64,000 nt of DNA, taken from the NCBI RefSeq assembly GCF_947648125.1, contig NZ_CANSMR010000019.1, positions 85,454-149,453 on the forward strand, in the 5' to 3' direction. A program made the translations under genes and the position numbers. A model generated the notes under the pieces. That model was not told where the DNA came from, did not search any database, and worked only from the letters and a program-made list of their open reading frames with translations. Positions 1 to 64,000 of the stretch are shown piece after piece. Position 1 is the stretch's first letter. Every line of letters begins with the position of its first letter. The stretch is from an uncultured Bradyrhizobium sp. (GTDB taxonomy: Bacteria; Pseudomonadota; Alphaproteobacteria; Rhizobiales; Xanthobacteraceae).

Positions 1-1596
1 GCCAGCCAGCCAGCTGCGGCAGCAGCGCAGCCGGCCGATCAACTCCTGAAGCCAGAGCAACTGGAAGCCCTGGTGGCGCCGATTGCCCTTTATCCGGACT
101 CGCTGCTGGCCAATGTGCTGGCGGCTTCGACCTATCCGCTCGAGGTCGTCCAGGCCGATCGCTGGCTGAAAGAGCGCAAGAGCCTGAAAGGGGACGCGCT
201 CAAGGCCGAGGTCGACAAGCAGGCCTGGGATGACAGCGTGAAGGCACTCGCAAGCACCGCTGACGTGCTGTCGATGATGAGCGACAAGATCGATTGGACA
301 AAGAATCTGGGCGACGCCGTGCTGGCCCAACAGGCCGACGTCATGGACGCGATCCAGCGGCTGCGCAGCAAGGCGCAGGCGAACAACAAGCTGGTGACGA
401 CCAAGCAGCAGAAGGTCAGCGTCCAGACCCAGGAGAACAAGCAGGTCATTGTCATCGAGCAGACCGATCCGAACACGATCTACGTTCCCTACTACGATCC
501 GGCCACGGTCTACGGGGCGTGGCCCTATGCTGCGTACCCGCCGTATTATTTCGGCTATCCGTCCTATATCGGTGCGGGCGTGGTCGCGGCGGGTCTTGCC
601 TTCGGTGCCGGATGGGCGATCGGGCGCTGGGGCAATTATTGGGGCGGCGGCTGCAACTGGGGCAATCGCAACGTCTATGTGAACCAGTTCAACAGAACCA
701 ACAATATTGCGAACGGCTGGCAGCACAATTCCGCGCATCGCGGGGGCGTTCGCTACAACAACAGCAGCGTCCAGCAGCGCTTCGGCGGCAACAACAATCG
801 TGCCGGCGTCAGCGACCGGATGAACTATCGCGGCCGCGATGGTCAGCAGGTTCTCAACCCGGGTGGCGATCGCCCGGGTGGCGCAGATCGAGGAGACCGG
901 GCAGGAGACCGCGGCGGCGATCGCGCCGGAGACCGTGCGGGTGATCGCGCTGGAGATCGTGGAGGAGATCGCGCCAGAGGTGGCGACCGCGCCGGTGCGG
1001 GCGATCGTGCCAAAGGTGGCGACCGCGCCGGTGCCGGCAACAAGGCCAAGGGCGGCGGCGATCGCGCAAAGGCCGCCAACCGTGGCAGTGCCGGTAACCG
1101 CGCCGCTGCGGCTAATCGCGGTGGCGGCAGTCGCGGCGGTGCCATGAACGTGTCGTCCGGACGGGCAGCCGCGGCGGCATCGGCGCGCGGGCGATCGAGC
1201 ATGGCCAGCATGCCGCGCGGTGGCGGCGCGAGTTTCGCCGGCCGTGGTGGTGGCGGCGGAGGTGGCGGCTTCCGAGGCGGCGGAGGAGGTGGTGGCTTCC
1301 GCGGCGGCGGTGGCGGCGGACGGCGTTCCGATATTGCGCTCAAGCACGATATCGAACTGCTCGGATATCTCGCCAACGGCCTCGGCTATTACCGCTTCAG
1401 CTATCTCGGCAGCGACAAAGCCTATGTCGGCGTGATGGCGCAGGAGGTCGAGCAAGTGACGCCGGCGGCGGTGACACGCGGCGCCGACGGCTATCTCAGG
1501 GTCTATTACGACAAGCTCGGTCTCAAGTTCCGCAGCTACCACGACTGGCTTGCCGCCGGTGCGAAGATTCCATCCCCGTCGGAGGCTTCACGATGA
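1..1596 (+). CDS. DUF3300 protein with C-terminal S74 chaperone domain (5' partial)
   Basis: The reading frame is open to the first base of the window. The codons before the GTG at 73 already read like family sequence (LKPEQLEALVAPIALYPD), so the true start and signal peptide lie upstream. The first ~130 codons are the DUF3300 domain. A Tyr/Pro/Gly-rich stretch follows, then about 60 codons of GDRA-type repeats and a poly-glycine linker. The last ~75 codons (from about codon 441) match the peptidase S74 intramolecular chaperone domain known from phage tail spikes. SDIALK places Ser443 and Lys448 six residues apart as in the autocleavage site, followed by YVGVMAQEV and the DGYLRVYYDKLGL tail. 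The protein is probably exported. It overlaps the DUF2950 gene by 4 bp, a pairing common in this group. The molecular function of DUF3300 is unknown. Autocleavage is an inference. Confidence 0.85.
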   Translation, partial: ASQPAAAAAQPADQLLKPEQLEALVAPIALYPDSLLANVLAASTYPLEVVQADRWLKERKSLKGDALKAEVDKQAWDDSVKALASTADVLSMMSDKIDWTKNLGDAVLAQQADVMDAIQRLRSKAQANNKLVTTKQQKVSVQTQENKQVIVIEQTDPNTIYVPYYDPATVYGAWPYAAYPPYYFGYPSYIGAGVVAAGLAFGAGWAIGRWGNYWGGGCNWGNRNVYVNQFNRTNNIANGWQHNSAHRGGVRYNNSSVQQRFGGNNNRAGVSDRMNYRGRDGQQVLNPGGDRPGGADRGDRAGDRGGDRAGDRAGDRAGDRGGDRARGGDRAGAGDRAKGGDRAGAGNKAKGGGDRAKAANRGSAGNRAAAANRGGGSRGGAMNVSSGRAAAAASARGRSSMASMPRGGGASFAGRGGGGGGGGFRGGGGGGGFRGGGGGGRRSDIALKHDIELLGYLANGLGYYRFSYLGSDKAYVGVMAQEVEQVTPAAVTRGADGYLRVYYDKLGLKFRSYHDWLAAGAKIPSPSEASR

Positions 1597-2525
1597 CAGG
1601 CACTTCGTACTTGCGATTGGATCGCCTCGCTTGGATCGGCATCGCGGCGGCGGCAGCATTCGCCTTGCTACTCTCTCCCGTTCGCGCCCAGCAGGGCTTC
1701 CCGAATCCGGAAGATGCGGCGGCCGCCCTGGCGACCGCCGTCAAGGCCGGTACGAGCCGGGCCATGCTGAAGGTGCTGGGCCGCGATGCGGCCGATATCA
1801 TCGAGTCCGGCGACGATGTCGCCGACGCCAATGCGCGAGAGCGCTTCCTTTCGGCCTACGACGCCAGGCATTCGATCAAGGCCGACGGCAACAAGAAGGC
1901 CACCTTGATTCTGGGCCCGGATGATTTCCCGTTTCCGATTCCCCTCGTCAACAACAATGACGGCTGGAGTTTCGATGCGGCGGCGGGACGTCGCGAAATC
2001 CTCTATCGCAGGATCGGCCGCAACGAGCTTGCCGCGATCCAGACCTGTCTTGCGTATGTCGACGCGCAGAATGAATATGCCGAGAAGGATCGCGGCGAGG
2101 GGGTGGGTACCTACGCCCAACGCATCGTCAGCAGGCCGGGCAAGACCGACGGGTTGTTCTGGCGCGACGACAAGGACCCGAGCCCGCTCGGCGAACTGGC
2201 GGCCCACGCCGCGGCGGAAGGCTACAAGGCCGGCGAGGAGGCCGAGCCCTACCACGGATACTACTATCGCATCCTGAAGGCGCAGGGCTCCGATGCTCCG
2301 GGCGGCGCGCTGAACTATGTCGTGAAGGGCAAGATGATCGGTGGATTCGCACTGGTCGCCTGGCCCGCGGAGTACGGCAATTCCGGCGTCATGACCTTCC
2401 TGGTCAACCACGCGGGCACTGTCTACCAAAAGGATCTCGGTTCACGCACCGAGTTCCTCGCCAAGCGCATGATCGTTTTCGATCCGGATCACACCTGGAA
2501 GAAAGTCGACCTTTCAAATCCGTGA
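1593..2525 (+). CDS. DUF2950 family exported protein
   Basis: A 310-residue protein that starts inside the stop of the DUF3300 gene (ATGA overlap), so the two are translationally coupled. Residues ~14-33 form a signal peptide ending near VRAQQ. The rest matches DUF2950: FPNPEDAAAALATAVKAG near the mature N-terminus, the KDPSPLGELA segment, and the C-terminal part with HGYYYRILKAQG, GGFALVAWPAEYG and GVMTFLVN. Family function is not established. The conserved neighbour relation with DUF3300 suggests both act together in the periplasm. No frameshift is seen and the length is typical. Confidence 0.88.
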   Translation: MTGTSYLRLDRLAWIGIAAAAAFALLLSPVRAQQGFPNPEDAAAALATAVKAGTSRAMLKVLGRDAADIIESGDDVADANARERFLSAYDARHSIKADGNKKATLILGPDDFPFPIPLVNNNDGWSFDAAAGRREILYRRIGRNELAAIQTCLAYVDAQNEYAEKDRGEGVGTYAQRIVSRPGKTDGLFWRDDKDPSPLGELAAHAAAEGYKAGEEAEPYHGYYYRILKAQGSDAPGGALNYVVKGKMIGGFALVAWPAEYGNSGVMTFLVNHAGTVYQKDLGSRTEFLAKRMIVFDPDHTWKKVDLSNP

Positions 2526-2544
2526 GCTACAAGGGGCTGCAGCG

Positions 2545-2976
2545 ATGCGATGCATGATCCGTCCCATCATACTGGCGCTTGTGGCGATGATCCTGGCGGT
2601 CACGCCATGCTCCGCGCAAGCGACCGGCCATGTCCAGGTCAAGTTCGTGAAGGCGGCTCTCGTCGTGGGTGGTGGCGGTGGGAGCGGCACGCTCATCTAC
2701 CGTGGGCGGCACTATCCGTTCATCGTGTCCGGCTTCAGCCTCGGCATGAGCGCGGGCGCGTCGGTGACCTGGCTGGAAGGCACTGCCTCAGGCATTAGGG
2801 AAGTCAACGATTTCGCCGGCAGCTATACGCTGGTCGGGGGAGGCGGCGCATGGGCGGCCGGCGTGGGCGGCGTGAGTATGCGAAATGAGCGCGGTGTTCT
2901 GCTGATGCTCAAGGGGCCGAAAGCAGGCCTGGAATTTGCGGCAAATCTGGGCGGGCTAACGATTTCGCTGCGGTGA
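2545..2976 (+). CDS. small exported glycine-rich protein, function unknown
   Basis: 143 residues with an N-terminal signal peptide (IILALVAMILAVTPCSAQA) and a glycine-rich mature part with alternating hydrophobic residues (VVGGGGGSGTLIYRGRHYPF, VGGGGAWAAGVGGV, GPKAGLEFAANLGGLTISL). The pattern is loosely like the DUF1134/YSC84-type secreted lipid-binding folds, but I cannot assign it. AAGGGG sits 8 bases before the ATG. It lies 19 bp behind the DUF2950 gene on the same strand and may be co-transcribed. Confidence 0.7.
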   Translation: MRCMIRPIILALVAMILAVTPCSAQATGHVQVKFVKAALVVGGGGGSGTLIYRGRHYPFIVSGFSLGMSAGASVTWLEGTASGIREVNDFAGSYTLVGGGGAWAAGVGGVSMRNERGVLLMLKGPKAGLEFAANLGGLTISLR

Positions 2977-3438
2977 ACTTGAGCGCGAATGGGCGCCGAG
3001 ACCGAGAACACTTGGCGAGCATCTCAAGCCGCTCGAAGTCGAACGCAAAATTCGGAACGATCTCTACCTCGTCTTCTTCGGCGTCCGCATTGAAGAACTC
3101 GAGGTACCGGTAGCGGTTGGATGGCGAGCAGTACTGGCCATGCCTAGGCGACCAGCTGAAATAGCAATTTGAGATGGTTGCATGTCCGGTGTTGAACCTG
3201 TTCGAGCGCTATACTGGGGGTGAAGAATCGCATGAGAAGTCGCCCCCTTTGGTGGCGTGAAGCAGTCGGGTATGGGACGTGGGGGCTCGAAATATGGAGC
3301 CGATGATTACGTCAAGCTCGAATATCTATGCGTCGAAGTCGAAGACGCTGCCGGGTACGGCACCAGCGTGCCTGGAATTGCTTGGCCACCCCCTTTACGT
3401 CAGGATGAGATGGTCTCAGGCAACCATTGGGGCCGACC
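2977..3438. other. intergenic stretch without a supported gene
   Basis: Short open frames exist on both strands but none has a recognisable product, ribosome site or consistent codon pattern. The lower GC of the right half resembles the gene that follows. I see no repeat or RNA gene here. Confidence 0.4.
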
Positions 3439-3963
3439 ATGGCTAGTCAAAATCCTGCTTACGCTATTTTCCTTGAGGCAACCATTATAACAATTCTCTT
3501 TGCAGCGACGCCACTAAACGCTCAACCAAATAGACAAGACGCGAGATGCTTCGAAGGCGTATACACGCTCGAAGAGTTTAAGAGAGATGGTGAAGTCTTT
3601 AGGCCGCCGCAGGTGAGTGGCCGATATGTGCTCATGGACGGCGTTATCGTCTGGATATTCAATGACCGGACGCAACCGTCAAAAGAGACGAGCACGACCG
3701 CCTTTGGGCGATATACGCTCGATCAAAGCTCATTCGCATACGGGTACGACGAATACGAAGCATACACACAGACGGACGCAGGTCTGTCCGTGTCCCGCAA
3801 GGTGCCTTGGCAAGGCTTGCGGCCGTACGCTTTTGACACGGATGGCTCGCACATTCGCAATACGGAAACGAAGACTGAATTTTCGTGTTCCGCAGATGGT
3901 CTGACGTACGCTTACGGAGACGGAAATTATAGGAAATACCGGCGCGCGAAGTCGGGTGAGTAA
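3439..3963 (+). CDS. exported hypothetical protein, possibly lipocalin-like
   Basis: 174 residues from the ATG at 3439. The frame also contains a TTG at 3427, but the ATG gives a clean signal peptide ([16 protein letters not shown]). The mature protein has alternating strands with Tyr/Trp ([37 protein letters not shown]), which fits a small beta-barrel of lipocalin-like type. I do not recognise it with certainty. Base composition is clearly lower in GC than the flanking genes and codon use includes many A/T-ending codons, which suggests acquisition. It is followed by a strong hairpin shared with the convergent sensor kinase gene. Confidence 0.6.
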
Positions 3964-3983
3964 CTAAGCGACCAGCTTGTCTT

Positions 3984-4010
3984 CGCCGGCGAGCGGGAGG
4001 CTCGCCGGCG
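3984..4010. terminator. bidirectional hairpin between convergent genes
   Basis: Perfect 10-bp inverted repeat CGCCGGCGAG / CTCGCCGGCG with a 7-base loop, placed between the stop of the exported protein (3963) and the stop of the sensor kinase (4082). No long T-run follows on either side, so it may be a weak or Rho-assisted terminator. Confidence 0.6.
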
Positions 4011-4081
4011 ACGCATCGCCATCGGCAAAGTGCCACCTTATCGCCGCATCAGGCCAAACTCGTCCTGCCTCAGGAGGCGCA

Positions 4082-5341
4082 TCATGCGCGCGGATCGATC
4101 GACGTGTGGGCTTGGCGGCCGTCCGGCCCAAGCTGAGCTGGCGCCACCCGCGGAAGGACGAGTTGAATCCTTGTTCCACCGCCGGGTTCGCTATCGAGAT
4201 GCAGCCTGCCGCCCAGGCAATTCGTAACGACGGTGTGGACGATGTGGAGACCGAGGCCGGTGTTGCCTTGATCGCGGCGCGTCGTGAAGAACGGATCGAA
4301 CGCCTTGCGCTTGACATCAAGGCTCATGCCGCAGCCATTGTCGGAAAAGACAATTTCGACGCAGTCATTTTCCGATGCCGTTACCTTGACGTCGACGGTG
4401 CCACCCTTGCCCTCAGGAAATGCATGGGCAGTTGCGTTGAGAAAAAGGTTGGTGAGCGCCTGTCCGTACGGTCCGGGATAGCTGTCCATCGTAAGATTGG
4501 GTTGGCAATCGACGTTCAGGATCAGATTACGTTTCCCAAACCCTGACCGGAGGCTTATCGCGAGTTGTTCGGTCAGATGGCCAAGGTCGAATACGCGTCG
4601 ATTCGAGTAGCTCCGGTCGGTTGCCACCTGCTTGAACGACTCGATCAGTTCGGCTGCGTGCTGCAGATTGGCAACCAATTGCGATGACGCCTCGCGACTG
4701 ATCTCGAGAAATTCCTTCAGATTTGATCGCCTGAGACGGTCCTGCGCAAGTTCTGCCGCGATCGAGGCGATCTTGCGTTCTAAGGTAGAGGCGACGGTCA
4801 GACTCGTGCCAACAGGATTGTTGATTTCATGCGCAACACCGGCCACCAGCCGTCCGAGTGCCGCGAGTTTCTCTGCTTCAACAAGGCTGTTTTGGGTCGC
4901 GCGCAGCACGGCCTCGGCACGCTTGCGCTCGGTGATCTCCTCGGCCGCGACGTTGACGGCAACAATTTCACCACTCGGGCTGCGCAGCGGATGCCAATAG
5001 GTGATCCAAAACCGCTCGTCGGCCTGGTCGGCGCGCTGGCCCGCAACCTCGATACCTATCACCGGTTCGCCAGTTTGCATGATTGAGCCGACAATGCCCT
5101 CGACTGCCTCGGCCAAAGCCGGCACGCAATCCCTAACCGAGCGCCCCAGATGATCCTCGATAGAGATGCCGCATATCTCGGTGAGGCGCTGGTTGATTTG
5201 CAGATAACGGCAGTCGGGTGAAAGGCAAGCGAGGCCGATAGGCGCCGTGTCGTAAATCAGTTGCAGAACGGGTTGCTGAGGAAACAGCACGACAGACGAC
5301 GACTTCACCGCAGCCGCACCGCTATTCGGATTCTTGGACAA
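4082..5341 (-). CDS. PAS-domain sensor histidine kinase
   Basis: 419 residues, no membrane segment, so probably a cytoplasmic sensor. A PAS domain covers ~25-140 (DTAPIGLACLSPDCRYLQIN, ending in the typical ITERKRAEAVLR linker). The kinase core has the H-box VAGVAHEINNPVG with phospho-acceptor His171, the N-box NLFLNATAHAF (~298-308), G1 DNGCGM (~334), the F-box FDPFFTTR and G2 GLGLHIV. The start is a TTG at 5341, supported by AGGAGG six bases upstream; no ATG is in reach. No response regulator is adjacent, so its partner is not visible here. Confidence 0.9.
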   Translation of the reverse strand: MSKNPNSGAAAVKSSSVVLFPQQPVLQLIYDTAPIGLACLSPDCRYLQINQRLTEICGISIEDHLGRSVRDCVPALAEAVEGIVGSIMQTGEPVIGIEVAGQRADQADERFWITYWHPLRSPSGEIVAVNVAAEEITERKRAEAVLRATQNSLVEAEKLAALGRLVAGVAHEINNPVGTSLTVASTLERKIASIAAELAQDRLRRSNLKEFLEISREASSQLVANLQHAAELIESFKQVATDRSYSNRRVFDLGHLTEQLAISLRSGFGKRNLILNVDCQPNLTMDSYPGPYGQALTNLFLNATAHAFPEGKGGTVDVKVTASENDCVEIVFSDNGCGMSLDVKRKAFDPFFTTRRDQGNTGLGLHIVHTVVTNCLGGRLHLDSEPGGGTRIQLVLPRVAPAQLGPDGRQAHTSIDPRA

Positions 5342-5708
5342 CGTATGCCTCCTGCCGGCTGTTACCGGTCGCGTCGCACAGCAGCAATTTGTCTTCGCGC
5401 GCGGTGCTCAAACCCGGCAATTTCACAGACGCATCCGGAGACGGCTTAGGCACGGCGCTCGTCCCGGGGGCGCTGATCCTGAAGCACAAGGTTATCAAAG
5501 CGGACGCGGCAGACTATGCGAAATCGGCTGCGTGGGGTCGGATACGCCGAGCAGAGTGGCCTAGCGTTCTACCAGGACCGGAAACGAGGTCCTGTTGTCG
5601 GATTTTGCATAGACGAAAGCGGCCCAGCTTAAGTACAAATTGATTGGGACGAGCGTTTGAGCACTCGTTTGAGGACCTGTTAGCCGCTGTGATAATCGCG
5701 AGGGACGG
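5342..5708. other. intergenic stretch holding a terminal-repeat element
   Basis: Upstream region shared by the leftward kinase gene and the rightward small exported protein. It holds the 99-bp element at 5514-5612. No other supported gene is seen; a short frame around 5389-5530 is not recognisable. Confidence 0.5.
5514..5612. repeat. 99-bp element with inverted 12-bp termini (copy 1)
   Basis: Left end CTATGCGAAATC (5514-5525) and right end GATTTTGCATAG (5601-5612) are inverted copies with 11 of 12 matches. The interior contains a hairpin CAGGACC / GGTCCTG (5573-5594). Two further complete pairs at 6814 and 13705 share the termini but not the interior. Confidence 0.7.
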
Positions 5709-6017
5709 ATGCCCATCTCATTTTCGATGATTATTGTGAGCTCGCAATTGGTCGTGGCCGTGGCCGACAATGTGCCGAGGTTCGATGTCGCGCGGAGTTG
5801 CAAGCTCGATGTTGCCGCTACAGCCGGGCTTACTGTCGATCAACCCATAAAGCGTTGCATAAGCGATGAACAGAAAGCGCGGCAGCAGCTCGCAAGCCAG
5901 TGGTCCAAATTCCCGGCGTCAAATAGGGCAAGCTGCACCGCGGATGAAAGCGTTGGAGGTACGCCGAGTTATGTCAGCTTGCTCACATGCCTCCAGATGA
6001 GCCAATGGGCTCGGTAA
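5709..6017 (+). CDS. small exported cysteine-containing protein
   Basis: 102 residues from an ATG preceded by GAGGGA. A short signal-like N-terminus (MPISFSMIIVSSQLVVAVA) is followed by a Cys-containing domain with the pattern RSCKLD...RCISDEQKARQQL...NRASC and the C-terminal GGTPSYVSLLTCLQM. I recall this pattern from uncharacterised exported proteins of Bradyrhizobium and relatives. Four cysteines could form two disulfides. Function unknown. It stands alone, facing the convergent DUF2721 gene. Confidence 0.7.
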   Translation: MPISFSMIIVSSQLVVAVADNVPRFDVARSCKLDVAATAGLTVDQPIKRCISDEQKARQQLASQWSKFPASNRASCTADESVGGTPSYVSLLTCLQMSQWAR

Positions 6018-6030
6018 CCGATCGGATGCG

Positions 6031-6465
6031 CTAGCCGTAATGATCGTACTCGCTTAGCGCAATGCGGACCTCTCGGGCAAAATCAACCAGCGATACCGTG
6101 AAAGCGCCGAGCGAGACAATGAACAGGATAGCAACCCCGCGCTCGTGTTGAACGTCAAAGAACGCGGTCACGAACGCCACGATGATGAGAATACTTATTG
6201 AGATACTGCCGATGACCGCCCAGAAGATGGCCCTGTTCATCATGACGGCGCGTTGAACAAGACGTGGCAGGTCGGCTTTGAGCCGGCTTCTGACCGTGTC
6301 TTCGTCGGGGATCCCGTTCAGGAAGATTGCTCTATCGATGATCCTGTTTAATCGGGATATCAGCACCGCGATGAAGGCCGCCAATGCACCGAGAAGAAAC
6401 GCCGGCGCCGCCGCCTGCGAAATCACATGCGAGAGCTGACTGACCGTTGGGGTATCTGGCAACAT
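6031..6465 (-). CDS. DUF2721 family membrane protein
   Basis: 144 residues with three hydrophobic segments at ~20-38, ~78-102 and ~110-130. The pattern SHVISQAAAPAFLLGALAAF, followed by ISRLNRIIDRA and a central charged helix, is that of DUF2721. Inner-membrane location is expected; function is not known. It ends 13 bp from the stop of the convergent small exported protein gene. Confidence 0.85.
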   Translation of the reverse strand: MLPDTPTVSQLSHVISQAAAPAFLLGALAAFIAVLISRLNRIIDRAIFLNGIPDEDTVRSRLKADLPRLVQRAVMMNRAIFWAVIGSISISILIIVAFVTAFFDVQHERGVAILFIVSLGAFTVSLVDFAREVRIALSEYDHYG

Positions 6466-6590
6466 CGAGCTGAGCCTATGCGTTACACTGTCTCGCTACG
6501 TCGGGGGTGCGCGCTGCTGTCCGGCATTGCCCGGGATCTGGACGTGGGGGTGCGTTCATACTGCGGCAAGGCCAGGTCGGGTAAAAAGGC

Positions 6591-6659
6591 TTAGACACGA
6601 GCGGGGGCGAGCAGAAGCAGCAGCAAGAGGGCCGCAGCGATGACAACGGCAGGTTTCAT
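6591..6659 (-). CDS. candidate 22-residue membrane peptide
   Basis: ATG at 6659 preceded by GGGAGAGG at good spacing; it encodes MKPAVVIAAALLLLLLLAPARV and then TAA. This is a single hydrophobic helix with one positive charge at the front. It could be a small membrane protein or the leftover signal peptide of a lost gene. The only evidence is the ribosome site and composition. Confidence 0.4.
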   Translation of the reverse strand: MKPAVVIAAALLLLLLLAPARV

Positions 6660-6813
6660 TTGAACCTCTCCCTGACAGTAGTAGCTGCGGTGGAACGAAG
6701 CAGATCGAGTTTCGTCCACTTTCCGATCCCTTCCTTCTTCAATCCGAACGTGAACGCCCGTGCGCCACGTACGAAGTTCAGCTTGCCAAGTTAAGCCTGC
6801 CCAGCGCGAACGA

Positions 6814-6925
6814 CTATGCAAAATCAGACAACGCGAGTACGTCCGCTCAACTTCGAGAGGCCCGGTTCGCAAGACCCCTGGAATGAATGCAAATATTTCC
6901 CGCCTCGGCGCCGGATTTTGCATAG
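6814..6925. repeat. 112-bp element with inverted 12-bp termini (copy 2)
   Basis: CTATGCAAAATC at 6814-6825 and GATTTTGCATAG at 6914-6925 are perfect inverted copies. The interior is unrelated to the copies at 5514 and 13705. It lies in the otherwise empty region before the TAXI-type gene. Confidence 0.7.
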
Positions 6926-6968
6926 CCAGGCAATCCTGCGGGTTCGTAATAGACGTGGTTCGTCGGCG

Positions 6969-6991
6969 CGGTTCACCTTCGCGGTGAACCG
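6969..6991. promoter_or_regulatory. 9-bp perfect hairpin in the leader of the TAXI gene
   Basis: CGGTTCACC / GGTGAACCG with a 5-base loop (TTCGC), ending 41 bases before the ATG at 7033. It could be an operator for a dimeric regulator or an attenuator; no T-run follows. Confidence 0.4.
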
Positions 6992-7032
6992 GGTAGGGTC
7001 CGGAAAAAGCGATTGATCATGTCAGGAACGTC

Positions 7033-8379
7033 ATGACGAGCCTTCCAGTCCATCTATGGCCGCGATGGCTCAGGATCATGATCGTCGGGGTCGTAGCCGC
7101 CGCCGTCATCGGCTCCGGCTGGTTCGCGTATCGCTATTTCGCAAACCCGGTGTTCCTCACCGTCGCCGTTGGGTCGGCCGACGGTGAAGCGCTTGTGCTC
7201 ACCTCAGCGATCGCTGCGCGCCTGACGACATCGGGCGCGCACGTTCGCTTGAAGGTCGTCGATGCAGGGACGTCCGCGAAGGCGGCCGAAATGCTGGCTG
7301 GAGGCAAAGCTCACCTCGCCGTGGTTCGTGGCGATACTGGCGGACTGTCGGATGCGCGGAGCGTGCTTCTTCTGACCCACGGTGTGGTTTTGATCATGGC
7401 GCCTTCGTCGGCGAGCGCCGATCGTCTCGCTGACCTGCGAAACACCACGATTGGCGTCGTTGGAGGGGCCATCAACCAGCCCGCGGTCGAAGCCTTGAAG
7501 CAAGTCTATCTGTTCGATCGCGCCAATGTCCGTTTCAAGGACGTAGCTATAAGGGAGGGAGCTTCCGCGCTGTTGTCGGGACAGGTTCACGCGCTCCTTG
7601 TCGTTGTTCCTCTCACCGAGAAGTATCTCGCAAAAGTCCGGCAGTTTTTCCAGCCAAATGGCGCCAAGGGATCGGCTCCAAAGCTGATCGAGATCGACTC
7701 GGCCGGCGCTGTAGGAAACGTTGCGCAATATTACGAAAGCTACGATATTCCAAAGGGTACGTTGCGAGGTGCGCCGCCCGTTCCTTCGGACGATCTGACG
7801 TCGCTACGAGTTGCATTCTACCTTGTCGCCAACAAATCGGTGAGTGCCGACACTATCACCGACCTGACGCAGGAGCTGGTCGACGTTCGCAGGGATTTGT
7901 TGTCGCAATATCCGATACTGGCGCAAGCCGCCGAGCCGAGCACCGATACCGACGCGCTGATTCCGATCCATCCAGGAGCGGCTACCTACTACAACGGAAA
8001 TCAGCAGAGTTTTCTCGATAAATACGATGACAAGCTCTACTACACGTCATTGCTGATCGGATCGCTGATCTCAGTCGTTGTCGCGGCGTGGCGTTTTGCC
8101 GGCTCGGGTATCGTATCGCAAAGCATGCTCGAACCGCTCTACGAGCTCGGCAATGAGATCAAGGGCGCGAAGAGTGAGGCCGAGCTGGATGAAATCGAAA
8201 GGAAGATTGATGACATTCTGAAAGCGGAGCTTGCCAGGAACGCGAATAGTGATGGTGCCGACAGCACTGATATGGCCGCGCTTGGTCTTGCGGCTCAAAG
8301 GTTGCAATATCTGATGAGCCACCGCCGCACGCTGCTTCGAACGACACCGACGACCAAGCGGGTTGCGGAGGTCAATTAG
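7033..8379 (+). CDS. TAXI-type solute-binding protein, membrane-anchored
   Basis: 448 residues. One N-terminal membrane segment (~14-33) is followed by a periplasmic TAXI/NMT1-like binding domain: VFLTVAVGSADGEALVLTSAIAARL, then GGKAHLAVVRGD, then LRNTTIGVVGG and a second lobe. A second membrane segment lies at ~337-357, and the C-terminal ~90 residues are cytoplasmic and helical. Classical TAXI proteins are soluble, so this two-anchor form may act as a sensor or scaffold; no TRAP permease lies nearby. AGGAA precedes the ATG. Its stop TAG overlaps the stop of the opposing LssY_C gene. Confidence 0.82.
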   Translation: MTSLPVHLWPRWLRIMIVGVVAAAVIGSGWFAYRYFANPVFLTVAVGSADGEALVLTSAIAARLTTSGAHVRLKVVDAGTSAKAAEMLAGGKAHLAVVRGDTGGLSDARSVLLLTHGVVLIMAPSSASADRLADLRNTTIGVVGGAINQPAVEALKQVYLFDRANVRFKDVAIREGASALLSGQVHALLVVVPLTEKYLAKVRQFFQPNGAKGSAPKLIEIDSAGAVGNVAQYYESYDIPKGTLRGAPPVPSDDLTSLRVAFYLVANKSVSADTITDLTQELVDVRRDLLSQYPILAQAAEPSTDTDALIPIHPGAATYYNGNQQSFLDKYDDKLYYTSLLIGSLISVVVAAWRFAGSGIVSQSMLEPLYELGNEIKGAKSEAELDEIERKIDDILKAELARNANSDGADSTDMAALGLAAQRLQYLMSHRRTLLRTTPTTKRVAEVN

Positions 8380-9200
8380 GGCGCACCGGAGCGGTCAGTG
8401 TGGCCCGGAGACGCCCAGGAAAACACGGCATCTTTTATCTGAATCAACGCCGGCGGCGGCAGCGCCGTGGCAACCTTGTCCGCCTTGTCGCCTCGAAGAA
8501 CAAGCCTGGCCACCCATATCTCTCCATCCGTATAATAGAGGTCTCCCTCGCCATTCCGTCCATTGAGCGTGGGACCGATCCCTCTCATTTGATAAATGCT
8601 TGTGACCGTCTGTGCCTGGTTCAGTCCGTCAACCAATTGGTCGCGCTCTTCATCAATGTTTGGTGCGATCTTGTGCGTCACCTGACCGGTGTCGCGGCTC
8701 AGTGTCACTCCCTCATCGAAAGTAGCAGATCCAAGCCAGACGGGACGTGCGTCGGCCCCGTTGGCAAGCATCAACCACAGCCGGACGTGTTGCCGGCGGT
8801 CGGCGCTCACCCCGTCCGGTTTTTCAAACGCCAGGTCCTCGCGCCGCCCTTCGAAGAAGAGCGGACTAACAGGCGCGTCCTTGTAAGGCCGATCAAACAA
8901 TACGCTGCCCACGATTTCTGCGCTCGTCCGTAACGTAATCGGGTCTGCGGGATACCAGCCGGCGGCATGAAATGCAGAAACGACGTCTTCACGGCTTCCA
9001 ACGAGGCCGACGTTGATGGGACCGCCTGGAATCCCCTGCGCCGTCGCAGTCAGCATCGGCCGATGTGAGAGTCCGGGCTCGTGTTCGATCCGCGACCATG
9101 TCGCAGGCAGAATCAGGTAGCTGATCGTGACGTAACAAGCGATCACCGCTGCTGGGAATAGCCAATAGCGCCGTCTGAGTCCTCCTGGATCGACATTCAT
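8376..9200 (-). CDS. LssY C-terminal domain protein
   Basis: 274 residues from the ATG at 9200, which has GAAGGCGG upstream; an in-frame start at 9230 is less well supported. One N-terminal membrane anchor (YWLFPAAVIACYVTISYLIL) is followed by the LssY_C domain: GPINVGLVGSREDVVSAFHA, AGWYPADPITLRTS, RPYKDAPVSPLFFEGRREDL and RRQHVRLW. In Legionella LssY the domain is linked to the secretion-gene cluster; the biochemical role is unknown. The gene is convergent with the TAXI gene and the two stop codons overlap (8376-8379). Confidence 0.85.
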   Translation of the reverse strand: MNVDPGGLRRRYWLFPAAVIACYVTISYLILPATWSRIEHEPGLSHRPMLTATAQGIPGGPINVGLVGSREDVVSAFHAAGWYPADPITLRTSAEIVGSVLFDRPYKDAPVSPLFFEGRREDLAFEKPDGVSADRRQHVRLWLMLANGADARPVWLGSATFDEGVTLSRDTGQVTHKIAPNIDEERDQLVDGLNQAQTVTSIYQMRGIGPTLNGRNGEGDLYYTDGEIWVARLVLRGDKADKVATALPPPALIQIKDAVFSWASPGHTDRSGAP

Positions 9201-9296
9201 GGTGCCGCCTTCGAAATTTGATCGTGGCAAATGGACGCAATATCTGCGAGCCGCATACTGCGGCCGGGTGACCCGACCCAGCTCCGGATAAGCCGC

Positions 9297-9505
9297 TTAC
9301 TTCGTCACGATCCGCCGCGTCGGCGTGACCGTGCCGGTGGGCGGCATCGGCCGGACCGCGAACGTTATCCAGGCGTTCAAGCCGGATGGCCGGTTCTGCG
9401 CTTCGAACTCGCCATAGGCTTTCGGGTTGAGGTATCCCTACATGTCGCCGACGGGAAACAGGAAGCCAACCTGAGGGCCGATGCAGAGCACGCGCGGCTA
9501 TTGCG
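9297..9505 (-). pseudogene. 3' fragment of a MetA-type (Phenol_MetA_deg) outer-membrane protein
   Basis: Read on the minus strand this gives RVLCIGPQVGFLFPVGDM, a TAG stop (9438-9440), then GYLNPKAYGEFEAQN and RPSGLNAWITFAV up to a TAA at 9297. The pattern is that of the last two strands of the SphA/MetA-like transporter family. Only the C-terminal ~70 codons survive, with an internal stop, so it is a remnant. Confidence 0.65.
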
Positions 9506-9576
9506 GGTCATCTGCCTGTCCCCTCAACGGCGGCGTGGATCAGCGCAACGATCGGACGTCTCATTTCGGGCCAATG

Positions 9577-9588
9577 CTATGCAAATTC
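9577..9588 (+). repeat. solo terminal motif, left orientation
   Basis: CTATGCAAATTC, 11 of 12 identical to the left terminus of the paired elements. No right-hand partner occurs nearby; the next one is at 13773. Confidence 0.5.
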
Positions 9589-10089
9589 GGCCCGGTTCTG
9601 AATTTCGTTCTCATCTGTGTCAGCAAGATCACGCTGGAATTGTATTATTCCGGACCTCGCTGAAGGCTGCTCGCGGCTGTCGGCATGGGCCTGACCTGTG
9701 GGACTCCGCTGCAGGGTTTTCGAAGGACTTTCGCCATACACCTTGCGATACTCGACCGAGAATCGGCCCAATTCCACAAAGCCGAAAAGGGTGGCGATCT
9801 CGGTTACCGTTGCAAGATTACCGTCGGCGGACAGAAGCGCGCGCCTGGCCTGCGACAGCCGCTGCATACGAAGATGGCGGCACGGGGGGGCGCCGTGAAC
9901 GGTACGAAATGCCTTGCGCAGCGTGCGCTCGCTGACGGCAAGAGCGTCGCAGAGAGCCGAAATGTGCAGCGGCGAGTCGGGCTCTGCGAGAGCGATCGCC
10001 TCGGCCCGGTCGACGAGACTGCGCCAGGTTCTGCTGGTTGATTGGTAGGAAACGTCTGAAAAGTCTTCTGACCAATAACGGATAGTCAT
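9577..10089 (-). CDS. short AraC-type regulator (HTH domain only)
   Basis: 170 residues from an ATG preceded by GGGGG. Residues ~40-130 are the double helix-turn-helix of AraC/XylS proteins (SERTLRKAFRTVHGAPPCRHLRMQRL, FGFVELGRFSVEYRKVYGESPS; quoted in parts). The usual ~180-residue effector domain is missing. The last ~40 residues are not family-like, and the stop codon itself is the first triplet of a CTATGCAAATTC repeat end (9577-9588). The gene may be a truncated remnant or a short DNA-binding protein. Two direct repeats upstream could be its binding sites. Confidence 0.65.
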   Translation of the reverse strand: MTIRYWSEDFSDVSYQSTSRTWRSLVDRAEAIALAEPDSPLHISALCDALAVSERTLRKAFRTVHGAPPCRHLRMQRLSQARRALLSADGNLATVTEIATLFGFVELGRFSVEYRKVYGESPSKTLQRSPTGQAHADSREQPSARSGIIQFQRDLADTDENEIQNRAEFA

Positions 10090-10127
10090 TAGTGCCCCCG
10101 ACTTTACGATCGCGGTAAAAGCGCTGG

Positions 10128-10183
10128 ACCTGTGGGCAACACAGCATCAAGCCGCGGGGGCGCGCTACTGTACCTGTGGGCAA
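10128..10183. promoter_or_regulatory. two ACCTGTGGGCAA direct repeats upstream of the short araC gene
   Basis: The 12-mer occurs at 10128-10139 and 10172-10183, 44 bp apart (about four helical turns), 39 and 83 bases before the start of the leftward AraC-type gene. AraC proteins typically bind direct repeats, so autoregulation is possible. They could equally be a local duplication. Confidence 0.35.
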
Positions 10184-10226
10184 ACGGTGCCTCGTCGAGC
10201 GGCCCTAGGCACTCACCCGGCGATGG

Positions 10227-10877
10227 TTATGAAGCGCCCTTGACGTCAAGCGAGGGCTCAGGCGTCAGCATCCCGGTGCGCTCCGCCACAGAGACTGCCT
10301 CCGCAAACGAGCCGACCTGAAGCTTTTGCATGATCATCTGTCGATGATATTTGATGGTTCGCTCTGAGGTCCCCAGCGAATAGGCAATCTGCTTGTTCAT
10401 CTTGCCCCGGACCATCAGCGCGAACACTTCGTTCTCGCGAGGAGTTAGTTGCGCAATCAGCGCCCTCAGCGCATCGAGCCGACCCTGATTCCGTTGGACC
10501 TCCCTTAAGCGTGACAGCGCGCGCTCGATTGCTTCCAGCAGCGTCTGCTTGAGGATCGGCTTGGAGAGAAAGTCCTCTGCGCCGGCCTTGATGGCGCGAA
10601 CGCTCGTGGGAATGTCGCCGTGACCGGTCATAAAGATAATCGGCCAGTGATGCGACAGTTTTGCCAGCTCCTGCTGAAGCTCCAGACCGTTGAGTGCCGG
10701 CATCTGCACGTCGAGGAGAAGGCAGCCCGGCTCCGCGTCGGTGGCCTCTAAAAAGCTCGCTGCCGAATCGTAGTCGGCAACGGCATAGCCTGAAGCTTTC
10801 AGCACCCGGGAAATCGCGCTGCGAAACGATGCGTCATCGTCTACGATATGAACTATAGGCGCGCCCGCTATTCCCAA
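10227..10877 (-). CDS. FixJ-type response regulator (receiver + LuxR HTH)
   Basis: 216 residues from a TTG at 10877 with GAGGG eight bases upstream; the frame is open to another TTG at 10952 without a ribosome site. The receiver domain begins PIVHIVDDDASFR, has the phospho-acceptor in LLLDVQMP and the conserved lysine in FLSKPI. The LuxR/GerE HTH has LTPRENEVFALMVRGKMNKQIA and GTSERTIKYHR. It probably activates transcription on phosphorylation by an orphan kinase; the kinase at 14763 is one candidate. It lies downstream of no obvious operon partner. Confidence 0.88.
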   Translation of the reverse strand: MGIAGAPIVHIVDDDASFRSAISRVLKASGYAVADYDSAASFLEATDAEPGCLLLDVQMPALNGLELQQELAKLSHHWPIIFMTGHGDIPTSVRAIKAGAEDFLSKPILKQTLLEAIERALSRLREVQRNQGRLDALRALIAQLTPRENEVFALMVRGKMNKQIAYSLGTSERTIKYHRQMIMQKLQVGSFAEAVSVAERTGMLTPEPSLDVKGAS

Positions 10878-11104
10878 ATCTCTCGCCCTCGTCGTGGCTC
10901 GTCGGCAAAGTCCCGAAAGATCTCCGGAAACGATTTGCTGCGGGCAGACCAAGGCTCAACTAAGCACCGCAGCAAGAAATAACCGGAACCGCGAGAATAA
11001 GTGGGTGCCCCCCGGGCAGTCAACGCGGAGTGTACATGTATGGAATATACAAGCCTGTGCCTGACTGCTGGAATATGCAGTTTGTGCCAAGCGGGCGAGG
11101 CTGG

Positions 11105-11425
11105 CTACAGGTACGCCGTGTAGGAGCTGACCATTCCAGAATTGATGTCACCGGGTCGATGACGCCAGCGTTCGCGGCAAATGCCATGGCATTTCCAGAT
11201 ATTCCCAGTCGCAGCGAGTCGCGGCTCATCTCCTGCGGGATCGAGATCGTTGCTGGAAATACTGTTGTCCCGCCGAGCGCGTTGGTGAGCGTGAGCGCTC
11301 CGGACGTGGCAATCTGCCCCTAGCCGACGCCTTTCTGGGATTTCGGTGATCTTTGCGCAGTAGATGCGGCCTGGCGCATTGTCGAAAACGATATCGACGG
11401 GAGCGCCGACCTTGATCGCCCATGG
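11105..11425 (-). pseudogene. decayed second copy of the HlyD gene 3' end
   Basis: This segment aligns base by base with 12536-12850, the 3' end of the intact HlyD-type gene. The minus strand reads MSRDSLRLGISGNAMAFAAN followed by AGVI, against MSRDSLRLGMSGTATAFAGN then AGVI in the intact gene. Both end in ...YTAYL and TAG. One frameshift near 11150 separates the two blocks, and further frame breaks and stops lie upstream. Similarity stops near 11425. Confidence 0.75.
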
Positions 11426-11464
11426 GGGACAGCACGCGCGATTCTCAGTCCAGCACGATTCAAT

Positions 11465-11590
11465 CTACGACTGGGACAACCGCTCTCCGCTTCCGATATC
11501 CCAAAGTTCGCTGAACATGGGGAACAAGAACGCCGTCGTCGGGCCAAACAGCAACATGCCATTTAGCGCTTCCAAAGCTCCTGAGGCTGG
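11465..11590 (-). pseudogene. C-terminal fragment of a small membrane protein
   Basis: The minus strand reads ALEALNGMLLFGPTTAFLFP, then MFSELWDIGSGERLSQS and TAG. The first part is a transmembrane helix with the GMLLFG-T-AFLF pattern seen at the end of small two-TM, channel-like proteins of Rhizobiales (from memory). No start or upstream domain is left. Confidence 0.4.
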
Positions 11591-11693
11591 GAGGGTATCT
11601 CAACTGAAACGCCGCCATCGGTGCTGGCGGTCGCGCACCTGTTACATGCCTGGCGCAACTTCCACAATTTCGTGACGCGGCGTTGCATCGCGC

Positions 11694-11705
11694 TATGCAA
11701 AAACA
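11694..11705 (+). repeat. solo terminal motif, left orientation
   Basis: CTATGCAAAAAC, followed by AGACC as in the paired elements. Ten or more positions match the consensus CTATGCAAAATC. No partner is nearby. Confidence 0.4.
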
Positions 11706-12108
11706 GACCGCGCCGCAATTTGAAAGCTCGACGTGGCTGCTACCGCAGGCGAACTCCCCGGGTACCATTGGAGCGCGCTGGGCCGCGGATTGCCGCCCTT
11801 ATCCCGTCCTTATCGCGCTCGACATTGTGTTCCAGCGCGTTGGCGACGAGCCGTTTGTTGCCATCTCGCACGATTGAAAGCGGACGCGCCAGAGCGTCTA
11901 TCAATTGCAGCAGGCAACCCGCCAACTCCTCTTGGGAATTCACACTAGGTGCTCCTGCTTCTGGCCAGACACAGCGACAGCGCGCCGTAGAGAAGAAGAC
12001 CGAAGGGTTCGATCATACGGACCAGCGCCGCCTCTGCCACTTCGTGAGGGAGCTTGGAGGCATAACACGCGGCCGTGTCTCGCATGATAGATATCCCCGA
12101 CCGTCCTG

Positions 12109-12327
12109 TCAGTATCGACGCACTCCAACGGCCCCTCTGCGGTATCCATACCGGCCAACTCCAACCGCTGCACATCCCCGTGGCCCGCAACGAGCTGCAG
12201 CGCAACCTCTTGGCCCGCATCCCGCGGCGCCTGCTCTATAGTACGCTTCACTCCGACCGCCACCAAAGCTGACGAGACCAAGAAATACGGTGAGACTTAA
12301 AGCGATGACACGAATAATCGGTGACAT
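12109..12327 (-). CDS. small exported Gly/Tyr/Cys-rich protein
   Basis: 72 residues: a signal peptide (IRVIALSLTVFLGLVSFGGG) and a short mature part with two copies of CGPRGCAA and a YGYRRGAVGVRRY tail. GGAG lies upstream of the ATG at 12327. I recall similar short Gly/Cys-rich exported proteins in Bradyrhizobium; none has a known function. The stop is a TGA at 12109. Confidence 0.6.
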   Translation of the reverse strand: MSPIIRVIALSLTVFLGLVSFGGGRSEAYYRAGAAGCGPRGCAAARCGPRGCAAVGVGRYGYRRGAVGVRRY

Positions 12328-12411
12328 TTTCTTCTCCGGCGCTATCCATGCTGTCGCCCGACATTGTACTGATCAGGCTTGACATGATTATCAGGAGCCT
12401 CGTGGCGTCGA

Positions 12412-12423
12412 CTATGCAAAAGC
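12412..12423 (+). repeat. solo terminal motif, left orientation
   Basis: CTATGCAAAAGC, followed by GGACA. It matches the consensus CTATGCAAAATC at 11 of 12 positions. It lies just past the 3' end of the HlyD gene, 112 bp from its stop codon. Confidence 0.4.
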
Positions 12424-12535
12424 GGACAGTGAGCAAGAAAGTCTCGGCGCGTCCAGCCTGCGGTTACTACCCGTATCGACCCTGATGCCGGGACGCGCTG
12501 GATTTTTGGGGATCTCAGTGCAATGTCGACGTCGC

Positions 12536-13645
12536 CTACAGGTAGGCGGTGTAGGCACTGACCCAAACGAGAATGCAAGAGAGCAGGCCGATAACTCCTG
12601 CATTTCCGGCAAATGCCGTGGCGGTCCCGGACATTCCAAGCCGCAGCGAGTCACGGCTCATCTCAGCCGGAACAGAAATTTCCGCCGGAAACACGGATGC
12701 GCCGCCGAGCGCGGTGGTGCGCGCCAGTGTTCCCGAGACCGCGATCTGTCCTTGCCCGACTCCCTTTGGAATGCCCGAAATCGTTGCGTGATAGATCAGC
12801 CCCGGGGCGTTGTTGAACACAACATCAACGGGAGTGCCAATCTTGATCGTCTGGAATCCGTTCTGCGAAAACATTCCGACAATTGCAATCTCATTCTCGA
12901 CGATAAACGACATTGTGGAGCGGGCTTGCAAGGCGCGATCGCCCACCGTCAATGCGACAGCGGTGACGTAACCATCGGCGACTGCGCGAACGGTCGTCTG
13001 TGCTAACTCCCAGTTCGCGTTCTCCAGCTGCGCTTGAATCTGGGCGACCGACGTGTTGATGCCGCCGATTTCGGAATCAAGCGCGAGTTTGGCGCTCTGT
13101 TGCGCGGCTTTTGCCACGTTGAGTTGCGCCAGCGACGTCTCATATTGATTTTGGCGGTCCTGCCCCTGGAATTGTGAGTTGGCATCGTCAGCCACAAGCG
13201 TCTGAATATCCGCCAGACGTTTCGCGTTGAACGCGACCTGCGAGGTCAGACCAACAACATTCGCTGTGGCCTGCTGGTAGTTCGATTTCAGAATCTCGGT
13301 CTGCTGCCTTGCCGCAGCAAGCGATGCTTGCAACTGCGCTACCTTGTATTGAAATGGCGCCGGATCGATCTGAAACAGCACTTCGCCCAACTTCACGGGC
13401 ACGTTCGGCTTTACCGGAATGGCAATCACCTCGCCGGTCACATTCGGCGTCACTTCGACCACCCGGCCGGCGACCGTCACCTTGCCTGACGGCGTCAGGT
13501 AATTGAACAACGCAAGGAATGTCGCGAGGATGAGGCTGCCGACAAGCACCGAAACGGTTCCTGACAGCCAGCCCCAGCGCACAAGTCGGAATTTCAAAAA
13601 TACTGCCCACAACGCAGCAACGTAAAGGCACAGGATGATAACCAC
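12536..13645 (-). CDS. HlyD-family membrane fusion protein (YibH/YiaV-like)
   Basis: 369 residues from a GTG at 13645, chosen because GGAGAGG lies seven bases upstream; the frame extends to a TTG at 13726 inside a repeat element. Two N-terminal membrane segments (~1-18 and ~26-48) are followed by the barrel-sandwich domain (VTPNVTGEVIAIPVKPNVPV, KLGEVLFQIDPAPF), a long coiled-coil hairpin (~90-190), and the second lipoyl half and beta-barrel. The layout matches the E. coli YibH/YiaV type of adaptor, whose cargo is uncertain. No inner-membrane transporter gene is adjacent. A decayed 3' copy lies 1.4 kb to the left. Confidence 0.85.
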   Translation of the reverse strand: MVIILCLYVAALWAVFLKFRLVRWGWLSGTVSVLVGSLILATFLALFNYLTPSGKVTVAGRVVEVTPNVTGEVIAIPVKPNVPVKLGEVLFQIDPAPFQYKVAQLQASLAAARQQTEILKSNYQQATANVVGLTSQVAFNAKRLADIQTLVADDANSQFQGQDRQNQYETSLAQLNVAKAAQQSAKLALDSEIGGINTSVAQIQAQLENANWELAQTTVRAVADGYVTAVALTVGDRALQARSTMSFIVENEIAIVGMFSQNGFQTIKIGTPVDVVFNNAPGLIYHATISGIPKGVGQGQIAVSGTLARTTALGGASVFPAEISVPAEMSRDSLRLGMSGTATAFAGNAGVIGLLSCILVWVSAYTAYL

Positions 13646-13704
13646 GACGGAGCCTCTCCGTTCGGAAGCGAAATCTCCAATTGCAGGTAGGTGGCCATCA
13701 CGCG

Positions 13705-13784
13705 CTATGCAAAATCGGCACAGCAAAGATCCATTCGATTGGACCTTTCCGCTTTAATTTCACCGTCCGGCGGATTTTGCATAG
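13705..13784. repeat. 80-bp element with perfect inverted 12-bp termini (copy 3)
   Basis: CTATGCAAAATC at 13705-13716 and GATTTTGCATAG at 13773-13784. The interior is unrelated to the other copies. It sits 60 bp upstream of the HlyD gene on one side and directly in front of the decapitated HdeA/B gene on the other. Confidence 0.75.
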
Positions 13785-13794
13785 TCGGCACGGC

Positions 13795-14079
13795 ATGACC
13801 TTTCCATGGTTGTCGCCAAGTGTGACGTCCTTCGATGGGACGAGCTGGATTCGTAACAAGGGGACGTGGCAGGGCGACGCCGGCATGCTGGCGACGAGGT
13901 ACAGTGGCTGGTACAATGGACTTGCCCGAATGCACTATCTGGATGTGAAAAAAGGCAAGGAAGCGGAGCATGGGGTAATCGTGTACTGCAAGGCGAACCC
14001 GGACCAACTGGTCATCGAGCCGATTGCCGTCGTGTTCAAGGACATGCAGGCGAAGCTGGGGATTGAAATGAAGCACTAA
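13795..14079 (+). pseudogene. 5'-truncated HdeA/HdeB-like gene
   Basis: From about 13895 the frame closely matches the intact protein at 18985: YSGWYNGLARMHYLDVKKGK, AEHGVIVYCKANPD, IAVVFKDMQAKLGIEMK. The preceding ~35 codons are unrelated, so signal peptide and first conserved cysteine (Cys42 of the intact copy) are missing, while the second (VYCKANP) remains. Without the disulfide partner and export signal it should not work as an acid chaperone. The break lies next to the repeat element at 13705-13784. An ATG at 13795 could still allow a short cytoplasmic product. Confidence 0.65.
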
Positions 14080-14125
14080 AACCTAATGGCTTATGCTCGG
14101 GCCGGGCGAACCTGTACTCCGGCCG

Positions 14126-14137
14126 GATTTTGCATAG
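14126..14137 (-). repeat. solo terminal motif, right orientation
   Basis: GATTTTGCATAG preceded by GCCG, identical to the right terminus of the paired elements. A very weak possible left partner (CTTATGCTCGG) lies at 14090; otherwise it is unpaired. Confidence 0.5.
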
Positions 14138-14262
14138 CAACAAAGTGGCGCCGGAGCAGAATGACTGTTTGCACACCGCGCGCCGATCTTGATCGCGACG
14201 AGCAAATTGGCGATTGCCCTTTTTTGACATAAGATCTGGAAACGGCCAATGATGGCTTCGCT

Positions 14263-14616
14263 ATGCGCACCATAGCTGTCGTCGATGATAATCCCGGCAT
14301 GCTGCAGGGTCTGAACCGGCTTTTGTTGGCCCACGGCTTCCGGGTCCGGACGTTTGCATCGGCGGAGTCGTTTTTGGAATCCTTTGCCGAGTGCGAAGCT
14401 GACTGTCTTCTCCTCGATATTCACCTTGGCGGAATTTCAGGCATCGACCTGCAACGGCGATTGACCTCATCGGGGAGCGAGTTACCGGTGATTGTGATGA
14501 CGGCCATCGATAATGAGGTCACCCGGCAGGAGGCGTTTGACGCCGGTTGCGTCGCCTATTTGAGGAAGCCGTTTCTGGCAAAACTTCTCATCGATGCCAT
14601 CAGCAGGATTCCCTGA
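14263..14616 (+). CDS. stand-alone response regulator receiver domain
   Basis: 117 residues, a single CheY/FixJ-type receiver domain: TIAVVDDNPGML at the N-terminus, phospho-acceptor Asp in LLLDIHLGG, Thr in IVMTAI and Lys in YLRKPF. No output domain. It lies 146 bp upstream of a sensor kinase in the same direction and is probably its phosphate acceptor or sink, alongside a DNA-binding regulator such as the one at 10227. The ATG overlaps a CTATGCGC sequence that resembles the repeat terminus only by chance. Confidence 0.88.
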   Translation: MRTIAVVDDNPGMLQGLNRLLLAHGFRVRTFASAESFLESFAECEADCLLLDIHLGGISGIDLQRRLTSSGSELPVIVMTAIDNEVTRQEAFDAGCVAYLRKPFLAKLLIDAISRIP

Positions 14617-14762
14617 GGAACGCATAGCCAATCTTCACGATCGCCGAAAATTGTAGCCGAAGTTGATGTCAATATTTGCTCTCCCGCAAGCCGGGTAACT
14701 CGGGTAGTGTGCGACCCAGGTCATGAAAGTTCGACATCCTGCGTAAACGGCCGCTTTATCGC

Positions 14763-16592
14763 ATGATACCTCGGGTACTTCTCGGTTCGATCGTGCTGCT
14801 CATAGCGATGACCGGTGCCGCGTTTTCCCAGCCGAAGCGGGTGCTGATTGTTCATTCCGTCGGTCGCGATTTTTCGCCGTGGGATGACTACGCACGAAAG
14901 ATCCGCGAGGAGTTGAGGCTTCAGTCGAAAGATCCCATCGATATCTTCGAGGTGTCGCTGTCGACGGCCCGCTTCCCCGACGGCAATGAAGACGCCTTTG
15001 TCAGCTATTTGAATGCGGTGTTTTCCGAGCGCAAACTCGACCTGATCATGACGATCGGGGGGCCCGCGGCTGCGTTCTTTCGGAACAACCGGCAAAGGAT
15101 ATTTCCTTCCGTCCCAACCCTCTATGCTGCCTTTGACCCACGAATGTCTCCGAAGATATCGGAGGCGGACGCGATGGTCCCGGTTTCGGTCGACATATTC
15201 GGCACTCTCGACCAGGGTCTACAGCTGGTTCCGGAGGCGAATAAAGTCGTCGTCGTGATCGGGAATTCTCCGATCGAGAAGCTTTGGCTCGAGGAGATGC
15301 ACAAGCTGTATCAGCCGCTGACAAACCGGGTCGAGATAACCTATTTCAACGAACTGTCGCTGGAAGAGATACTCAAGCGGGTGGCTGCCCTGCCACCCCG
15401 GACCATCATTGTCTATGGGCAGATGTTGGTGGACGCCGCTGGCGTCGTGTACGAAGGCGGTCAAGCCATAGATCGGCTTCACGAGGTCGCCAACGCGCCT
15501 ATGTTTTCGGAGCAAGACACGTTCTTTGGCCGAGGGATCGTCGGCGGCCGGATGTCGGACATAGCCGACATCAGTCGACAGACCGCCGCCGTTGCGGTGC
15601 GGATCCTGGCCGGGGAGTCGCCGGGTAGCATCAAAACGCCTCCGATCCCCGCTGCATCGCCGAGATACGACTGGAGGGAGCTGAAGCGCTGGAAGATCAG
15701 CGAGAGCCAACTGCCGCCAGGCAGTCGGGTCATGTTTCGCGTGCCGAGCGTGTGGGAGCAGTATCGGCTGGAAGTGTCGGCCGTTACGGCCGCTATCCTG
15801 CTGCAGGCCGGTATCATTGGATTGCTGCTGGTCGAGCGGCGTCGGCGCCATGTCGCTCAAGCCGAGGCTAGCAGTCGTCGTCAGGAAGTGGTCCGCTTGA
15901 ACCGCGTTACAACCGCCAGCGTTCTGTCGTCATCGATAGCGCATGAACTCAACCAGCCGCTCGGGGCGATTTTGAGCAATACTGAAGCTGCGCAGGTGCT
16001 GCTGACGGCGAATCCACCTGACGTTGCTCAGCTCGGCGAGATCCTTTCCGACATCGTCCGGGACGAACAACGCGCCAGCGACATCATCAGCGGGTTGCGA
16101 AATTTGCTGAACAATAGGACGGAATCCGATCTACGAACGTTCGATTTGAACGATACCGTACGGGGCGTAGTCAAAATTGTGTCTCCTGAAATTACAAGGC
16201 GGGGAGTGAGCTTGCGTACCATTCTCGCGCCCGAGCCGTTACCGGTGCGGTGTGATCCGATCCATCTGCAGCAAGTCCTCATGAACCTCGTGATGAATGG
16301 CGTGGATGCGATGGACGAGGTGGTCCCGCGCAACCTTTCGATCCGGACGGCGCTGGCTGACGCGGATGGCGTCGAAGTCCAGATAGTAGACTCCGGTCCG
16401 GGTATCCCCAAAGACAAGCTGGCCAGCATCTTCAATGCATTCGTCACAACGAAACCGCAAGGGACTGGGCTGGGACTCCCTATCGCGCGCACGATAGTTG
16501 AAAGCTACGGTGGCGAACTCTGGGCAGAGAACCGCTCCCGGGGCGCGGTGTTCTCATTCAGGTTACCTTTGAATCGTCCCACGACAATGTAG
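14763..16592 (+). CDS. sensor histidine kinase with periplasmic ABC-binding-like domain
   Basis: 609 residues. Signal/anchor segment at 5-22, then a periplasmic two-lobed domain of the ABC substrate-binding-like type (KRVLIVHSVGRDFSPWDDYA, LDLIMTIGGPAAAFF, VPTLYAAFDP). One membrane segment lies at ~343-358 (TAAILLQAGIIGLLLVE). The kinase core has H-box SSSIAHELNQPLG (His394), N-box VLMNLVMNGVDAM, G1 DSGPGIP and G2 GTGLGLPIA. It should sense a periplasmic ligand and phosphorylate the receiver gene just upstream and perhaps a FixJ-type regulator. Length and motifs are complete. Confidence 0.9.
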   Translation: MIPRVLLGSIVLLIAMTGAAFSQPKRVLIVHSVGRDFSPWDDYARKIREELRLQSKDPIDIFEVSLSTARFPDGNEDAFVSYLNAVFSERKLDLIMTIGGPAAAFFRNNRQRIFPSVPTLYAAFDPRMSPKISEADAMVPVSVDIFGTLDQGLQLVPEANKVVVVIGNSPIEKLWLEEMHKLYQPLTNRVEITYFNELSLEEILKRVAALPPRTIIVYGQMLVDAAGVVYEGGQAIDRLHEVANAPMFSEQDTFFGRGIVGGRMSDIADISRQTAAVAVRILAGESPGSIKTPPIPAASPRYDWRELKRWKISESQLPPGSRVMFRVPSVWEQYRLEVSAVTAAILLQAGIIGLLLVERRRRHVAQAEASSRRQEVVRLNRVTTASVLSSSIAHELNQPLGAILSNTEAAQVLLTANPPDVAQLGEILSDIVRDEQRASDIISGLRNLLNNRTESDLRTFDLNDTVRGVVKIVSPEITRRGVSLRTILAPEPLPVRCDPIHLQQVLMNLVMNGVDAMDEVVPRNLSIRTALADADGVEVQIVDSGPGIPKDKLASIFNAFVTTKPQGTGLGLPIARTIVESYGGELWAENRSRGAVFSFRLPLNRPTTM

Positions 16593-16604
16593 GCTCTGCT
16601 CCTC

Positions 16605-16732
16605 AAGCATCCCGGGACCGATAGCCAGGTCCAGCGCATCAACCGCACGATCAAGGAAGCGACTGTCCAACGCTACCATTACGATCGACACGATCAGCTC
16701 GAAGCACGCCGTACGAATACATCTGCAAATGC
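16605..16732 (+). mobile_element. IS481-family transposase 3' remnant
   Basis: The plus strand reads KHPGTDSQVQRINRTIKEAT then VQRYHYDRHDQL, the tail of the DDE domain of IS481-type transposases (compare the NGQVERMNRTIKEATVKRYH consensus, from memory). After a deletion and frame change it continues PYEYICKCR, the usual C-terminal motif. No start, no inverted repeats and no second end are seen. Confidence 0.7.
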
Positions 16733-16945
16733 AGGACTTCCCGCAAATGCGATCGCATTTGGCGCGACGCCGGTGAGGACCAGCTTGCAGGGCAGCATGT
16801 CCGCGCCCCTGGAGTTGAAAACAATCAGTGATGGAACGACCTGGGATTTGGTGGCCCCGATCGTCTTTGTGTCTTGGGCCCAGGCCATGTTTGTGACCGT
16901 CAGCGCACCGAGAAGAGCAACCGCACGCATCGTATTCGACAGCAT
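16694..16945 (-). pseudogene. truncated paralogue of the exported protein at 20979
   Basis: 83 residues from the ATG at 16945. Signal peptide (VALLGALTVTNMAWAQD), then KTIGATKSQVVPSLIVFNSRGA and LVLTGVAPNAIAFAG, which parallels KTIGTPSAAAKPEVVPSLIVL, NSRGA and LIGVTPNSIIFAD of the 216-residue protein. After ~70 residues the frame runs into antisense transposase sequence (FADVFVRRASS) and stops. An IS481 insertion followed by deletion most likely removed the rest. Confidence 0.65.
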
Positions 16946-16999
16946 GATTGGCCCCAGAATCGGAGAGACTACCTGGGCCCAGGCATGATGGGAGCGAAT

Positions 17000-17026
17000 G
17001 GAGGCCGGCCGAATTGGCCGGCCTCC
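17000..17026 (-). terminator. terminator hairpin of the outer-membrane barrel gene
   Basis: Perfect 11-bp stem GGAGGCCGGCC / GGCCGGCCTCC with a 5-base loop, starting 8 bases past the stop of the leftward barrel gene. No T-run follows. Confidence 0.65.
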
Positions 17027-17034
17027 TCTCTTCA

Positions 17035-17781
17035 TCAGTAACCGAACTTGTAGTTGACGCGGAGCGCGAGCAGGTTCGCATCCGTCTTGGTGTTGCTGGT
17101 GATCGACGCGATGGGGCCCAATGACGGCGTCAGGAAGGTGTTGCTCTCGTTCACCCTCCACAGATAGTCGTACTCGATGCCGGCCGTCCAATTCGGAGAG
17201 AAGCCGTACTCGAAGCCGACACCCACGACCCCACCCCAGCGGGTCCGATTCGCAAAAGCAAGGCCCGTGCCGGTCACGTTGTTGATGAGGGCAAAATTCT
17301 GGCTACCAACCGCGGCGCCGCCCTTAACATAGAACAGAGCCTCGTTGGCCGCGTAGCCGATTTGACCCGTAAAGAGGCCCAAGCCGTTAAGGGTCGACTT
17401 GTAGGTGTTGGCCGGGTTCTGCAAGCTGGCGTGCGAGTTGCGGATGTTGGCCCAGTCGCCCTGCGCTTCCAGGCCGTACACCAATTGTCCAGCCTGCCAG
17501 CGATAGCCAAACTGACCACCGATGATGCCGCCGCCTTTACTGTTGCAACCTTCCGCAAACACACCGCCAATACCGTTGATCGCGGTGATATCGATACACT
17601 GGTTGCTCCAGCCATATCCGCCGTTCGCGCCGAGATAGAAGCCGGACCAGTTGTACATCATCGGCGCCGCGATCGGGGCCGCCTTGTAGGTGGGCCGCGG
17701 CGGAAGGTCAGCGGCCTTTGCAATACCGGTGAACGAAACGGACATCACCGCCGCTGCGGCAAGTAAGCTAATCTTTTTCAT
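17035..17781 (-). CDS. OMP25/31-like outer-membrane beta-barrel protein
   Basis: 248 residues from the ATG at 17781 (GAGG nine bases upstream); an ATG five codons earlier is less likely. Signal peptide KKISLLAAAAVMSVSFTGIA ending KAADLP, a Pro-rich linker, then an eight-stranded barrel pattern: YNWSGFYLGANGGYGW near the front, GGIIGGQFGYRWQ, LVYGLEAQGDWANI, FYVKGGAAVG, and the terminal strand LALRVNYKFGY. Such porin-like proteins are abundant in Bradyrhizobiaceae outer membranes. A second member lies at 19611. It is a single gene with its own hairpin terminator. Confidence 0.88.
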   Translation of the reverse strand: MKKISLLAAAAVMSVSFTGIAKAADLPPRPTYKAAPIAAPMMYNWSGFYLGANGGYGWSNQCIDITAINGIGGVFAEGCNSKGGGIIGGQFGYRWQAGQLVYGLEAQGDWANIRNSHASLQNPANTYKSTLNGLGLFTGQIGYAANEALFYVKGGAAVGSQNFALINNVTGTGLAFANRTRWGGVVGVGFEYGFSPNWTAGIEYDYLWRVNESNTFLTPSLGPIASITSNTKTDANLLALRVNYKFGY

Positions 17782-17909
17782 CGTTGTAAGCCTCATCGAA
17801 TGTGGAGAGCACTCAAGCCAAGTGCCATCGACTCCGGCTCAGCTGGTATGCAGAAACTGTCACTGCCAACCATTTCACTGCGGTGTTGCAACAAAACACC
17901 ACTGCAAGC

Positions 17910-18869
17910 TTACGGCGAATTGCCGGACTCCAATGCGCGAAACCGACGATGTGTCTCGGATGGCAACTCGCCGAACAGCGATCTGTAGTGGCCGGCAAAC
18001 CTGCCGAACTCGGTGACGCCGTGGGCCGCCAGAATATCGGCGAGTCTGACGGATGCATCACTCTCGCGACGGATATCATGATAAGCTAGGTTCAACTGCC
18101 GCAGCTTCAGATAATACTTTGGCGAGAAGCCGAGATAACGCTCGAAAGCGCGCAGCAAGGTTCGGTACTCCGCCTTGGTAGCTTTCACGATATCCTTGAT
18201 ATGGACGATGCTTTCCGACTTTGCCCGCACGAATTCGAGCGCCTCCAGAACGATTCGCTCGGACGAGAGGGTGTACTTGTTGGGCAGGAGAGCTTCGCTC
18301 AGGCGATTGTCCCAGACGTAAGCCAACCTATCCATCAAGGCGCGCTCCGTCTCCCGGGCCATCATGGGTTGATCGGCGGCAGCGGAATCGGCGATGGAGC
18401 ACAGGGCCCGCTTCGATGCTTCGACCAATCCCGATGCGATCGGTACTGGCAATCGGGCGAGATGCTTGGTGGTGTTCGGCGATTCCCGACTTGCGGCTAC
18501 GGGAAGGATCTTCCTCGCGACGTCCCCATCACCCGGCAGCGACCATGCTATCCACTCGACGTGACCGAAACGAACAAAGGTAAATTGACAGTCCGGGGGC
18601 ATAATGACCAGGTCCGACACTTGGCATGGCACGCCGTCGAGCAGGACGCGATCGTCGAAGTTGGACGACTGGATGATCACCGTGGTCAAATTCGGATCAG
18701 TGATACCATGGGTGATCCCCGGGCCGCCGTCGGCGCCAAACTGAAGGATCGCTCGATTCAAGGAGAGGCTCTCCACCCCCCATCGGTGGGAGGACGGGGC
18801 GGATTTCAGAAATGTTACCCTCGCGCCCTGAATGGCGTCGGCGTATTTTCCGAAATCGTCCAAATCCAA
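17910..18869 (-). CDS. AraC-family transcriptional regulator
   Basis: 319 residues from a TTG at 18869 with GGCGGG close upstream. The N-terminal ~200 residues are an effector/dimerisation domain of the AraC-binding type 'GxG...LDGVPCQVSDLVIMPPDCQF'. The C-terminal double HTH covers ~215-310 (HIKDIVKATKAEYRTLLRAF, LGFSPKYYLKLRQLNLAYHD, HGVTEFGRFAGHYRSLFGEL). The target is unknown; the neighbouring barrel and HdeA/B genes are candidates by position. A short GGTGTT/AACACC hairpin follows the stop at 17882-17900. Confidence 0.87.
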   Translation of the reverse strand: MDLDDFGKYADAIQGARVTFLKSAPSSHRWGVESLSLNRAILQFGADGGPGITHGITDPNLTTVIIQSSNFDDRVLLDGVPCQVSDLVIMPPDCQFTFVRFGHVEWIAWSLPGDGDVARKILPVAASRESPNTTKHLARLPVPIASGLVEASKRALCSIADSAAADQPMMARETERALMDRLAYVWDNRLSEALLPNKYTLSSERIVLEALEFVRAKSESIVHIKDIVKATKAEYRTLLRAFERYLGFSPKYYLKLRQLNLAYHDIRRESDASVRLADILAAHGVTEFGRFAGHYRSLFGELPSETHRRFRALESGNSP

Positions 18870-18984
18870 GATCCCGCCCAGTCAGAGCGGCAGCACGCGT
18901 GAAGCGGAAGGGAGGCTGTGCGGTTTCGGCAAGGCCGCACAAGCGGATCGGTCTGCAGCCGCCACCGACGCCGTCCCAGACGAT

Positions 18985-19338
18985 CTACTTCATCTGGATG
19001 CCCAGCAGCTCCCGCTCCGCTTTGAACACAACAGCAATGGCATCGATGATGCGCTTGTCGGGATTGGCCTTGCAGTAGACGATGACTTCGTGCTCCGCGA
19101 CCTTGCCCTTGCGCAGGTCGAGGAAATGCTTCTTGGCAAGGCCGTTGTACCATCCGCTGTACCAAGCCGTCAGCGCATCGGCATCTTCCTGGTAAGTCCC
19201 TGCGAGTTGCGCGCAGGTCAGCTTCTGGACGTCGATGAATCCGTTCGCATCGACATAGGACGACAGCGGCACCTGGGCCTTGGCTGAAGCCATGCTGGCA
19301 ACAAGCAGAGTGGCGGAAAGCAGCAGTTTCGAACGCAT
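18985..19338 (-). CDS. HdeA/HdeB-family periplasmic protein
   Basis: 117 residues with a signal peptide (KLLLSATLLVASMASAKAQ). The mature domain carries the two conserved cysteines Cys42 (LTCAQLAG) and Cys89 (VIVYCKANPD) expected to form the HdeA/B disulfide, with a WYSGWYNGLA helix between them. In E. coli HdeA/B are acid-activated periplasmic chaperones; by analogy this may protect exported proteins at low pH. AGAGG precedes the ATG. A truncated copy lies at 13795-14079. Confidence 0.85.
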   Translation of the reverse strand: MRSKLLLSATLLVASMASAKAQVPLSSYVDANGFIDVQKLTCAQLAGTYQEDADALTAWYSGWYNGLAKKHFLDLRKGKVAEHEVIVYCKANPDKRIIDAIAVVFKAERELLGIQMK

Positions 19339-19610
19339 TGGGGAACCTCTTGGAATAAAATCGAATGTGGAGAGATTTCAGACGATCCGGCTTTCAGAAT
19401 CCGGTCGCCTTCGCGGACAACCGGCATACGAGCTGAGACCATCGGCTCGGATGCGCTATCAGGCTTAGTGCAACGCAACTAGATGGAACGAAGCAGTGCA
19501 TCGTGCAGTCCGGTGGGTGAGGGGCGGCGCATATACATACGTCCATAGGCATCGACCGCCTGGACACATGCGGGCGCGATAGCAACGCCGCTCCCGCGGC
19601 CAAACTCTGT

Positions 19611-20327
19611 TCAGAACCGATAGTTGATGCCGCCACGCAGGATATTCAATCGATCCGAGCTGACCCCGGTGCCGGCGACTTTCGTGTAGAGATACTCGGC
19701 CTTCACGGACCAGTTCGGCGTGAAGCCATATTCCACGCCGAGACCTGCGCTGATGCCGGGCCGCCAGGAAGAACCCGAACAAGGCAGAACGCCGAGCGTA
19801 CCGCAGGGTACGCCGGCGACGGTCGACGCGCTGGCGGTTGACTTGACGAGGGCTGCGCCGCCGGTGGTGTAGAGTAACACGTTGTTCATGGCGACGCCGA
19901 TGCGCGCTCTCACCGTTGTCAGCGCGTCGATACTTGTCGAGGTGTTCAGCGTGACACCGTTCCCGATGCCGAAAATGCTGGGCGTTACGACGGACGAGCC
20001 CTTGATGTTGGCCCAGTCCAGATCACCTTCCAGGCCGAGCACGACATATCCCTGCTGAATCTGCCCGCCAAACGTACCGCCGATCATGCCGCCAGTAATG
20101 TCGAAACCTGCACGATCGAACCTGTTGGAGAACAGCACCAGCGGGTCCTGGTTGCCCCATCCATATCCACCATTGCCGCCTACGTAGAATCCCGTCCAGT
20201 TATAGACGGCGGCAACCGGAGCCGGGGCCTTGTAGGCGGGCGCCGCCGGCAAGTCTGCCGCAGCTGCGTAGCCGCCCATCATCCCTGAAGCTGCGATCGC
20301 AACTGCAACCCTTCCAATCTTGTTCAT
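19611..20327 (-). CDS. OMP25/31-like outer-membrane beta-barrel protein
   Basis: 238 residues. Signal peptide up to AAAADLP, then VYNWTGFYVGGNGGYGWGNQ, a glycine-rich barrel with GGMIGGTFGGQIQQG, LGLEGDLDWANIKGS and the last strand LNILRGGINYRF ending in aromatic Phe. It is a second member of the family at 17035. Cysteines in VPCGTLGVLPCSG probably form a disulfide in an extracellular loop. The 270 bp after its stop contain no supported gene. Confidence 0.88.
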   Translation of the reverse strand: MNKIGRVAVAIAASGMMGGYAAAADLPAAPAYKAPAPVAAVYNWTGFYVGGNGGYGWGNQDPLVLFSNRFDRAGFDITGGMIGGTFGGQIQQGYVVLGLEGDLDWANIKGSSVVTPSIFGIGNGVTLNTSTSIDALTTVRARIGVAMNNVLLYTTGGAALVKSTASASTVAGVPCGTLGVLPCSGSSWRPGISAGLGVEYGFTPNWSVKAEYLYTKVAGTGVSSDRLNILRGGINYRF

Positions 20328-20391
20328 TGCCGCACCTCATTGATTGAAGAAATTCATGCGGCATCAAATCGCATCGAAGGCGCGCAACCTG

Positions 20392-20403
20392 CTATGCAGA
20401 ATC
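20392..20403 (+). repeat. terminal motif, left orientation
   Basis: CTATGCAGAATC followed by TGACG, 11 of 12 positions of the consensus. With the right-oriented copy at 20878 it would enclose 498 bp. Confidence 0.45.
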
Positions 20404-20694
20404 TGACGCTTGCTTTCAATTTTTCTGACTGTGGCTTGGTTGCTGCAGCCGAGGCATCGGCACCATCCATGTTGACCGCAAGTCCACCTTTGCGAACGGC
20501 CTTGAGCGTCGAGCGAGCGAGTTCACGAACATGCAAACTCTGACAACTCGGTGAGGTTGACTCGGCCGAAGAACGCACAGCGCGAACGTCACGGCGTCCG
20601 GCGAGTTCTCGGATCGATTTGCCTTTTGCAAGTCAAAACCGCCTAGCGTTCCGTCCAAACGTGGTCGAGCTCGTCTCGGCTCGAGGTAAGCACT

Positions 20695-20880
20695 TCACCG
20701 GCGGCCCATTAAAGTTGGGTTGAATGTCTTCCGGAATCGCCACGGCACCGAGGCCTTCGATTTTTTGTTTTGAGGATAGTCACCGATGATGGCTTCGAGG
20801 GTTTCGACGACATAGGTGACGGGGTTGACGTCCTTGAGCTTGCAGGTCGCGACGAGGCGAAATTTCGGGCGCTGCTCGTT
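20695..20880 (-). mobile_element. IS66-family transposase C-terminal remnant
   Basis: The minus strand reads FRLVATCKLKDVNPVTYVVE, TLEAIIGDYPQNK, VPWRFRKT and a TGA at 20695. TCKLxxVxPxxYLxxTLxxI...PW is the end of IS66 TnpC proteins. Nothing of the upstream transposase or of TnpA/TnpB remains; the fragment begins exactly at a GTTTTTGCATAG terminal motif. Confidence 0.6.
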
Positions 20881-20889
20881 TTTGCATAG
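20878..20889 (-). repeat. terminal motif, right orientation
   Basis: GTTTTTGCATAG, 11 of 12 positions of GATTTTGCATAG. It borders the 5' side of the IS66 fragment. Confidence 0.4.
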
Positions 20890-20978
20890 TCAATGATGCA
20901 TCGCGGCTTCATGGTTGCCAACGTGCGTGACTGTCCCTGCGAGCGGGAGTCACCGTGTTGCGAACATGAGAGGCAGAC

Positions 20979-21629
20979 ATGAGGTGCGCAAAGTGGGTTC
21001 AAATTGCGGGGTTGCTGGCAGTGACGGCGGTGATGGGCGAGGCGGGAACAGCCATCGCACAGACTGCTCCGGCGCCGTCATCCATGAAGACGATCGGGAC
21101 ACCTTCCGCCGCGGCCAAGCCCGAGGTCGTACCCTCGTTGATCGTTCTCAATTCTCGCGGGGCGACGCTTCAGGGGGATGTGCTGACGCTGATCGGCGTT
21201 ACGCCCAATTCCATCATATTCGCTGACCGACCGGTGCGCGCCGCCGGCCACGAGCTTACCGCAAACCTCATCGCGGATTGGGGCGCGAGCACGCCCGGCA
21301 ACGACAGCTTCGTCAAGGATCCGCCGAACGCTACCGTGTCCGTCTTGAGCAAGGACGGTTCGGTGAAGGATGCCGTGGTCGTGCTGAAGAATCCGAAGCT
21401 CGATGGCGACAAGCTGACCTTCAATGTTCAAACCCTTGAAGGCGACCTCAACGGTGGCGACGGGCCGGCCTCGATCTTCATCGACATTTTCGGAGTCTGG
21501 CGCCGCGCCGCCTTCCGCGGTGCGATGTACGCCGGCGCCGCCGCGGCAGTCGGAGCGGCCGCGTACGCGGCACCCTACGGTTACGGCCGTCCGGCCTGCG
21601 GCTATTACCCCTATCCCCCCTGCTACTGA
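20979..21629 (+). CDS. exported protein of unknown function with Tyr/Pro-rich tail
   Basis: 216 residues; GAGAGGC precedes the ATG. A signal peptide (IAGLLAVTAVMGEAGTAIAQ) is followed by a domain with VVPSLIVLNSRGA, LIGVTPNSIIFADRPVRAAG, NATVSVLSKDGSVKDAVVVL and a hydrophobic Gly/Ala helix near 190, ending in YGYGRPACGYYPYPPCY. No family I can name. A truncated paralogue is found at 16694. It lies 11 bp before the DUF1254 gene, so the two may form an operon. Confidence 0.7.
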   Translation: MRCAKWVQIAGLLAVTAVMGEAGTAIAQTAPAPSSMKTIGTPSAAAKPEVVPSLIVLNSRGATLQGDVLTLIGVTPNSIIFADRPVRAAGHELTANLIADWGASTPGNDSFVKDPPNATVSVLSKDGSVKDAVVVLKNPKLDGDKLTFNVQTLEGDLNGGDGPASIFIDIFGVWRRAAFRGAMYAGAAAAVGAAAYAAPYGYGRPACGYYPYPPCY

Positions 21630-21640
21630 GGAGACCTGTC

Positions 21641-23074
21641 ATGAACATCACCCGTCGCAATTTAACGATTGGCGGTATGAGCCTGCTTGCGGGCGCCTCG
21701 ATGAGCACCTTGAGCCGCGCCGAACTGGGTGAATTTCTCGGTATCGGAGAAGGACTCGAAGATTTCTGGCTAGCCACCGACGCGTATGTCTTCGGCTATC
21801 CGCTGGTGACCATGGAGATGACGCGCAGGGTCGTTACCAATGTCGCAAGCGTTCATGGCACCCGCGGGCCGATGGGCCACATCATCAAGCTGCGGGAATA
21901 TCCGAACGCGTCCTATCGGGACGTGACGGCGCCGAACGCCGACACGCTTTACACGACTGCGTTTTTCGACGTCGGCAAGGAGCCCTGGGTGCTCAGCATC
22001 CCCGATATGAAAGACCGTTACGCGCTCTTTCCGATGCTGGACGGCTGGACCTCTGTGTTTCAGGTCCCGGGCAAACGTACCACCGGGACCGGCGCGCAGA
22101 CCTATGCGATCACTGGACCGGGATGGAAGGGCGAATTGCCGGCCGGAGTTAAGGAGTACAACTCTCCCACCAACATCGTATGGCTGCTTGGCCGCATCTA
22201 CTGCACCGGAACTCCGGAGGACTATGCCGAGGTTCACAAGTTGCAGGACGAATTCAAGTTGGTGCCGCTGAGCTCGTACGGAAAATCCTACACACCGCCG
22301 ACCGGCACGGTCGATCCCTCGATCGATATGAAAACGGCAGTACGCGAGCAGGTCAACCGCATGGATGCGGTGGCCTATTTCACCCTGCTTTGCAAACTCA
22401 TGAAAGACAATCCGCCGATGGCTGCGGACGCGCCTCAGCTCGCCAAGTTCGCCAGGATCGGCATCGTCCCGGGCCAGGACTTCGATCCGAGCAAGCTCAA
22501 AGCGGACTTCCTCAAGCGCGTGCCCGAGGTCGCCGTCGACCGGATCATGATCCAGTTCAAGGTCAATAAAGACGTCAGGGATGAGAACGGCTGGATCTTC
22601 ACGACCAAGACAGGCATCTATGGCACCGACTATCTCATGCGGGCGCTCATCACCGCCATCGGACTCGGCGCCAACCGGCCTCAGGACGCCGTCTATCCGA
22701 CCTCTCAGAAGGACGCAGAAGGTCGAAAGTACAACGGCGCGAACAAATACGTGATGCGATTCGCGAAGGGACATTTGCCGCCGGCGCTCGGCTTCTGGTC
22801 GCTGACGATGTACGACAGCGGCTATTTCTTCGTGAACAATCCGCTCAATCGCTATTCGATCAGTGCTCGGCAGGATTTGAAATCCAATCCGGATGGATCG
22901 ACTGATCTGTACATCCAGAAGGACTCGCCGGGCAAAGACAAGGAATCCAACTGGCTTCCGGCGCCGGCGGGAGATTTCATCCTGATGCTGCGCCTTTATT
23001 GGCCAAGCGAGAAAGACCCGTCGATCATCAACGGATCGTGGAAGCTGCCGCCGGTAACGAAAGTCACCGCCTAA
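21641..23074 (+). CDS. DUF1254/DUF1214 domain exported protein
   Basis: 477 residues. The N-terminus has a twin-arginine-like RRNLTIGGMSLLAGA signal. DUF1254 covers ~40-180 (DAYVFGYPLVTMEMTRRV, NADTLYTTAFFDVGKEPWVL) and DUF1214 the C-terminal third (LGFWSLTMYDSGYFFVNNP, NRYSISARQDL, LYIQKDSPG, WLPAPAGDFILMLRLYWP). GAGGAG precedes the ATG. Proteins of this pair are widespread in soil bacteria; their biochemical role is unclear. It forms a probable operon with the NTF2-like gene 29 bp downstream. Confidence 0.88.
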   Translation: MNITRRNLTIGGMSLLAGASMSTLSRAELGEFLGIGEGLEDFWLATDAYVFGYPLVTMEMTRRVVTNVASVHGTRGPMGHIIKLREYPNASYRDVTAPNADTLYTTAFFDVGKEPWVLSIPDMKDRYALFPMLDGWTSVFQVPGKRTTGTGAQTYAITGPGWKGELPAGVKEYNSPTNIVWLLGRIYCTGTPEDYAEVHKLQDEFKLVPLSSYGKSYTPPTGTVDPSIDMKTAVREQVNRMDAVAYFTLLCKLMKDNPPMAADAPQLAKFARIGIVPGQDFDPSKLKADFLKRVPEVAVDRIMIQFKVNKDVRDENGWIFTTKTGIYGTDYLMRALITAIGLGANRPQDAVYPTSQKDAEGRKYNGANKYVMRFAKGHLPPALGFWSLTMYDSGYFFVNNPLNRYSISARQDLKSNPDGSTDLYIQKDSPGKDKESNWLPAPAGDFILMLRLYWPSEKDPSIINGSWKLPPVTKVTA

Positions 23075-23103
23075 CCGCCAAACCGGCAGATGAGGAGAGA
23101 GCA

Positions 23104-23790
23104 ATGGCCAAGTATGACATCACAAAGCTTAACGTTGCGATTGACCGGCTGCTTGCGGTGACCCAGAACCCGCGGCATCGGTTCATGCTGCAAGCTTACA
23201 GCCGACACCGATATCTGGAGGTAGCCGGACGCTACGAAGAGATTTTTGCGCCGGAGATGATGTCGGAACACCCGGTCTATCATGTTCATGCCGATGATAC
23301 GAACGCGAAGCTTGAAGGCCAGGATGCAGTCAAGAGCCTCTACCGGATGTGGGCGCAAACCAACCAGTCAATCTTCTACACCGAGAACGAGCAGGTCGCG
23401 GTCGCGGACAATTTCATCGCGTCTGTGACGGTGGTCCACCAGCAAGTAGCCGGCCGATCTCTGCTGGCGAACAAGGTGATGTCGCACCTGCCCGGCTTTC
23501 TTTCCGAAGCGATCCTGAAACGAGTTCTCGCCGCGAAGAGCTTCAAGGCGGACGAGAACTCCATGTATCTCTACACAAATGTCATTCAGATGATCTGGCC
23601 CTATGACGATCGAGGACGGCTCGTCGGCGAAGATGTCTGGGAGCCCGATCCGGACAAGGCGGTGATCGTCAAGCTGGACCCGGCCGACGTGGTGACCACG
23701 GAGCAGGCCGGCAAGGCGCTCGCGCCCTTGATCAAGCCGCTTCCGTCTTTTGACGAGGAGGTACTTGGCTCGGCGCGAAGGTCCGCTTGA
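23104..23790 (+). CDS. NTF2/SnoaL-like fold protein
   Basis: 228 residues from the ATG at 23104, which has GAGGAGAG upstream; the open frame extends further left inside the DUF1254 gene but without support. The pattern RHRYLEVAGRYEEIFAPEMM, HPVYHVHADDTNAKLEGQDA and VKSLYRMWAQ fits a SnoaL-like (NTF2) alpha+beta barrel, with a longer C-terminal extension than usual. An enzymatic role (isomerase/cyclase-like) is possible but no catalytic residues can be assigned. No signal peptide. Confidence 0.7.
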   Translation: MAKYDITKLNVAIDRLLAVTQNPRHRFMLQAYSRHRYLEVAGRYEEIFAPEMMSEHPVYHVHADDTNAKLEGQDAVKSLYRMWAQTNQSIFYTENEQVAVADNFIASVTVVHQQVAGRSLLANKVMSHLPGFLSEAILKRVLAAKSFKADENSMYLYTNVIQMIWPYDDRGRLVGEDVWEPDPDKAVIVKLDPADVVTTEQAGKALAPLIKPLPSFDEEVLGSARRSA

Positions 23791-23927
23791 TGGTCATGGG
23801 CCACTGGATCTCTGGGCCGGCTAGCGAACTGGTTGCCGTCCCGCAGGGCTGGTTCAATATGACCATGAACCTCGACGGCCCGAAGTTGGATGCGTTGGTG
23901 GGAAGTCGAGTCCGCCGTCGTGCGTGA
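23790..23927 (+). CDS. possible 45-residue protein, translationally coupled
   Basis: An ATG overlaps the stop of the preceding gene (TGATG) and opens 45 codons (MVMGHWISGPASELVAVPQG...). The sequence looks like coding DNA but matches nothing I know. It may be a small protein or the eroded start of a lost gene. Confidence 0.3.
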   Translation: MVMGHWISGPASELVAVPQGWFNMTMNLDGPKLDALVGSRVRRRA

Positions 23928-24054
23928 AGACGCTGCGAACCCTGTCGGCTGAATGAAGTTGCTTGAAGCGCCGATTCAAAACATCGGCGCTTCGCTTCCG
24001 AGCTCGAGCGCTCAGAGTTGGCGCCGGGACTTACCGATTTTGCTCCGACTGCCA

Positions 24055-25176
24055 CTATTCTCGACCAATTTGCTCGTCAATGAACGCTAGGCTCGGGTAA
24101 TCGAGATACCCCGCATCCGAACCACCATAGATCCCAACTGCCTGTAGCGAGTTGTATGGACCGCCAGCTCGTATCCGCGCCGGGAGGTCCGGGTTGGCGA
24201 GAAAGAGGCGGCCGAACGCGACTGCGTCCGCCTCGCCGGTATTGACGATGTCGGCTGCACGCTCGGGCGTGATGCCGGCATTGACGATCAGAGGCCCGCG
24301 ATAATGTTCGCGGAATATCGCGAGCATTCGCTCGTAGTCAGACGCTCCGGTCCACGCGTTGGTGTCTGCAAGGTGCAGATAGGCAAGCCCCGCGGTCTGT
24401 AACCAGGGCGCGAGCCGTCCATAGGTGTCTTCCGGCATCGGATCCCGCGTGCTGTTGTAATCGGCAAAAGGCGACAGCCGCAGTCCGATCTGCGATCGCG
24501 GCATGACATCGGAAATCGCCGCAACTATCTCAAGAAGCAATCTGGAGCGCGCTTCGATGCTTCCGCCATAGTCATCGGTTCGCAGATTGATCGTCGGTGA
24601 GAGAAACTGGTGAACCAGATAGCCGTTGGCGCCGTGAATCTCGACACCGTCAAAGCCGGCGCGAACGGCGTTGGCGGCCGCCCTTCGAAATTCGTTCACG
24701 ACGGTCTCAATCTCCACCTTGGTCATCGCACGTGACGACGTGGCTGCGACGCGCACATAGGCACCGTTGGCGAGCAGCGCCCATACCTGAAGCCGTTCCA
24801 GATCGTCATTCACGCCCGATGGTGACAGCGGCTGCCTGTTGGACAACAGACCGCGCGCGCTCGCGCGGCCGGCATGCCAGAGCTGCGCGACAATCCGGCC
24901 CCCTTGCTTGTGGGTCCGCTCGACGACCGCTTTCCAGCCCTCGGTCTGCTCGTCGGTCCACAGGCCGGGCGTTCGATCAAAGGCGTTGGACATCGGTCCA
25001 ACGTTGATGCCTTCGCTGATAATCAGGCCGGCGCCGGCGCGCGCCGCGTAATATTCGCCAGCGGAACCATTGATGACACCATGTTCGTCGGCGCGCGAAC
25101 GCGTCATCGGCGCCATGACGATCCTGTTCGGGAGACTGAGGTCGCCGAGCGCTGCGGGACGAAAGAGACCTGCCAT
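24055..25176 (-). CDS. Old Yellow Enzyme-type alkene reductase
   Basis: 373 residues from the ATG at 25176 (GAAGG upstream); the longer frame from a TTG at 25206 is not needed. FMN-binding TIM barrel of the OYE family: LPNRIVMAPMTRSRA at the N-terminus, QLWHAGRAS, HGANGYLVHQFLSP with the catalytic His/Asn pair, NLRTDDYGGSIEARSRLLLE, GLRLSPFADYN, and VAFGRLFLANPDLPAR near the end. It reduces activated C=C bonds (enones, maleimides, nitrate esters) with NAD(P)H. Close to NemA in architecture. It is a lone gene; the region upstream is empty. Confidence 0.9.
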   Translation of the reverse strand: MAGLFRPAALGDLSLPNRIVMAPMTRSRADEHGVINGSAGEYYAARAGAGLIISEGINVGPMSNAFDRTPGLWTDEQTEGWKAVVERTHKQGGRIVAQLWHAGRASARGLLSNRQPLSPSGVNDDLERLQVWALLANGAYVRVAATSSRAMTKVEIETVVNEFRRAAANAVRAGFDGVEIHGANGYLVHQFLSPTINLRTDDYGGSIEARSRLLLEIVAAISDVMPRSQIGLRLSPFADYNSTRDPMPEDTYGRLAPWLQTAGLAYLHLADTNAWTGASDYERMLAIFREHYRGPLIVNAGITPERAADIVNTGEADAVAFGRLFLANPDLPARIRAGGPYNSLQAVGIYGGSDAGYLDYPSLAFIDEQIGRE

Positions 25177-25761
25177 GTTTTTCACCTTCGGTTGGGCTGT
25201 TCGCAAGATTGGCGCCGGCAGCTAGCGCCGCAGGAGCGTCGTGTAGTTCGCAGGGATCCATTGCTCGGCAAAAATATGCATTGATCTTGTGCGCGACGAT
25301 CGTACGCGTGCCCTGCGTCGTCCATTGCGACTCGTCCTTGACCGGAGTGGGCGGCGAGCGATGCAATGACGGCAACGCTCAAATTGACGTGCATGTCCCG
25401 GCCACCGCGCGTGCATTGGGCTCGCTGGGGTCCGATGTCGTTTCGATGTTGATCCAAAACAAATCCCGCTGATTGCACATCCTGGCGCGCGGTTGTACGA
25501 TTGCGTCCGGGTTGAAAGTGAGGATGCTGCCGGTTGTAGCTCCCAAGTCCGTCTGGCCCGCCACGTGATCGGGCGAAAATCCAAGACATTTCGACCGGAA
25601 TCGGCCTCAATAAGCGATCAGACAGCGGCGACTGCCGATGGCGGGAGCAGAGACGACGAATTGCGCTCGTGTGCGATTTGGGTCGCCATATCGAGGATTG
25701 CATATCGGCTATGAAGGGTTCTTTTCATTACTGTTCAGCAAGGCAATGGTGAGCGCGTATC
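25177..25761. other. 585-bp stretch without an intact gene
   Basis: Several frames on the minus strand show gene-like patches (for example QWTTQGTRTIVAHKIN near 25300 and a FAEQWIPANYTTLLRR end at 25222) in different frames. This suggests an eroded gene of unknown family. It also contains the promoters of the divergent reductase and dioxygenase genes. Confidence 0.35.
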
Positions 25762-26703
25762 GTGGCCGAACCAGACAGATCGCGCGCGCCATCCCGTGGA
25801 CTTCATCACGTCACGACGATCATTGATGACGTAGAGCGCGCCGCGAATTTTTATGCCGGCGTTCTCGGTCTGAAACGAGTCAAGAAAACGGTATGCTACG
25901 ACGACCCGGGCAGTTACCATCTCTACTATGGCGACGACGCCGGCAACCCGGGAACGGTGTTGAGTACCCTGGCATGGCGATGCGTCGCAAAGGGATTGGT
26001 TGGGGTCGGCGAAGTCGTGCAGACCGCCCTTCGTGTGCCGGCCGGATCGCTCGAATGGTGGTCGGAGCGGCTCAAGGCCGCGAACGTCGCGTGCCGGTTC
26101 GATCATTCGCCATTTGGCGAGCCGCTGCTTTGTTTCGCCGATCCGGACGGAACGACGCTTGCCCTGGTGGAAGCGGTGCAGCATCGTGGCGACGCCGGGC
26201 GCAGCGATCCCGTTCGAGCGGTCATGGGTTTGAACGAAGTCACCCTGAACGTCCGCGCGGAGGACGCCACGGTCGATATCCTCCAGGACGTGCTGGGTTT
26301 CAAGCGCGTTTCGCAGGCCGATGATTCGATCCGGTTCGCCGCACATGACGGTCCTGGAGGCACGCTGACGCTGCGGATGGTGGGCGCGTCGTCGCGGGGC
26401 CGTCTTGGGGGCGGCACGATCAGGCATGTCGCTTTCCGCGCGGCCAATACTGAAGATCAATCCGAGATGATCCGGAAGCTTCAAAGACGGCACGACATCG
26501 CCGTGACTGAACCGATTGAGAGAACATATCTGACTGCGATCGGCTTCCGGGCGCCATGCGGCGTGCTGTTCGAGATCGCAACCGATGGGCCCGGCTTCGC
26601 GGTCGACGAGCCGCGCGATCAGCTCGGGGAGGGTCTGAGATTGCCTGGCTTTCTCGAGGAGCGTCGTCTGGAGCTGCAAAACATCCTGCCCCCGCTGAGC
26701 TAG
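25762..26703 (+). CDS. VOC-family ring-cleavage-type dioxygenase (MhqO-like)
   Basis: 313 residues from a GTG at 25762. Two vicinal-oxygen-chelate modules: the first starts GLHHVTTIIDDVERAANFYA, the second near residue 155 (VMGLNEVTLNVRAEDATV). Probable metal ligands are His in GLHHVT, His in IRHVAFRA and Glu in GVLFEIATD. The family includes glyoxalase-like enzymes for hydroquinone or catechol ring cleavage and quinone detoxification. A homologue with the same layout lies at 41796. Its stop codon overlaps that of the convergent large regulator (26700-26703). Confidence 0.85.
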   Translation: MAEPDRSRAPSRGLHHVTTIIDDVERAANFYAGVLGLKRVKKTVCYDDPGSYHLYYGDDAGNPGTVLSTLAWRCVAKGLVGVGEVVQTALRVPAGSLEWWSERLKAANVACRFDHSPFGEPLLCFADPDGTTLALVEAVQHRGDAGRSDPVRAVMGLNEVTLNVRAEDATVDILQDVLGFKRVSQADDSIRFAAHDGPGGTLTLRMVGASSRGRLGGGTIRHVAFRAANTEDQSEMIRKLQRRHDIAVTEPIERTYLTAIGFRAPCGVLFEIATDGPGFAVDEPRDQLGEGLRLPGFLEERRLELQNILPPLS

Positions 26704-29561
26704 CCGGGCTTGCGGTCGTGCAACTCGTCGAGCATGGCTGTGGTTCGCCGGAAGGGTACGGCGTCGAAACCCTCGGTGAATTTTCCGAGCGTCCGCTCGA
26801 GCACCGCTGCAGCCTCGCTATTTCGTCGCTGCTGACGCAGGAAGCTTGCAAGACTTTCGGCCGACCTAAGCTCCCATCCAAGGGCGCCTTGCCGTTCCGA
26901 AACCTCAAGCGCTTCGCGCAAATAGGTTTCGGCCGGCTCCGAGTCGGGTCCCTGCAATGCAGCGAGGACATCGCCGTGGATTCTCAGCGAATCCGGCAGC
27001 AACCAGAGCGCCTCCGTAGCCTTGGTTCGCTCCAGGCATTCCGCGGACGCCAGCAGCGCTTCTTCCGGTCGATCGTCCGCCGCCAGCACCTCGGCCAGGC
27101 GGCCGAGAAACGGGATCGACACGTTTTCGTATTGTGCGCCGCTCAGCTTCGAGAGCGCTTCCCGCAACAATCTCTCGGCGGGTTCGATCTGACCGCGCAG
27201 GAACAGCAGCCTGCCTTCGAAACCGATCGACGAAAACACGTAGCTTTGGATGTCGTTATCCTGAGCCACCTGCCTGAACCGCTGTATCGCGCAAGCAGCC
27301 TTGTCGAGGTCCTCCAGGCTCAGGAACAGCGAAACCCCGCACCAACTGAGCGCCTGGCAGATCGAGGTCGGATTGCCGGTCTCCTCCGCTTCGGAATGCG
27401 CCGACAGGCAGGCTCGAACAGTTCGATCGAAGCGTCCCAGATTCCAGTAGGCCCGTGCCATCACGCATTGCGCATAGACCGAGTGATTCAGTCCCCATCG
27501 GCCGATCTGCGAGACGTCACTGTGAATTCGGAAGTACTCGTGGGCTTCGCGCGCGAGCTCCAAGGCCGGTGCATATTCGGCGCGAAAGAACAGCGACGCA
27601 CTCTTCGCGCTCTTCGTCATCGCCAGCGCCGCTGGCTCGTCGGCGTCAGCGACGAGCGTCTCGATCCTCTGCGTCCCTTCCAGCGCGCCCTTGAAGTCGC
27701 CGCGCCGGTGCAGGAAAACGATCAGGCCCAACCGCGCCCTCAGCTCCCATTGCCGGTCGCCCAGGCGTGCCGCAAGCTCGATTGCCCTGTTCAGGGCGTC
27801 GCGCGACTGGCCGGTCATGCCCTGGGTGAACATCAAGGCGAGGCCGTGAGCTGCCTTCAGCACCATCTCGTTGCGTTCGCTTTCGATCGCCGGATCGAGC
27901 GCGTCGATCGCCCTGGTCGTCCATGCGATACATTCCGTCAGCAGCGAATTCTCCAGCCAAACGGGTACGGCGGCGGCCGCGAGCGCAACGCCCGCTTGCG
28001 CACGGCCACCCGTCGAGAACGCCCAGTCGAGGATTCCGCGCACATTGTCGAGTTCCTGGACCGCATTCCTGAGGGCTTGCACCCGCTTCGGCCCATCGGC
28101 GTACCTGCAGAGCATTTCGGTGACGCAGGCCGCAAGGCGCGCGGTGAGCTCGTTCCGCTCGGATTGCTCGACCAGCTTGGCAAGCGCGAACGCCTTGGTG
28201 ATCTCCAGCAGCCGAAATCGGGCGCGCTCGGAGCCGATGTCGACCGAGACCAGTGATTTGCAGACCAGATCAGCGAGGATCGATGCGGTGTCGGCGCCGT
28301 CGGCTGCCGGAATCACGGAGACGGCGGCCTCCAGCGTGAAGCTGCCGGCGAAAACGCCGAGGCAGCGGAGAACGTACCGCTCGCGTTCGCACAGCAGCTG
28401 GTAGCTCCAGTCGAGTGCGGCAGCGATCGTACGATGCCGCGCCGGCGTGCCGCGGCGCGCATCCGCGAGCAGGTGCACGCGGTCCTCGATCCTGGCGGCC
28501 AGTCCGTTGACGCCGAACGCGTCGACGCGCGCGGCCGCGACCTCGATCGCAAGCGGGTTGCCGTCCAGTTCGCGGCAGATCTGCGCGGCGAAGCCGGTGT
28601 TGCCATTGGTAAGCTCGAAATCGTTGACGATGGCGGCGGCCCGCTCGACGAACAACTGAACTGCCGGATAGCTCAAGGCGTCCTTCGGTCCGAGGGACAG
28701 ACCCGCTGGAGGCACCTCGAGGGGAGGGAGCCGGAACACCTGTTCGCCATCGACGCGGAGCGGCTCTCTGCTCGTGGTCAGCACCTTGATGCCGCCGGCG
28801 CCGCGCAGCAGCTCGCCGATGGCGGCCGACGCCGCGTCGATCAGATGCTCGCAATTGTCGAATACCAGAAGGAGATTCTTGTAACGCAGCGCCGCCGCGA
28901 TACCGGACAATATGTCGCTCGAACGAGCGTCGATCGGAAGGGCGGACGCAATGACGCTCGAAATCAACGAGGCATCCGTGATCGAGCCGAGGTCAATCAG
29001 CCAAACGCCGTGCGGAAACAGCGGCAACATCGCTTCCGCCAGCCGGAGCGCGACCGATGTCTTGCCGACGCCCGGCGGTCCGACGATGCTCAACAGGCGG
29101 CTGTCGGTCAGCTTTTGCCTCATCGATCGAAGCTGTTCGGTGCGTCCGACCAGCCGGTTCAGTTGCGCCGGCAGGTTGTGAGCCGCCTGCACCGCTGGCC
29201 GATCAATGGCTGGGCGCTCTTCTTCGAGTACCTTGATGGGCGCAACGAAGCGATACCCGCGTCCGGGACTGTTGACGATGTACTGATTGGCGCTGTCGTC
29301 CTCGCCGAGCGCGCGGCGAAGCGCCGCCACCTGGACGGTCAGGTTCGCTTCAACGACGAATGTATCGGGCCAGGCGATCTCGACGAGTTCGCGCTTACTC
29401 ACCAGCTCGCCCGCGCGCTCGACCAGCGCGATCAGGATCTCGATCGCCTTGCCGCCGAGGCGAATGACGCGGTCGCCCTCGAGCAGGATTCGTTTGGAGG
29501 TGGAAAGGCGAAACGGTCCGAATAGAAACGTACGCTCTGGTCTGTCGTTGCGATCGGGCAT
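26700..29561 (-). CDS. winged-helix regulator with NTPase and TPR-like repeats
   Basis: 953 residues. Residues ~10-107 form an OmpR/CadC-type winged helix (LGGKAIEILIALVERAGELV, ANLTVQVAALRRALGE, PGRGYRFVAPI). A STAND/NB-ARC-like ATPase follows: RLVGRTEQL, Walker A GPPGVGKT (161-168), Walker B LLLVFDNCEHL (Asp235), TTSREPL sensor and NPLAIEVAAAR. From ~430 onward helical repeats (TPR-like) run to the end. Such proteins are ligand- or stress-gated transcription activators that oligomerise on nucleotide exchange. The target is not known; the adjacent convergent dioxygenase or other genes nearby are candidates. Confidence 0.88.
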   Translation of the reverse strand: MPDRNDRPERTFLFGPFRLSTSKRILLEGDRVIRLGGKAIEILIALVERAGELVSKRELVEIAWPDTFVVEANLTVQVAALRRALGEDDSANQYIVNSPGRGYRFVAPIKVLEEERPAIDRPAVQAAHNLPAQLNRLVGRTEQLRSMRQKLTDSRLLSIVGPPGVGKTSVALRLAEAMLPLFPHGVWLIDLGSITDASLISSVIASALPIDARSSDILSGIAAALRYKNLLLVFDNCEHLIDAASAAIGELLRGAGGIKVLTTSREPLRVDGEQVFRLPPLEVPPAGLSLGPKDALSYPAVQLFVERAAAIVNDFELTNGNTGFAAQICRELDGNPLAIEVAAARVDAFGVNGLAARIEDRVHLLADARRGTPARHRTIAAALDWSYQLLCERERYVLRCLGVFAGSFTLEAAVSVIPAADGADTASILADLVCKSLVSVDIGSERARFRLLEITKAFALAKLVEQSERNELTARLAACVTEMLCRYADGPKRVQALRNAVQELDNVRGILDWAFSTGGRAQAGVALAAAAVPVWLENSLLTECIAWTTRAIDALDPAIESERNEMVLKAAHGLALMFTQGMTGQSRDALNRAIELAARLGDRQWELRARLGLIVFLHRRGDFKGALEGTQRIETLVADADEPAALAMTKSAKSASLFFRAEYAPALELAREAHEYFRIHSDVSQIGRWGLNHSVYAQCVMARAYWNLGRFDRTVRACLSAHSEAEETGNPTSICQALSWCGVSLFLSLEDLDKAACAIQRFRQVAQDNDIQSYVFSSIGFEGRLLFLRGQIEPAERLLREALSKLSGAQYENVSIPFLGRLAEVLAADDRPEEALLASAECLERTKATEALWLLPDSLRIHGDVLAALQGPDSEPAETYLREALEVSERQGALGWELRSAESLASFLRQQRRNSEAAAVLERTLGKFTEGFDAVPFRRTTAMLDELHDRKPG

Positions 29562-29653
29562 CCTTCAGTCAGCCATGGGCCTCCTCAAGGGACCTTGCTA
29601 CGCCACAGCCCGGAGGGTGTCCATCCCCTTGGAGGTCTGCGCGAACGAGGACG

Positions 29654-30085
29654 TCACAGCTGGTTTTCGCGCTCGACCTGAAGGGCAATCGCCTGCCGGC
29701 GGGCCATGATCGCGGTCATGGTGAGGCGTTCGGCCTCTACCGCGGACAGCGCCGCCAATTCCACCGCGACCGTGGCCATTTGCTCGATCAGATCGGCGCG
29801 GGCGTGCAGCTGCGCGGTTTGCCGTTGGCTGACCCATCTCGACAGGGTTTCCGGCGCGAGTGCGGCGTCGCGTTCGAGGCCCGCGCGCAATGCCTCGCGA
29901 AGCGCTGCGGCGCGTTCGGAGGACTCCTGGACGGCTACCTGCAATTCTTGCGTCCGGCTCACGAATTCCTTGTCACGAGCAACGGCGCCCCCAGCGAATA
30001 GTCCGTTGATGTTGCCAAGGCTCACCTGCAGGCGAGCCAAATGGAGGCACAAATCCTCACCGAATTGAGCCAAATTGCCGTTCAT
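29654..30085 (-). CDS. helical (coiled-coil) protein of unknown function
   Basis: 143 residues from the ATG at 30085, chosen for the GAGGA six bases upstream; the open frame is longer on the left. Nearly all helical and rich in Ala, Glu and Arg (AVQESSERAAALREALRAGL, DLIEQMATVAVELAALSAVE). No domain recognised. It precedes the large regulator on the same strand with a 92-bp gap. Confidence 0.55.
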   Translation of the reverse strand: MNGNLAQFGEDLCLHLARLQVSLGNINGLFAGGAVARDKEFVSRTQELQVAVQESSERAAALREALRAGLERDAALAPETLSRWVSQRQTAQLHARADLIEQMATVAVELAALSAVEAERLTMTAIMARRQAIALQVERENQL

Positions 30086-30282
30086 CAAATCCTCGTCTGA
30101 TCGATGTACGCAACTCTCGCGCGGCGGTAGGTCGCAGCCAACTAAAATCTTGCAAATTCCATGCGGCTCACGGAAACGCCGCATCAGCGTGTGGAAGCAT
30201 TCTTTTTGGAACGATTTACTGGCCATGCGATGGGGTGGGGAATAACCATCGGCTGGGTGTGCAGAATCTCGACGGGGCTCCG

Positions 30283-31206
30283 ATGGACGACACCGATACT
30301 TCATCCGACGGCTTTTATGGCCGTCGACTGGCCTCGCACCTCGGAATGGAAGGCGATTGCGTTCGCAAGATCAATCGCCACGGCAAGCTTGCGCTTGCCA
30401 TCACGCGATTGACATGTACCCGCTTTGTTCGTGAGCGGACCGCGGCGATTCCGTCGGAGCCGGCATTCAGCATCCTCCATCAACTGGGCGATCTGGATCG
30501 GCACTCATGCTGGCTCGCCGGCCGCCAGAGGTATTCCGGATCGTTCGGTGCGGGCACGGTGAGCGTCATCGACCTGCGCGACAATCCGCAGTGTGAGTTC
30601 AGAGGCCCGTTTGATGCGCTCCAGTATTACATCCCGCGCCGCGCTCTTGACGACTTCGCCTACGAGAACAGCGCGAAGCCGGTCTCCACGCTGAAGTGGA
30701 CCCGTGACCGGCGCGATCCCTACCTGTCCACGCTTTCAAACGTTCTCTTGAACGCCCTCGAAGAGGAGAGCGCGAACAATCAACTCTTCGTCGATCAACT
30801 CGGACTGAGCTTGCTCGCCCATTTTGCGCAGACCTACGGCGATCTCGGCTCGCGCGCGGGCGTTCAGGAGGGTGGATTGGCGCCGTGGCAGGAGCGCCGT
30901 GCCAAGGAGATCATGCGTGCCCGCCTTGCCAGCGGATTGACGATCGCCGATGTTGCGGCCGAATGCAGGCTGACGCCGAGCCATTTTGCCCGCTCGTTCC
31001 GGCGCAGCACGGGTATCGCTCCCCACGAATACCTCTCCCGGCTCCGGATCGATGAGGCCAAGCGCCTGATGACAACCACCAAGCTGCCGTTGGCGGATAT
31101 CGCGCTGATCTGCGGGTTCGGTGACCAGAGCTATTTCACCCGGGTCTTCTCGCGCAGCGTGGGAACGAGCCCCGGTGCCTGGCGCAGGGCTCGTTCTGAA
31201 GGCTGA
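30283..31206 (+). CDS. AraC-family transcriptional regulator
   Basis: 307 residues from the ATG at 30283 (GGGG upstream); a GTG at 30235 in frame is an alternative. N-terminal AraC_binding-type domain with FGAGTVSVIDLRDNPQCEFR and FDALQYYIPRRALDDFA. C-terminal double HTH at ~215-305: LASGLTIADVAAECRLTPSH, FARSFRRSTGIAPHEYL, ADIALICGFGDQSYFTRVF. It is convergent with the isochorismatase-fold gene; a hairpin separates the two. Confidence 0.87.
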   Translation: MDDTDTSSDGFYGRRLASHLGMEGDCVRKINRHGKLALAITRLTCTRFVRERTAAIPSEPAFSILHQLGDLDRHSCWLAGRQRYSGSFGAGTVSVIDLRDNPQCEFRGPFDALQYYIPRRALDDFAYENSAKPVSTLKWTRDRRDPYLSTLSNVLLNALEEESANNQLFVDQLGLSLLAHFAQTYGDLGSRAGVQEGGLAPWQERRAKEIMRARLASGLTIADVAAECRLTPSHFARSFRRSTGIAPHEYLSRLRIDEAKRLMTTTKLPLADIALICGFGDQSYFTRVFSRSVGTSPGAWRRARSEG

Positions 31207-31208
31207 CC

Positions 31209-31224
31209 GGCTTCCGCCGAAGCC
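31209..31224. terminator. short hairpin between convergent genes
   Basis: GGCTTC / GAAGCC with loop CGCC lies directly between the stop codons of the AraC gene (31206) and the hydrolase gene (31224). The stem is only six base pairs. Confidence 0.4.
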
Positions 31225-31850
31225 TAGGTCGGATGGATCATGCCACGCGCGTAAGACAGTCCGATCCCGTATCCGCCGCCATGGGCCTCGACGATGGCTC
31301 GCGCATGGTCATATGTCTCCCGGCGGGTCCAGTCCCGCTGCAACTCCAGAAGGACCTGGATCCATGATGTCGGCCGTGCTCCCGCGGCCTCCATGCGGCG
31401 AAGAGCCAGGTCATGACCGACCGTGGTGAGACCTCCGCAGGCATCGCCGACCACGTAGACCTCGAGCCCGGTGGCCAACGCCGATAGAACGGTGAAGCTG
31501 ACGCATGCTTCGGTCAGCAGTCCCGATACGATGAGACGCCGCCGGCCAGTTGCGAGAATCTTCCCGCGCGCGTTGTCGTCTTCCCAGACATTCATGTTGC
31601 GCCGTTCGATCGGGACGATGCCGGGCAAGGCCGCACTGATCGCCGGCATCAGCGGACCGCTGTAGACTTTCGTCGCAGAGGTCGAGGCAATGACCGGAAG
31701 GCTGAACGCCGTGGCCGTCTTGGCCAGGGCGACCACGTTGTTGAGGAGGACTTGCCGGTCGATCGAGCTAACGCCGAAGGCGAGCCCGGCCTGCTGGTCT
31801 GCGAACAGGAGCGCGCAGTCTTTCGATTCGAGAAGGGGAGCGTCAGTCAT
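31224..31850 (-). CDS. isochorismatase-fold hydrolase (YcaC-like)
   Basis: 208 residues from the ATG at 31850. The triad positions of the YcaC branch are present: Asp18 (LLFADQQAG), Arg83 (IERRNMNVW) and Cys116 (TEACVSFT). The latter half has VYVVGDACGGLTT and LELQRDWTRRETYDHA, shared with the paralogue at 33024. Substrate unknown; the fold covers amidohydrolases acting on small amides. It overlaps no gene and lies 14 bp downstream of the alpha/beta hydrolase gene, with which it probably forms an operon. Confidence 0.87.
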   Translation of the reverse strand: MTDAPLLESKDCALLFADQQAGLAFGVSSIDRQVLLNNVVALAKTATAFSLPVIASTSATKVYSGPLMPAISAALPGIVPIERRNMNVWEDDNARGKILATGRRRLIVSGLLTEACVSFTVLSALATGLEVYVVGDACGGLTTVGHDLALRRMEAAGARPTSWIQVLLELQRDWTRRETYDHARAIVEAHGGGYGIGLSYARGMIHPT

Positions 31851-31864
31851 GTGTTCACCCAATG

Positions 31865-32680
31865 TCACGACTTGAGGAATTCGAGCAGATCCGCGTTGAG
31901 CTGGTCCGCGTGGGTCGTGGCGGTCGCGTGCGGAGCGCCGGGATAGACCTTGAGCGTGGCGGACTTGATCATCTCGGCCGCGAGCTTGCCGGTGTACTGA
32001 AGCGGGACCACCTGATCGTCGTCGCCGTGGACCACGAGCGTCGGAACGTTGATCTTCGCCATATCCAGGCGGAAGTCGGTTTCGGAGAACGCCGTCACGC
32101 AGTCGATCGTCGCCTTGATGGAGGCCTGCAAGCCGATCTGCAGTGTCTGCTTGAAAACACCCAGGGAGACTTTGGTGCCGTGGTTGGTCCCGTAGAAGAG
32201 CGGGCTGAAATCGTCCAGGAATTGCGGACGATCCTTGGCGAGGCCGGCCTTGATGCCATCGAAGACGGCCTTGTCGACACCGTCATGGTCTGCCGTCTTG
32301 CCGAACAACGGCGTCACGGCGCTCACCAAGGCCAGCTTTGACACCTGCGAGGAGCCGTGGCGTGCGATGTAGCGCACGATGTCTCCGCCGCCCATCGAGA
32401 AGCCGACCAGGGTGATGCCCGTGAGCTCGAGATGCTTGATGAGTTCGGCGATGTCATCTGCGAACGTATCGTAGTCGTAGCCTTCCCAGGGCTGGCCCGA
32501 CCGGCCAAAGCCGCGGCGATCGAACGCCACGGCGCGGAAGCCGTGACTGGCGAAGAACAGCATCTGGGCGTCCCACATGTCCGCGCTGAGCGGCCAGCCA
32601 TGGCTGAACAGGATCGGCTTCCCGCTGCCCCAATCCTTGAAGTAGAGGTCGGTACCGTCCCGTAATTTCAGCAGCGCCAT
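31865..32680 (-). CDS. alpha/beta hydrolase (non-haem haloperoxidase/arylesterase type)
   Basis: 271 residues from the ATG at 32680, preceded by GGGGAG; the open frame continues upstream without support. Triad: Ser95 in GFSMGGG, Asp222 in HGDDDQVVP, His251 in GAPHATATTH. The oxyanion region FSHGWPLSADMWD and DRRGFGRSGQPWEGYDYDTF are typical of cofactor-free chloroperoxidases/esterases such as Pseudomonas arylesterase. Cytoplasmic, no signal peptide. Divergent from the second isochorismatase-fold gene. Confidence 0.9.
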   Translation of the reverse strand: MALLKLRDGTDLYFKDWGSGKPILFSHGWPLSADMWDAQMLFFASHGFRAVAFDRRGFGRSGQPWEGYDYDTFADDIAELIKHLELTGITLVGFSMGGGDIVRYIARHGSSQVSKLALVSAVTPLFGKTADHDGVDKAVFDGIKAGLAKDRPQFLDDFSPLFYGTNHGTKVSLGVFKQTLQIGLQASIKATIDCVTAFSETDFRLDMAKINVPTLVVHGDDDQVVPLQYTGKLAAEMIKSATLKVYPGAPHATATTHADQLNADLLEFLKS

Positions 32681-33023
32681 CAATTGCTCCCCTATGGAGG
32701 CGATGGCCGCGCACAGATATGTCGGGCCAGCCTCCGCCAAACTCATCGATGGAAGCCCCCGTGGCTTGGACGGCCTCGGCGCTGTTTGCACGGGCTCGCG
32801 GTCTCGGCCGAGCGCGCCGTCTGCAAGCTCCGAAGGGCGCGATCCCGGAGCGAGACATCTCCGAGTGCAGTTTTGTTGCACGCAAGCCTTCATCGCGACT
32901 TCGTCCAAGCAGCGACCAACCTGTCCAAGCGGCGGCGCCGCCTCGGGTCATACACTCGAAGCCGTGCGGACGCTGGATGTCATTCGCTCCGGCCGGCAAT
33001 CGTCAATTCAAGGAGAAATCTCG
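32681..33023. promoter_or_regulatory. 343-bp divergent promoter region
   Basis: It separates the leftward hydrolase pair from the rightward hydrolase/XapX/amidohydrolase run. No gene is supported in it. Regulatory sites for a shared regulator such as the nearby AraC protein are likely here, but I cannot point to a clear inverted or direct repeat. Confidence 0.4.
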
Positions 33024-33662
33024 ATGTCCAAACTCGATATGCTGACCCCAGACAACAGCGCCATTGCGCTCATCGACTACCAGCCGGCGATGTACCAGGG
33101 TGTCCAGTCGCACGACCGCCTCGTGGTGTTCAACAACGTCCAGATCCTGGCGAAGGCCGCCAAGCTGTTCAAGATTCCGACCGTGCTCTCCACGGTGGCG
33201 AAGGATTCGTTTTCCGGGCCATTCATGCCTGAAGTCGCCGAGCTCTTCCCCAATCACGACATCATCGACCGCACCTCGATGAACTCCTGGCTCAATGCCA
33301 ATTTTCGCAAGGCGGTCGCGGCGACCGGGCGCAAGAAGTTCGTGATCGGCGGTCTCTGGACCGAGGCCTGCGTGATGTTTCCGGCGCTGGACATGCTGAA
33401 GGAAGGCTATGAGGTCTACATCCCGGCGGATGCATGCGGCGACCTCTCCATGGAATGCCACAACCGCTCGATGGATCGCCTGGTGCAGGCCGGCGCGGTT
33501 CCGATCACCTCGTGCCAGTACGCGTTCGAGTTGCAGCAGGACTGGGCGCGCACCGAGACCTACGACGGCATGATGGAGATCCTGAAGGCGCATTCGCCTT
33601 ACGGCATCCAGATCCGCTTCTCGAAGTGGGCGCTCGGCGAGCATGCGTCGGAGGCTGGCTAA
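33024..33662 (+). CDS. isochorismatase-fold hydrolase (YcaC-like)
   Basis: 212 residues; AAGGAG precedes the ATG at 33024. Asp18 (IALIDYQPAM), Arg83 (IDRTSMNSW) and Cys116 (TEACVMFP) form the triad at the same positions as in the paralogue at 31224. GYEVYIPADACGDLSMECHN and FELQQDWARTETYDG complete the family pattern. Probably a cytoplasmic multimeric amidase-like enzyme with unknown substrate. It may be co-expressed with the XapX-amidohydrolase run, though a repeat and a hairpin lie between. Confidence 0.88.
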   Translation: MSKLDMLTPDNSAIALIDYQPAMYQGVQSHDRLVVFNNVQILAKAAKLFKIPTVLSTVAKDSFSGPFMPEVAELFPNHDIIDRTSMNSWLNANFRKAVAATGRKKFVIGGLWTEACVMFPALDMLKEGYEVYIPADACGDLSMECHNRSMDRLVQAGAVPITSCQYAFELQQDWARTETYDGMMEILKAHSPYGIQIRFSKWALGEHASEAG

Positions 33663-33663
33663 C

Positions 33664-33716
33664 GCATGATCCGGAAAATTGCGAAGCGGTGTTTCGAATA
33701 GATCGTGCTCAAGCAA
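33664..33716. repeat. intergenic palindromic repeat of Bradyrhizobium type
   Basis: GCATGATCCGGAAAA ... GATCGTGCTCAAGCAA: an imperfect palindrome with GCATGATC and GATCGTGC arms. The sequence is of the kind I recall as scattered many times in Bradyrhizobium intergenic DNA; this is from memory and unverified. Only one copy occurs in the window. Confidence 0.55.
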
Positions 33717-33725
33717 GGGGCTAAC

Positions 33726-33750
33726 GCGCGATGAGCTGATCTCATCGCGC
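33726..33750. terminator. hairpin downstream of the isochorismatase-fold gene
   Basis: Perfect 10-bp stem GCGCGATGAG / CTCATCGCGC with loop CTGAT, 64 bases past the stop at 33662 and 45 bases before the XapX gene. It probably separates the two transcription units. Confidence 0.6.
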
Positions 33751-33794
33751 CTTAGGCCGCCTGATTTCTCCCTCCATCCTCCGAGAGGGGTGTG

Positions 33795-34079
33795 ATGAAG
33801 ATCTACATTCTGTCCCTTGGCGCCGGCCTGCTGGTCGGCGTCATCTACAGCCTGCTCAACGTACGTTCGCCCGCTCCTCCTCTGGTGGCGCTGGTCGGTC
33901 TGCTCGGCATCCTGGTCGGCGAGCAGATCGTTCCGGTCGCCAGGCAGATCGTCGTCGGCGAGGGCCTCGCCGCCGCATGGCGGCAGGCGAAATGCGCGCC
34001 TCACATGTTCGGCCTGCTGCCGGGGCGGCACGCCGAGGAAATCAAGACAACCACAGATGTTGCGGAGAAGGCGTCATGA
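33795..34079 (+). CDS. XapX domain membrane protein
   Basis: 94 residues from the ATG at 33795 (GAGAGGGG upstream). Two hydrophobic segments (IYILSLGAGLLVGVIYSLL and ALVGLLGILVGEQIVPVA) are those of the XapX domain; the C-terminal part HMFGLLPGRHAEEIK is soluble. Function of XapX is unknown; it is often found next to hydrolases. It overlaps the amidohydrolase start by 4 bp (ATGA). Confidence 0.85.
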   Translation: MKIYILSLGAGLLVGVIYSLLNVRSPAPPLVALVGLLGILVGEQIVPVARQIVVGEGLAAAWRQAKCAPHMFGLLPGRHAEEIKTTTDVAEKAS

Positions 34080-35953
34080 GCGCTCCTGATACGATTCTGC
34101 ATCGCGGCCTGTTCACCACGCTCGACCGGTCCAACCCGGCCGCGAGCGCCGTCGCCATCAAGGACGGGCGCTTCACGGCGGTCGGCCACGACCACGACGT
34201 GATGAAACTCGCCGGACCATCGACCAGGGTGATCGATCTGAAGGGACGGCGCGTCCTGCCCGGGCTGATCGACAATCATCTTCACATCATACGCGGCGGG
34301 CTCAACTTCAACATGGAGCTGCGTTGGGACGGCGTGTGGTCGCTGGCCGACGCGATGGCCATGTTGCGCAAGCAGGTCGCGATCACGCCGCCGCCGCAAT
34401 GGGTGCGCGTCGTCGGCGGATTCACCGCGCACCAGTTCGCCGAGCGGCGCCTGCCGACGATCGACGAGCTCAACGCCGTCGCGCCGGATACGCCGGTCTT
34501 CATCCTCCATCTCTACGACCGCGCGATGCTCAATGCGGCAGCGCTGCGCGCCGTCGGCTACACCAAGGATACTCCGGAGCCTCCGGGCGGCGAGATCACG
34601 CGCGACGCGAAGGGCAACCCGACAGGGCTCCTGCTCGCCAAGCCGAACGCCAACATCCTCTATGCGACGCTGGCCAAAGGACCGAAGCTGCCGTTCGATT
34701 ACCAGGTCAATTCGACCCGGCACTTCATGCGTGAGTTGAACCGGCTCGGCGTCACCGGCGCGATCGACGCCGGCGGCGGCTTCCAGAACTACCCCGAGGA
34801 CTATGCGGTCATCCAGAAGCTCTCGGACGAGGGGCAGCTCACGATCCGCCTGGCCTACAACCTCTTTACCCAGAAGCCGCAGGGTGAAAAGGACGATTTC
34901 CTGAACTGGACAAGGACCTCCAAGTACCAGCAGGGCACCGATTACTTCCGCCACAACGGCGCCGGAGAGATGCTGGTGTTCTCGGCAGCCGATTTCGAGG
35001 ACTTCCGGGTCGCCCGGCCGGACATGCCGCCGGAGATGGAAGGCGAACTCGAGGGCGTCGTTCGTATCCTCGTCCAGAACAAATGGCCATGGCGCCTGCA
35101 CGCGACCTATGACGAGACGATCTCGCGTGCGCTCGATGTGTTCGAGAAGGTCAACCAGGACATGCCGCTGGACGGCCTGCATTGGTTCTTCGATCACGCC
35201 GAGACCATTTCCGACCAGTCGATCGATCGCATCGCCGCGCTCGGCGGCGGCATCGCCGTGCAGCACCGCATGGCCTATCAGGGTGAGTATTTCGTCGAAC
35301 GCTACGGATATGGCGCGGCTGAAGCGACGCCACCCGTGAAGAAGATGCTCGATAAGGGCGTCAAGGTGTCCGCGGGCACCGACGCGACCCGGGTCGCATC
35401 CTACAATCCCTGGGTCTCGCTCGCCTGGCTTGTGACCGGCATGACGGTCGGCGGCTTGCGGCTCTATCCGCCGCGCAACTGCCTCGACCGCGAGACCGCG
35501 CTGCGGATGTGGACCGAGAATGTCACCTGGTTCTCGAATGAGGAAGGCAAGAAGGGACGTATCGAGGTCGGGCAGCTCGCCGATCTCATCGTTCCGGATC
35601 GCGACTATTTCTCATGCAGCGAAGCCGAGATCGCCGATACGTCGAGCGACCTCACGGTGGTCGGCGGCCGTATTGTCTACGGTGCCGGAGATTTCAAGGC
35701 GCTCGATACCAACGCACCACCGCCGGCGATGCCGGATTGGTCGCCGGTGCGCAGCTTCGGCGGCTATGGCGATTGGCTCGGAGCTGACGGCAAGGCAAAG
35801 GCCGTCAGAGCGAACGCCATGCAGATGTGCGGTTGCGCCAGTGGCTGCGGTGTGCACGGCCATGACCATGCCCGCGCCTGGACCGGCAAGCTGCCGCTTT
35901 CGGACCTCAAGAGCTTCTGGGGCGCGCTCGGCTGCGCCTGCTGGGCGGTTTGA
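34076..35953 (+). CDS. YtcJ-like amidohydrolase with Cys/His-rich tail
   Basis: 625 residues from the ATG at 34076, inside the XapX stop. Amidohydrolase_3 type: N-terminal beta-sandwich, then LPGLIDNHLH with metal-binding His68 and His70, a TIM barrel containing GLHWFFDHAE, AGTDATRVASYNPW, and a return to the sandwich (GRIEVGQLADLIVPDRDYF). The last ~50 residues are unusual: MQMCGCASGCGVHGHDHARA and later LGCACWAV, which offers many possible metal ligands. The substrate is unknown; relatives hydrolyse N-substituted formamides and similar amides. The gene sits in a tight seven-gene run. Confidence 0.88.
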   Translation: MSAPDTILHRGLFTTLDRSNPAASAVAIKDGRFTAVGHDHDVMKLAGPSTRVIDLKGRRVLPGLIDNHLHIIRGGLNFNMELRWDGVWSLADAMAMLRKQVAITPPPQWVRVVGGFTAHQFAERRLPTIDELNAVAPDTPVFILHLYDRAMLNAAALRAVGYTKDTPEPPGGEITRDAKGNPTGLLLAKPNANILYATLAKGPKLPFDYQVNSTRHFMRELNRLGVTGAIDAGGGFQNYPEDYAVIQKLSDEGQLTIRLAYNLFTQKPQGEKDDFLNWTRTSKYQQGTDYFRHNGAGEMLVFSAADFEDFRVARPDMPPEMEGELEGVVRILVQNKWPWRLHATYDETISRALDVFEKVNQDMPLDGLHWFFDHAETISDQSIDRIAALGGGIAVQHRMAYQGEYFVERYGYGAAEATPPVKKMLDKGVKVSAGTDATRVASYNPWVSLAWLVTGMTVGGLRLYPPRNCLDRETALRMWTENVTWFSNEEGKKGRIEVGQLADLIVPDRDYFSCSEAEIADTSSDLTVVGGRIVYGAGDFKALDTNAPPPAMPDWSPVRSFGGYGDWLGADGKAKAVRANAMQMCGCASGCGVHGHDHARAWTGKLPLSDLKSFWGALGCACWAV

Positions 35954-35954
35954 G

Positions 35955-36395
35955 ATGCATGCGAAGGCCGGCACGCCGCGCTGGGTCGCAGCCATCCTGT
36001 CCTGGTCGTGGCTGCTCCCGATCGCCAGGGGCGCGCTGGTCTCCGCCTTCCTGATCGGCGGCATCCAGAAGCTCGCCGATTTCCCGGCAGCGGTCGCCGA
36101 GCAGGCGCATTTCGGTCTGCAACCGGCCTGGCTGTGGGCCGTAGCGGCGATCGTCGTCGAGCTTGGCGGCTCGCTGCTGGTCATCGCCAACCGGTTCGTC
36201 TGGCTTGGCGCCGGCGGACTGGGCGTGCTCACTTTCGTGGCGATGCTGACGGCGAACGCATTCTGGCTGTCCACAGGCCACGAACGGTTCATGGCGATCA
36301 ATGCGTTCTTCGAACACCTCGGCCTCATCGCCGGTCTTGTCGTCGTGACGATCTGCGCTGAAAAGACGCAACCTCGTCGAATCAGCGAATCCTAG
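35955..36395 (+). CDS. DoxX-family membrane protein
   Basis: 146 residues, starting one base after the amidohydrolase stop. Four membrane segments (~22-40, ~58-76, ~82-102, ~118-138), with IARGALVSAFLIGGIQKLAD and FVAMLTANAFWLS typical of the DoxX fold. DoxX-like proteins are quinone-linked or redox membrane subunits; no catalytic residues can be named. The spacing indicates co-translation with the amidohydrolase. Confidence 0.8.
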   Translation: MHAKAGTPRWVAAILSWSWLLPIARGALVSAFLIGGIQKLADFPAAVAEQAHFGLQPAWLWAVAAIVVELGGSLLVIANRFVWLGAGGLGVLTFVAMLTANAFWLSTGHERFMAINAFFEHLGLIAGLVVVTICAEKTQPRRISES

Positions 36396-36420
36396 TCCAA
36401 TCTCGCTCAAGGAGTTGTCC

Positions 36421-37374
36421 ATGAAACGGCTATCGGCATCGATCCTGCTCTTGTCGGTTGCGGCTCTTGCCGCAACGGCGCCGGCGGTCGCCAGGGATGC
36501 GGGAAAGGCCGGCAGGGAGATAGTTGCGGTGGCGCCGCAGTACGATACGACGCATGTCTATGTCGCGCCGGATGACGTGGACAAGTTCGTGTCGAGCTTT
36601 CTGGCGACTTTCGGCGGCCAGAGCACCAAGCAGGTTGTTGCAACGGTCACGCCCACGCCGAGCAGCACGACCTCGCAGCTGCTTCAGACGCCGGTCGGGA
36701 CGGTCTCGCTGTTCGGCTTCAAGACGCCGGTGCCGTATCCGTTCGGCGCCGAACGGAACGGATATCTTGTCAGCGATATCGACGTTGCGATCAAGGCCGC
36801 CCGTGCGGCGGGCGCCGACGTGATCGTCACGACGTTTCCGGATCCGATCGGACGCGACGCCGTGATCCAGTGGCCGGGCGGCGTCAATATGCAGATCTAC
36901 TGGCACACGACCAAGCCGAACTACGCCGCCTTCGAGAGGATCCCGGAGAACCGGGTCTACGTTTCGGCGGACCGAGCGGATGCGTTCGTGCGGAGCTTCC
37001 TTACCTTCTCGCGCGGGAAGGTCGTGTCGCAAACCGCGAAGGCCCCGGGGATCGAGATCGGCAAGACGGGACAGACTTACAAGCGGATTCGCATCGAATC
37101 GACATTCGGCAAGATGGTCGTTCTCGTGACCGACGGTCAGCTGCCCTATCCCTACGGCCGCGAGACGACGGGCTATGAGGTGGCGGATCTCGACGCGACG
37201 CTTGCCAAAGCAAAGACGGCCGGAGCCGCTGTCCTCGTCGAACCCTACACATCCGAAGGAAGGTCCGCGGCGATCGTGCAGTTTCCGGGCGGTTACATCG
37301 CGGAGATACATGCGACGTCTGCCAAACATGCTGCCCGTGCAGACCAGCAGCCTCCTGAACGCGCCTTGAAGTAA
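36421..37374 (+). CDS. exported two-module VOC (glyoxalase-like) protein
   Basis: 317 residues; AAGGAG lies upstream of the ATG. Signal peptide to PAVARDAG. Two related modules follow: TTHVYVAPDDVDKFVSSFLA ... VPYPFGAERNGYLVSDIDVA and NRVYVSADRADAFVRSFLTF ... LPYPYGRETTGYEVADLDAT. Each ends in an IQWPGGVNMQIYW / VQFPGGYIAEIHA strand with a possible Glu or metal ligand. This is a periplasmic VOC protein; substrate unknown. It sits between the DoxX and porin genes, suggesting a joint role. Confidence 0.8.
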   Translation: MKRLSASILLLSVAALAATAPAVARDAGKAGREIVAVAPQYDTTHVYVAPDDVDKFVSSFLATFGGQSTKQVVATVTPTPSSTTSQLLQTPVGTVSLFGFKTPVPYPFGAERNGYLVSDIDVAIKAARAAGADVIVTTFPDPIGRDAVIQWPGGVNMQIYWHTTKPNYAAFERIPENRVYVSADRADAFVRSFLTFSRGKVVSQTAKAPGIEIGKTGQTYKRIRIESTFGKMVVLVTDGQLPYPYGRETTGYEVADLDATLAKAKTAGAAVLVEPYTSEGRSAAIVQFPGGYIAEIHATSAKHAARADQQPPERALK

Positions 37375-38804
37375 TGGTCGTCATGCCGGCATGGATCGAC
37401 ACACGAATTGCCAGGACGCTATTGCCCCTTCTGGCGATCGCGTCCTCAGTCCATGCCGCCGTTGCGTCGGATGCGGATGACGCAACGGCGAAGCGACCTG
37501 CGATCCAAGCCAACCGATGGGCCGAGGATTGGTCGGTGCTTGCCGATCCCAGGTTGCGGACCGAACCTTTCGACGGGCTCAAATACATTCCCCTGTGGGC
37601 CACGGATCCGAAGAGCTACATCTCACTCGGGGCCACGTTGCGCGAGCGCTTCGAGTCGAATAGTGCGTCGGCATTTGGAACCAGCAACACCCCCGCGGAC
37701 AGCTATCTCCTGCAACGGCTTCAAGTTCATGCCGACGTGCATTTCGACGAAAACTGGCGGGCGTTCGTCCAGCTCGAGGACGACCGCGCCTTCGACAAGC
37801 AGAACGTCTCCTCGGTCGACCAGGACCGCCTCGATCTGCGACTGGCATTCATCGAGTATGTGAACACCACTGCGGCGGGCACCTTCAAGGCGCGCGCCGG
37901 ACGTCAGGATTTTGCGTTCGACCTGCAGCGCTTCGTTTCATCGCGGGACGGACCGAACGTGCGGCAATCCTTCGACGCGATCTGGGCCGATTGGGAGAGC
38001 GGTGCGTGGCGCATCCTCGGATTCGTCAGCCGGCCCGTCCAATATTTGGACGGGCGTCCGTTCGACGACACGTCGAACGACCGCTTCAAGTTCAGTACGC
38101 TGCGCGTGGAACGGAAGGTGTTCGGAAACGACGAGCTGTCCGGCTATTATTCGCTCTATGAGCGCAGCGACGCCAAGTATCTCGACGCGCGCGGCGATGA
38201 GCAGCGGCATGTTCTGGACATACGGTTCGCAGGCAAGGGCGCAGGGTTCGATTGGGACCTCGAGGCCATGGGGCAGGCCGGCCAGGTCGGTACGACGGAC
38301 GTGCGGGCCTGGGCGGTCGGTGCGCGGACGGGCTATACCTTTTCCGATGTGACGTGGCAGCCGCGCATCGGCCTGCAGCTTGACGCGGCGTCGGGCGACC
38401 GCCACCCCGGTGACGGTGTGATCGAGACCTTCAATCCGCTGTTTCCGAACGGCTACTATTTCACGCTGGGTGGCTACACGGGGTATGCCAATCTCATCCA
38501 TCTCAAGCCTGCGATCTTCGTCAATCCCACGGATCGGCTGAAAGTGATGGCGGCGGTTGCTTTCCAGTGGCGTCAGACGACGGCTGATGCGGTCTATGTC
38601 CAACCGAATGTGCCGGTCGCGGGAACGGCCGGAACCGGCAGCGCGTGGACGGGGGCTTACGGGCAGTTGCGCCTCGACTACGCCTTCAACGATCATCTCA
38701 CCGGCGCGATCGAAGCGGTACACTTCGCCGTCGGCAATACGATTCTCGGCGCCGGCGGGCACACCAGCAACTATCTCGGTCTCCAACTCCAATACGGCTG
38801 GTAG
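37374..38804 (+). CDS. alginate-export-type outer-membrane porin
   Basis: 476 residues; its ATG overlaps the previous TAA. A signal peptide (LLPLLAIASSVHAAVAS) is followed by a large beta-barrel of the Alginate_exp (AlgE-like) type: SYISLGATLRERFESNSAS, LLQRLQVHADVHFDENWRAF, GRQDFAFDLQRFVSSRDGPN, VRQSFDAIWADWE and a final strand NYLGLQLQYGW. Such proteins are often substrate-specific diffusion channels. In this operon it would admit the compound handled by the amidohydrolase or VOC proteins; that is inference. Confidence 0.85.
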   Translation: MVVMPAWIDTRIARTLLPLLAIASSVHAAVASDADDATAKRPAIQANRWAEDWSVLADPRLRTEPFDGLKYIPLWATDPKSYISLGATLRERFESNSASAFGTSNTPADSYLLQRLQVHADVHFDENWRAFVQLEDDRAFDKQNVSSVDQDRLDLRLAFIEYVNTTAAGTFKARAGRQDFAFDLQRFVSSRDGPNVRQSFDAIWADWESGAWRILGFVSRPVQYLDGRPFDDTSNDRFKFSTLRVERKVFGNDELSGYYSLYERSDAKYLDARGDEQRHVLDIRFAGKGAGFDWDLEAMGQAGQVGTTDVRAWAVGARTGYTFSDVTWQPRIGLQLDAASGDRHPGDGVIETFNPLFPNGYYFTLGGYTGYANLIHLKPAIFVNPTDRLKVMAAVAFQWRQTTADAVYVQPNVPVAGTAGTGSAWTGAYGQLRLDYAFNDHLTGAIEAVHFAVGNTILGAGGHTSNYLGLQLQYGW

Positions 38805-38805
38805 C

Positions 38806-39501
38806 ATGTCAAAGCCTGTTTCCTTTCTCGCTCTCCTGATGAGCCTCAACGCCGGTTTCGTTGACACGGCCGGCTTCCTTGCGCTTCAGGGGCTCTTCAC
38901 GGCGCATGTCACCGGCAACTTCGTCACGTTCGGTGCCGCCATCGTGCTCGGAACGTCCGGCGCGTTGGCCAAGCTGCTTGCGCTTCCTGTCTTCTGCGCC
39001 GTTGTGATCGTGACGAGGATATTCAGCTTCTATCTCCCGGTCATGGGACTACCGATCCTCCGCTCGATGCTGGCGATCAAGACCCTGCTTCTCGCGATAG
39101 GTGGTGCAGCGGCTGTCCATTTCGGGCCATTCACGCAAGGCGACAGTTGGCAGGCGGTCGTCACCGGAATGCTTCTCGTTGCCGCGATGGCCATTCAGAA
39201 CGCAGCCCACCGCATCCACATGGGGACGGATCCTCCCAGCACGCTGATGACGGGAACGACGACCCAGATCATGATCGATGTCGCTGACGTCCTGCGGCTT
39301 GCCCCGGCCTCCGTTCTGAGCGTTGCCTGGCCCCGCTTGGGTAAGATGTCGGCGAGTGTGGCTGCGTTCGCGTTGGGGTGCGCGGCGGGCGCCTGCCTCT
39401 ATGCCAAGTTCGGTACCTGGTGCTTCGTGCTGCCTCCGCTTCTCGCATTGCCGGCCGTGTTTCTTGCAGGAGCCGAGCCCGCACCGGAAAAGACGGCCTA
39501 G
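38806..39501 (+). CDS. DUF1275 (YoaK-type) membrane protein
   Basis: 231 residues starting one base past the porin stop. Pattern LLMSLNAGFVDTAGFLALQG, LFTAHVTGNFVTFGAAI, MAIQNAAHRIHMGTDPPSTL and MTGTTTQIMID is diagnostic of DUF1275. Six membrane segments. Function unknown; transport is assumed from topology. Confidence 0.88.
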   Translation: MSKPVSFLALLMSLNAGFVDTAGFLALQGLFTAHVTGNFVTFGAAIVLGTSGALAKLLALPVFCAVVIVTRIFSFYLPVMGLPILRSMLAIKTLLLAIGGAAAVHFGPFTQGDSWQAVVTGMLLVAAMAIQNAAHRIHMGTDPPSTLMTGTTTQIMIDVADVLRLAPASVLSVAWPRLGKMSASVAAFALGCAAGACLYAKFGTWCFVLPPLLALPAVFLAGAEPAPEKTA

Positions 39502-39507
39502 CGCGCG

Positions 39508-41109
39508 ATGAGTTCAGCCGAGTCTTTCCAGACTATCCTTCTGCTGCTGATGATCGCCGTGATGCTCGACACGGTGGCCCGTCGCTTGCGCCTGCCGTCC
39601 GCGTCGGTGCTCGTGCTGGCCGGCATTGTGCTGGCCCTGGTTCCGGGACTTCCCGAAGTGGAGTTCGACCCGGACTTCGTCATGGTGCTGTTTCTGCCGC
39701 CGCTCTTGCTCTCCGGCGCCTATTTCACGGTGTGGCCTGACTTTCGCGCCAATCTCAGGATCATCCTGCAGTTGGCAGTCGGAGCCGTCGTGTTGACGAC
39801 CCTGCTGGTCGGTGTCGTGACCCACTTCTTCTTCCCGGCATTGCCCTGGGCGGCGTGTTTTGCGCTTGGCGCAATCGTTTCGCCGCCCGACGCCGTCGCG
39901 GCGCGGGCCGTGCTCGACCATCTCAGCGTTCCGCCGCGCATCGCTGTCCTGCTCGAAGGCGAAAGCCTCATCAACGACGCATCGGGCCTCGTTCTCTTTC
40001 GTTTCGCAGTCGCTGCCGCACTGACCGGTGCCTTCAGCGCCGGGGCGGCCGCAGGAAGTTTCGTCTATGTCTCTGCCGTGGGCATCGGGATCGGTCTTGC
40101 GCTCGGCTGGATCTGCGCTTTCGTCGCCGGAAGGTTGACTGACGCCAGGCTCACCGTGGTCTGGACGTTCCTGTCCGCCTGGGCCGCTTACCTGCTGGCC
40201 GATCGCCTGCACGTGTCGGGCGTGCTTTCGACGGTTGCATGTGGGCTGGTCCTTGGACGTCTGCAACACAAGGCCCTGAGCGCGGCGTCCCGCGTGCAGG
40301 CGCTGGCGGTATGGTCCGTCGTCACCTTCGTGATGGAGGCGTTGGTCTTCGTACTGGTGGGGTTGGCGCTCCGGGGTGTTCTCCACCGGTTCGGCTCAGA
40401 TTGGGGGATCGTGCGTACGCTCGCGCCCGCGGCCGCGACGATCTTTGCGGTGCTCGTGCTCGCCAGGTTCGCGTGGATTTTCCCGACCGCCTACATTCCG
40501 AGGGCGCTGATCCCTTCTCTGCGCGAGCGGGATCCCTATCCACCGCTGGCCGTTCCGTTGGTGATGAGCTGGGCCGGGATGCGCGGGGTCGTCAGTCTCG
40601 CCGCCGCATTGTCATTGCCGGAGCAATTTCCGGGCCGCGACATCATCCTGTTCGTGACCTTCTGCGTCGTCGCCGCGACCATCGTCGTCCTCGGACTGAC
40701 GCTCGGTCCGGTCGCGAAGATGCTGGCGGGGAAGGAGTTCTTGCTTCACGGCGAGGAGACACTGTCCGAAGAGGCTATCCGGGCCGAAATCGCGCGAGCC
40801 CAGTTCGACTCCATCAGCGCGCATTCTCTCGGTTCCGAGGGGAAGCACGCGCATCCGCGACTCGTCGAACAATACGGGCATCGTCTGGCGGTTGCCGAGG
40901 ACCATGTCCTCGCCAAGGGCCCTCACGGGGAGCGGAGACTTCAGCATTACCGCGCCGTATTGATCGCGGTGGAGGCAGGCCGCTCCAAGCTCCTGGAGCT
41001 CTTCAATGCCGGGCGCATCCACGACAGCGTCATGCACCGGCTGGAAGGAGAGCTGGATCAGGAGGAGCTTTTCGCGGCGCGTGTCGTCGAGGTGATGGAA
41101 GGCGGTTGA
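39508..41109 (+). CDS. CPA1-type Na+/H+ antiporter
   Basis: 533 residues, ~12 membrane segments in the first 410. Family motifs: FLPPLLLSGAYFTVWPDFR, ALGAIVSPPDAVAARAVLDH with the transport Asp pair region, LLEGESLINDASGLVLFRFA with the ND motif, and VMSWAGMRGVVSLAAALSLP. The cytoplasmic tail (~415-533) is helical and charged. It exchanges cytoplasmic H+ or Na+ for homeostasis. It is the last gene of the run, and a 12-bp hairpin follows. Confidence 0.9.
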   Translation: MSSAESFQTILLLLMIAVMLDTVARRLRLPSASVLVLAGIVLALVPGLPEVEFDPDFVMVLFLPPLLLSGAYFTVWPDFRANLRIILQLAVGAVVLTTLLVGVVTHFFFPALPWAACFALGAIVSPPDAVAARAVLDHLSVPPRIAVLLEGESLINDASGLVLFRFAVAAALTGAFSAGAAAGSFVYVSAVGIGIGLALGWICAFVAGRLTDARLTVVWTFLSAWAAYLLADRLHVSGVLSTVACGLVLGRLQHKALSAASRVQALAVWSVVTFVMEALVFVLVGLALRGVLHRFGSDWGIVRTLAPAAATIFAVLVLARFAWIFPTAYIPRALIPSLRERDPYPPLAVPLVMSWAGMRGVVSLAAALSLPEQFPGRDIILFVTFCVVAATIVVLGLTLGPVAKMLAGKEFLLHGEETLSEEAIRAEIARAQFDSISAHSLGSEGKHAHPRLVEQYGHRLAVAEDHVLAKGPHGERRLQHYRAVLIAVEAGRSKLLELFNAGRIHDSVMHRLEGELDQEELFAARVVEVMEGG

Positions 41110-41128
41110 CGGGCGCGTCCATGGCAAT

Positions 41129-41161
41129 GGAGCCGAACTGCCGGCGTGACAGTTCGGCTCC
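41129..41161. terminator. bidirectional terminator hairpin
   Basis: Perfect 12-bp stem GGAGCCGAACTG / CAGTTCGGCTCC with a 9-base loop, lying between the stop of the antiporter and the stop of the convergent esterase gene. Confidence 0.75.
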
Positions 41162-41169
41162 TGATCAAG

Positions 41170-41799
41170 CTAGGCAACCAGGGTATCGACGCTGGTAATC
41201 CAGTCGCGGGATAAGTTGACGTCCGCCTGCGACAGTTGGTGGCCGGCTGGCAGAGTCCTGAGGATCACCTTGGCTCCCGCATCGGCGAGCATGGCCGACA
41301 GTCTGGCCGCATTGCCGGCCGGAACGATCGGGTCTGCCTGCCCCGAAAGGATGAGCACCGGTTTGCCGTCGAGCCTGGCTTTGGGCGGATCCGACAGCGG
41401 CACCATCGCTCGAAGCAGGACTGCGCCGGCGAGAGCGTCCGGCTTCATCAGGAGAAGCGCGGCCGCGATATTCGCCCCGTTGGAAAATCCCACCGCAACC
41501 GGCGCCGCGATGCCGTGGCGCTGCCGCGCGCTCTCGACGAATGCACCAAGCTCCAGGGCACGCTTGCGCACGTCTTGTTCGTCGAACACGCCCTCCGCCA
41601 GGCGGCGGAAGAAGCGCGGCATGCCGTGTTCGAGGACGCGGCCGCGTGGCGAGAGCAGGGCCGAACCCGGCGATATCATGGCGCCGAGTTGCAGCAGATC
41701 GTTCTCGTCGCCGCCGGTGCCGTGCAGGAGCAGGAGCGGCGGCGCACCGGGCCTGGTTCCGGGCTCAAAGCGATAGATGAATGAGGACTCGTCCGTCAC
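41170..41799 (-). CDS. alpha/beta hydrolase, carboxylesterase/phospholipase type
   Basis: 209 residues from a GTG at 41799 that overlaps the stop of the dioxygenase gene (GTGA), so the two are translationally coupled. YpfH/Abhydrolase_2-like: LLLLHGTGGDENDLLQLG, nucleophile Ser in VGFSNGANIAAALLL, Asp in LSGQADPIVP and His in LPAGHQLSQAD. In this family partnerships with MhqO-type dioxygenases are known (MhqD/MhqO in Bacillus, linked to quinone resistance); the same role is plausible here. Confidence 0.88.
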   Translation of the reverse strand: MTDESSFIYRFEPGTRPGAPPLLLLHGTGGDENDLLQLGAMISPGSALLSPRGRVLEHGMPRFFRRLAEGVFDEQDVRKRALELGAFVESARQRHGIAAPVAVGFSNGANIAAALLLMKPDALAGAVLLRAMVPLSDPPKARLDGKPVLILSGQADPIVPAGNAARLSAMLADAGAKVILRTLPAGHQLSQADVNLSRDWITSVDTLVA

Positions 41800-42734
41800 G
41801 ACACGGCTCCTTCCAGCTTCGGCAAGACACCCTCGATCTCCTTGCGGTGCGACTCGAGGAAGCTCGGCAGTTTCAGTGCGCGTCCCAGCGTCTCCACCGG
41901 CTCATCGACGGCAAAGCCCGGGATGTCGGTCGCAATCTCGAACAGCACGCCACCGGGTTCACGGAAGTAGATCGAGCGGAAGTAGTTGCGATCCTTCTGT
42001 TCGGTCGGATGCAGTCCGTGACTGTCCACGAGCCGCTGCGCCATTCTGCCCTGCTCGGCGTCGTCGGCCGCGCGGAAAGCGATATGGTGCACCGAACCGC
42101 CGCCTTGATGACCCCGCAGGAATCCCTTCGCCTCATAGATGTCGACGACGCTTCCGTTGATGTCACCGGCCGCCTTGTAGCGGATCACGGAGCCCTCTCG
42201 GGCCGTCTCCTTGAAGCCGAACACGTCAGTCAGGACCGCCGCGGTTTTCCCGGCATTGTCGAGCAGCAGGGTCACGCCGTGAAAGCCGCGGATCGCGTGC
42301 TCGACCGGAACGTCGCCATTGCTCCAGGCCGGCTCGTCTTCGGCGCCCGGCACGCCGACGAGCGCCAGCGCCATGCCGTCCGGATCCGTGAACGGCAGGA
42401 CCGATTCTCCGAACCGCTTTTCCAGCGCTTCGTAATGAATGCCCTTTTGAAGGAAACGCTGCGTCCAGTAGCCGAGCGAGCGTTGCGGCACGCGAAAGGC
42501 GGTCTGGTGGGTCTCGCCGACGCCCCTCCGGCCCGGAGGAACGCCCTGCCAGGGAAAGAACGTCAGGATCGTGCCGGGCCGGCCGGTCTCGTCGCCATAG
42601 TAGAAATGATAGGTGGCCGGATCGTCGAAATTGACGGTCCGCTTGACGAACCGCAGGCCGAGATCCCGCGTGTAGAAGCCGAAATTCCTGATGGGGTCAC
42701 CGGCAATGGCGGTGACGTGATGAAGTCCTGACAT
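41796..42734 (-). CDS. VOC-family ring-cleavage-type dioxygenase (MhqO-like)
   Basis: 312 residues from the ATG at 42734 with GGAGGG upstream. Two VOC modules: SGLHHVTAIAGDPIRNFGFY, TVNFDDPATYHFYYGDETGR and the second beginning RGFHGVTLLLDNAGKT. Metal ligands are probably His in GLHHVT, His in VHHIAFRA and Glu in GVLFEIATD. It is homologous to the protein at 25762. With the coupled esterase and the divergent LysR gene it looks like a quinone/hydroquinone-stress unit comparable to mhqDO (established for Bacillus; inferred here). Confidence 0.9.
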   Translation of the reverse strand: MSGLHHVTAIAGDPIRNFGFYTRDLGLRFVKRTVNFDDPATYHFYYGDETGRPGTILTFFPWQGVPPGRRGVGETHQTAFRVPQRSLGYWTQRFLQKGIHYEALEKRFGESVLPFTDPDGMALALVGVPGAEDEPAWSNGDVPVEHAIRGFHGVTLLLDNAGKTAAVLTDVFGFKETAREGSVIRYKAAGDINGSVVDIYEAKGFLRGHQGGGSVHHIAFRAADDAEQGRMAQRLVDSHGLHPTEQKDRNYFRSIYFREPGGVLFEIATDIPGFAVDEPVETLGRALKLPSFLESHRKEIEGVLPKLEGAVS

Positions 42735-42857
42735 GTTTTCCCTCCAGCTCGATTGAGCAACTTCGTTTCGGGAGCACATATCGGATGGCTTTGTTCTGAG
42801 GACAATTCATGCTTTTATGGCGTCTATGTCTACGATTTGGCGACAATCGAGGGGTGG

Positions 42858-43751
42858 ATGGACAAGCTGGCGAGCCTGAGAGCCTTCGTGAAGGTCGTCG
42901 AAAGCGGCAGCTTCGCCGAGGCCGGCCGCCAGATGCGGCTCTCGCGGTCGGCGATCAGCAAATATGTCGGCGATCTCGAGGAGAGCCTAGGGGTGCAATT
43001 GCTGAACCGCACCACCCGCCACGCGAGCCCGACCGAAAACGGCCAGATGTATTTCGAGCGGGCCGTCGTCATCCTTTCGGACGTCGATGCCGCGGATCAG
43101 GCGGTCACCCAGTTGCAATCGGCGCCGCGCGGCCTGTTGCGCGTCAATGCGCCGATGTCATTCGGCACGATGCGCCTCGGGCCCGCGCTGGCCGATTTCA
43201 TGACGAAGTATCCCGACCTTCAGCTTCAGCTCGTGCTGAGTGACGATCTTCTTGACCCTGTTCAGGACGGCTTCGACGTCACGCTTCGCATCGCCGAACT
43301 GGAATCTTCGAGCCTGATTGCCCGCAAGATCGTGCCTGTCGAGCGGGTGGTTTGCGCCTCACCCGATTATCTCAAACGACATGGTACGCCGCTCCATCCG
43401 CAGGATCTGCGCGATCACGTCTCTCTGACCTACGGCTTTCTGCTGACAGGTAATCAATGGAAGCTGACAGGCAGCGACGGCGTCCACTGGATCCAGCCGG
43501 CATGGTCGCTTTGCGTCAACAACGCGGAGGTGCTGCGCGACGTGGCGGTCAAGGGCAAGGGCATCGCGCTGATACCGGAGTTCATCGCGGCGGAGGCGCT
43601 GAAGAACGGCAGCCTCCAGGCCGTGCTTGCGAACTATTCGGCCCCGCCGCTCACGCTTTACGCGGTCTATCCGCCGACGCGACATCTTGCCGTCAAAGTT
43701 CGCCTCTTCATCGATTTCCTTGTCGATCGGTTCGGGCCGGGCGCCGGTTGA
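42858..43751 (+). CDS. LysR-family transcriptional regulator
   Basis: 297 residues from the ATG at 42858, directly behind GGGGTGG; the frame is open further left but the family starts here (MDKLASLRAFVKVVESGSFA). The winged HTH covers 1-60 (AEAGRQMRLSRSAISKYVGD) and the effector domain ~90-295. It is transcribed divergently from the dioxygenase/esterase pair with a 123-bp gap, the classic arrangement for a LysR regulator and its target. Confidence 0.9.
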   Translation: MDKLASLRAFVKVVESGSFAEAGRQMRLSRSAISKYVGDLEESLGVQLLNRTTRHASPTENGQMYFERAVVILSDVDAADQAVTQLQSAPRGLLRVNAPMSFGTMRLGPALADFMTKYPDLQLQLVLSDDLLDPVQDGFDVTLRIAELESSSLIARKIVPVERVVCASPDYLKRHGTPLHPQDLRDHVSLTYGFLLTGNQWKLTGSDGVHWIQPAWSLCVNNAEVLRDVAVKGKGIALIPEFIAAEALKNGSLQAVLANYSAPPLTLYAVYPPTRHLAVKVRLFIDFLVDRFGPGAG

Positions 43752-43852
43752 GCGCGCTAATCCGTATTCCTTTCGCGCGACCAGCGATTGCCGAGCGCAA
43801 GGCCGTATTGGTAGAGGGCGTTGCCATAGTCCAGCTGCAACCGTTCGGTGGA

Positions 43853-44149
43853 TTAAAGCGCGACGTCGACATTCGCGCGTGCTGATTTCAATGCGCGTGC
43901 GAGAACCGAGGCCTCGTAAGCCGCTTTGGCGGTCCCTCCGGCCGTGTGAGGTTCGATACCAATCAGCTCAACGGGCGGGTCGGGACGCGGCTGTTGTCCC
44001 GCTACCATCTTTCCCCATACTCCTTTGACGCGGTTCGGATCAGCCTTCTCCACCAGGAGGGCGTTCAGCCGACCCGCGATCTCTACCGTTAAACCTCCCA
44101 GCCGCTCGGGATCGCGGAAGAGGGTGAACGCGCCCCAATTTGTCGCCAT
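43853..44149 (-). CDS. hypothetical protein, 98 residues
   Basis: ATG at 44149, no clear ribosome site. The sequence (WGAFTLFRDPERLGGLTVEI, AGRLNALLVEKADPNRVKG) has good coding composition but no recognised domain. It might be the C-terminal remnant of a larger protein. Confidence 0.4.
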   Translation of the reverse strand: MATNWGAFTLFRDPERLGGLTVEIAGRLNALLVEKADPNRVKGVWGKMVAGQQPRPDPPVELIGIEPHTAGGTAKAAYEASVLARALKSARANVDVAL

Positions 44150-44555
44150 TAAGGTTCTGTTCGTGTGGGCGTGTCGCGAGGCGGTGCACCTTCCATAATC
44201 AGGTGCAACAGATTTTGCCTGACTGGCGACCTCGCAGCTCCTGCTCCACCGAATGCTCGGATCGGCATCCATTTCACCTTGCCCTGGGGCGACCTCACGA
44301 TCAGCGCCAGGCCAAATGTATCCAATTATTCTGTTTCGGCCTCAGCGCCTCAAAAGGATGTAAGATGGATCGATCGCGAAGAGTCGCGATTATTGTCATA
44401 TAATATGTTGAAATAATTCATTTATAAACGATGGATTGAGCGATGCTTCTTTACGCTGGATATCCCATCACGCAGCACTTTGGATACCAAGGTTGACTTC
44501 TGGATACATTTTGTCCAGTTTCCTCCCAGAATAAAATCAATCTGGGGAGGGGCCG
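44150..44555. promoter_or_regulatory. AT-rich leader of the ABC-transporter operon
   Basis: About 400 bp without a gene. The part 44320-44450 is markedly AT-rich for this genome. TTGACT (44493) and AT-rich blocks could be promoter elements. The last 100 bp contain three GGATA-type sites annotated separately; GGGGAGGGG then precedes the GTG start at 44556. Confidence 0.5.
44458..44508. promoter_or_regulatory. three candidate operator sites for the GntR regulator
   Basis: GGATATCC (44458-44465, a perfect palindrome), TTGGATACCAA (44480-44490, inverted arms TTGG/CCAA) and CTGGATACA (44500-44508). The GGATA cores are 24 and 20 bp apart. FCD-type GntR proteins often bind short TNGTNNNACNA-like palindromes, so the regulator at 51524 is the obvious candidate. 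Inference from sequence only. Confidence 0.45.
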
Positions 44556-45542
44556 GTGACCGGCATTTCGGGCGCGCGCGGGCCGAAATTGACGCAGACG
44601 ACAGCCGTGCTGGCGATGTGCGCGGTCTTGATCGTCGTTTTCTCGATCTTCCTGCGGGGCTTCCTGACGCTCGGCAATCTGTTCGCGCTGGCGCGTAACA
44701 TTTCGATACTCGGCATCCTCGCGCTCGGCATGGCGGTTGTCGTGATCGGGCGTGGACTCGATCTGTCGCAAGTCGCCTCCTTCGCCGCCTCCACCGCGAT
44801 CGCGATCATTCTGATGAATTCGGGTTATGCGACGCCGGTGGCGCTGCTGATCGGCTTCGTGATGGCGATCACCATCGGAATCCTGAACGGGTTCCTCATC
44901 TCGGTGATCGAGATGCCGCCGCTGCTGACGACCCTGGCATCGAGTCTTGCGGTATTGGGGATCGTACGCACCACGGCTGTGCAGCACTATGTCGTCTACC
45001 TTTCGAAGGGGCACGACGAGTTCCTTCGGCTGGGCGGAAACATCTGGGGCGGTGTCCCGATCTCGATCCTGATCTTCGCGGCCACTGCGGTCGTCGTGCA
45101 TCTCTTCCTATCTCGCACCGTCATCGGGCGCTTCGTCTATGCCCATGGCGACAACCCCGATGCCGCGCGCCAGACCGGTCTGCCGACCCGTCCGCTGACC
45201 ATGATCGAATACGCGCTGTGTGCGGCGATCGGTTACGTCGGCGGCGTCGTGATGATCGCGCAGACAGCGCTGATGCATCTCCAGGTCGCGGAATCGACGA
45301 TCATTTTCGATGTCATCATGGTTGTGGTGCTCGGCGGCGTCAGCCTCGTCGGCGGCCGCGGCAATGTGATGAGCGTCATCGCCGGAACGCTGCTGATCGG
45401 TGTGCTGCTGAACGGCATGACCATCATGGACATGGACGTGCAGACCCAGAACATCGTCAAGGGAGTCGTGCTGCTGATCGCGATCCTGCTCGATTCCCGG
45501 CTGCATCCGCGCGACGAGGAGACGTCGAAGCAGGGCGATTGA
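44556..45542 (+). CDS. sugar-type ABC transporter permease (RbsC-like)
   Basis: 328 residues from a GTG with a very strong GGGGAGGGG ribosome site. BPD_transp_2 fold with ~9-10 membrane segments: LFALARNISILGILALGMAV, VIGRGLDLSQVASFAA, GRFVYAHGDNPDAARQTGLP (the cytoplasmic loop that contacts the ATPase) and VVLGGVSLVGGRGNVMSVIA. It pairs with the second permease at 46737 and the ATPase at 49967. First gene of the operon. Confidence 0.9.
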   Translation: MTGISGARGPKLTQTTAVLAMCAVLIVVFSIFLRGFLTLGNLFALARNISILGILALGMAVVVIGRGLDLSQVASFAASTAIAIILMNSGYATPVALLIGFVMAITIGILNGFLISVIEMPPLLTTLASSLAVLGIVRTTAVQHYVVYLSKGHDEFLRLGGNIWGGVPISILIFAATAVVVHLFLSRTVIGRFVYAHGDNPDAARQTGLPTRPLTMIEYALCAAIGYVGGVVMIAQTALMHLQVAESTIIFDVIMVVVLGGVSLVGGRGNVMSVIAGTLLIGVLLNGMTIMDMDVQTQNIVKGVVLLIAILLDSRLHPRDEETSKQGD

Positions 45543-45601
45543 AGCTCTGCATCCATCAACGGGCCGCAACAATCGGCCGACATAGAAGGGGAGGAAGAAA
45601 C

Positions 45602-46624
45602 ATGACGAAAGCACTGCACAGGAAAGTTCTTGCCGGCATCGGGCTGGCGGCGATGGTGGCAACCGCCGCGCTGGTGGCGGCGCCATCGCAGGCGGCCGGT
45701 CCGCGCGACCAGTTGCGCGACAAATTCGACAAGGCGCTCAAAGGCAAGACGGTGGCCTGGTCGCCAGTCTGGATGGGCGTTCTGGAATCCGAATGGACCC
45801 GTGTGATGAAAGACCGTTTCGACGATTACGGCATCAAGCTCGTCACCCGTGACGCCAACATGAAGTCCGACATCCAGCTTCAGACCGTCAGCGACTACAT
45901 CAACGAAAAGCCTGACGTGATCGTGGTCCAGAATCCGAACGTCACGCTGCTCGCCAAGGAGCTGAAGCGTGCGATGGATGCAGGCATCTATGTTGTGCAG
46001 GTCAACATGGCGTCGAATACCCTGACCGACGCCTATGTCGGCGTCGATGCCAAGGATCTCGGCACCAAGATCGCTCGCGAGGTCATCAACCAGTGCGGCG
46101 GCGGCAAGGGCTCGGGGGAGGTCGCGATCCTCGAGGGCGAGGCGACCGCAGCCTATTCGCTCGACATGAAGAACGGCGCCATGGAGGTGTTCAAGACCGA
46201 TCCGTCGATCAAGGTCGTGTCGTCGCAGCCGACAAGCTGGGATGCCAACAAGGCCGGCGATATCACGACCACCGTGTTGCAGCAACATCCGAAGCTGTGC
46301 GGGATCCTCAGCGTCTGGGGACCGCAAACTGCCGGCGCGGCGCAGGCGATCAAGGCGGCCAATATGGGCGACAAGGTGAAGGTGTTCGTCGCCAGCGATG
46401 GACAGCCCGCGGATTGCGATCTGCTGGAGCAGGGCGCATTCTCCGCGAACCTTTCGTATCGCGCCGACGTGCAGGGGCAGACCATCGCCGACGCGGTGAT
46501 CGCGCTCTTGCAGAGCGGCGACAAGCCGGGTTCGAAGAACGTCGCCTATTACACGACCCCCGCCTGGGTGAAGTCGAAGGACGATCGGATGTACTGCTTC
46601 AGCATCCCGAAGGGCGTGAAGTAG
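45602..46624 (+). CDS. periplasmic sugar-type substrate-binding protein
   Basis: 340 residues; GGGGAGGAAG upstream of the ATG. Signal peptide to PSQAAG (no lipobox cysteine). Peripla_BP_4/RbsB-like domain: GKTVAWSPVWMGVLESEWTR, VSDYINEKPDVIVVQNPNVT, DAYVGVDAKDLGTKIAREVI, GILSVWGPQTAGAAQAIKAA. Four cysteines in the mature part (INQCGGG, KLCGIL, ADCDLL, MYCFS) could make disulfides, unusual for RbsB-type proteins. It delivers the unknown substrate to the two permeases. Confidence 0.9.
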   Translation: MTKALHRKVLAGIGLAAMVATAALVAAPSQAAGPRDQLRDKFDKALKGKTVAWSPVWMGVLESEWTRVMKDRFDDYGIKLVTRDANMKSDIQLQTVSDYINEKPDVIVVQNPNVTLLAKELKRAMDAGIYVVQVNMASNTLTDAYVGVDAKDLGTKIAREVINQCGGGKGSGEVAILEGEATAAYSLDMKNGAMEVFKTDPSIKVVSSQPTSWDANKAGDITTTVLQQHPKLCGILSVWGPQTAGAAQAIKAANMGDKVKVFVASDGQPADCDLLEQGAFSANLSYRADVQGQTIADAVIALLQSGDKPGSKNVAYYTTPAWVKSKDDRMYCFSIPKGVK

Positions 46625-46736
46625 ACGTTCCGGCGCCCGCGCCCCTGCGGCGCGGGCAGGCCGGAGTTGAGATCCCCATTCCCTGCGTCGTCCCGCCGTT
46701 CGGCCGTGCCCGTGCCGAACCCGCCGGAGTCTGTTG

Positions 46737-48848
46737 ATGAAAAGCCTGCAACGAGCCTGGCACCGCCATTCGCCCCAACTGTTCCTGGGCGAGCTTCTTG
46801 AGAAGCGGTGGATGGAGCCGATCATTCCATTCACGCTCACGATCGCGGTATTCTTGGCATTCGCGGTGATGATCCCGCGGTACCTGACGGCGAGCAGCCT
46901 TCAGGAGCTGATGCGGAATTTCGCGGAGCAGGGGATGGTCGCCGTCGCGATGGCCTTCTCCGTGCTATCGGGCGGCATCGACCTGTCAGTCGGCGCAGTG
47001 TTCGCAATGTCGAACTTCCTCGCGCTCTATTTGTATCTCATTGTCGGGCTGCCGCTGCCCGTGATGATCCTGCTTGTCGTCCTGTTCGGCGCGGCGATGG
47101 GCGCGATCAACGGCGGGCTGATTGCTTACGGCAGGACCCGGCCATTCCTGACGACCCTGGTCGTCCTCATCATCGTTCGCGCCGCCTATAACAAGGTGAC
47201 GGTGGCGTTCACGAACGAGCTCGCAAGTATCGACAGCGGGTCCAGCACCTGGGATTTCATGGGATCGGGCAGAGTTCTCGGTATTCCCTTCAACATGCTG
47301 GTGTTGATCCTGCTTGCCGTCGGAACGCACTTCTTTCTCACTCGCATCAAGCCCGGCGTCCACATCATGGCGGTCGGGTCGAGCCGCAAGGCGGCCCGGC
47401 ACGCCGGCGTCAACGTCAAGCGCGTGCTGTTCTCGGCGTATGTGATGTCAGGGGCTATCGCGGCACTGGCGGGAATCCTTTACGCAGCGCGGCAAAGCAG
47501 TTCGGGCACCGACACCGGCGTCGGCTGGGAGATCAATGCGCTGGCCGCGGTGGTCCTTGGCGGCATCAGCCTTGCCGGTGGCCGCGGCACCATCGCGCGC
47601 GCCGTCATGGGCGCGGCGATCATTTTCATGCTCACCAGCGGCATGGTGCGGCTGGGCATCTCCGGCAACCTGACGACTGCCATCATCGGCATCATCCTGC
47701 TGCTCGCGGTCGGCTTCAACGTGAAGTGGGTCAAGAACAAGGGCAAGGTGCTGCAGAAGGTCTATGTCACCCCAAGCTGGGTCGATTTCGAGCCGCCGCC
47801 GTCGGTCGAGCGCGGCAGCGGCACGCCGTTCGCGGAGAACGACCGCCTGAAGAACGCGGAGGCGATCGCGCTCAACATGATCGAGGGCCCGGAGGACGTC
47901 ATCCTCGATCGCAAGGACAACCTCTACACCGTCAACCGCAACGGCTCGATCATCCGGTTCCTCGCGCCCGACTATACCGTTCGCGAAGAGTTCGCGCGCA
48001 TCGGCGGCCGGCCGCTCGGGTTGGCATTCGATCGGGATCAGAACCTCCTTGTCTGCATCGCCGGCATGGGCGTGTATGGCGTCAAGCCCGATCGTTCGGT
48101 CTTCAAGGTCACCGACCGCACCACGCGCACGCGCACACGGCTCAAGGACGATTCGCGGCTCTATCTCGCCGACGATCTCGACGTCGCGCCCGACGGCAAG
48201 ATCTATTTCAGCGAAGCCTCGACCCGCTATGAACTGACCGACTGGGCGCTCGACGGCTTCGAAGGCCGCGGCAACGGCCGGCTGATCTGCCACGATCCGA
48301 AAACCGGCATCACCAGGACCGTCCTCAAGAACCTGACGTTTCCCAACGGCATCTGCATTTCGCATGACGGCCAGTCGGTGCTGTGGGCGAGCACCTGGCT
48401 GTGCCAGATCAACCGTTACTGGATCGCCGGCCCGAAGGCGGGCACCAGCGAAATCCTGATCGACAACCTTCCAGGCTATTGCGACAACATCAACCGCGCC
48501 TCTGATGGCAAATACTGGCTCGCCTTCGTCGGCCTGCGCACGCCGGTCTATGACCTTGCCATGCGCAATCCCGTTTTCCGCACCCGCATGGTGAAGCAGA
48601 TCCCGCCGGACGAGTGGCTGTGCCCGGGGATCAATTACGGCTGCGTGGCCAAGTTCGACGACAACGGCGTCGTGACCGAATCGCTCTGGGATCCGGGCGG
48701 GCTTTCACATCCGACCATCACGTCGGTTCGCGAACACAAGGGCTATCTCTATATCGGCGGTCTCGAGAACAACCGCATCGGCCGTATCCGCCTGCAGGAC
48801 GCCGCCCCGACCTGGGAAGCGCACAAATCCTATTGGGGAGGGGCCTGA
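46737..48848 (+). CDS. ABC permease fused to SMP-30/strictosidine-synthase-like propeller
   Basis: 704 residues in one uninterrupted frame, about twice the length of an RbsC-type permease. Residues ~30-345 are the permease (GMVAVAMAFSVLSGGIDLSV, GVHIMAVGSSRKAARHAGVN, VVLGGISLAGGRGTIARAVM). After a ~40-residue linker, residues ~385-690 form a six-bladed propeller: IEGPEDVILDRKDNLYTV with the metal-type Glu, FPNGICISHDGQSVLWAS with Asn, and YCDNINRASDGKYWLAFVGL with Asp. This is the SMP-30/gluconolactonase/strictosidine-synthase-like superfamily. As the permease C-terminus is cytoplasmic, the propeller should sit at the inner mouth of the transporter. GGAG precedes the ATG. The fusion implies processing coupled to import. 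Confidence 0.9.
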   Translation: MKSLQRAWHRHSPQLFLGELLEKRWMEPIIPFTLTIAVFLAFAVMIPRYLTASSLQELMRNFAEQGMVAVAMAFSVLSGGIDLSVGAVFAMSNFLALYLYLIVGLPLPVMILLVVLFGAAMGAINGGLIAYGRTRPFLTTLVVLIIVRAAYNKVTVAFTNELASIDSGSSTWDFMGSGRVLGIPFNMLVLILLAVGTHFFLTRIKPGVHIMAVGSSRKAARHAGVNVKRVLFSAYVMSGAIAALAGILYAARQSSSGTDTGVGWEINALAAVVLGGISLAGGRGTIARAVMGAAIIFMLTSGMVRLGISGNLTTAIIGIILLLAVGFNVKWVKNKGKVLQKVYVTPSWVDFEPPPSVERGSGTPFAENDRLKNAEAIALNMIEGPEDVILDRKDNLYTVNRNGSIIRFLAPDYTVREEFARIGGRPLGLAFDRDQNLLVCIAGMGVYGVKPDRSVFKVTDRTTRTRTRLKDDSRLYLADDLDVAPDGKIYFSEASTRYELTDWALDGFEGRGNGRLICHDPKTGITRTVLKNLTFPNGICISHDGQSVLWASTWLCQINRYWIAGPKAGTSEILIDNLPGYCDNINRASDGKYWLAFVGLRTPVYDLAMRNPVFRTRMVKQIPPDEWLCPGINYGCVAKFDDNGVVTESLWDPGGLSHPTITSVREHKGYLYIGGLENNRIGRIRLQDAAPTWEAHKSYWGGA

Positions 48849-48851
48849 GCC

Positions 48852-49970
48852 ATGTCTCTGCTTGGCGATATTGTCGATCGCGTGTTGTTTCCGAACCGGG
48901 AGCTTCATGTCATTCCGGTGCTCGATGGCGCGTTCTCCCCGAACCAGCGGCTCGATGGGGCCCGCCAGCTCGGCGCGGAGATCGAACGGCCGGATGACAT
49001 CGCGCTCGGGCAGGACGGTGCGCTCTACGTCTCGACCGGCAACAACATCCTGCGTTGTACCGGGGACGATTTCAACACGCGCGCCGTGTTCGCGACTCTC
49101 GACGGGCCGGTCGGCGGACTTGCCAGCGCGCCGGATGGCAGACTGCTCGCTTGCGTCTCCGGTGTTGGGTTGGTGGCGCTTTCGCCAGTCGGCAAGATCG
49201 TCGCGAAGCTCGAAAGCGTCGGCGGTGAGAGGGTCGCCTGCCCATTGTCGGTGACGGCCGCCCCCGACGGGGCGATCTACCTGACCGACGGTTCGCGTAA
49301 CAACCGGCCCGACCTCTGGCTCACCGACCTGATGCAGAACCGGGCCCCGTCGGGTCGACTCATCGTTTGTGATGCCTCGCTCGGTGGCGCGAGCGTGCGC
49401 GCGGACAAGCTGGCGTGGCCGCTTGGCGTGGTCGTTTCCAGTGACGGCAACGAGGTGTGGGTCGCCGAGTCCTGGGCCCATTGCCTGACCGCTTTTTCAC
49501 GCGCGGGCGGCGACAAGCGCGTGATCGTCAAGAACTATACCGGCTATCCGGCGCGTCTTGGCCGAGGGGCGGATGGAGAGGTCTGGATGGCCTTCCTGGC
49601 GCTTCGCACGCAGTTGACCGAATTCGTCCTGCGCGAACGGGCGTTCTGCGAAGAAATGATGCGGACGGTACCGTCAGAGCTTTGGATCGGGCCGGCGCTG
49701 GATGGCCGCCTCAATCCGCGCGAGCCGACCCAGATCGGCCGCATCAAGAAGCTCGGCATTCAGAAGCCGTGGGCGCCGCCGCGCTCGTATGGCCTCGTTG
49801 CGCGGCTGGACGCCAAGGGTATGGCGACGGAGACGTTGCACAGCCGTGTCGATGGTCGGGTCCATGGAATAACCGCCGTCCGCCCGATTGGCTCCCGCGT
49901 GCTGGCGGTATCCAAAGGGCGCGATTGCCTGGTTGAACTGCCGCGTGGTCGCGGCGCGCAGGAAGGATGA
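48852..49970 (+). CDS. SMP-30/strictosidine-synthase-like propeller protein
   Basis: 372 residues, no signal peptide, starting 3 bp after the fusion gene. Propeller pattern with IERPDDIALGQDGALYVSTG, GLASAPDGRLLACVSGVGLV, AWPLGVVVSSDGNEVWVAES and YPARLGRGADGEVWMAFLAL. It is homologous to the fused propeller but the metal-site Glu position reads ERPDD, and the Asn/Asp pair is PLG and RLGRGADG, so it may have lost catalytic residues and act as a partner or bind substrate. ATGA overlap with the ATPase gene. Confidence 0.85.
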   Translation: MSLLGDIVDRVLFPNRELHVIPVLDGAFSPNQRLDGARQLGAEIERPDDIALGQDGALYVSTGNNILRCTGDDFNTRAVFATLDGPVGGLASAPDGRLLACVSGVGLVALSPVGKIVAKLESVGGERVACPLSVTAAPDGAIYLTDGSRNNRPDLWLTDLMQNRAPSGRLIVCDASLGGASVRADKLAWPLGVVVSSDGNEVWVAESWAHCLTAFSRAGGDKRVIVKNYTGYPARLGRGADGEVWMAFLALRTQLTEFVLRERAFCEEMMRTVPSELWIGPALDGRLNPREPTQIGRIKKLGIQKPWAPPRSYGLVARLDAKGMATETLHSRVDGRVHGITAVRPIGSRVLAVSKGRDCLVELPRGRGAQEG

Positions 49971-51508
49971 GCGCCATGCCGGCGGAACAACAGGCAGGAA
50001 CCCCGCTGCTTCAGGTCGTCAATGGCAGCAAGGTCTATGGAGGTCTGCATGCGATCGATGGCGTCAATTTCGATCTGCGGCCGGGCGAAATCCACGCACT
50101 GCTGGGCGAGAACGGTGCGGGAAAGTCGACGCTGTGCAAGGCGATCGCAGGCGCAATCGTCCTGACCTCCGGGGACTATATGATCCGCGGACGCAAGGTC
50201 TCGTTCGCCTCACCAAAGGAGGCGCTCGAGGGCGGAGTCGCGATGGTCTACCAGGAGTCCAGTCTGGTGCCGTCGATGACGGTGGCGCAGAATCTCGAAC
50301 TCGGCATGGAGAAGTGGGTTACTGTCTACAGCAAGATCAACATTGCGGCGACGCAGTCTTTGCAATCGATGAACTTCAATGTCGATCCGCTGGTGCTGGT
50401 CGAGAATCTCGGAACTGCCAAGCGGCAGATGGTCGAGATCGTCCGTGCTGTGCGCCACAATGCACAGGTCTTCATCTTCGATGAACCGACTGCGTCACTT
50501 ACGCCCGAAGAAACGCAACATCTGTTCCATCTTCTCAACACCCTGAAAGAGAAGGGCGCCGGGATCATCTTCATCTCGCATGCGCTGGAAGAGGCACTCA
50601 ATATCGCCGATCGCATCACCGTACTCCGGGACGGCAAGCTCGTTGCCACGGTGCCTGCAAAGGACGTCACCCGCGACTCGCTCGTGCGGATGATGGTTGG
50701 CCGCGAGGAAACGGCAGCTCAGTACGCAACCCACGGCGCTGATCCGGATGCGCCGAAGCCCAGCGCGCCGCGCGGCCAGAAGGTGCTTTCGGTCGAGAAC
50801 GTGACGATGGGCAGCATCGTCAAGAATATGTCGTTCTCGGTCTTCAACGGGGAAGTCGTCGGCATCTTTGGACTGGTCGGGGCGGGACGGTCGGAGATCG
50901 CCCAGATCGTCAGCGGTGCACGGAAGCGCAACTTCCTGCGCGGCGGGATGATCTATCTGCGGGACAAGCCGGTCCGCTACCGGGTGCCGCGGCAGGCGGT
51001 GCGCGACGGAATCGCCTATATTACCGAGGATCGGAAGGTCGACGGCTTCTTCGAGACGATGACGGTGGATCAGAATATCTATCTTGGCTATCTGTCGTCG
51101 CCGCGCATCAGGCGATTTCTCTACTCCACGCGCGAGATGAAGCGGATTGCCGATCAATGGATCTCGGCGCTCTCGATCTCGGCGTTGAAGCGAACGCTGA
51201 AGATTGTGGAATATTCCGGCGGCAATCAGCAGAAAGTCGTGGTGGGAAAGTCTCTGGCGCAGGAACCGACAGTGGTCATCTTCGACGAGCCGACGCGAGG
51301 GGTCGACGTCAGCGCCATTCCGCAGATCCACCAGGCCATCCGCAAGCTGGCGGGCGAGGACAAGGCAGTCGTCGTGATCTCTTCCTATTTGCCGGAGATC
51401 CTGGCGATCTCGGATCGGATTCTGGTCGCGCGTGGCGGGCGTATCGTCGAGGAAATGGCACGGGCCGATGCGACCGAAGACAAGATCATGTACGCGGCCA
51501 TTCACTGA
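49967..51508 (+). CDS. sugar-type ABC transporter ATP-binding protein (two domains)
   Basis: 513 residues, start overlapping the previous stop. First ABC domain: Walker A GENGAGKST (~residues 48-56), a degenerate signature NLGTAKRQMVEI, Walker B FIFDEPTAS. Second domain: modified Walker A GLVGAGRSE, signature YSGGNQQKV and Walker B VIFDEPTRGVDV. This asymmetric tandem layout is normal for RbsA/MglA-type ATPases. It powers the two permeases. Confidence 0.92.
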   Translation: MSAMPAEQQAGTPLLQVVNGSKVYGGLHAIDGVNFDLRPGEIHALLGENGAGKSTLCKAIAGAIVLTSGDYMIRGRKVSFASPKEALEGGVAMVYQESSLVPSMTVAQNLELGMEKWVTVYSKINIAATQSLQSMNFNVDPLVLVENLGTAKRQMVEIVRAVRHNAQVFIFDEPTASLTPEETQHLFHLLNTLKEKGAGIIFISHALEEALNIADRITVLRDGKLVATVPAKDVTRDSLVRMMVGREETAAQYATHGADPDAPKPSAPRGQKVLSVENVTMGSIVKNMSFSVFNGEVVGIFGLVGAGRSEIAQIVSGARKRNFLRGGMIYLRDKPVRYRVPRQAVRDGIAYITEDRKVDGFFETMTVDQNIYLGYLSSPRIRRFLYSTREMKRIADQWISALSISALKRTLKIVEYSGGNQQKVVVGKSLAQEPTVVIFDEPTRGVDVSAIPQIHQAIRKLAGEDKAVVVISSYLPEILAISDRILVARGGRIVEEMARADATEDKIMYAAIH

Positions 51509-51523
51509 CAAGGAGGGCCTTTC

Positions 51524-52315
51524 ATGAGTGCCTATCAGCGGCCTCCCTATTGGAACGACGCGGCGCGCGACGCCAATGAAGATGATCCGGATGGCGGTCG
51601 GCTGATGAGCGAGCGGATCGCAAGCGAGATCCGCAGCGCGGTGCTGAGCGGCGAGATGCGGCCGGGTACGCGGATCCGGCAGGAACTTCTCGCGGCGCAT
51701 TTCGGAGCGAGCCGTATTCCCGTGCGCGAGGCGCTGAAGCAGCTCGAGAACGAGGGGCTGGTCGTGATGGCGCCGAACCGTGGCGCCTGGATTGCTGACG
51801 TCGATTCGGAAGAATCGATCGAGATCTACAAGATCCGCGAAGCGGTCGAACCGCTTGCCATCGGTGAAAGCATTCCGAACCTGACCGACGAGGACATTGA
51901 GGCGCTTGACCGGATTGTGCGCGAACTTGAGCAGGTAACCACGCTCGAGGAATACATCCAGCTTGATCGGGAGTTTCATCTGCGAACCTATTCACGCGCG
52001 CGGATGCCGCAACTGCTGGCGATGGTCGAGCGCTTCTGGAACAGCACGCAGCATTTCCGCCGGCAGTTCGTCAGCGAAACATATGCCAAGGATGGCTTTC
52101 CTTTCTCCGATCCCCAGCACGTCCTGATCATGGATGCGATCCGGGCGCGCGACGTCGACGCCGCACAGGTGTTGGTGCGCCTTCACATCCGGCGCACGCG
52201 CGTTGTCATTCAGGCGAAAGAGAGTGGGGCGGCCCAGCCGCCCCTTGCGAACCGCGGCGCGATACCGCACGCCCGCCTCGGCTCGGTCTATCGAGGAAAG
52301 AAGTCCAATGACTAG
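51524..52315 (+). CDS. GntR-family regulator, FCD type
   Basis: 263 residues; AAGGAGGG upstream of the ATG. Winged HTH at ~28-95 (IASEIRSAVLSGEMRPGTRI, SRIPVREALKQLENEGLVVM, PNRGAWIADV) and an all-helical FCD ligand domain to ~235 with metal/ligand residues typical of the family (LDREFHLRTYSRARMP, PQHVLIMDAIRARDVDAAQV). The last ~30 residues are an unstructured tail. It likely represses or activates the operon in response to the imported compound or a CoA derivative. Confidence 0.88.
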   Translation: MSAYQRPPYWNDAARDANEDDPDGGRLMSERIASEIRSAVLSGEMRPGTRIRQELLAAHFGASRIPVREALKQLENEGLVVMAPNRGAWIADVDSEESIEIYKIREAVEPLAIGESIPNLTDEDIEALDRIVRELEQVTTLEEYIQLDREFHLRTYSRARMPQLLAMVERFWNSTQHFRRQFVSETYAKDGFPFSDPQHVLIMDAIRARDVDAAQVLVRLHIRRTRVVIQAKESGAAQPPLANRGAIPHARLGSVYRGKKSND

Positions 52316-52432
52316 TTTCCGGAACAGCGGCTTTGTCCGCGCCAGAATGATGATGGCGGGCGGCCATCAGGGCCGCAAGGCTGGGTGTGGCGGCCGGCAT
52401 CGTCGCGACCGCGGCGGCAACGGGCAACGAGA

Positions 52433-54112
52433 ATGACTGCCGATTCCGATTCCGCGTCGCGTGTTCGCGCCTATGAGGAAGCCGCAGGTCTGCTGCGGGC
52501 GCATCTCGCGGAAACGCCTGTCGCTCCTCCCGATTGCAGAAGGCTGACGGCGCTCGATCTGTTTCGTGCCGCGCCGGGCGAGGCGCCGGCGGTGTTCTAT
52601 TTCGATGCGACGCAGACCTATGGCGATATTGACCGGTATAGCGACCGGCTCGCCGGCGTGTTCGCGAGCAGAGGGGTTGGGCGCGGCGACCGGGTTGCCG
52701 TCATTCTCCAGAATGTGCCGCAATTCGTCATCGTCAGTGTGGCGGCCTGGAAAGTCGGGGCCATCGTCGTCAGCCTCAACCCGATGTACCGGACGCCGGA
52801 GCTTCGCAAGCTGTTCAAGGATTGCGAACCCAAGGCGGTGATCTGCCACGATGATCAATGGGACAACGTTGTCCCGGCGGCGGCTTCGGTCGATCCCGAA
52901 CTGGTGCTCTGGACCGCCGCTCGTGAATTCCAGATGCGAAACGATGTCCGCGTGCTGCCGGAGCCGGGTGCGGCGCCGCAGGCGCACGCGCTGGCCACGA
53001 TCTTCACCGGAGACGCACCGGCGCCGCCGGCGCCGGTTCTGGCCTCCGATGACATCGGTCTGCTGCTCTACACGTCCGGAACCACGGGCGTTCCCAAGGG
53101 CGCAATGCTGACGCATCGCAATCTGGTGGCAACGGCGCTGATCTGCCGCGATCATTTCGAGCTGAACGGCATGTCGCGGATTTTCGGTGTCGCGCCGCTG
53201 TTCCACATCACCGGCTTCGAGATTCAGATGGTCGCAGCTTTCGCCGCGCATGCGGCGATGGTGCTGACCTATCGCTTCCAGCCGCAGGTCGCGCTCGATG
53301 CCTTTCTTGAATGGCGGCCGACATTCATCGTCGGCGCCATCACCGCGTTCATCGCGCTCATGAACCAGGCCGACGCGACCAGCCGCCATTTCGAGAGCTT
53401 TGTACATCTCTATTCTGGCGGCGCGCCGATTGCTCCGTCGGTCATCGATGCGTTCGCGAAACGGTTTGGGCGGGCGATCCGCAGTTCCTACGGAATGACT
53501 GAACTGACCTCTGCAAGTCACCTTGCACCCAACCAAGGTCCGATTCCCGTCGATCCCGCATCCGGCGCGCTGTCCATCGGCAAGCCGACGCCCGCCGTCG
53601 ATGCGATCGTCGTTGACGACGAGCGTCGCCCGCTCGGGCCCGGCGAGCATGGCGAGGTGGTTGTGCGCGGTTCGGGCGTGATGGCGGGCTACTGGAGAAA
53701 GCCCGCGGAAACCGACGAGGTGCTGACCAATGGTTGGCTGCACAGCGGCGACGTCGGCTTCTTTGACGAGAACGGCTGGTTCTATCTGGTGGACCGCAAG
53801 AAGGACATGATCTCCGCCTCCGGCTTCAAGGTCTGGCCGCGCGAGGTGGAAGACGTGATCTACGGCTTTCCGGGTGTGCGCGAGGCAGCCGTCGTCGGCG
53901 CCGCCGATCCGTATCGGGGCGAGACGGTGGTGGCGTTCGTATCCGCCCGGCCGGGCGCCGCCATCGATGTCGCCGCGCTCTCACGCTTTTGCCGCGAGCG
54001 ATTGGCGGCGTACAAATGCCCCGTCGACATTCGCATTCTGGACGATCTGCCTAAGACAGAGTCCGGGAAGATTACCCGAAGCACGCTCAGGGACGGCCTA
54101 CGCGGCGAGTAA
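52433..54112 (+). CDS. AMP-forming acyl-CoA ligase
   Basis: 559 residues from the ATG at 52433. ANL superfamily: P-loop [20 protein letters not shown] (~211-230), [16 protein letters not shown] (A5), [20 protein letters not shown] (hinge region), [20 protein letters not shown] and the catalytic lysine in [13 protein letters not shown] near the C-terminus. It activates a carboxylic acid with ATP and CoA. The substrate is unknown; the closest general type is long-chain/medium-chain fatty acyl or aryl-acid ligases. Confidence 0.92.
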
Positions 54113-54123
54113 GGAGAGCTCAG

Positions 54124-55428
54124 GTGGATATCACGCAAAGCGAACGCAGCCGGGAACTGGCCGAGCGTATCCAGCGCTTCATGATGGAGCACATCTATCC
54201 GAATGAGCGCCGATACTATCAGGAGGCGGAGCGGCTCGGGCCTTGGGCCGTGCATCCGGTTGTCGAGGAACTGAAGCCGCTCGCACAACAGGCCGGCCTG
54301 TGGAACCTGTTTCTGCCTGTTCACGAGGACGGGCTGACGAATCTCGAATATGCGCCGCTGTGCGAGATCATGGGACGTTCCCATCTTGCTCCCGAGGTCT
54401 TCAATTGCAGTGCGCCGGACACCGGCAACATGGAGACGATCCTGCGCTACGGTACGAAAGCGCAGAAGGAGCGTTGGTTGAAGCCGTTGCTCGCAGGCGA
54501 GATTCGTTCGTCCTTTGCGATGACCGAGCCCGACGTTGCCTCATCCGATGCGACCAATGTCGCCAGCCTGATCGTGCGTGACGGCGACGATTATGTGATT
54601 AACGGTCGCAAGTGGTACACGACCGGCGCGACCGATCCGCGGTGCCAGATCATCATCTTCATGGGGCAGACCGACCCGGCGCACCCGGACCGTCACAAGC
54701 GCCAATCGATGATCCTTGTGCCGAAAGATGCGCCGGGCGTGCACGTCGTCCGCTCGCTGCCGGTGCTCGGATTCTACGGCGTGCCGGATCGCGCATCCGA
54801 GGTGATGTTCACCGATGTACGCGTGCCGGCCGCCAACATGTTGCTTGGCGAGGGGCGTGGATTCGAGATCGCACAAGGACGGCTCGGACCTGGACGCATT
54901 CACCATTGCATGCGGTTGATCGGCCTCTCCGAGCGGGTGCTTGAGCGTATGTGCCGGCGAGCGCTCAAACGCGTCGCTTTCGGCAAGCCTCTCGCCGAGC
55001 AAACGGTGACGCTCGAGCGGCTCGCCGAAGCGCGCATGAAGATCGAGCAGGCGCGGCTGCTGACTCTCAGGGCGGCCTATATGATGGATACGGTTGGTAA
55101 CAAGGCCGCGCGACAGGAAATCGCGATGATCAAAGTCGTCGCGCCAAACATGGCGCAGACGATTGTTGACTGGGCAATACAGGTTTTCGGTGGAGGTGGA
55201 ACCAACAACGACCATTTCCTTTCTGCAGCGCTCGCTACGACCCGCTTGCTGCGACTGGCCGATGGCCCCGACGAGGTCCACCGCAACCAGATAGGCAAGC
55301 TCGAGTTGCACCGTTGGCTCAATTCCGATCCGGCGCGGACCGGCGGCGGGGCCGATCCGATGTCCCCGGAAGAATCTGAATCATGGTCCGAAGGGGGCCT
55401 GTGGCCACGTCCAAAAAGTCTACCCTAG
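54124..55428 (+). CDS. acyl-CoA dehydrogenase, ACAD10/11-like
   Basis: 434 residues from a GTG with AAGGAG upstream, 11 bp after the ligase. FAD acyl-CoA dehydrogenase: [80 protein letters not shown] and [20 protein letters not shown]. The GRIHHCMR and DHFL patterns point to the ACAD10/11 branch, some members of which act in 4-hydroxy-acid breakdown together with a kinase (known for mammalian ACAD10/11 and bacterial levulinate catabolism); no kinase gene is seen here. Last gene of the operon. Confidence 0.9.
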
Positions 55429-56068
55429 ATGGGTCCGGAAGGTGCGGGGCTTACCCACTACGTGTCGAAACTGCCCGGCCCGCCTCGGAAGTTTCATCTA
55501 CGGACGACGGTGAAAATGTCAGACCCCGCTGCATCCCCGGCAGAGCCGGAGGCATCCCTTGTTGGGCTGGGGGCTAATGAGGATGCATGCAAGATTTGCG
55601 ACAGAACAACTTAAAGGCCTACTTGATCTTTGGCCTGCGCTTGCGATCGATTCGTCGGAATCCGATCGATCGGACCGCAACATCGATTTTCAGGTCAACC
55701 GGCTGCGGGCGCCCGCAGCGCGATCGAATATCTCTACTTCACGTCGGCGCGTCATCTCGTCTCGGAACACGCACGCGCCAACGTCATGCGGGGCATGATT
55801 GCGCACGTGACTAGGCTGCACGGCGAGCAGGCGTTTCCCGCCTTCGTTCGTGCACGGACGGGGTTGGTCGCGGCACCTGACCGCGTCCGTGACCTGCGTC
55901 GACCTGATGCAGAGAAGTCACATCCCGGCATTTGTGTGGCTTTCAAATATTGAGCAAACAATTGGCTGCTAGGAAACCACGACCGGCTTGATTTGGCCGG
56001 CCAGCACGCAAGGTGGCATCCGGCATGTCTCGTTTGGCCTGGGTCCCCGTGAAAAGCGGGTGATATCC
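55429..56068. other. 640-bp intergenic region
   Basis: No gene is supported. A plus-strand patch around 55700-55950 (AIEYLYFTSARHLVSEHARA, NVMRGMIAHVTRLHGEQAFP) has some coding character but lacks a start and a known family. The right end contains the promoter of the autotransporter gene. Confidence 0.4.
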
Positions 56069-58702
56069 ATGGCGCGTCCGGCACATCCCGTTGCAATCCG
56101 TCCGATCCGTGATCGCGCCGACCCAGTGTCGGCGATCGCTCTGACCGCAAAATGGTCTGGTAACGGATGGCTGTCGCGTCATCGCCAATCATCGCGGGCA
56201 GGCGCCGCGATGATCTCGGCCACCGCCGTCTGCCTGTCGATTGCGTCCGCCGCCAGCGCGCGAGCCGAGACCGTGGAATGGATCGGAACGGGAAACTGGT
56301 TCACCGCCGCCAACTGGAAAACGATCCCCGACGGCGATCCGATCCTGCCGGACATCAATGACAACGTTTTTATCTATCGAACCGGACCGGTGATCGACAA
56401 GCCCGGCGCCTTCAGCGACAACCTCGTTGTCGCCGGACCGAATGGATCGTTCGCGATTACGGCCGGCGGGATCCTCGTGACTTCGACCAGCGCTAGTCTG
56501 GGAGTCGGTATCAACACGTCTGGTACAGCAACGGTTACCGGCGATGGCGCGACATGGGATAGTATCAAAGCTCTCAGTCTCGGCAGCGGCGGTGGCGTTG
56601 GGCATCTGGTCGTGTCTAACGGTGGCAAGGTGAATGCCAACGACGTCGTTCTGGGCGCAGGCGCGGCGGCGGCGGACAGCACCATCACCGTCAGCGGGCG
56701 ATCTTCAGAGCTGCATGCCTATGAATCCCTCGTCATCGGGGCCGGCGCCGGCACGCGTGGCAAAGTCGTTGTCAGCGACGGCGGGACTGTCAGCAGCGGC
56801 AATTTCTTTACGCTCGATTCGACCATCGGCGGTTCGAACGTCTTCATCGGAGGCAGCACGACGAATGCGGCAGATGCCACCGCTCCGGGCTTCATCAAGG
56901 TGAACCAGATTGAATTTGGCGGCTCCGGCAACAGCATCAACTTCAACCACACCGACACGACCCGGACCTATGTGTTCGCGCCAATCCTGTCAGGCAATGG
57001 CATCCTGAACTTCATCAACGGTGCGACGGTGCTGACGGCCGACAGCAGTAACTTTGTCGGACCGACCAACGTCCGCGAGAAAGGCACGCTGATCGTCAAG
57101 GGGTCGCTGGCCGGCTCGGACGTCGCCGTGTGGGGCGTTCTGGGCGGCAACGGCAATGTGAAAAGCGCGACCATCAATGGTGGCGGCAAGATCGAGCCCG
57201 GCAATTCGATCGGCACGCTGCATATCAAGAACAATTTTGCGATGGGAGCCGGGTCGACGTATCGCGTCGAGCTCAGCGGCACGGCCAGTGACCTGATCGT
57301 CGTGGGCGGCACCGCGAACATCCAGAGTTCGCTGTTCGAGGTTGCGCACGACACCGATACCTCGTCAGCGCCGGTATTGCCCGGCAAGACCTACACGATC
57401 CTCACCACGCAGGGCGGCCTGACGGTCGCATCTCCGTCGGTGGCGATCGCGGATTTCCCGTTCGTTGCGTTTACGCTGAGCACCGACGCCTTCAACGGCT
57501 ATCTGACGACCTCGCGCAGCTCGGAACGGTTCGCCGATCTGGCCTCGACGCCCAACCAGAAGGCCGTGGCCAACGCGCTGGACACGGCCGCGGCCACCAA
57601 TCCGGCATGGCAGCAGGTGGTGGGCGCAACCGAAGCCCAGGCGCGCGCCGCCTTCATCAGTCTCAGCAACGCCTCGATCCATGCCAACGCGGCCGGCGTC
57701 CTGTCCGAGCAGTCGCAATATCTGCGCGATGCCGTGACCGGCCGGTTGCGGCGGGATTTTGACTACGGCACGCCGTTGGCGCCGGCGGGCAGCGCGCTAT
57801 CCTATGCAGCGGAGGCGCCGCGCAACGCTTATGCCGCAGCGGGACTACCGTTCTATGAAGCCCCGCCGCTGGCTGCTGCGCCGACGCCGGCGCAGGTCTA
57901 TGCAGTGTGGGCGCAGGCGCTGGGCAGCCAGGGTTCGCTCAAGGGCGACGGCAACGCGGCGCAGACCGATCACTCGCTCGGCGGCGTGATCTCCGGCATT
58001 GATGTCACCTTCGACGGCAGGTGGCGCGTCGGCCTGGCGGGCGGGTACAGCCAGTCCAGTTTCAGCTCCACCAGCATCGCCGCATCCGGCTCGAGCGAGA
58101 GTTACCATGTCGCGCTTTATGGCGGCGGTCAGGTCGGCGCGTGGGGCCTGCGCGGCGGCGCCAGCTTCTCGTGGAACGACATCGTCACCACGCGACAGAT
58201 TGCCGTGGTCAATGTCGTGGAAACCCAACGCGGCGTCGATGCCCTGAAGACGACGCAGGTGTTTGGTGAGGTCGGCCACACCTATGGCTTCAAGGCCGGC
58301 GCGCTGGAGCCGTTCGCCAATATTGCCTATGTGCGTGTCGATGGCGGCGTCAACGAAACCGGCATGGCGGCAATGACCGGGTCGGCGACGCTCGATACCA
58401 CCTACACGACGCTGGGTCTGCGTGGCGCGGCGGCGTTGACCAGCGCGCTGACGGCACGGGGCACACTCGGATGGCGACATGCGTTGGGCGACATCACGCC
58501 GGAGGCCGCTCTGGCCTTCCAGCCCGGTGGGGCGGCGTTCACCCTCGCTGGCGCCCCGATTGCGCGCGACGCTCTCGTTGCCGAAGCCGGCCTCGACCTC
58601 GCTGTTGCCGCCAACGCCTCGCTCGGCGTTTCCTGGAGCGGCCAGTTCGCCGACCAAAGCCGCAGCAATGCCGTCAAGGGCAATTTCAGCTGGAGATTCT
58701 GA
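56069..58702 (+). CDS. classical autotransporter with passenger and beta-barrel
   Basis: 877 residues from the ATG at 56069 (GGGTGA upstream); a TTG at 55988 is an alternative. The signal region is extended (membrane segment near AAMISATAVCLSIASAASARA). The passenger (~100-500) is made of Gly/Asn/Thr-rich beta-helix repeats (GVGHLVVSNGGKVNANDVVL, GAGTRGKVVVSDGGTVSSGN, LSGNGILNFINGATVLTADS). The C-terminal ~290 residues are the autotransporter barrel (VYAVWAQALGSQGSLKGDGN, VTFDGRWRVGLAGGYSQSSF, LGLRGAAALTSALTARGTLG), ending in FSWRF with a terminal aromatic residue. It delivers the passenger to the cell surface; no protease or lipase motif is seen. Confidence 0.92.
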   Translation: MARPAHPVAIRPIRDRADPVSAIALTAKWSGNGWLSRHRQSSRAGAAMISATAVCLSIASAASARAETVEWIGTGNWFTAANWKTIPDGDPILPDINDNVFIYRTGPVIDKPGAFSDNLVVAGPNGSFAITAGGILVTSTSASLGVGINTSGTATVTGDGATWDSIKALSLGSGGGVGHLVVSNGGKVNANDVVLGAGAAAADSTITVSGRSSELHAYESLVIGAGAGTRGKVVVSDGGTVSSGNFFTLDSTIGGSNVFIGGSTTNAADATAPGFIKVNQIEFGGSGNSINFNHTDTTRTYVFAPILSGNGILNFINGATVLTADSSNFVGPTNVREKGTLIVKGSLAGSDVAVWGVLGGNGNVKSATINGGGKIEPGNSIGTLHIKNNFAMGAGSTYRVELSGTASDLIVVGGTANIQSSLFEVAHDTDTSSAPVLPGKTYTILTTQGGLTVASPSVAIADFPFVAFTLSTDAFNGYLTTSRSSERFADLASTPNQKAVANALDTAAATNPAWQQVVGATEAQARAAFISLSNASIHANAAGVLSEQSQYLRDAVTGRLRRDFDYGTPLAPAGSALSYAAEAPRNAYAAAGLPFYEAPPLAAAPTPAQVYAVWAQALGSQGSLKGDGNAAQTDHSLGGVISGIDVTFDGRWRVGLAGGYSQSSFSSTSIAASGSSESYHVALYGGGQVGAWGLRGGASFSWNDIVTTRQIAVVNVVETQRGVDALKTTQVFGEVGHTYGFKAGALEPFANIAYVRVDGGVNETGMAAMTGSATLDTTYTTLGLRGAAALTSALTARGTLGWRHALGDITPEAALAFQPGGAAFTLAGAPIARDALVAEAGLDLAVAANASLGVSWSGQFADQSRSNAVKGNFSWRF

Positions 58703-58730
58703 CTTCAGTCAGGTGAGCACACGAGGCTTT

Positions 58731-60326
58731 TCAACGTCGCAGGAACGAGCCGAGTCCGTTAGCGTCGAGATATTCGATCGTCACTTCACGCGCCGGCTCC
58801 TTGCCGGACCGTTTGAAGGTGACCGACGACAGCGAGCCGTCGGTCTGGTTCTCGCTGGAAGGGCTAACCGAAAACACATCACCATCCCAGTGCGTCAGCA
58901 TGTATGGCGTGCCCGACGGGCCAATCTTCAGTTCCAGATGGCCACTCACCTCGACGATCTCGACATTTCCGAAATAAGCGTTGGCATAAACGCCGGCGTA
59001 GGACGAAACCTTTGCCGCCGGCGCTGGATTGGCGGGCGGTGACTTGCCGACGAGATCGCCCGTCGGCGCCATGAGTCCGGCCATGATGGGAACATAGGCG
59101 GCAAACCAATCCCGCGTTACCGTGCCGAACTGGACAAGATCCGTGAAGTACGCACCGAGTGCCTCCGCCGAACCGCTCGGCGCCGCGTTGGTCAGCACAA
59201 CGATCCCGATCCCGGCTGATGGAATCATCGCGTAATGGGTCCCGGCGCCCAACGCGAAGGCGCCGGAATGACTGATCATCGTCCGGCCAGCCGGTGTGAT
59301 TCCGACGCCGAATCCATATCCGTAGAAGCCTGGCCTGGCGTCGACCGCGGAGGAATGGGTCGAAATGATTTCGGCCGTCACGGCCGGAAGCAGCGCTTCC
59401 GCTGGAATGATCTGCCGGCCTTCGAATGTACCGTTCTGCAGCACCAACGCCATCCATCGGGCGAGATCGTTTGCCGATGAACTGACGCCGCCCGCCGGCG
59501 ACTCCGCGTCGGGCAAACGTTGATACTTCGGCTGGAAGCCGTCGCCGACCTTCACATGACCCAAGGCGCGGTTCGGTCGCTTTTCGAAATCGGCGAAGCG
59601 CGAACTGGTCGCGGTCATGCCGAGTGGCTTGTAAAGGACGGCTTCGGAAAGACTTTCCCAGTCCTGACCCGATGCGGCCGCCACGGACTCCGCCGCTGCC
59701 GTCAGGCCGAAATTTGTATAGGCGTAAACGTTACGGAAGCTGTGAAGCCGCAGCAGGCCCAGGCGCTCCAGCACGGTTCGTCTGTCATAGCCGAGATCTT
59801 CCAGATCATCGCCGGCGTGATCCGGCAGACCCGAGCGATGACTGAACATGTCGGCAATGGTGACATGCTGCGTGATCCACGGGTCGGTCAACTTGAGCCA
59901 GGGCAAGTGCGCGACGACAGGAGTGTCCCACTTGACGATGCCCGCGCCGACCTGATGGGCCACGACGCTGGCTGCGAGGGATTTCGAAAGCGAAGCGATC
60001 TGAAACACGGTGTCTGCGTCGATCGGCTGGCTCTCCCCGATTTTCCGGACGCCAAAACCCTTCGCGTAGACCGTCTTGCCATCCCGCACTACCGCGATCG
60101 CCATGCCCGGTATGCCGCTCCTCTTCATGACGTCGCTGGCGATCGCGTCGAGGCTGGCAATGGCCTTGTCGATCTGGCCATCTGGAATCGGAACGCCGGC
60201 AGTCTGGGGCGGTGATGTATCGGCAAGGCCCGGCATCGGCGTGTTGGCCCAGAGAAGACAGACCAGCCCGGTGGCAAATAGCTTCTTGGTCGGGCGAAGT
60301 GCCGCAAACGACTTCAGCAAAGGCAT
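58731..60326 (-). CDS. exported serine hydrolase of beta-lactamase/PBP-like fold
   Basis: 531 residues. Signal peptide to about PGLADT. Class-C beta-lactamase-like domain: SxxK motif SLSK with Ser112 and Lys115, YxN motif YTN (203-205) and an HSG motif (SHSGAF) in place of KTG. A C-terminal extension of ~120 residues (DUF3471-like, YAGVYANAYFGNVEIVEVSG) follows. The family includes esterases, D-aminopeptidases and flp-type proteins; beta-lactam hydrolysis is unlikely. It is convergent with the autotransporter, with only 28 bp and a small CTGAC/GTCAG hairpin between. Confidence 0.88.
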   Translation of the reverse strand: MPLLKSFAALRPTKKLFATGLVCLLWANTPMPGLADTSPPQTAGVPIPDGQIDKAIASLDAIASDVMKRSGIPGMAIAVVRDGKTVYAKGFGVRKIGESQPIDADTVFQIASLSKSLAASVVAHQVGAGIVKWDTPVVAHLPWLKLTDPWITQHVTIADMFSHRSGLPDHAGDDLEDLGYDRRTVLERLGLLRLHSFRNVYAYTNFGLTAAAESVAAASGQDWESLSEAVLYKPLGMTATSSRFADFEKRPNRALGHVKVGDGFQPKYQRLPDAESPAGGVSSSANDLARWMALVLQNGTFEGRQIIPAEALLPAVTAEIISTHSSAVDARPGFYGYGFGVGITPAGRTMISHSGAFALGAGTHYAMIPSAGIGIVVLTNAAPSGSAEALGAYFTDLVQFGTVTRDWFAAYVPIMAGLMAPTGDLVGKSPPANPAPAAKVSSYAGVYANAYFGNVEIVEVSGHLELKIGPSGTPYMLTHWDGDVFSVSPSSENQTDGSLSSVTFKRSGKEPAREVTIEYLDANGLGSFLRR

Positions 60327-61115
60327 GATACGGCGCTCCGGCGTTCAGAATTGTCGTGCGCGGTTCTACGAACAGCGGCCGTACCGCTGCCGAATCCGTC
60401 CAGTGTAATCGATCTCTCTACCCAAAAACCATAACGTTCGATCTCGCAAACGAGGTCAAAAGGCGAGTTCGTGGTAAAGGCCGCTATCGGTGCCGAGCGG
60501 ACGCTTGCGAAACATAGTCGACCGTTGATAGTCCGTTCGACGATAAAAAGCGCACCGCACTGTTTGGCCTTATCTTGCGATAACGCCGTCGAATCTATGA
60601 TCGAAGACGAGGGACTTTTCGCCAGATCGAATGCGCAGAGGTCGTTTGATGTTGGTGAAGCAGGCCGATGGGCGACGATGGAATAGTGCCGCTGATTTGC
60701 CCGACGTGTCAAAATGTTTTGGCTGGTAAAGCATCCATGCCAGCGACCACTTGCTACTTTGCATGGGGTTGTTTTCGATATTTTGGTTGGGAGCGCAGCG
60801 CGGCGCCTTCCAGTCCGTCTTCGCTTTCGGTTCGTTCGAGCTATGCCGGACACCACGCTTCACCCTTCAGGCCCCGCGTGGCTGCGCCACGCGTCGCCAG
60901 GCGGAGGGCGAAGCATGGTGGGCCCGGCAAGACTCGACCTGCAACCAGACCGAAAGGGTGCGGACCCAGTCGTTTCTGGAAAGATTGGGCTCAGGTTCCT
61001 GACTCGGGCACGGTGCGCCACAATGATGGAACCTATATGAAGAGGGAGTGGCTCAAATCCCGTGCAGACGCTATGGGATGGTTGGAGTTCATTTGGGAAA
61101 TGACGTCTGCATCTC
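60327..61115. other. 789-bp region with a tRNA fragment, no intact gene
   Basis: Open frames here have no recognisable product. The region includes a GC hairpin CGCGTGGC / GCCACGCG (60875-60893) and the tRNA 3' fragment at 60916. The rest is lower in GC than the genes around it. It could be a former integration site. Confidence 0.45.
60916..60952 (-). tRNA. decayed 3' fragment of a CAT-anticodon tRNA (not functional)
   Basis: Read on the minus strand this is CGGTCTGGTTGCAGG, TCGAGTCTTGCCGGG and CCCACCA. It matches the 3' half of the Rhizobiales tRNA with GGTTCGAGTCCTGCC in its T-arm (as I recall it), including the discriminator and CCA. One T of the TTCGA T-loop is missing and one C is changed. 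The anticodon arm and 5' half are absent, so it cannot be a functional tRNA. Such fragments are typical leftovers of integrase attachment. Confidence 0.55.
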
Positions 61116-61826
61116 ATGCAGTTTCGATGGCGTTTCTGGTTCCGCGGCTTTTTTTCCCTAGGCATGTTCTGGGCTTGTGCGGTGTCGGCACAAACCGCGC
61201 AGCCGGCGAGCCAGGCCTGGTTCGACATTCCCTCCCAACCGCTCGCGTCGGCGCTCGACGCCTATAGCAAGACGACCGGCGTCGTCATCGCCTATAATGG
61301 CAATCTTGCGGTTGGACGGCTCTCGAATCCGGTGAAAGGGCAGTTCAATCCTCAGCAAGCCATTCTGCTTCTTCTGAAAGGCAGTGGATTGGTCGCAGAC
61401 TACACCGCATCCGATGCCATCGTCGTCGTTCCAGCGCCGAATGAAACTTCTGTGACGCGATCGCCATCGGCGATCGCGCAAGCGGCCTTGTCACAACAGA
61501 GCGCTATTGAACGGCGATACTCCGCACTGCTACAGGAGCGGCTCAACAATGCCTTGTGCGCTCAGCGTGCGACGAGGCCCGGTACCTACCGGGCCGCAAT
61601 CAGCTTTTGGGTCGGATCTTCTGGCAGTGTGACGAGGGTGAAGCTTTTAGGGACGACCGGCGACCCGCAACGGGATGCAGCGATTGCGGAGGCGGCGCGT
61701 CGCGTATCCGCAGGCGAAGCTCCCCCTGCGCAGATGACGCAACCCTTCACCATGGTTATCCTGCCGCGGGCGTCCGGCGGCACCGTCGACTGTCCGCGGG
61801 GTGAAGGCGGCCGACAAGATGAGTGA
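61116..61826 (+). CDS. exported STN-domain protein with TonB-C-like end
   Basis: 236 residues; the ribosome site is weak. Signal peptide (FFSLGMFWACAVSAQTAQ) followed by a secretin/TonB short N-terminal (STN) domain at ~34-110: FDIPSQPLASALDAYSKTTG, VVIAYNGNLAVGRLSNPVKG. The C-terminal ~90 residues (RTYRA-like GTYRAAISFWVGSSGSVTRV, LLGTTGDPQRDAAIAEAARR) resemble the TonB C-terminal/TonB-like fold. STN domains normally cap TonB receptors and talk to FecR; here it is free-standing. It overlaps the sigma-factor gene by 8 bp. Confidence 0.8.
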   Translation: MQFRWRFWFRGFFSLGMFWACAVSAQTAQPASQAWFDIPSQPLASALDAYSKTTGVVIAYNGNLAVGRLSNPVKGQFNPQQAILLLLKGSGLVADYTASDAIVVVPAPNETSVTRSPSAIAQAALSQQSAIERRYSALLQERLNNALCAQRATRPGTYRAAISFWVGSSGSVTRVKLLGTTGDPQRDAAIAEAARRVSAGEAPPAQMTQPFTMVILPRASGGTVDCPRGEGGRQDE

Positions 61827-62385
61827 GGACGAGAGGTTCTCGAACTCTCCCGATCATGAGCCCGCCGCGGACAACGACAGTTCGCGAACGCTGCGGGCGC
61901 TGTTGATCGAGCGCTATCAGGACTTGAAGTCGCGCCTGGCACGTCGGCTGGGCTCGCTGGAATGGGCGGAAGACGCCCTGCAGGATACCTATCTGCGTCT
62001 GAACGGCAGGGAGATCGTTGGCGACGTCCGCAATCCGGCGGCCTACCTGCTTCGATCTGCCTTCCATGTCGCGCTGAATCAGCGGCGCGCCGACAACCGG
62101 CGCCTCAATGCGGGGGAGGTCGAGGCGCTGCTTAATCTCGCCGACGATGCGCCCGATGCCGTGCGCGTGATTTCTGCCCGTGCCGATCTCGAAAGGCTCA
62201 AGCAGGTAATGGCCGAACTGCCGCCGCGCCCGCGGGCTATCCTGTTGGCCGCCCGGCTCGAAGGTTTGTCCAGGCAAGCAATCGCCCGGCGCTTCGGAAT
62301 CTCCGTGAGCCTGGTGGAAAAGGAATTGAGGAGGGCGCAGGAACATTGCGTCGCCCGTTTCAAGAAAATCCAGCGTTCGGAGTAG
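61819..62385 (+). CDS. ECF sigma factor, FecI-like
   Basis: 188 residues from the ATG at 61819; a GTG six codons earlier is possible. Sigma2 region: LRALLIERYQDLKSRLARRL, GSLEWAEDALQDTYLRLN; sigma4 region: LPPRPRAILLAARLEGLSRQ, AIARRFGISVSLVEKELRRA. FecI branch of ECF sigma factors, controlled by a FecR anti-sigma/activator, which is encoded next. Confidence 0.9.
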   Translation: MSEDERFSNSPDHEPAADNDSSRTLRALLIERYQDLKSRLARRLGSLEWAEDALQDTYLRLNGREIVGDVRNPAAYLLRSAFHVALNQRRADNRRLNAGEVEALLNLADDAPDAVRVISARADLERLKQVMAELPPRPRAILLAARLEGLSRQAIARRFGISVSLVEKELRRAQEHCVARFKKIQRSE

Positions 62386-62498
62386 AAAATTGTGCGGTTC
62401 GCGCTTCCACGGAGTGTCTATGTTGTGGGAGGACCGCTGGTTCGCCCGCAGAGGACTGCAACTGCAGTCCTCACGATGACCGGCAACATGCAACGTTG

Positions 62499-63485
62499 AT
62501 GATTGAAAGCGACCAACATCACGACGAGCTTCCCCCGCTGGAGCGCGAAGCCCACGCCTGGATTCGGCGCTTGACGTCTGGCGAGGCGAGGGCGTCCGAC
62601 GCGGCAGCGTTGCAGCGATGGTGCGGCCAGAGCCCGGCGCATGCGGCCGCTTTTTCCGAAGCCAGCCGGTTCTGGAAGGCGTTCGGACCCGCCGGTCAGA
62701 GCCTGCTCGCGGACGAGAGAGTGACGAACCGCGGACCGCGCGCCGGCGGCAGGACGTCGAACCTGAGTCGCCGCGCGGTCGTGGGAGGCGCGCTGGCGGC
62801 CACGGCAGCCGGGATCATGGTGGTGCACCCGCCACTCGATCTGTGGCCGTCGCTGTTCGAACTGCGGGCTGATTACCGCACCGGCGTCGGCGAGCAGCGT
62901 GAGGTGGCCGTGGTGGACGGCGTCGTGGTCCAGATGAACACGCGCACCAGCATCTCGCTGGGATCGGGAGATGCGTCCGGCGCGGTCGAACTGATCGCCG
63001 GCGAAGCCTCCTTCAAGGTTGCCGATCGGCGAGCCGAGACATTCAGTGTGATCGCGGCGGGTGGAAAAACCACGTCGACGGGCGCGCAGTTCGACGTGCG
63101 CGTTGAGGGGGCGGGCGTCCGTGTCACCTGCCTCGCGAACGAGGCGCATGTGGAGCATCGGACGCAGCGGATGGTCCTCAAATCCCGGCAGCGTGTGACC
63201 TACGGCGATAGCGGATTTGGCGATGTCGTCGCGATCGACCCGTCGATTGCCGCTGCCTGGCAGCAGGGTCTGATCATCTGCAACATGATGCCTTTGGCGG
63301 ATTTGATTCAGGAGCTGAACAGATACCGATCTGGCCGCATCGTGCTGCTGAATGCGCAGTTGGGGCGCAATCCCGTCAACGGCCGCTTCAGGATCGATCG
63401 TCCCGACGAGGCCTTGGTGCAGATCGAGCGGGCTTTCGGCATTCACGCCCGCACATTGCCCGGCGGGCTCGTCTTGCTGGCCTGA
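62499..63485 (+). CDS. FecR-family transmembrane regulator
   Basis: 328 residues from the ATG at 62499 (weak ribosome site). N-terminal cytoplasmic anti-sigma part (HDELPPLEREAHAWIRRLTS, ALQRWCGQSPAHAAAFSEAS), one membrane segment (~100-120, RRAVVGGALAATAAGIMVV) and the periplasmic FecR domain (YRTGVGEQREVAVVDGVVVQ, NTRTSISL, VELIAGEASFKVADR). It relays a signal from an outer-membrane receptor or the free STN protein to the FecI-type sigma factor. The last ~80 residues resemble an STN-like DUF4974/C-terminal module (NGRFRIDRPDEALVQIERAF). Confidence 0.9.
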   Translation: MIESDQHHDELPPLEREAHAWIRRLTSGEARASDAAALQRWCGQSPAHAAAFSEASRFWKAFGPAGQSLLADERVTNRGPRAGGRTSNLSRRAVVGGALAATAAGIMVVHPPLDLWPSLFELRADYRTGVGEQREVAVVDGVVVQMNTRTSISLGSGDASGAVELIAGEASFKVADRRAETFSVIAAGGKTTSTGAQFDVRVEGAGVRVTCLANEAHVEHRTQRMVLKSRQRVTYGDSGFGDVVAIDPSIAAAWQQGLIICNMMPLADLIQELNRYRSGRIVLLNAQLGRNPVNGRFRIDRPDEALVQIERAFGIHARTLPGGLVLLA

Positions 63486-63509
63486 GCTTTCTCGCTCAGA
63501 TTTTGTTTC
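63482..63509 (+). terminator. intrinsic terminator overlapping the fecR stop
   Basis: CTGAGC / GCTCAG with a 6-base loop, followed by ATTTTGTTT. The stem begins at the stop codon of the FecR gene. Confidence 0.55.
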
Positions 63510-63927
63510 ACGCGCTTTTTTCGCGCCAACCGGCGCCGCCCCCGGATCAGTCTCAGCGCATTACATCGCGACGACGTTCTGACGCTCCGGAGTGGTGACA
63601 CAAAACATTCATAAAATTCCCTTGAGGGGTCCGGCGCTGGGAGGTGTCACGACAGTGAGCCAGCGGTCATCACAGTGATCGCAAATCGGCCTGGTCAGGA
63701 TTTCCAATGTACGTCGATCGTGTGATTTCCCGCGTATCGCGCGCCCTGCGCAACGCTTCGTGGTTTCGTCCGCCGCAGAGCCGTTCGGCGAGCGGAAGAG
63801 CGGGTCTCGTATTGGCTGGCGTGCGGACACCCCGGTCGCGCATCAACCGGGCCGAAGCTCCGGCGCTTTGCTCCGTGCGTCTCTGATCCGCTCCTTATTC
63901 GCTCATTTCGTTCCCAGAGGATACCTG
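63510..63927. other. intergenic region before a probable receptor gene
   Basis: No gene is firmly supported; a 59-codon Arg/Ser-rich frame at 63707-63886 has no ribosome site. Promoter elements for the downstream gene, possibly read by the FecI-type sigma factor, are expected here. Confidence 0.4.
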
Positions 63928-64000
63928 ATGCCGTCTCGCCGGAAAGCCACCCGCCGTCCTCGCCTCGATCCGCGTCGGGTCGCGCCGCCGCGGCAGCGGA
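63928..64000 (+). CDS. start of a gene cut by the window end, probably a TonB-dependent receptor
   Basis: ATG at 63928 with AGAGG seven bases upstream; open to the last base (MPSRRKATRRPRLDPRRVAP...). The Arg-rich beginning fits an extended signal peptide n-region. The identity is inferred only from position, since FecI-FecR pairs are normally followed by their receptor gene. Confidence 0.4.
   Translation, partial: MPSRRKATRRPRLDPRRVAPPRQR

Follow-up and report, generated by a model that had tools for sequence, protein, structure and literature searches.

A CUT2-type importer variant with a hydrolase-like propeller inside one membrane subunit in an uncultured Bradyrhizobium sp.

Why would an ABC importer of the sugar-transporting type be encoded together with an acyl-CoA ligase and an acyl-CoA dehydrogenase? 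The question is raised by a cluster in a 64,000-nucleotide stretch of DNA from an uncultured Bradyrhizobium sp. (the window), in which the list of open reading frames (ORFs) places eight frames, all on the forward strand, between positions 44556 and 55428.

Gene content of the cluster

44556..45542, + strand: ABC importer permease 1, CUT2 type (BPD_transp_2 PF02653, 3e-32)
45602..46624, + strand: periplasmic substrate-binding protein (Peripla_BP_4 PF13407, 6e-46; Sec signal peptide read by eye)
46737..48848, + strand: permease 2 and strictosidine-synthase-like propeller, in-frame fusion (PF02653, PF20067, PF03088 and PF08450 in a single frame)
48852..49970, + strand: second propeller (SSL_N, Str_synth, NHL; no signal peptide by eye)
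49967..51508, + strand: tandem-domain ABC ATPase, RbsA/AraG type (PF00005 in two stretches)
51524..52315, + strand: GntR/FCD regulator (PF00392 and PF07729)
52385..54112, + strand: AMP-forming acyl-CoA ligase (PF00501 and PF13193)
54124..55428, + strand: ACAD10/11-type acyl-CoA dehydrogenase (ACAD11 chains)

All eight genes named in the first-pass annotation are real, with Pfam domains confirming each, although the cluster begins with the first ORF at 44556 and not at 44458. The shared direction and mostly short gaps of that description also hold, with a single overlap in place of several: the intergenic distances in gene order are +59, +109, +3, -4, +15, +69 and +11 bp, computed with the listed ORF starts and ATG 45602 for the binding protein. 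Read by eye, the likely start of the fusion is ATG 46737 and not the listed TTG 46734, and that of the ligase is ATG 52433 and not GTG 52385.

By its domains the importer is of the CUT2 type, with the binding protein, both permeases and the tandem ATPase all above their Pfam cut-offs. Sugar-importer models match the cassette proteins and, among those listed, none reaches its curated cut-off; the AraH and RbsC models score far under their cut-offs for permease 1, and the ATPase reaches 456 bits against an AraG cut-off of 689. The closest solved chains to the binding protein are allose-binding proteins (E ~1e-20). The loss of sugar-contact residues relative to the allose-binding protein was considered as a special feature and set aside, as conventional CUT2 binding proteins of the same genome vary at these positions too. 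Separately, 4 of the 6 conventional CUT2 binding proteins share one conserved Arg that none of the 13 family rows listed has, an observation that was given little weight. For the ligase, none of the 25 NCBIfam models among the matches listed reaches its cut-off. Taken as a whole, the cluster encodes a CUT2 importer of variant form, one membrane subunit of which contains a hydrolase-like domain.

Two propellers and one candidate metal site

The propeller fused to permease 2 belongs to the strictosidine-synthase-like/DFPase superfamily, with PF03088, PF20067 and PF08450 over their cut-offs and DFPase profile matches at ~4e-11. Its closest solved sequence is TGW6, at 9e-23 with a single sequence and 5e-43 with a profile. 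The putative metal site is encoded by the following codons, with residues counted from 47790:

47892..48488, + strand: metal-site codons of the fused propeller, E35 (47892), D128 (48171), N186 (48345), D232 (48483) and N233 (48486)

These residues align with the site residues of TGW6 and DFPase. In an alignment of 64 sequences, made without the 13 plasmid loci, E35, N186, D232 and N233 are kept in all 64, while position 128 has D in 59 sequences and N in the other 5. Together with D36, D129 and H307, the four form a set of seven positions that are invariant in 64/64 fused propellers at identities down to 52%. The fused propeller thereby appears to keep a DFPase-type, hydrolase-type metal site. 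Because the structure model of the whole fused protein was poor (pLDDT 45), the site is read from sequence, and the model was dropped as a basis for fold search. The last hydrophobic helix of the fusion is followed by a stretch rich in Lys (NVKWVKNKGK), which, judged by eye under the positive-inside rule, suggests that the propeller is cytoplasmic.

The second propeller has a better model (pLDDT 76), for which the closest folds are strictosidine synthase and TGW6. The equivalents of N186, D232 and N233 are replaced in 20, 21 and 21 of its 21 aligned rows, respectively, and the position of the Glu is D in 15 rows and E in 6. Judged from these replacements, it has lost most of the metal ligands, and of the two propellers only the fused one looks catalytic. 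The second probably serves the fused one in a structural or regulatory capacity.

These observations could also be read to mean that neither propeller is catalytic and that both bind ligand or gate the importer, acting as a sensor at the cytoplasmic mouth, with the ligase and dehydrogenase using the imported acid directly. A second propeller that is retained in 76/76 relatives despite missing most metal ligands would fit such a role, as would the report that no bound Ca2+ was seen in TGW6 crystals (PMC10958001). The seven invariant residues of the fused propeller are more than a scaffold seems to require, and we regard this alternative as unlikely.

The conserved cassette and its clade-specific neighbours

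The conserved unit is a cassette of five genes: the permease, the binding protein, the permease-propeller fusion, the second propeller and the tandem ATPase. All five were found in 75 of the 77 fused systems examined, the remaining 2 being cut by contig ends, and examples come from Alpha-, Beta- and Gammaproteobacteria. The survey left out L035 (a contig without the propeller) and the duplicates L039, L059, L060, L062, L063, L065 and L067; the plasmid set comprised 13 of 15 plasmid fusions, with H11 and H14 left out. The fusion is no chance reading frame, since the permease part adjoins the propeller in 76/76 relatives that carry it and most of their open frames exceed 700 aa; the second propeller likewise accompanies it in 76/76. 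Within the window's genus, 108 of 265 genomes carry at least one close match to the propeller. In database records the fusion goes under 'SMP-30/gluconolactonase/LRE family protein', 'RbsC' or 'ABC transporter permease', so that its double nature is easily overlooked.

Conservation of all eight genes as a single unit, for which the first-pass annotation had proposed a survey, is ruled out; the ligase and dehydrogenase form one of several clade-specific neighbourhoods. In the clade of the window (clade A), 21 relatives were testable, with five further loci cut by contig ends and outside this count (L022, L023, L026, L029 and L031). An ACAD10/11 gene is present in 17 of them, a ligase in 18, both in 15 and either in 20, where the ACAD count includes a partial match (L069) and a gene 75% identical that lies ~2.4 kb past the ligase (L020). 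Of the 50 remaining systems, 1 has the ACAD and 10 have a ligase. As these partners are common in clade A and rare elsewhere, they are clade-specific. The refuting condition set in the first-pass annotation, their absence next to the transporter in most relatives, fails within clade A, where 20/21 retain at least one, and describes most cassettes outside it.

The association appears in two arrangements among clade A relatives, and two ligase lineages, only 31–35% identical to each other, each lie beside the same ACAD type. Mapping on the tree calls for at least 5 gains or losses of the ACAD and 7 of the ligase. As a control, seven regions of the window's own genome were drawn, two of which had no CUT2 ATPase match; the 5 conventional CUT2 loci had no ligase or ACAD match at >35% coverage. 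These results bear on one alternative, in which a lactonase accompanies an ordinary sugar importer, much as it does in sugar-acid pathways, and the ligase and ACAD belong to an unrelated neighbouring operon. CUT2 parts throughout, the 69-bp gap between the GntR and ligase ORFs, and the cassettes of most other clades, which have neither ligase nor ACAD, would all be expected in that case. We nevertheless give it little credence, given the retention in clade A in two arrangements, the recurrence in Sulfitobacter described below and the conventional loci without either gene.

In other clades the cassette has different neighbours, such as a salicylyl-CoA 5-hydroxylase in 5 of the 12 clade B systems and a cyclohexanecarboxylate-CoA ligase near the cassette of L040. 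It is possible, although we lean towards doubting it, that the cassettes make up a family of import-coupled hydrolases, in which a permease carries its own metal-dependent lactonase or esterase at the cytoplasmic exit, a pseudo-lactonase gates or orients it, the substrate would be cut and trapped during entry, and each clade has plugged the unit into a different CoA-dependent or acid pathway.

A possible route and its relation to known systems

The assignment of the dehydrogenase to the ACAD10/11 type is upheld. ACAD11 chains match at 3e-133 to 2e-132, far ahead of the best ACAD outside that type (5e-42), and by motif position the protein carries R253, H261, R264 and D380, the full set of residues linked with 4-phosphoacyl-CoA chemistry. 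Their ACAD11 counterparts are given as R626/H634/R637/D753 (PMC12440821). The same signature occurs in three paralogues of the genome; one ACAD paralogue has an APH kinase ~270 bp away, and for one of the three signature-bearing paralogues the APH search gave no such kinase on the same contig.

The kinase partner had been described as missing, and none was found near the window's clade, either by a motif scan of L015–L090, which gave one candidate outside the clade (L049), or by tblastn with two queries against 76 relatives, which matched only Sulfitobacter and which a diverged kinase could escape. In Sulfitobacter, a kinase, a ligase and an ACAD10/11 gene do lie beside the same cassette; this ACAD is 56% identical, and the kinase shows a match at 5.6e-16 to the kinase part of ACAD11.

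The clade A association, the fused-propeller metal site, the dehydrogenase signature and the Sulfitobacter kinase fit the order of import, opening, activation and oxidation put forward in the first-pass annotation. The explanation that we consider best, tentatively and with slightly less than even confidence, is as follows. The importer would capture a small lactone or an ester of a hydroxy or carboxylic acid in the periplasm and pass it to a metal-dependent lactonase or esterase propeller, fused to one permease at its cytoplasmic end, for hydrolysis on entry as a form of import-coupled trapping. The released acid, most likely a 4-hydroxy acid, would be converted to its CoA thioester by the ligase and phosphorylated by a kinase encoded elsewhere, and the ACAD10/11-type enzyme would turn the 4-phosphoacyl-CoA into an enoyl-CoA for beta-oxidation. 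The GntR regulator probably controls the operon. Several observations weigh against this route: no kinase was found near the window's clade, the ACAD is rare in other clades and needs several gains or losses on the tree, TGW6 had no bound Ca2+, the model of the fusion is poor, the binding protein is closest to sugar binders, and the ACAD10/11 signature also occurs in paralogues. Within this route a lactone is only a plausible substrate, as an acyl or sugar ester fits equally.

The sugar ester leads to a further alternative, in which carboxylic acids are imported as sugar or glycosyl esters that the propeller cleaves, the sugar entering central metabolism and the acid going to the CoA ligase. 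This would explain a sugar-type importer beside a CoA ligase, and it agrees with the reported activity of TGW6 as an IAA-glucose hydrolase (PMC10958001), with the allose binders closest to the binding protein, and with the CoA-dependent cyclic-acid catabolism beside the cassettes of clade B and L040. However, TGW6 is a distant relative only, Pfam identified neither a glycosidase nor a sugar kinase in the cluster, and the chemistry of ACAD10/11 enzymes favours a 4-hydroxy acid over an aromatic one. We consider this reading unlikely, while granting it real weight.

Should the fused propeller be active, import and hydrolysis would be physically coupled in one membrane protein, an arrangement that was not found described for ABC importers among the matches listed from the open-licence literature. 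The titles and abstract starts of those papers likewise held no description of a permease-propeller fusion among the matches listed; SMP-30 is tabulated as over-represented in plant-associated proteobacteria (PMC554113), and a gene is merely tabulated in PMC6710368. The conserved clade-specific neighbours point to concrete classes of substrate that can be tested. With the window's clade, 4-hydroxy-acid catabolism would come to include a dedicated importer.

Several known systems share parts of this cluster. The lva (levulinate) operon includes a ligase, and strictosidine synthase is a Pictet-Spengler enzyme, the plant enzyme having a catalytic Glu. The propellers of the strictosidine-synthase-like, TGW6, DFPase and paraoxonase group share with the fused copy the Str_synth, SSL_N and SGL domains and the E, D/N, N, D-N metal-site pattern, whereas the window copy is fused to a permease and paired with a second propeller mostly without the site. 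The lva operon and the ACAD10/ACAD11 pathway have in common with the cluster a CoA ligase. They also share with it a full-signature dehydrogenase of the ACAD10/11-LvaC group, and with its Sulfitobacter version a kinase (PMC12440821); the window cluster differs in having no kinase found and a dedicated propeller-bearing importer. A lactonase-type propeller also serves as a natural fusion partner in the Deinococcus Cu/Zn-SOD-beta-propeller lactonase, where the partner is superoxide dismutase and not a transporter (PMC12362111). The CUT2 importers RbsABC, AraFGH and AlsABC share the Peripla_BP_4 binding protein, two BPD_transp_2 permeases and a tandem ATPase; unlike these named sugar importers, the window system reaches the cut-off of no sugar model among those listed, and it carries a C-terminal propeller on one permease with a second propeller gene in between.

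The importer cassette and its spread

The cluster at 44556–55428 consists of eight closely spaced genes in one direction (intergenic gaps of −4 to +109 bp), bearing out the arrangement reported in the first-pass annotation, and its products were assigned by Pfam and NCBIfam.

Genes of the cluster at 44556–55428, all in one direction
CUT2 permease
CUT2 binding protein
Permease with an in-frame strictosidine-synthase-like propeller (fusion)
Second propeller
Tandem ATPase
GntR/FCD regulator
AMP-forming acyl-CoA ligase
Acyl-CoA dehydrogenase (ACAD)

Among the NCBIfam models listed, the transporter parts reach no sugar equivalog model. The closest named relatives place the window in Bradyrhizobium, the fusion matching B. 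pachyrhizi, B. semiaridum, B. jicamae and B. tropiciagri at 97–98%. Two features lie just downstream of the cluster, both identified by eye:

55988–58702 (+), autotransporter-like protein
58731–60326 (−), beta-lactamase-like serine hydrolase

All eight genes had been read initially as one system, but the conserved unit is the five-gene importer cassette (the first five genes listed), with ligase and ACAD neighbours that are clade-specific. The window was compared with 76 non-duplicate loci from named genomes, its own genome, an even sample of the phylum, the genus and plasmid records (13 of 15), and the complete cassette occurs in 75 of these 77 fused systems (window counted), partly at contig edges; the two incomplete cassettes, L026 and L031, are cut. 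Of 398 genomes sampled across the phylum, 11 match with an open frame of >700 aa and an identity of at least 52%, and ten further genomes match at 37–43%, nine with frames of 358–386 aa and one of 620 aa. A propeller match at E ≤ 1e-120 is found in 108 of 265 genomes of the genus, while the window's own type is present in 13 (ten at 97–100%, window counted, and three at 81–82%). The cassette extends to Betaproteobacteria (Paraburkholderia, a Burkholderiales MAG and Pseudacidovorax) and one gammaproteobacterium, Pantoea. No published description of the system was found in a search of the open-licence literature.

The source genome carries three fused copies, the third of which (L037, contig C7) is 59% identical. 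This 8.57 Mb genome has a large transporter repertoire: the BPD_transp_2 permease family is matched 97 times. On the Shinella sp. HZN7 plasmid pShin-09 (L125), the second propeller and ATPase lie at the start of the circular record.

The two propellers

By domain and site residues, the fused propeller is assigned to the SSL/DFPase superfamily. Its profile aligns DFPase across most of its length, pairing E21 and N120, the DFPase Ca ligands, with E35 and D128 of the propeller (numbered from window position 47790; N120 paired by hand in the same alignment output). Among solved sequences, rice TGW6 (8kg3) is closest, with strictosidine synthases next. The TGW6 site residues given in PMC10958001 (Glu59, Asn167, Asn226 and Asn272) pair with E35, D128, N186 and N233, as counted by hand on the profile alignment, where chain and published numbering differ by 28. 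Across 64 fused propellers (the window and 63 others), E35, D36, D129, N186, D232, N233 and H307 are invariant, and position 128 holds D in 59 of them and N in the other five.

The 21 second-propeller rows have lost most of the metal-site residues: the equivalent of N186 is replaced in 20, that of D232 in all 21, and that of N233 is Arg in all 21, while the Glu position (E35) remains acidic. The second propeller has its own set of invariant residues, and the folds most like its structure model are those of strictosidine synthase and TGW6. Judged from the site residues, the fused copy resembles an enzyme and the second propeller does not. Against the enzyme reading, no Ca2+ was seen in the TGW6 crystals, according to PMC10958001, and the structure model of the fused protein was unusable. 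A Lys-rich stretch after the last permease helix, noted by eye, predicts a cytoplasmic propeller under the positive-inside rule.

Four separate propellers from other loci (L055–L058) are 39–42% alike and keep most of the metal site, with G at the N233 position in two; their hydrophobic N-terminal stretches, seen by eye, suggest membrane anchoring.

Clade-specific neighbours and the kinase

In a quick-search tree of 81 propellers, the window and 26 relatives form one clade (SH-aLRT 99). The proposed association of ligase and dehydrogenase with the transporter holds within this clade, where at least one of the two occurs in 20 of 21 testable relatives, but not outside it, where similarity to the window proteins detects an ACAD in 1 of 50 systems and a ligase in 10 of 50. 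Within the clade, an ACAD10/11-type match lies within 9 kb in 17 of the 21 (partial in L069), a ligase is present in 18 and both in 15; L030 has neither. Ten of them are close relatives, at 97–98%, and thus not independent. Over the whole tree, at least five changes are needed for the ACAD and at least seven for the ligase, and five conventional CUT2 loci of the same genome, used as a control, had no ligase or ACAD match covering more than 35%.

Two arrangements recur in the clade: GntR, ligase and ACAD downstream of the cassette, or ACAD downstream with another ligase upstream and divergently oriented, these upstream ligases being 31–35% identical to the window ligase and 61–66% to each other. 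L027 has the ligase, a 3-hydroxyacyl-CoA dehydrogenase and a different ACAD type. Other cassette clades have other neighbours. Five of the 12 clade B systems carry a salicylyl-CoA 5-hydroxylase (L036 by model match, the others by tblastn), and 8 of the 15 in clade C an acyl-CoA ligase. In a further clade, the fetched stretches of all nine members (L047, L049, L052, L053, L054, L117, L118, L123 and L124) contain a gene of the carboxymuconolactone-decarboxylase family.

Downstream of L036, the second cassette of the source genome (contig C6, 61%), lie a bifunctional salicylyl-CoA 5-hydroxylase/oxidoreductase (model score over cut-off), an SDR, an enoyl-CoA hydratase and an FAD monooxygenase; L073, L074 and L076 share the hydroxylase and hydratase, and L078 the hydroxylase. 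Near the clade B cassette of locus L040, at about 13900–18400, lies a cyclohexanecarboxylate-CoA ligase (997 bits against a cut-off of 792) together with an SDR, enoyl-CoA hydratase and ACAD, a reverse-strand ORF lying in between.

The window ACAD is closest to ACAD11 and to 4hr3, a putative mycobacterial acyl-CoA dehydrogenase. Its R253, H261, R264 and D380 have spacing identical to R626, H634, R637 and D753 of mouse ACAD11, which PMC12440821 links to 4-phosphoacyl-CoA. The motif is common to 16 of the 17 listed relatives, the remaining one being the partial L069.

A kinase partner, remarked on as missing from the outset, was not found near the window clade by motif scan or tblastn either. 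Sulfitobacter alexandrii, far from this clade on the propeller tree, has ahead of its cassette genes for an APH kinase, an AMP ligase with 29% identity to the window ligase, an ACAD10/11-type enzyme with 56% and a DUF7064/7065 protein; the kinase matches ACAD11 residues 62–323, ahead of the ACAD part (5.6e-16). The source genome holds three more paralogues of the ACAD10/11 type, one of which is flagged for a TAG codon within its frame. An APH kinase lies about 270 bp from one and about 2.7 kb from another, and an APH search found none on the contig of the third. A kinase acting in trans is thus possible.

Candidate pathway and known systems

The best-fitting substrate would be a 4-hydroxy acid in the form of its gamma-lactone or an ester. 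The main rival, a carboxylic acid esterified to a sugar, would account for the sugar-type importer. The substrate would be captured in the periplasm, imported and hydrolysed by the fused propeller at the cytoplasmic mouth; the product would be activated with CoA, phosphorylated by a kinase acting in trans, and converted to the enoyl-CoA. By its parts, the system belongs to the CUT2 importers; with no kinase found in it, the window cluster falls short of a full ACAD10/11 or lva system.
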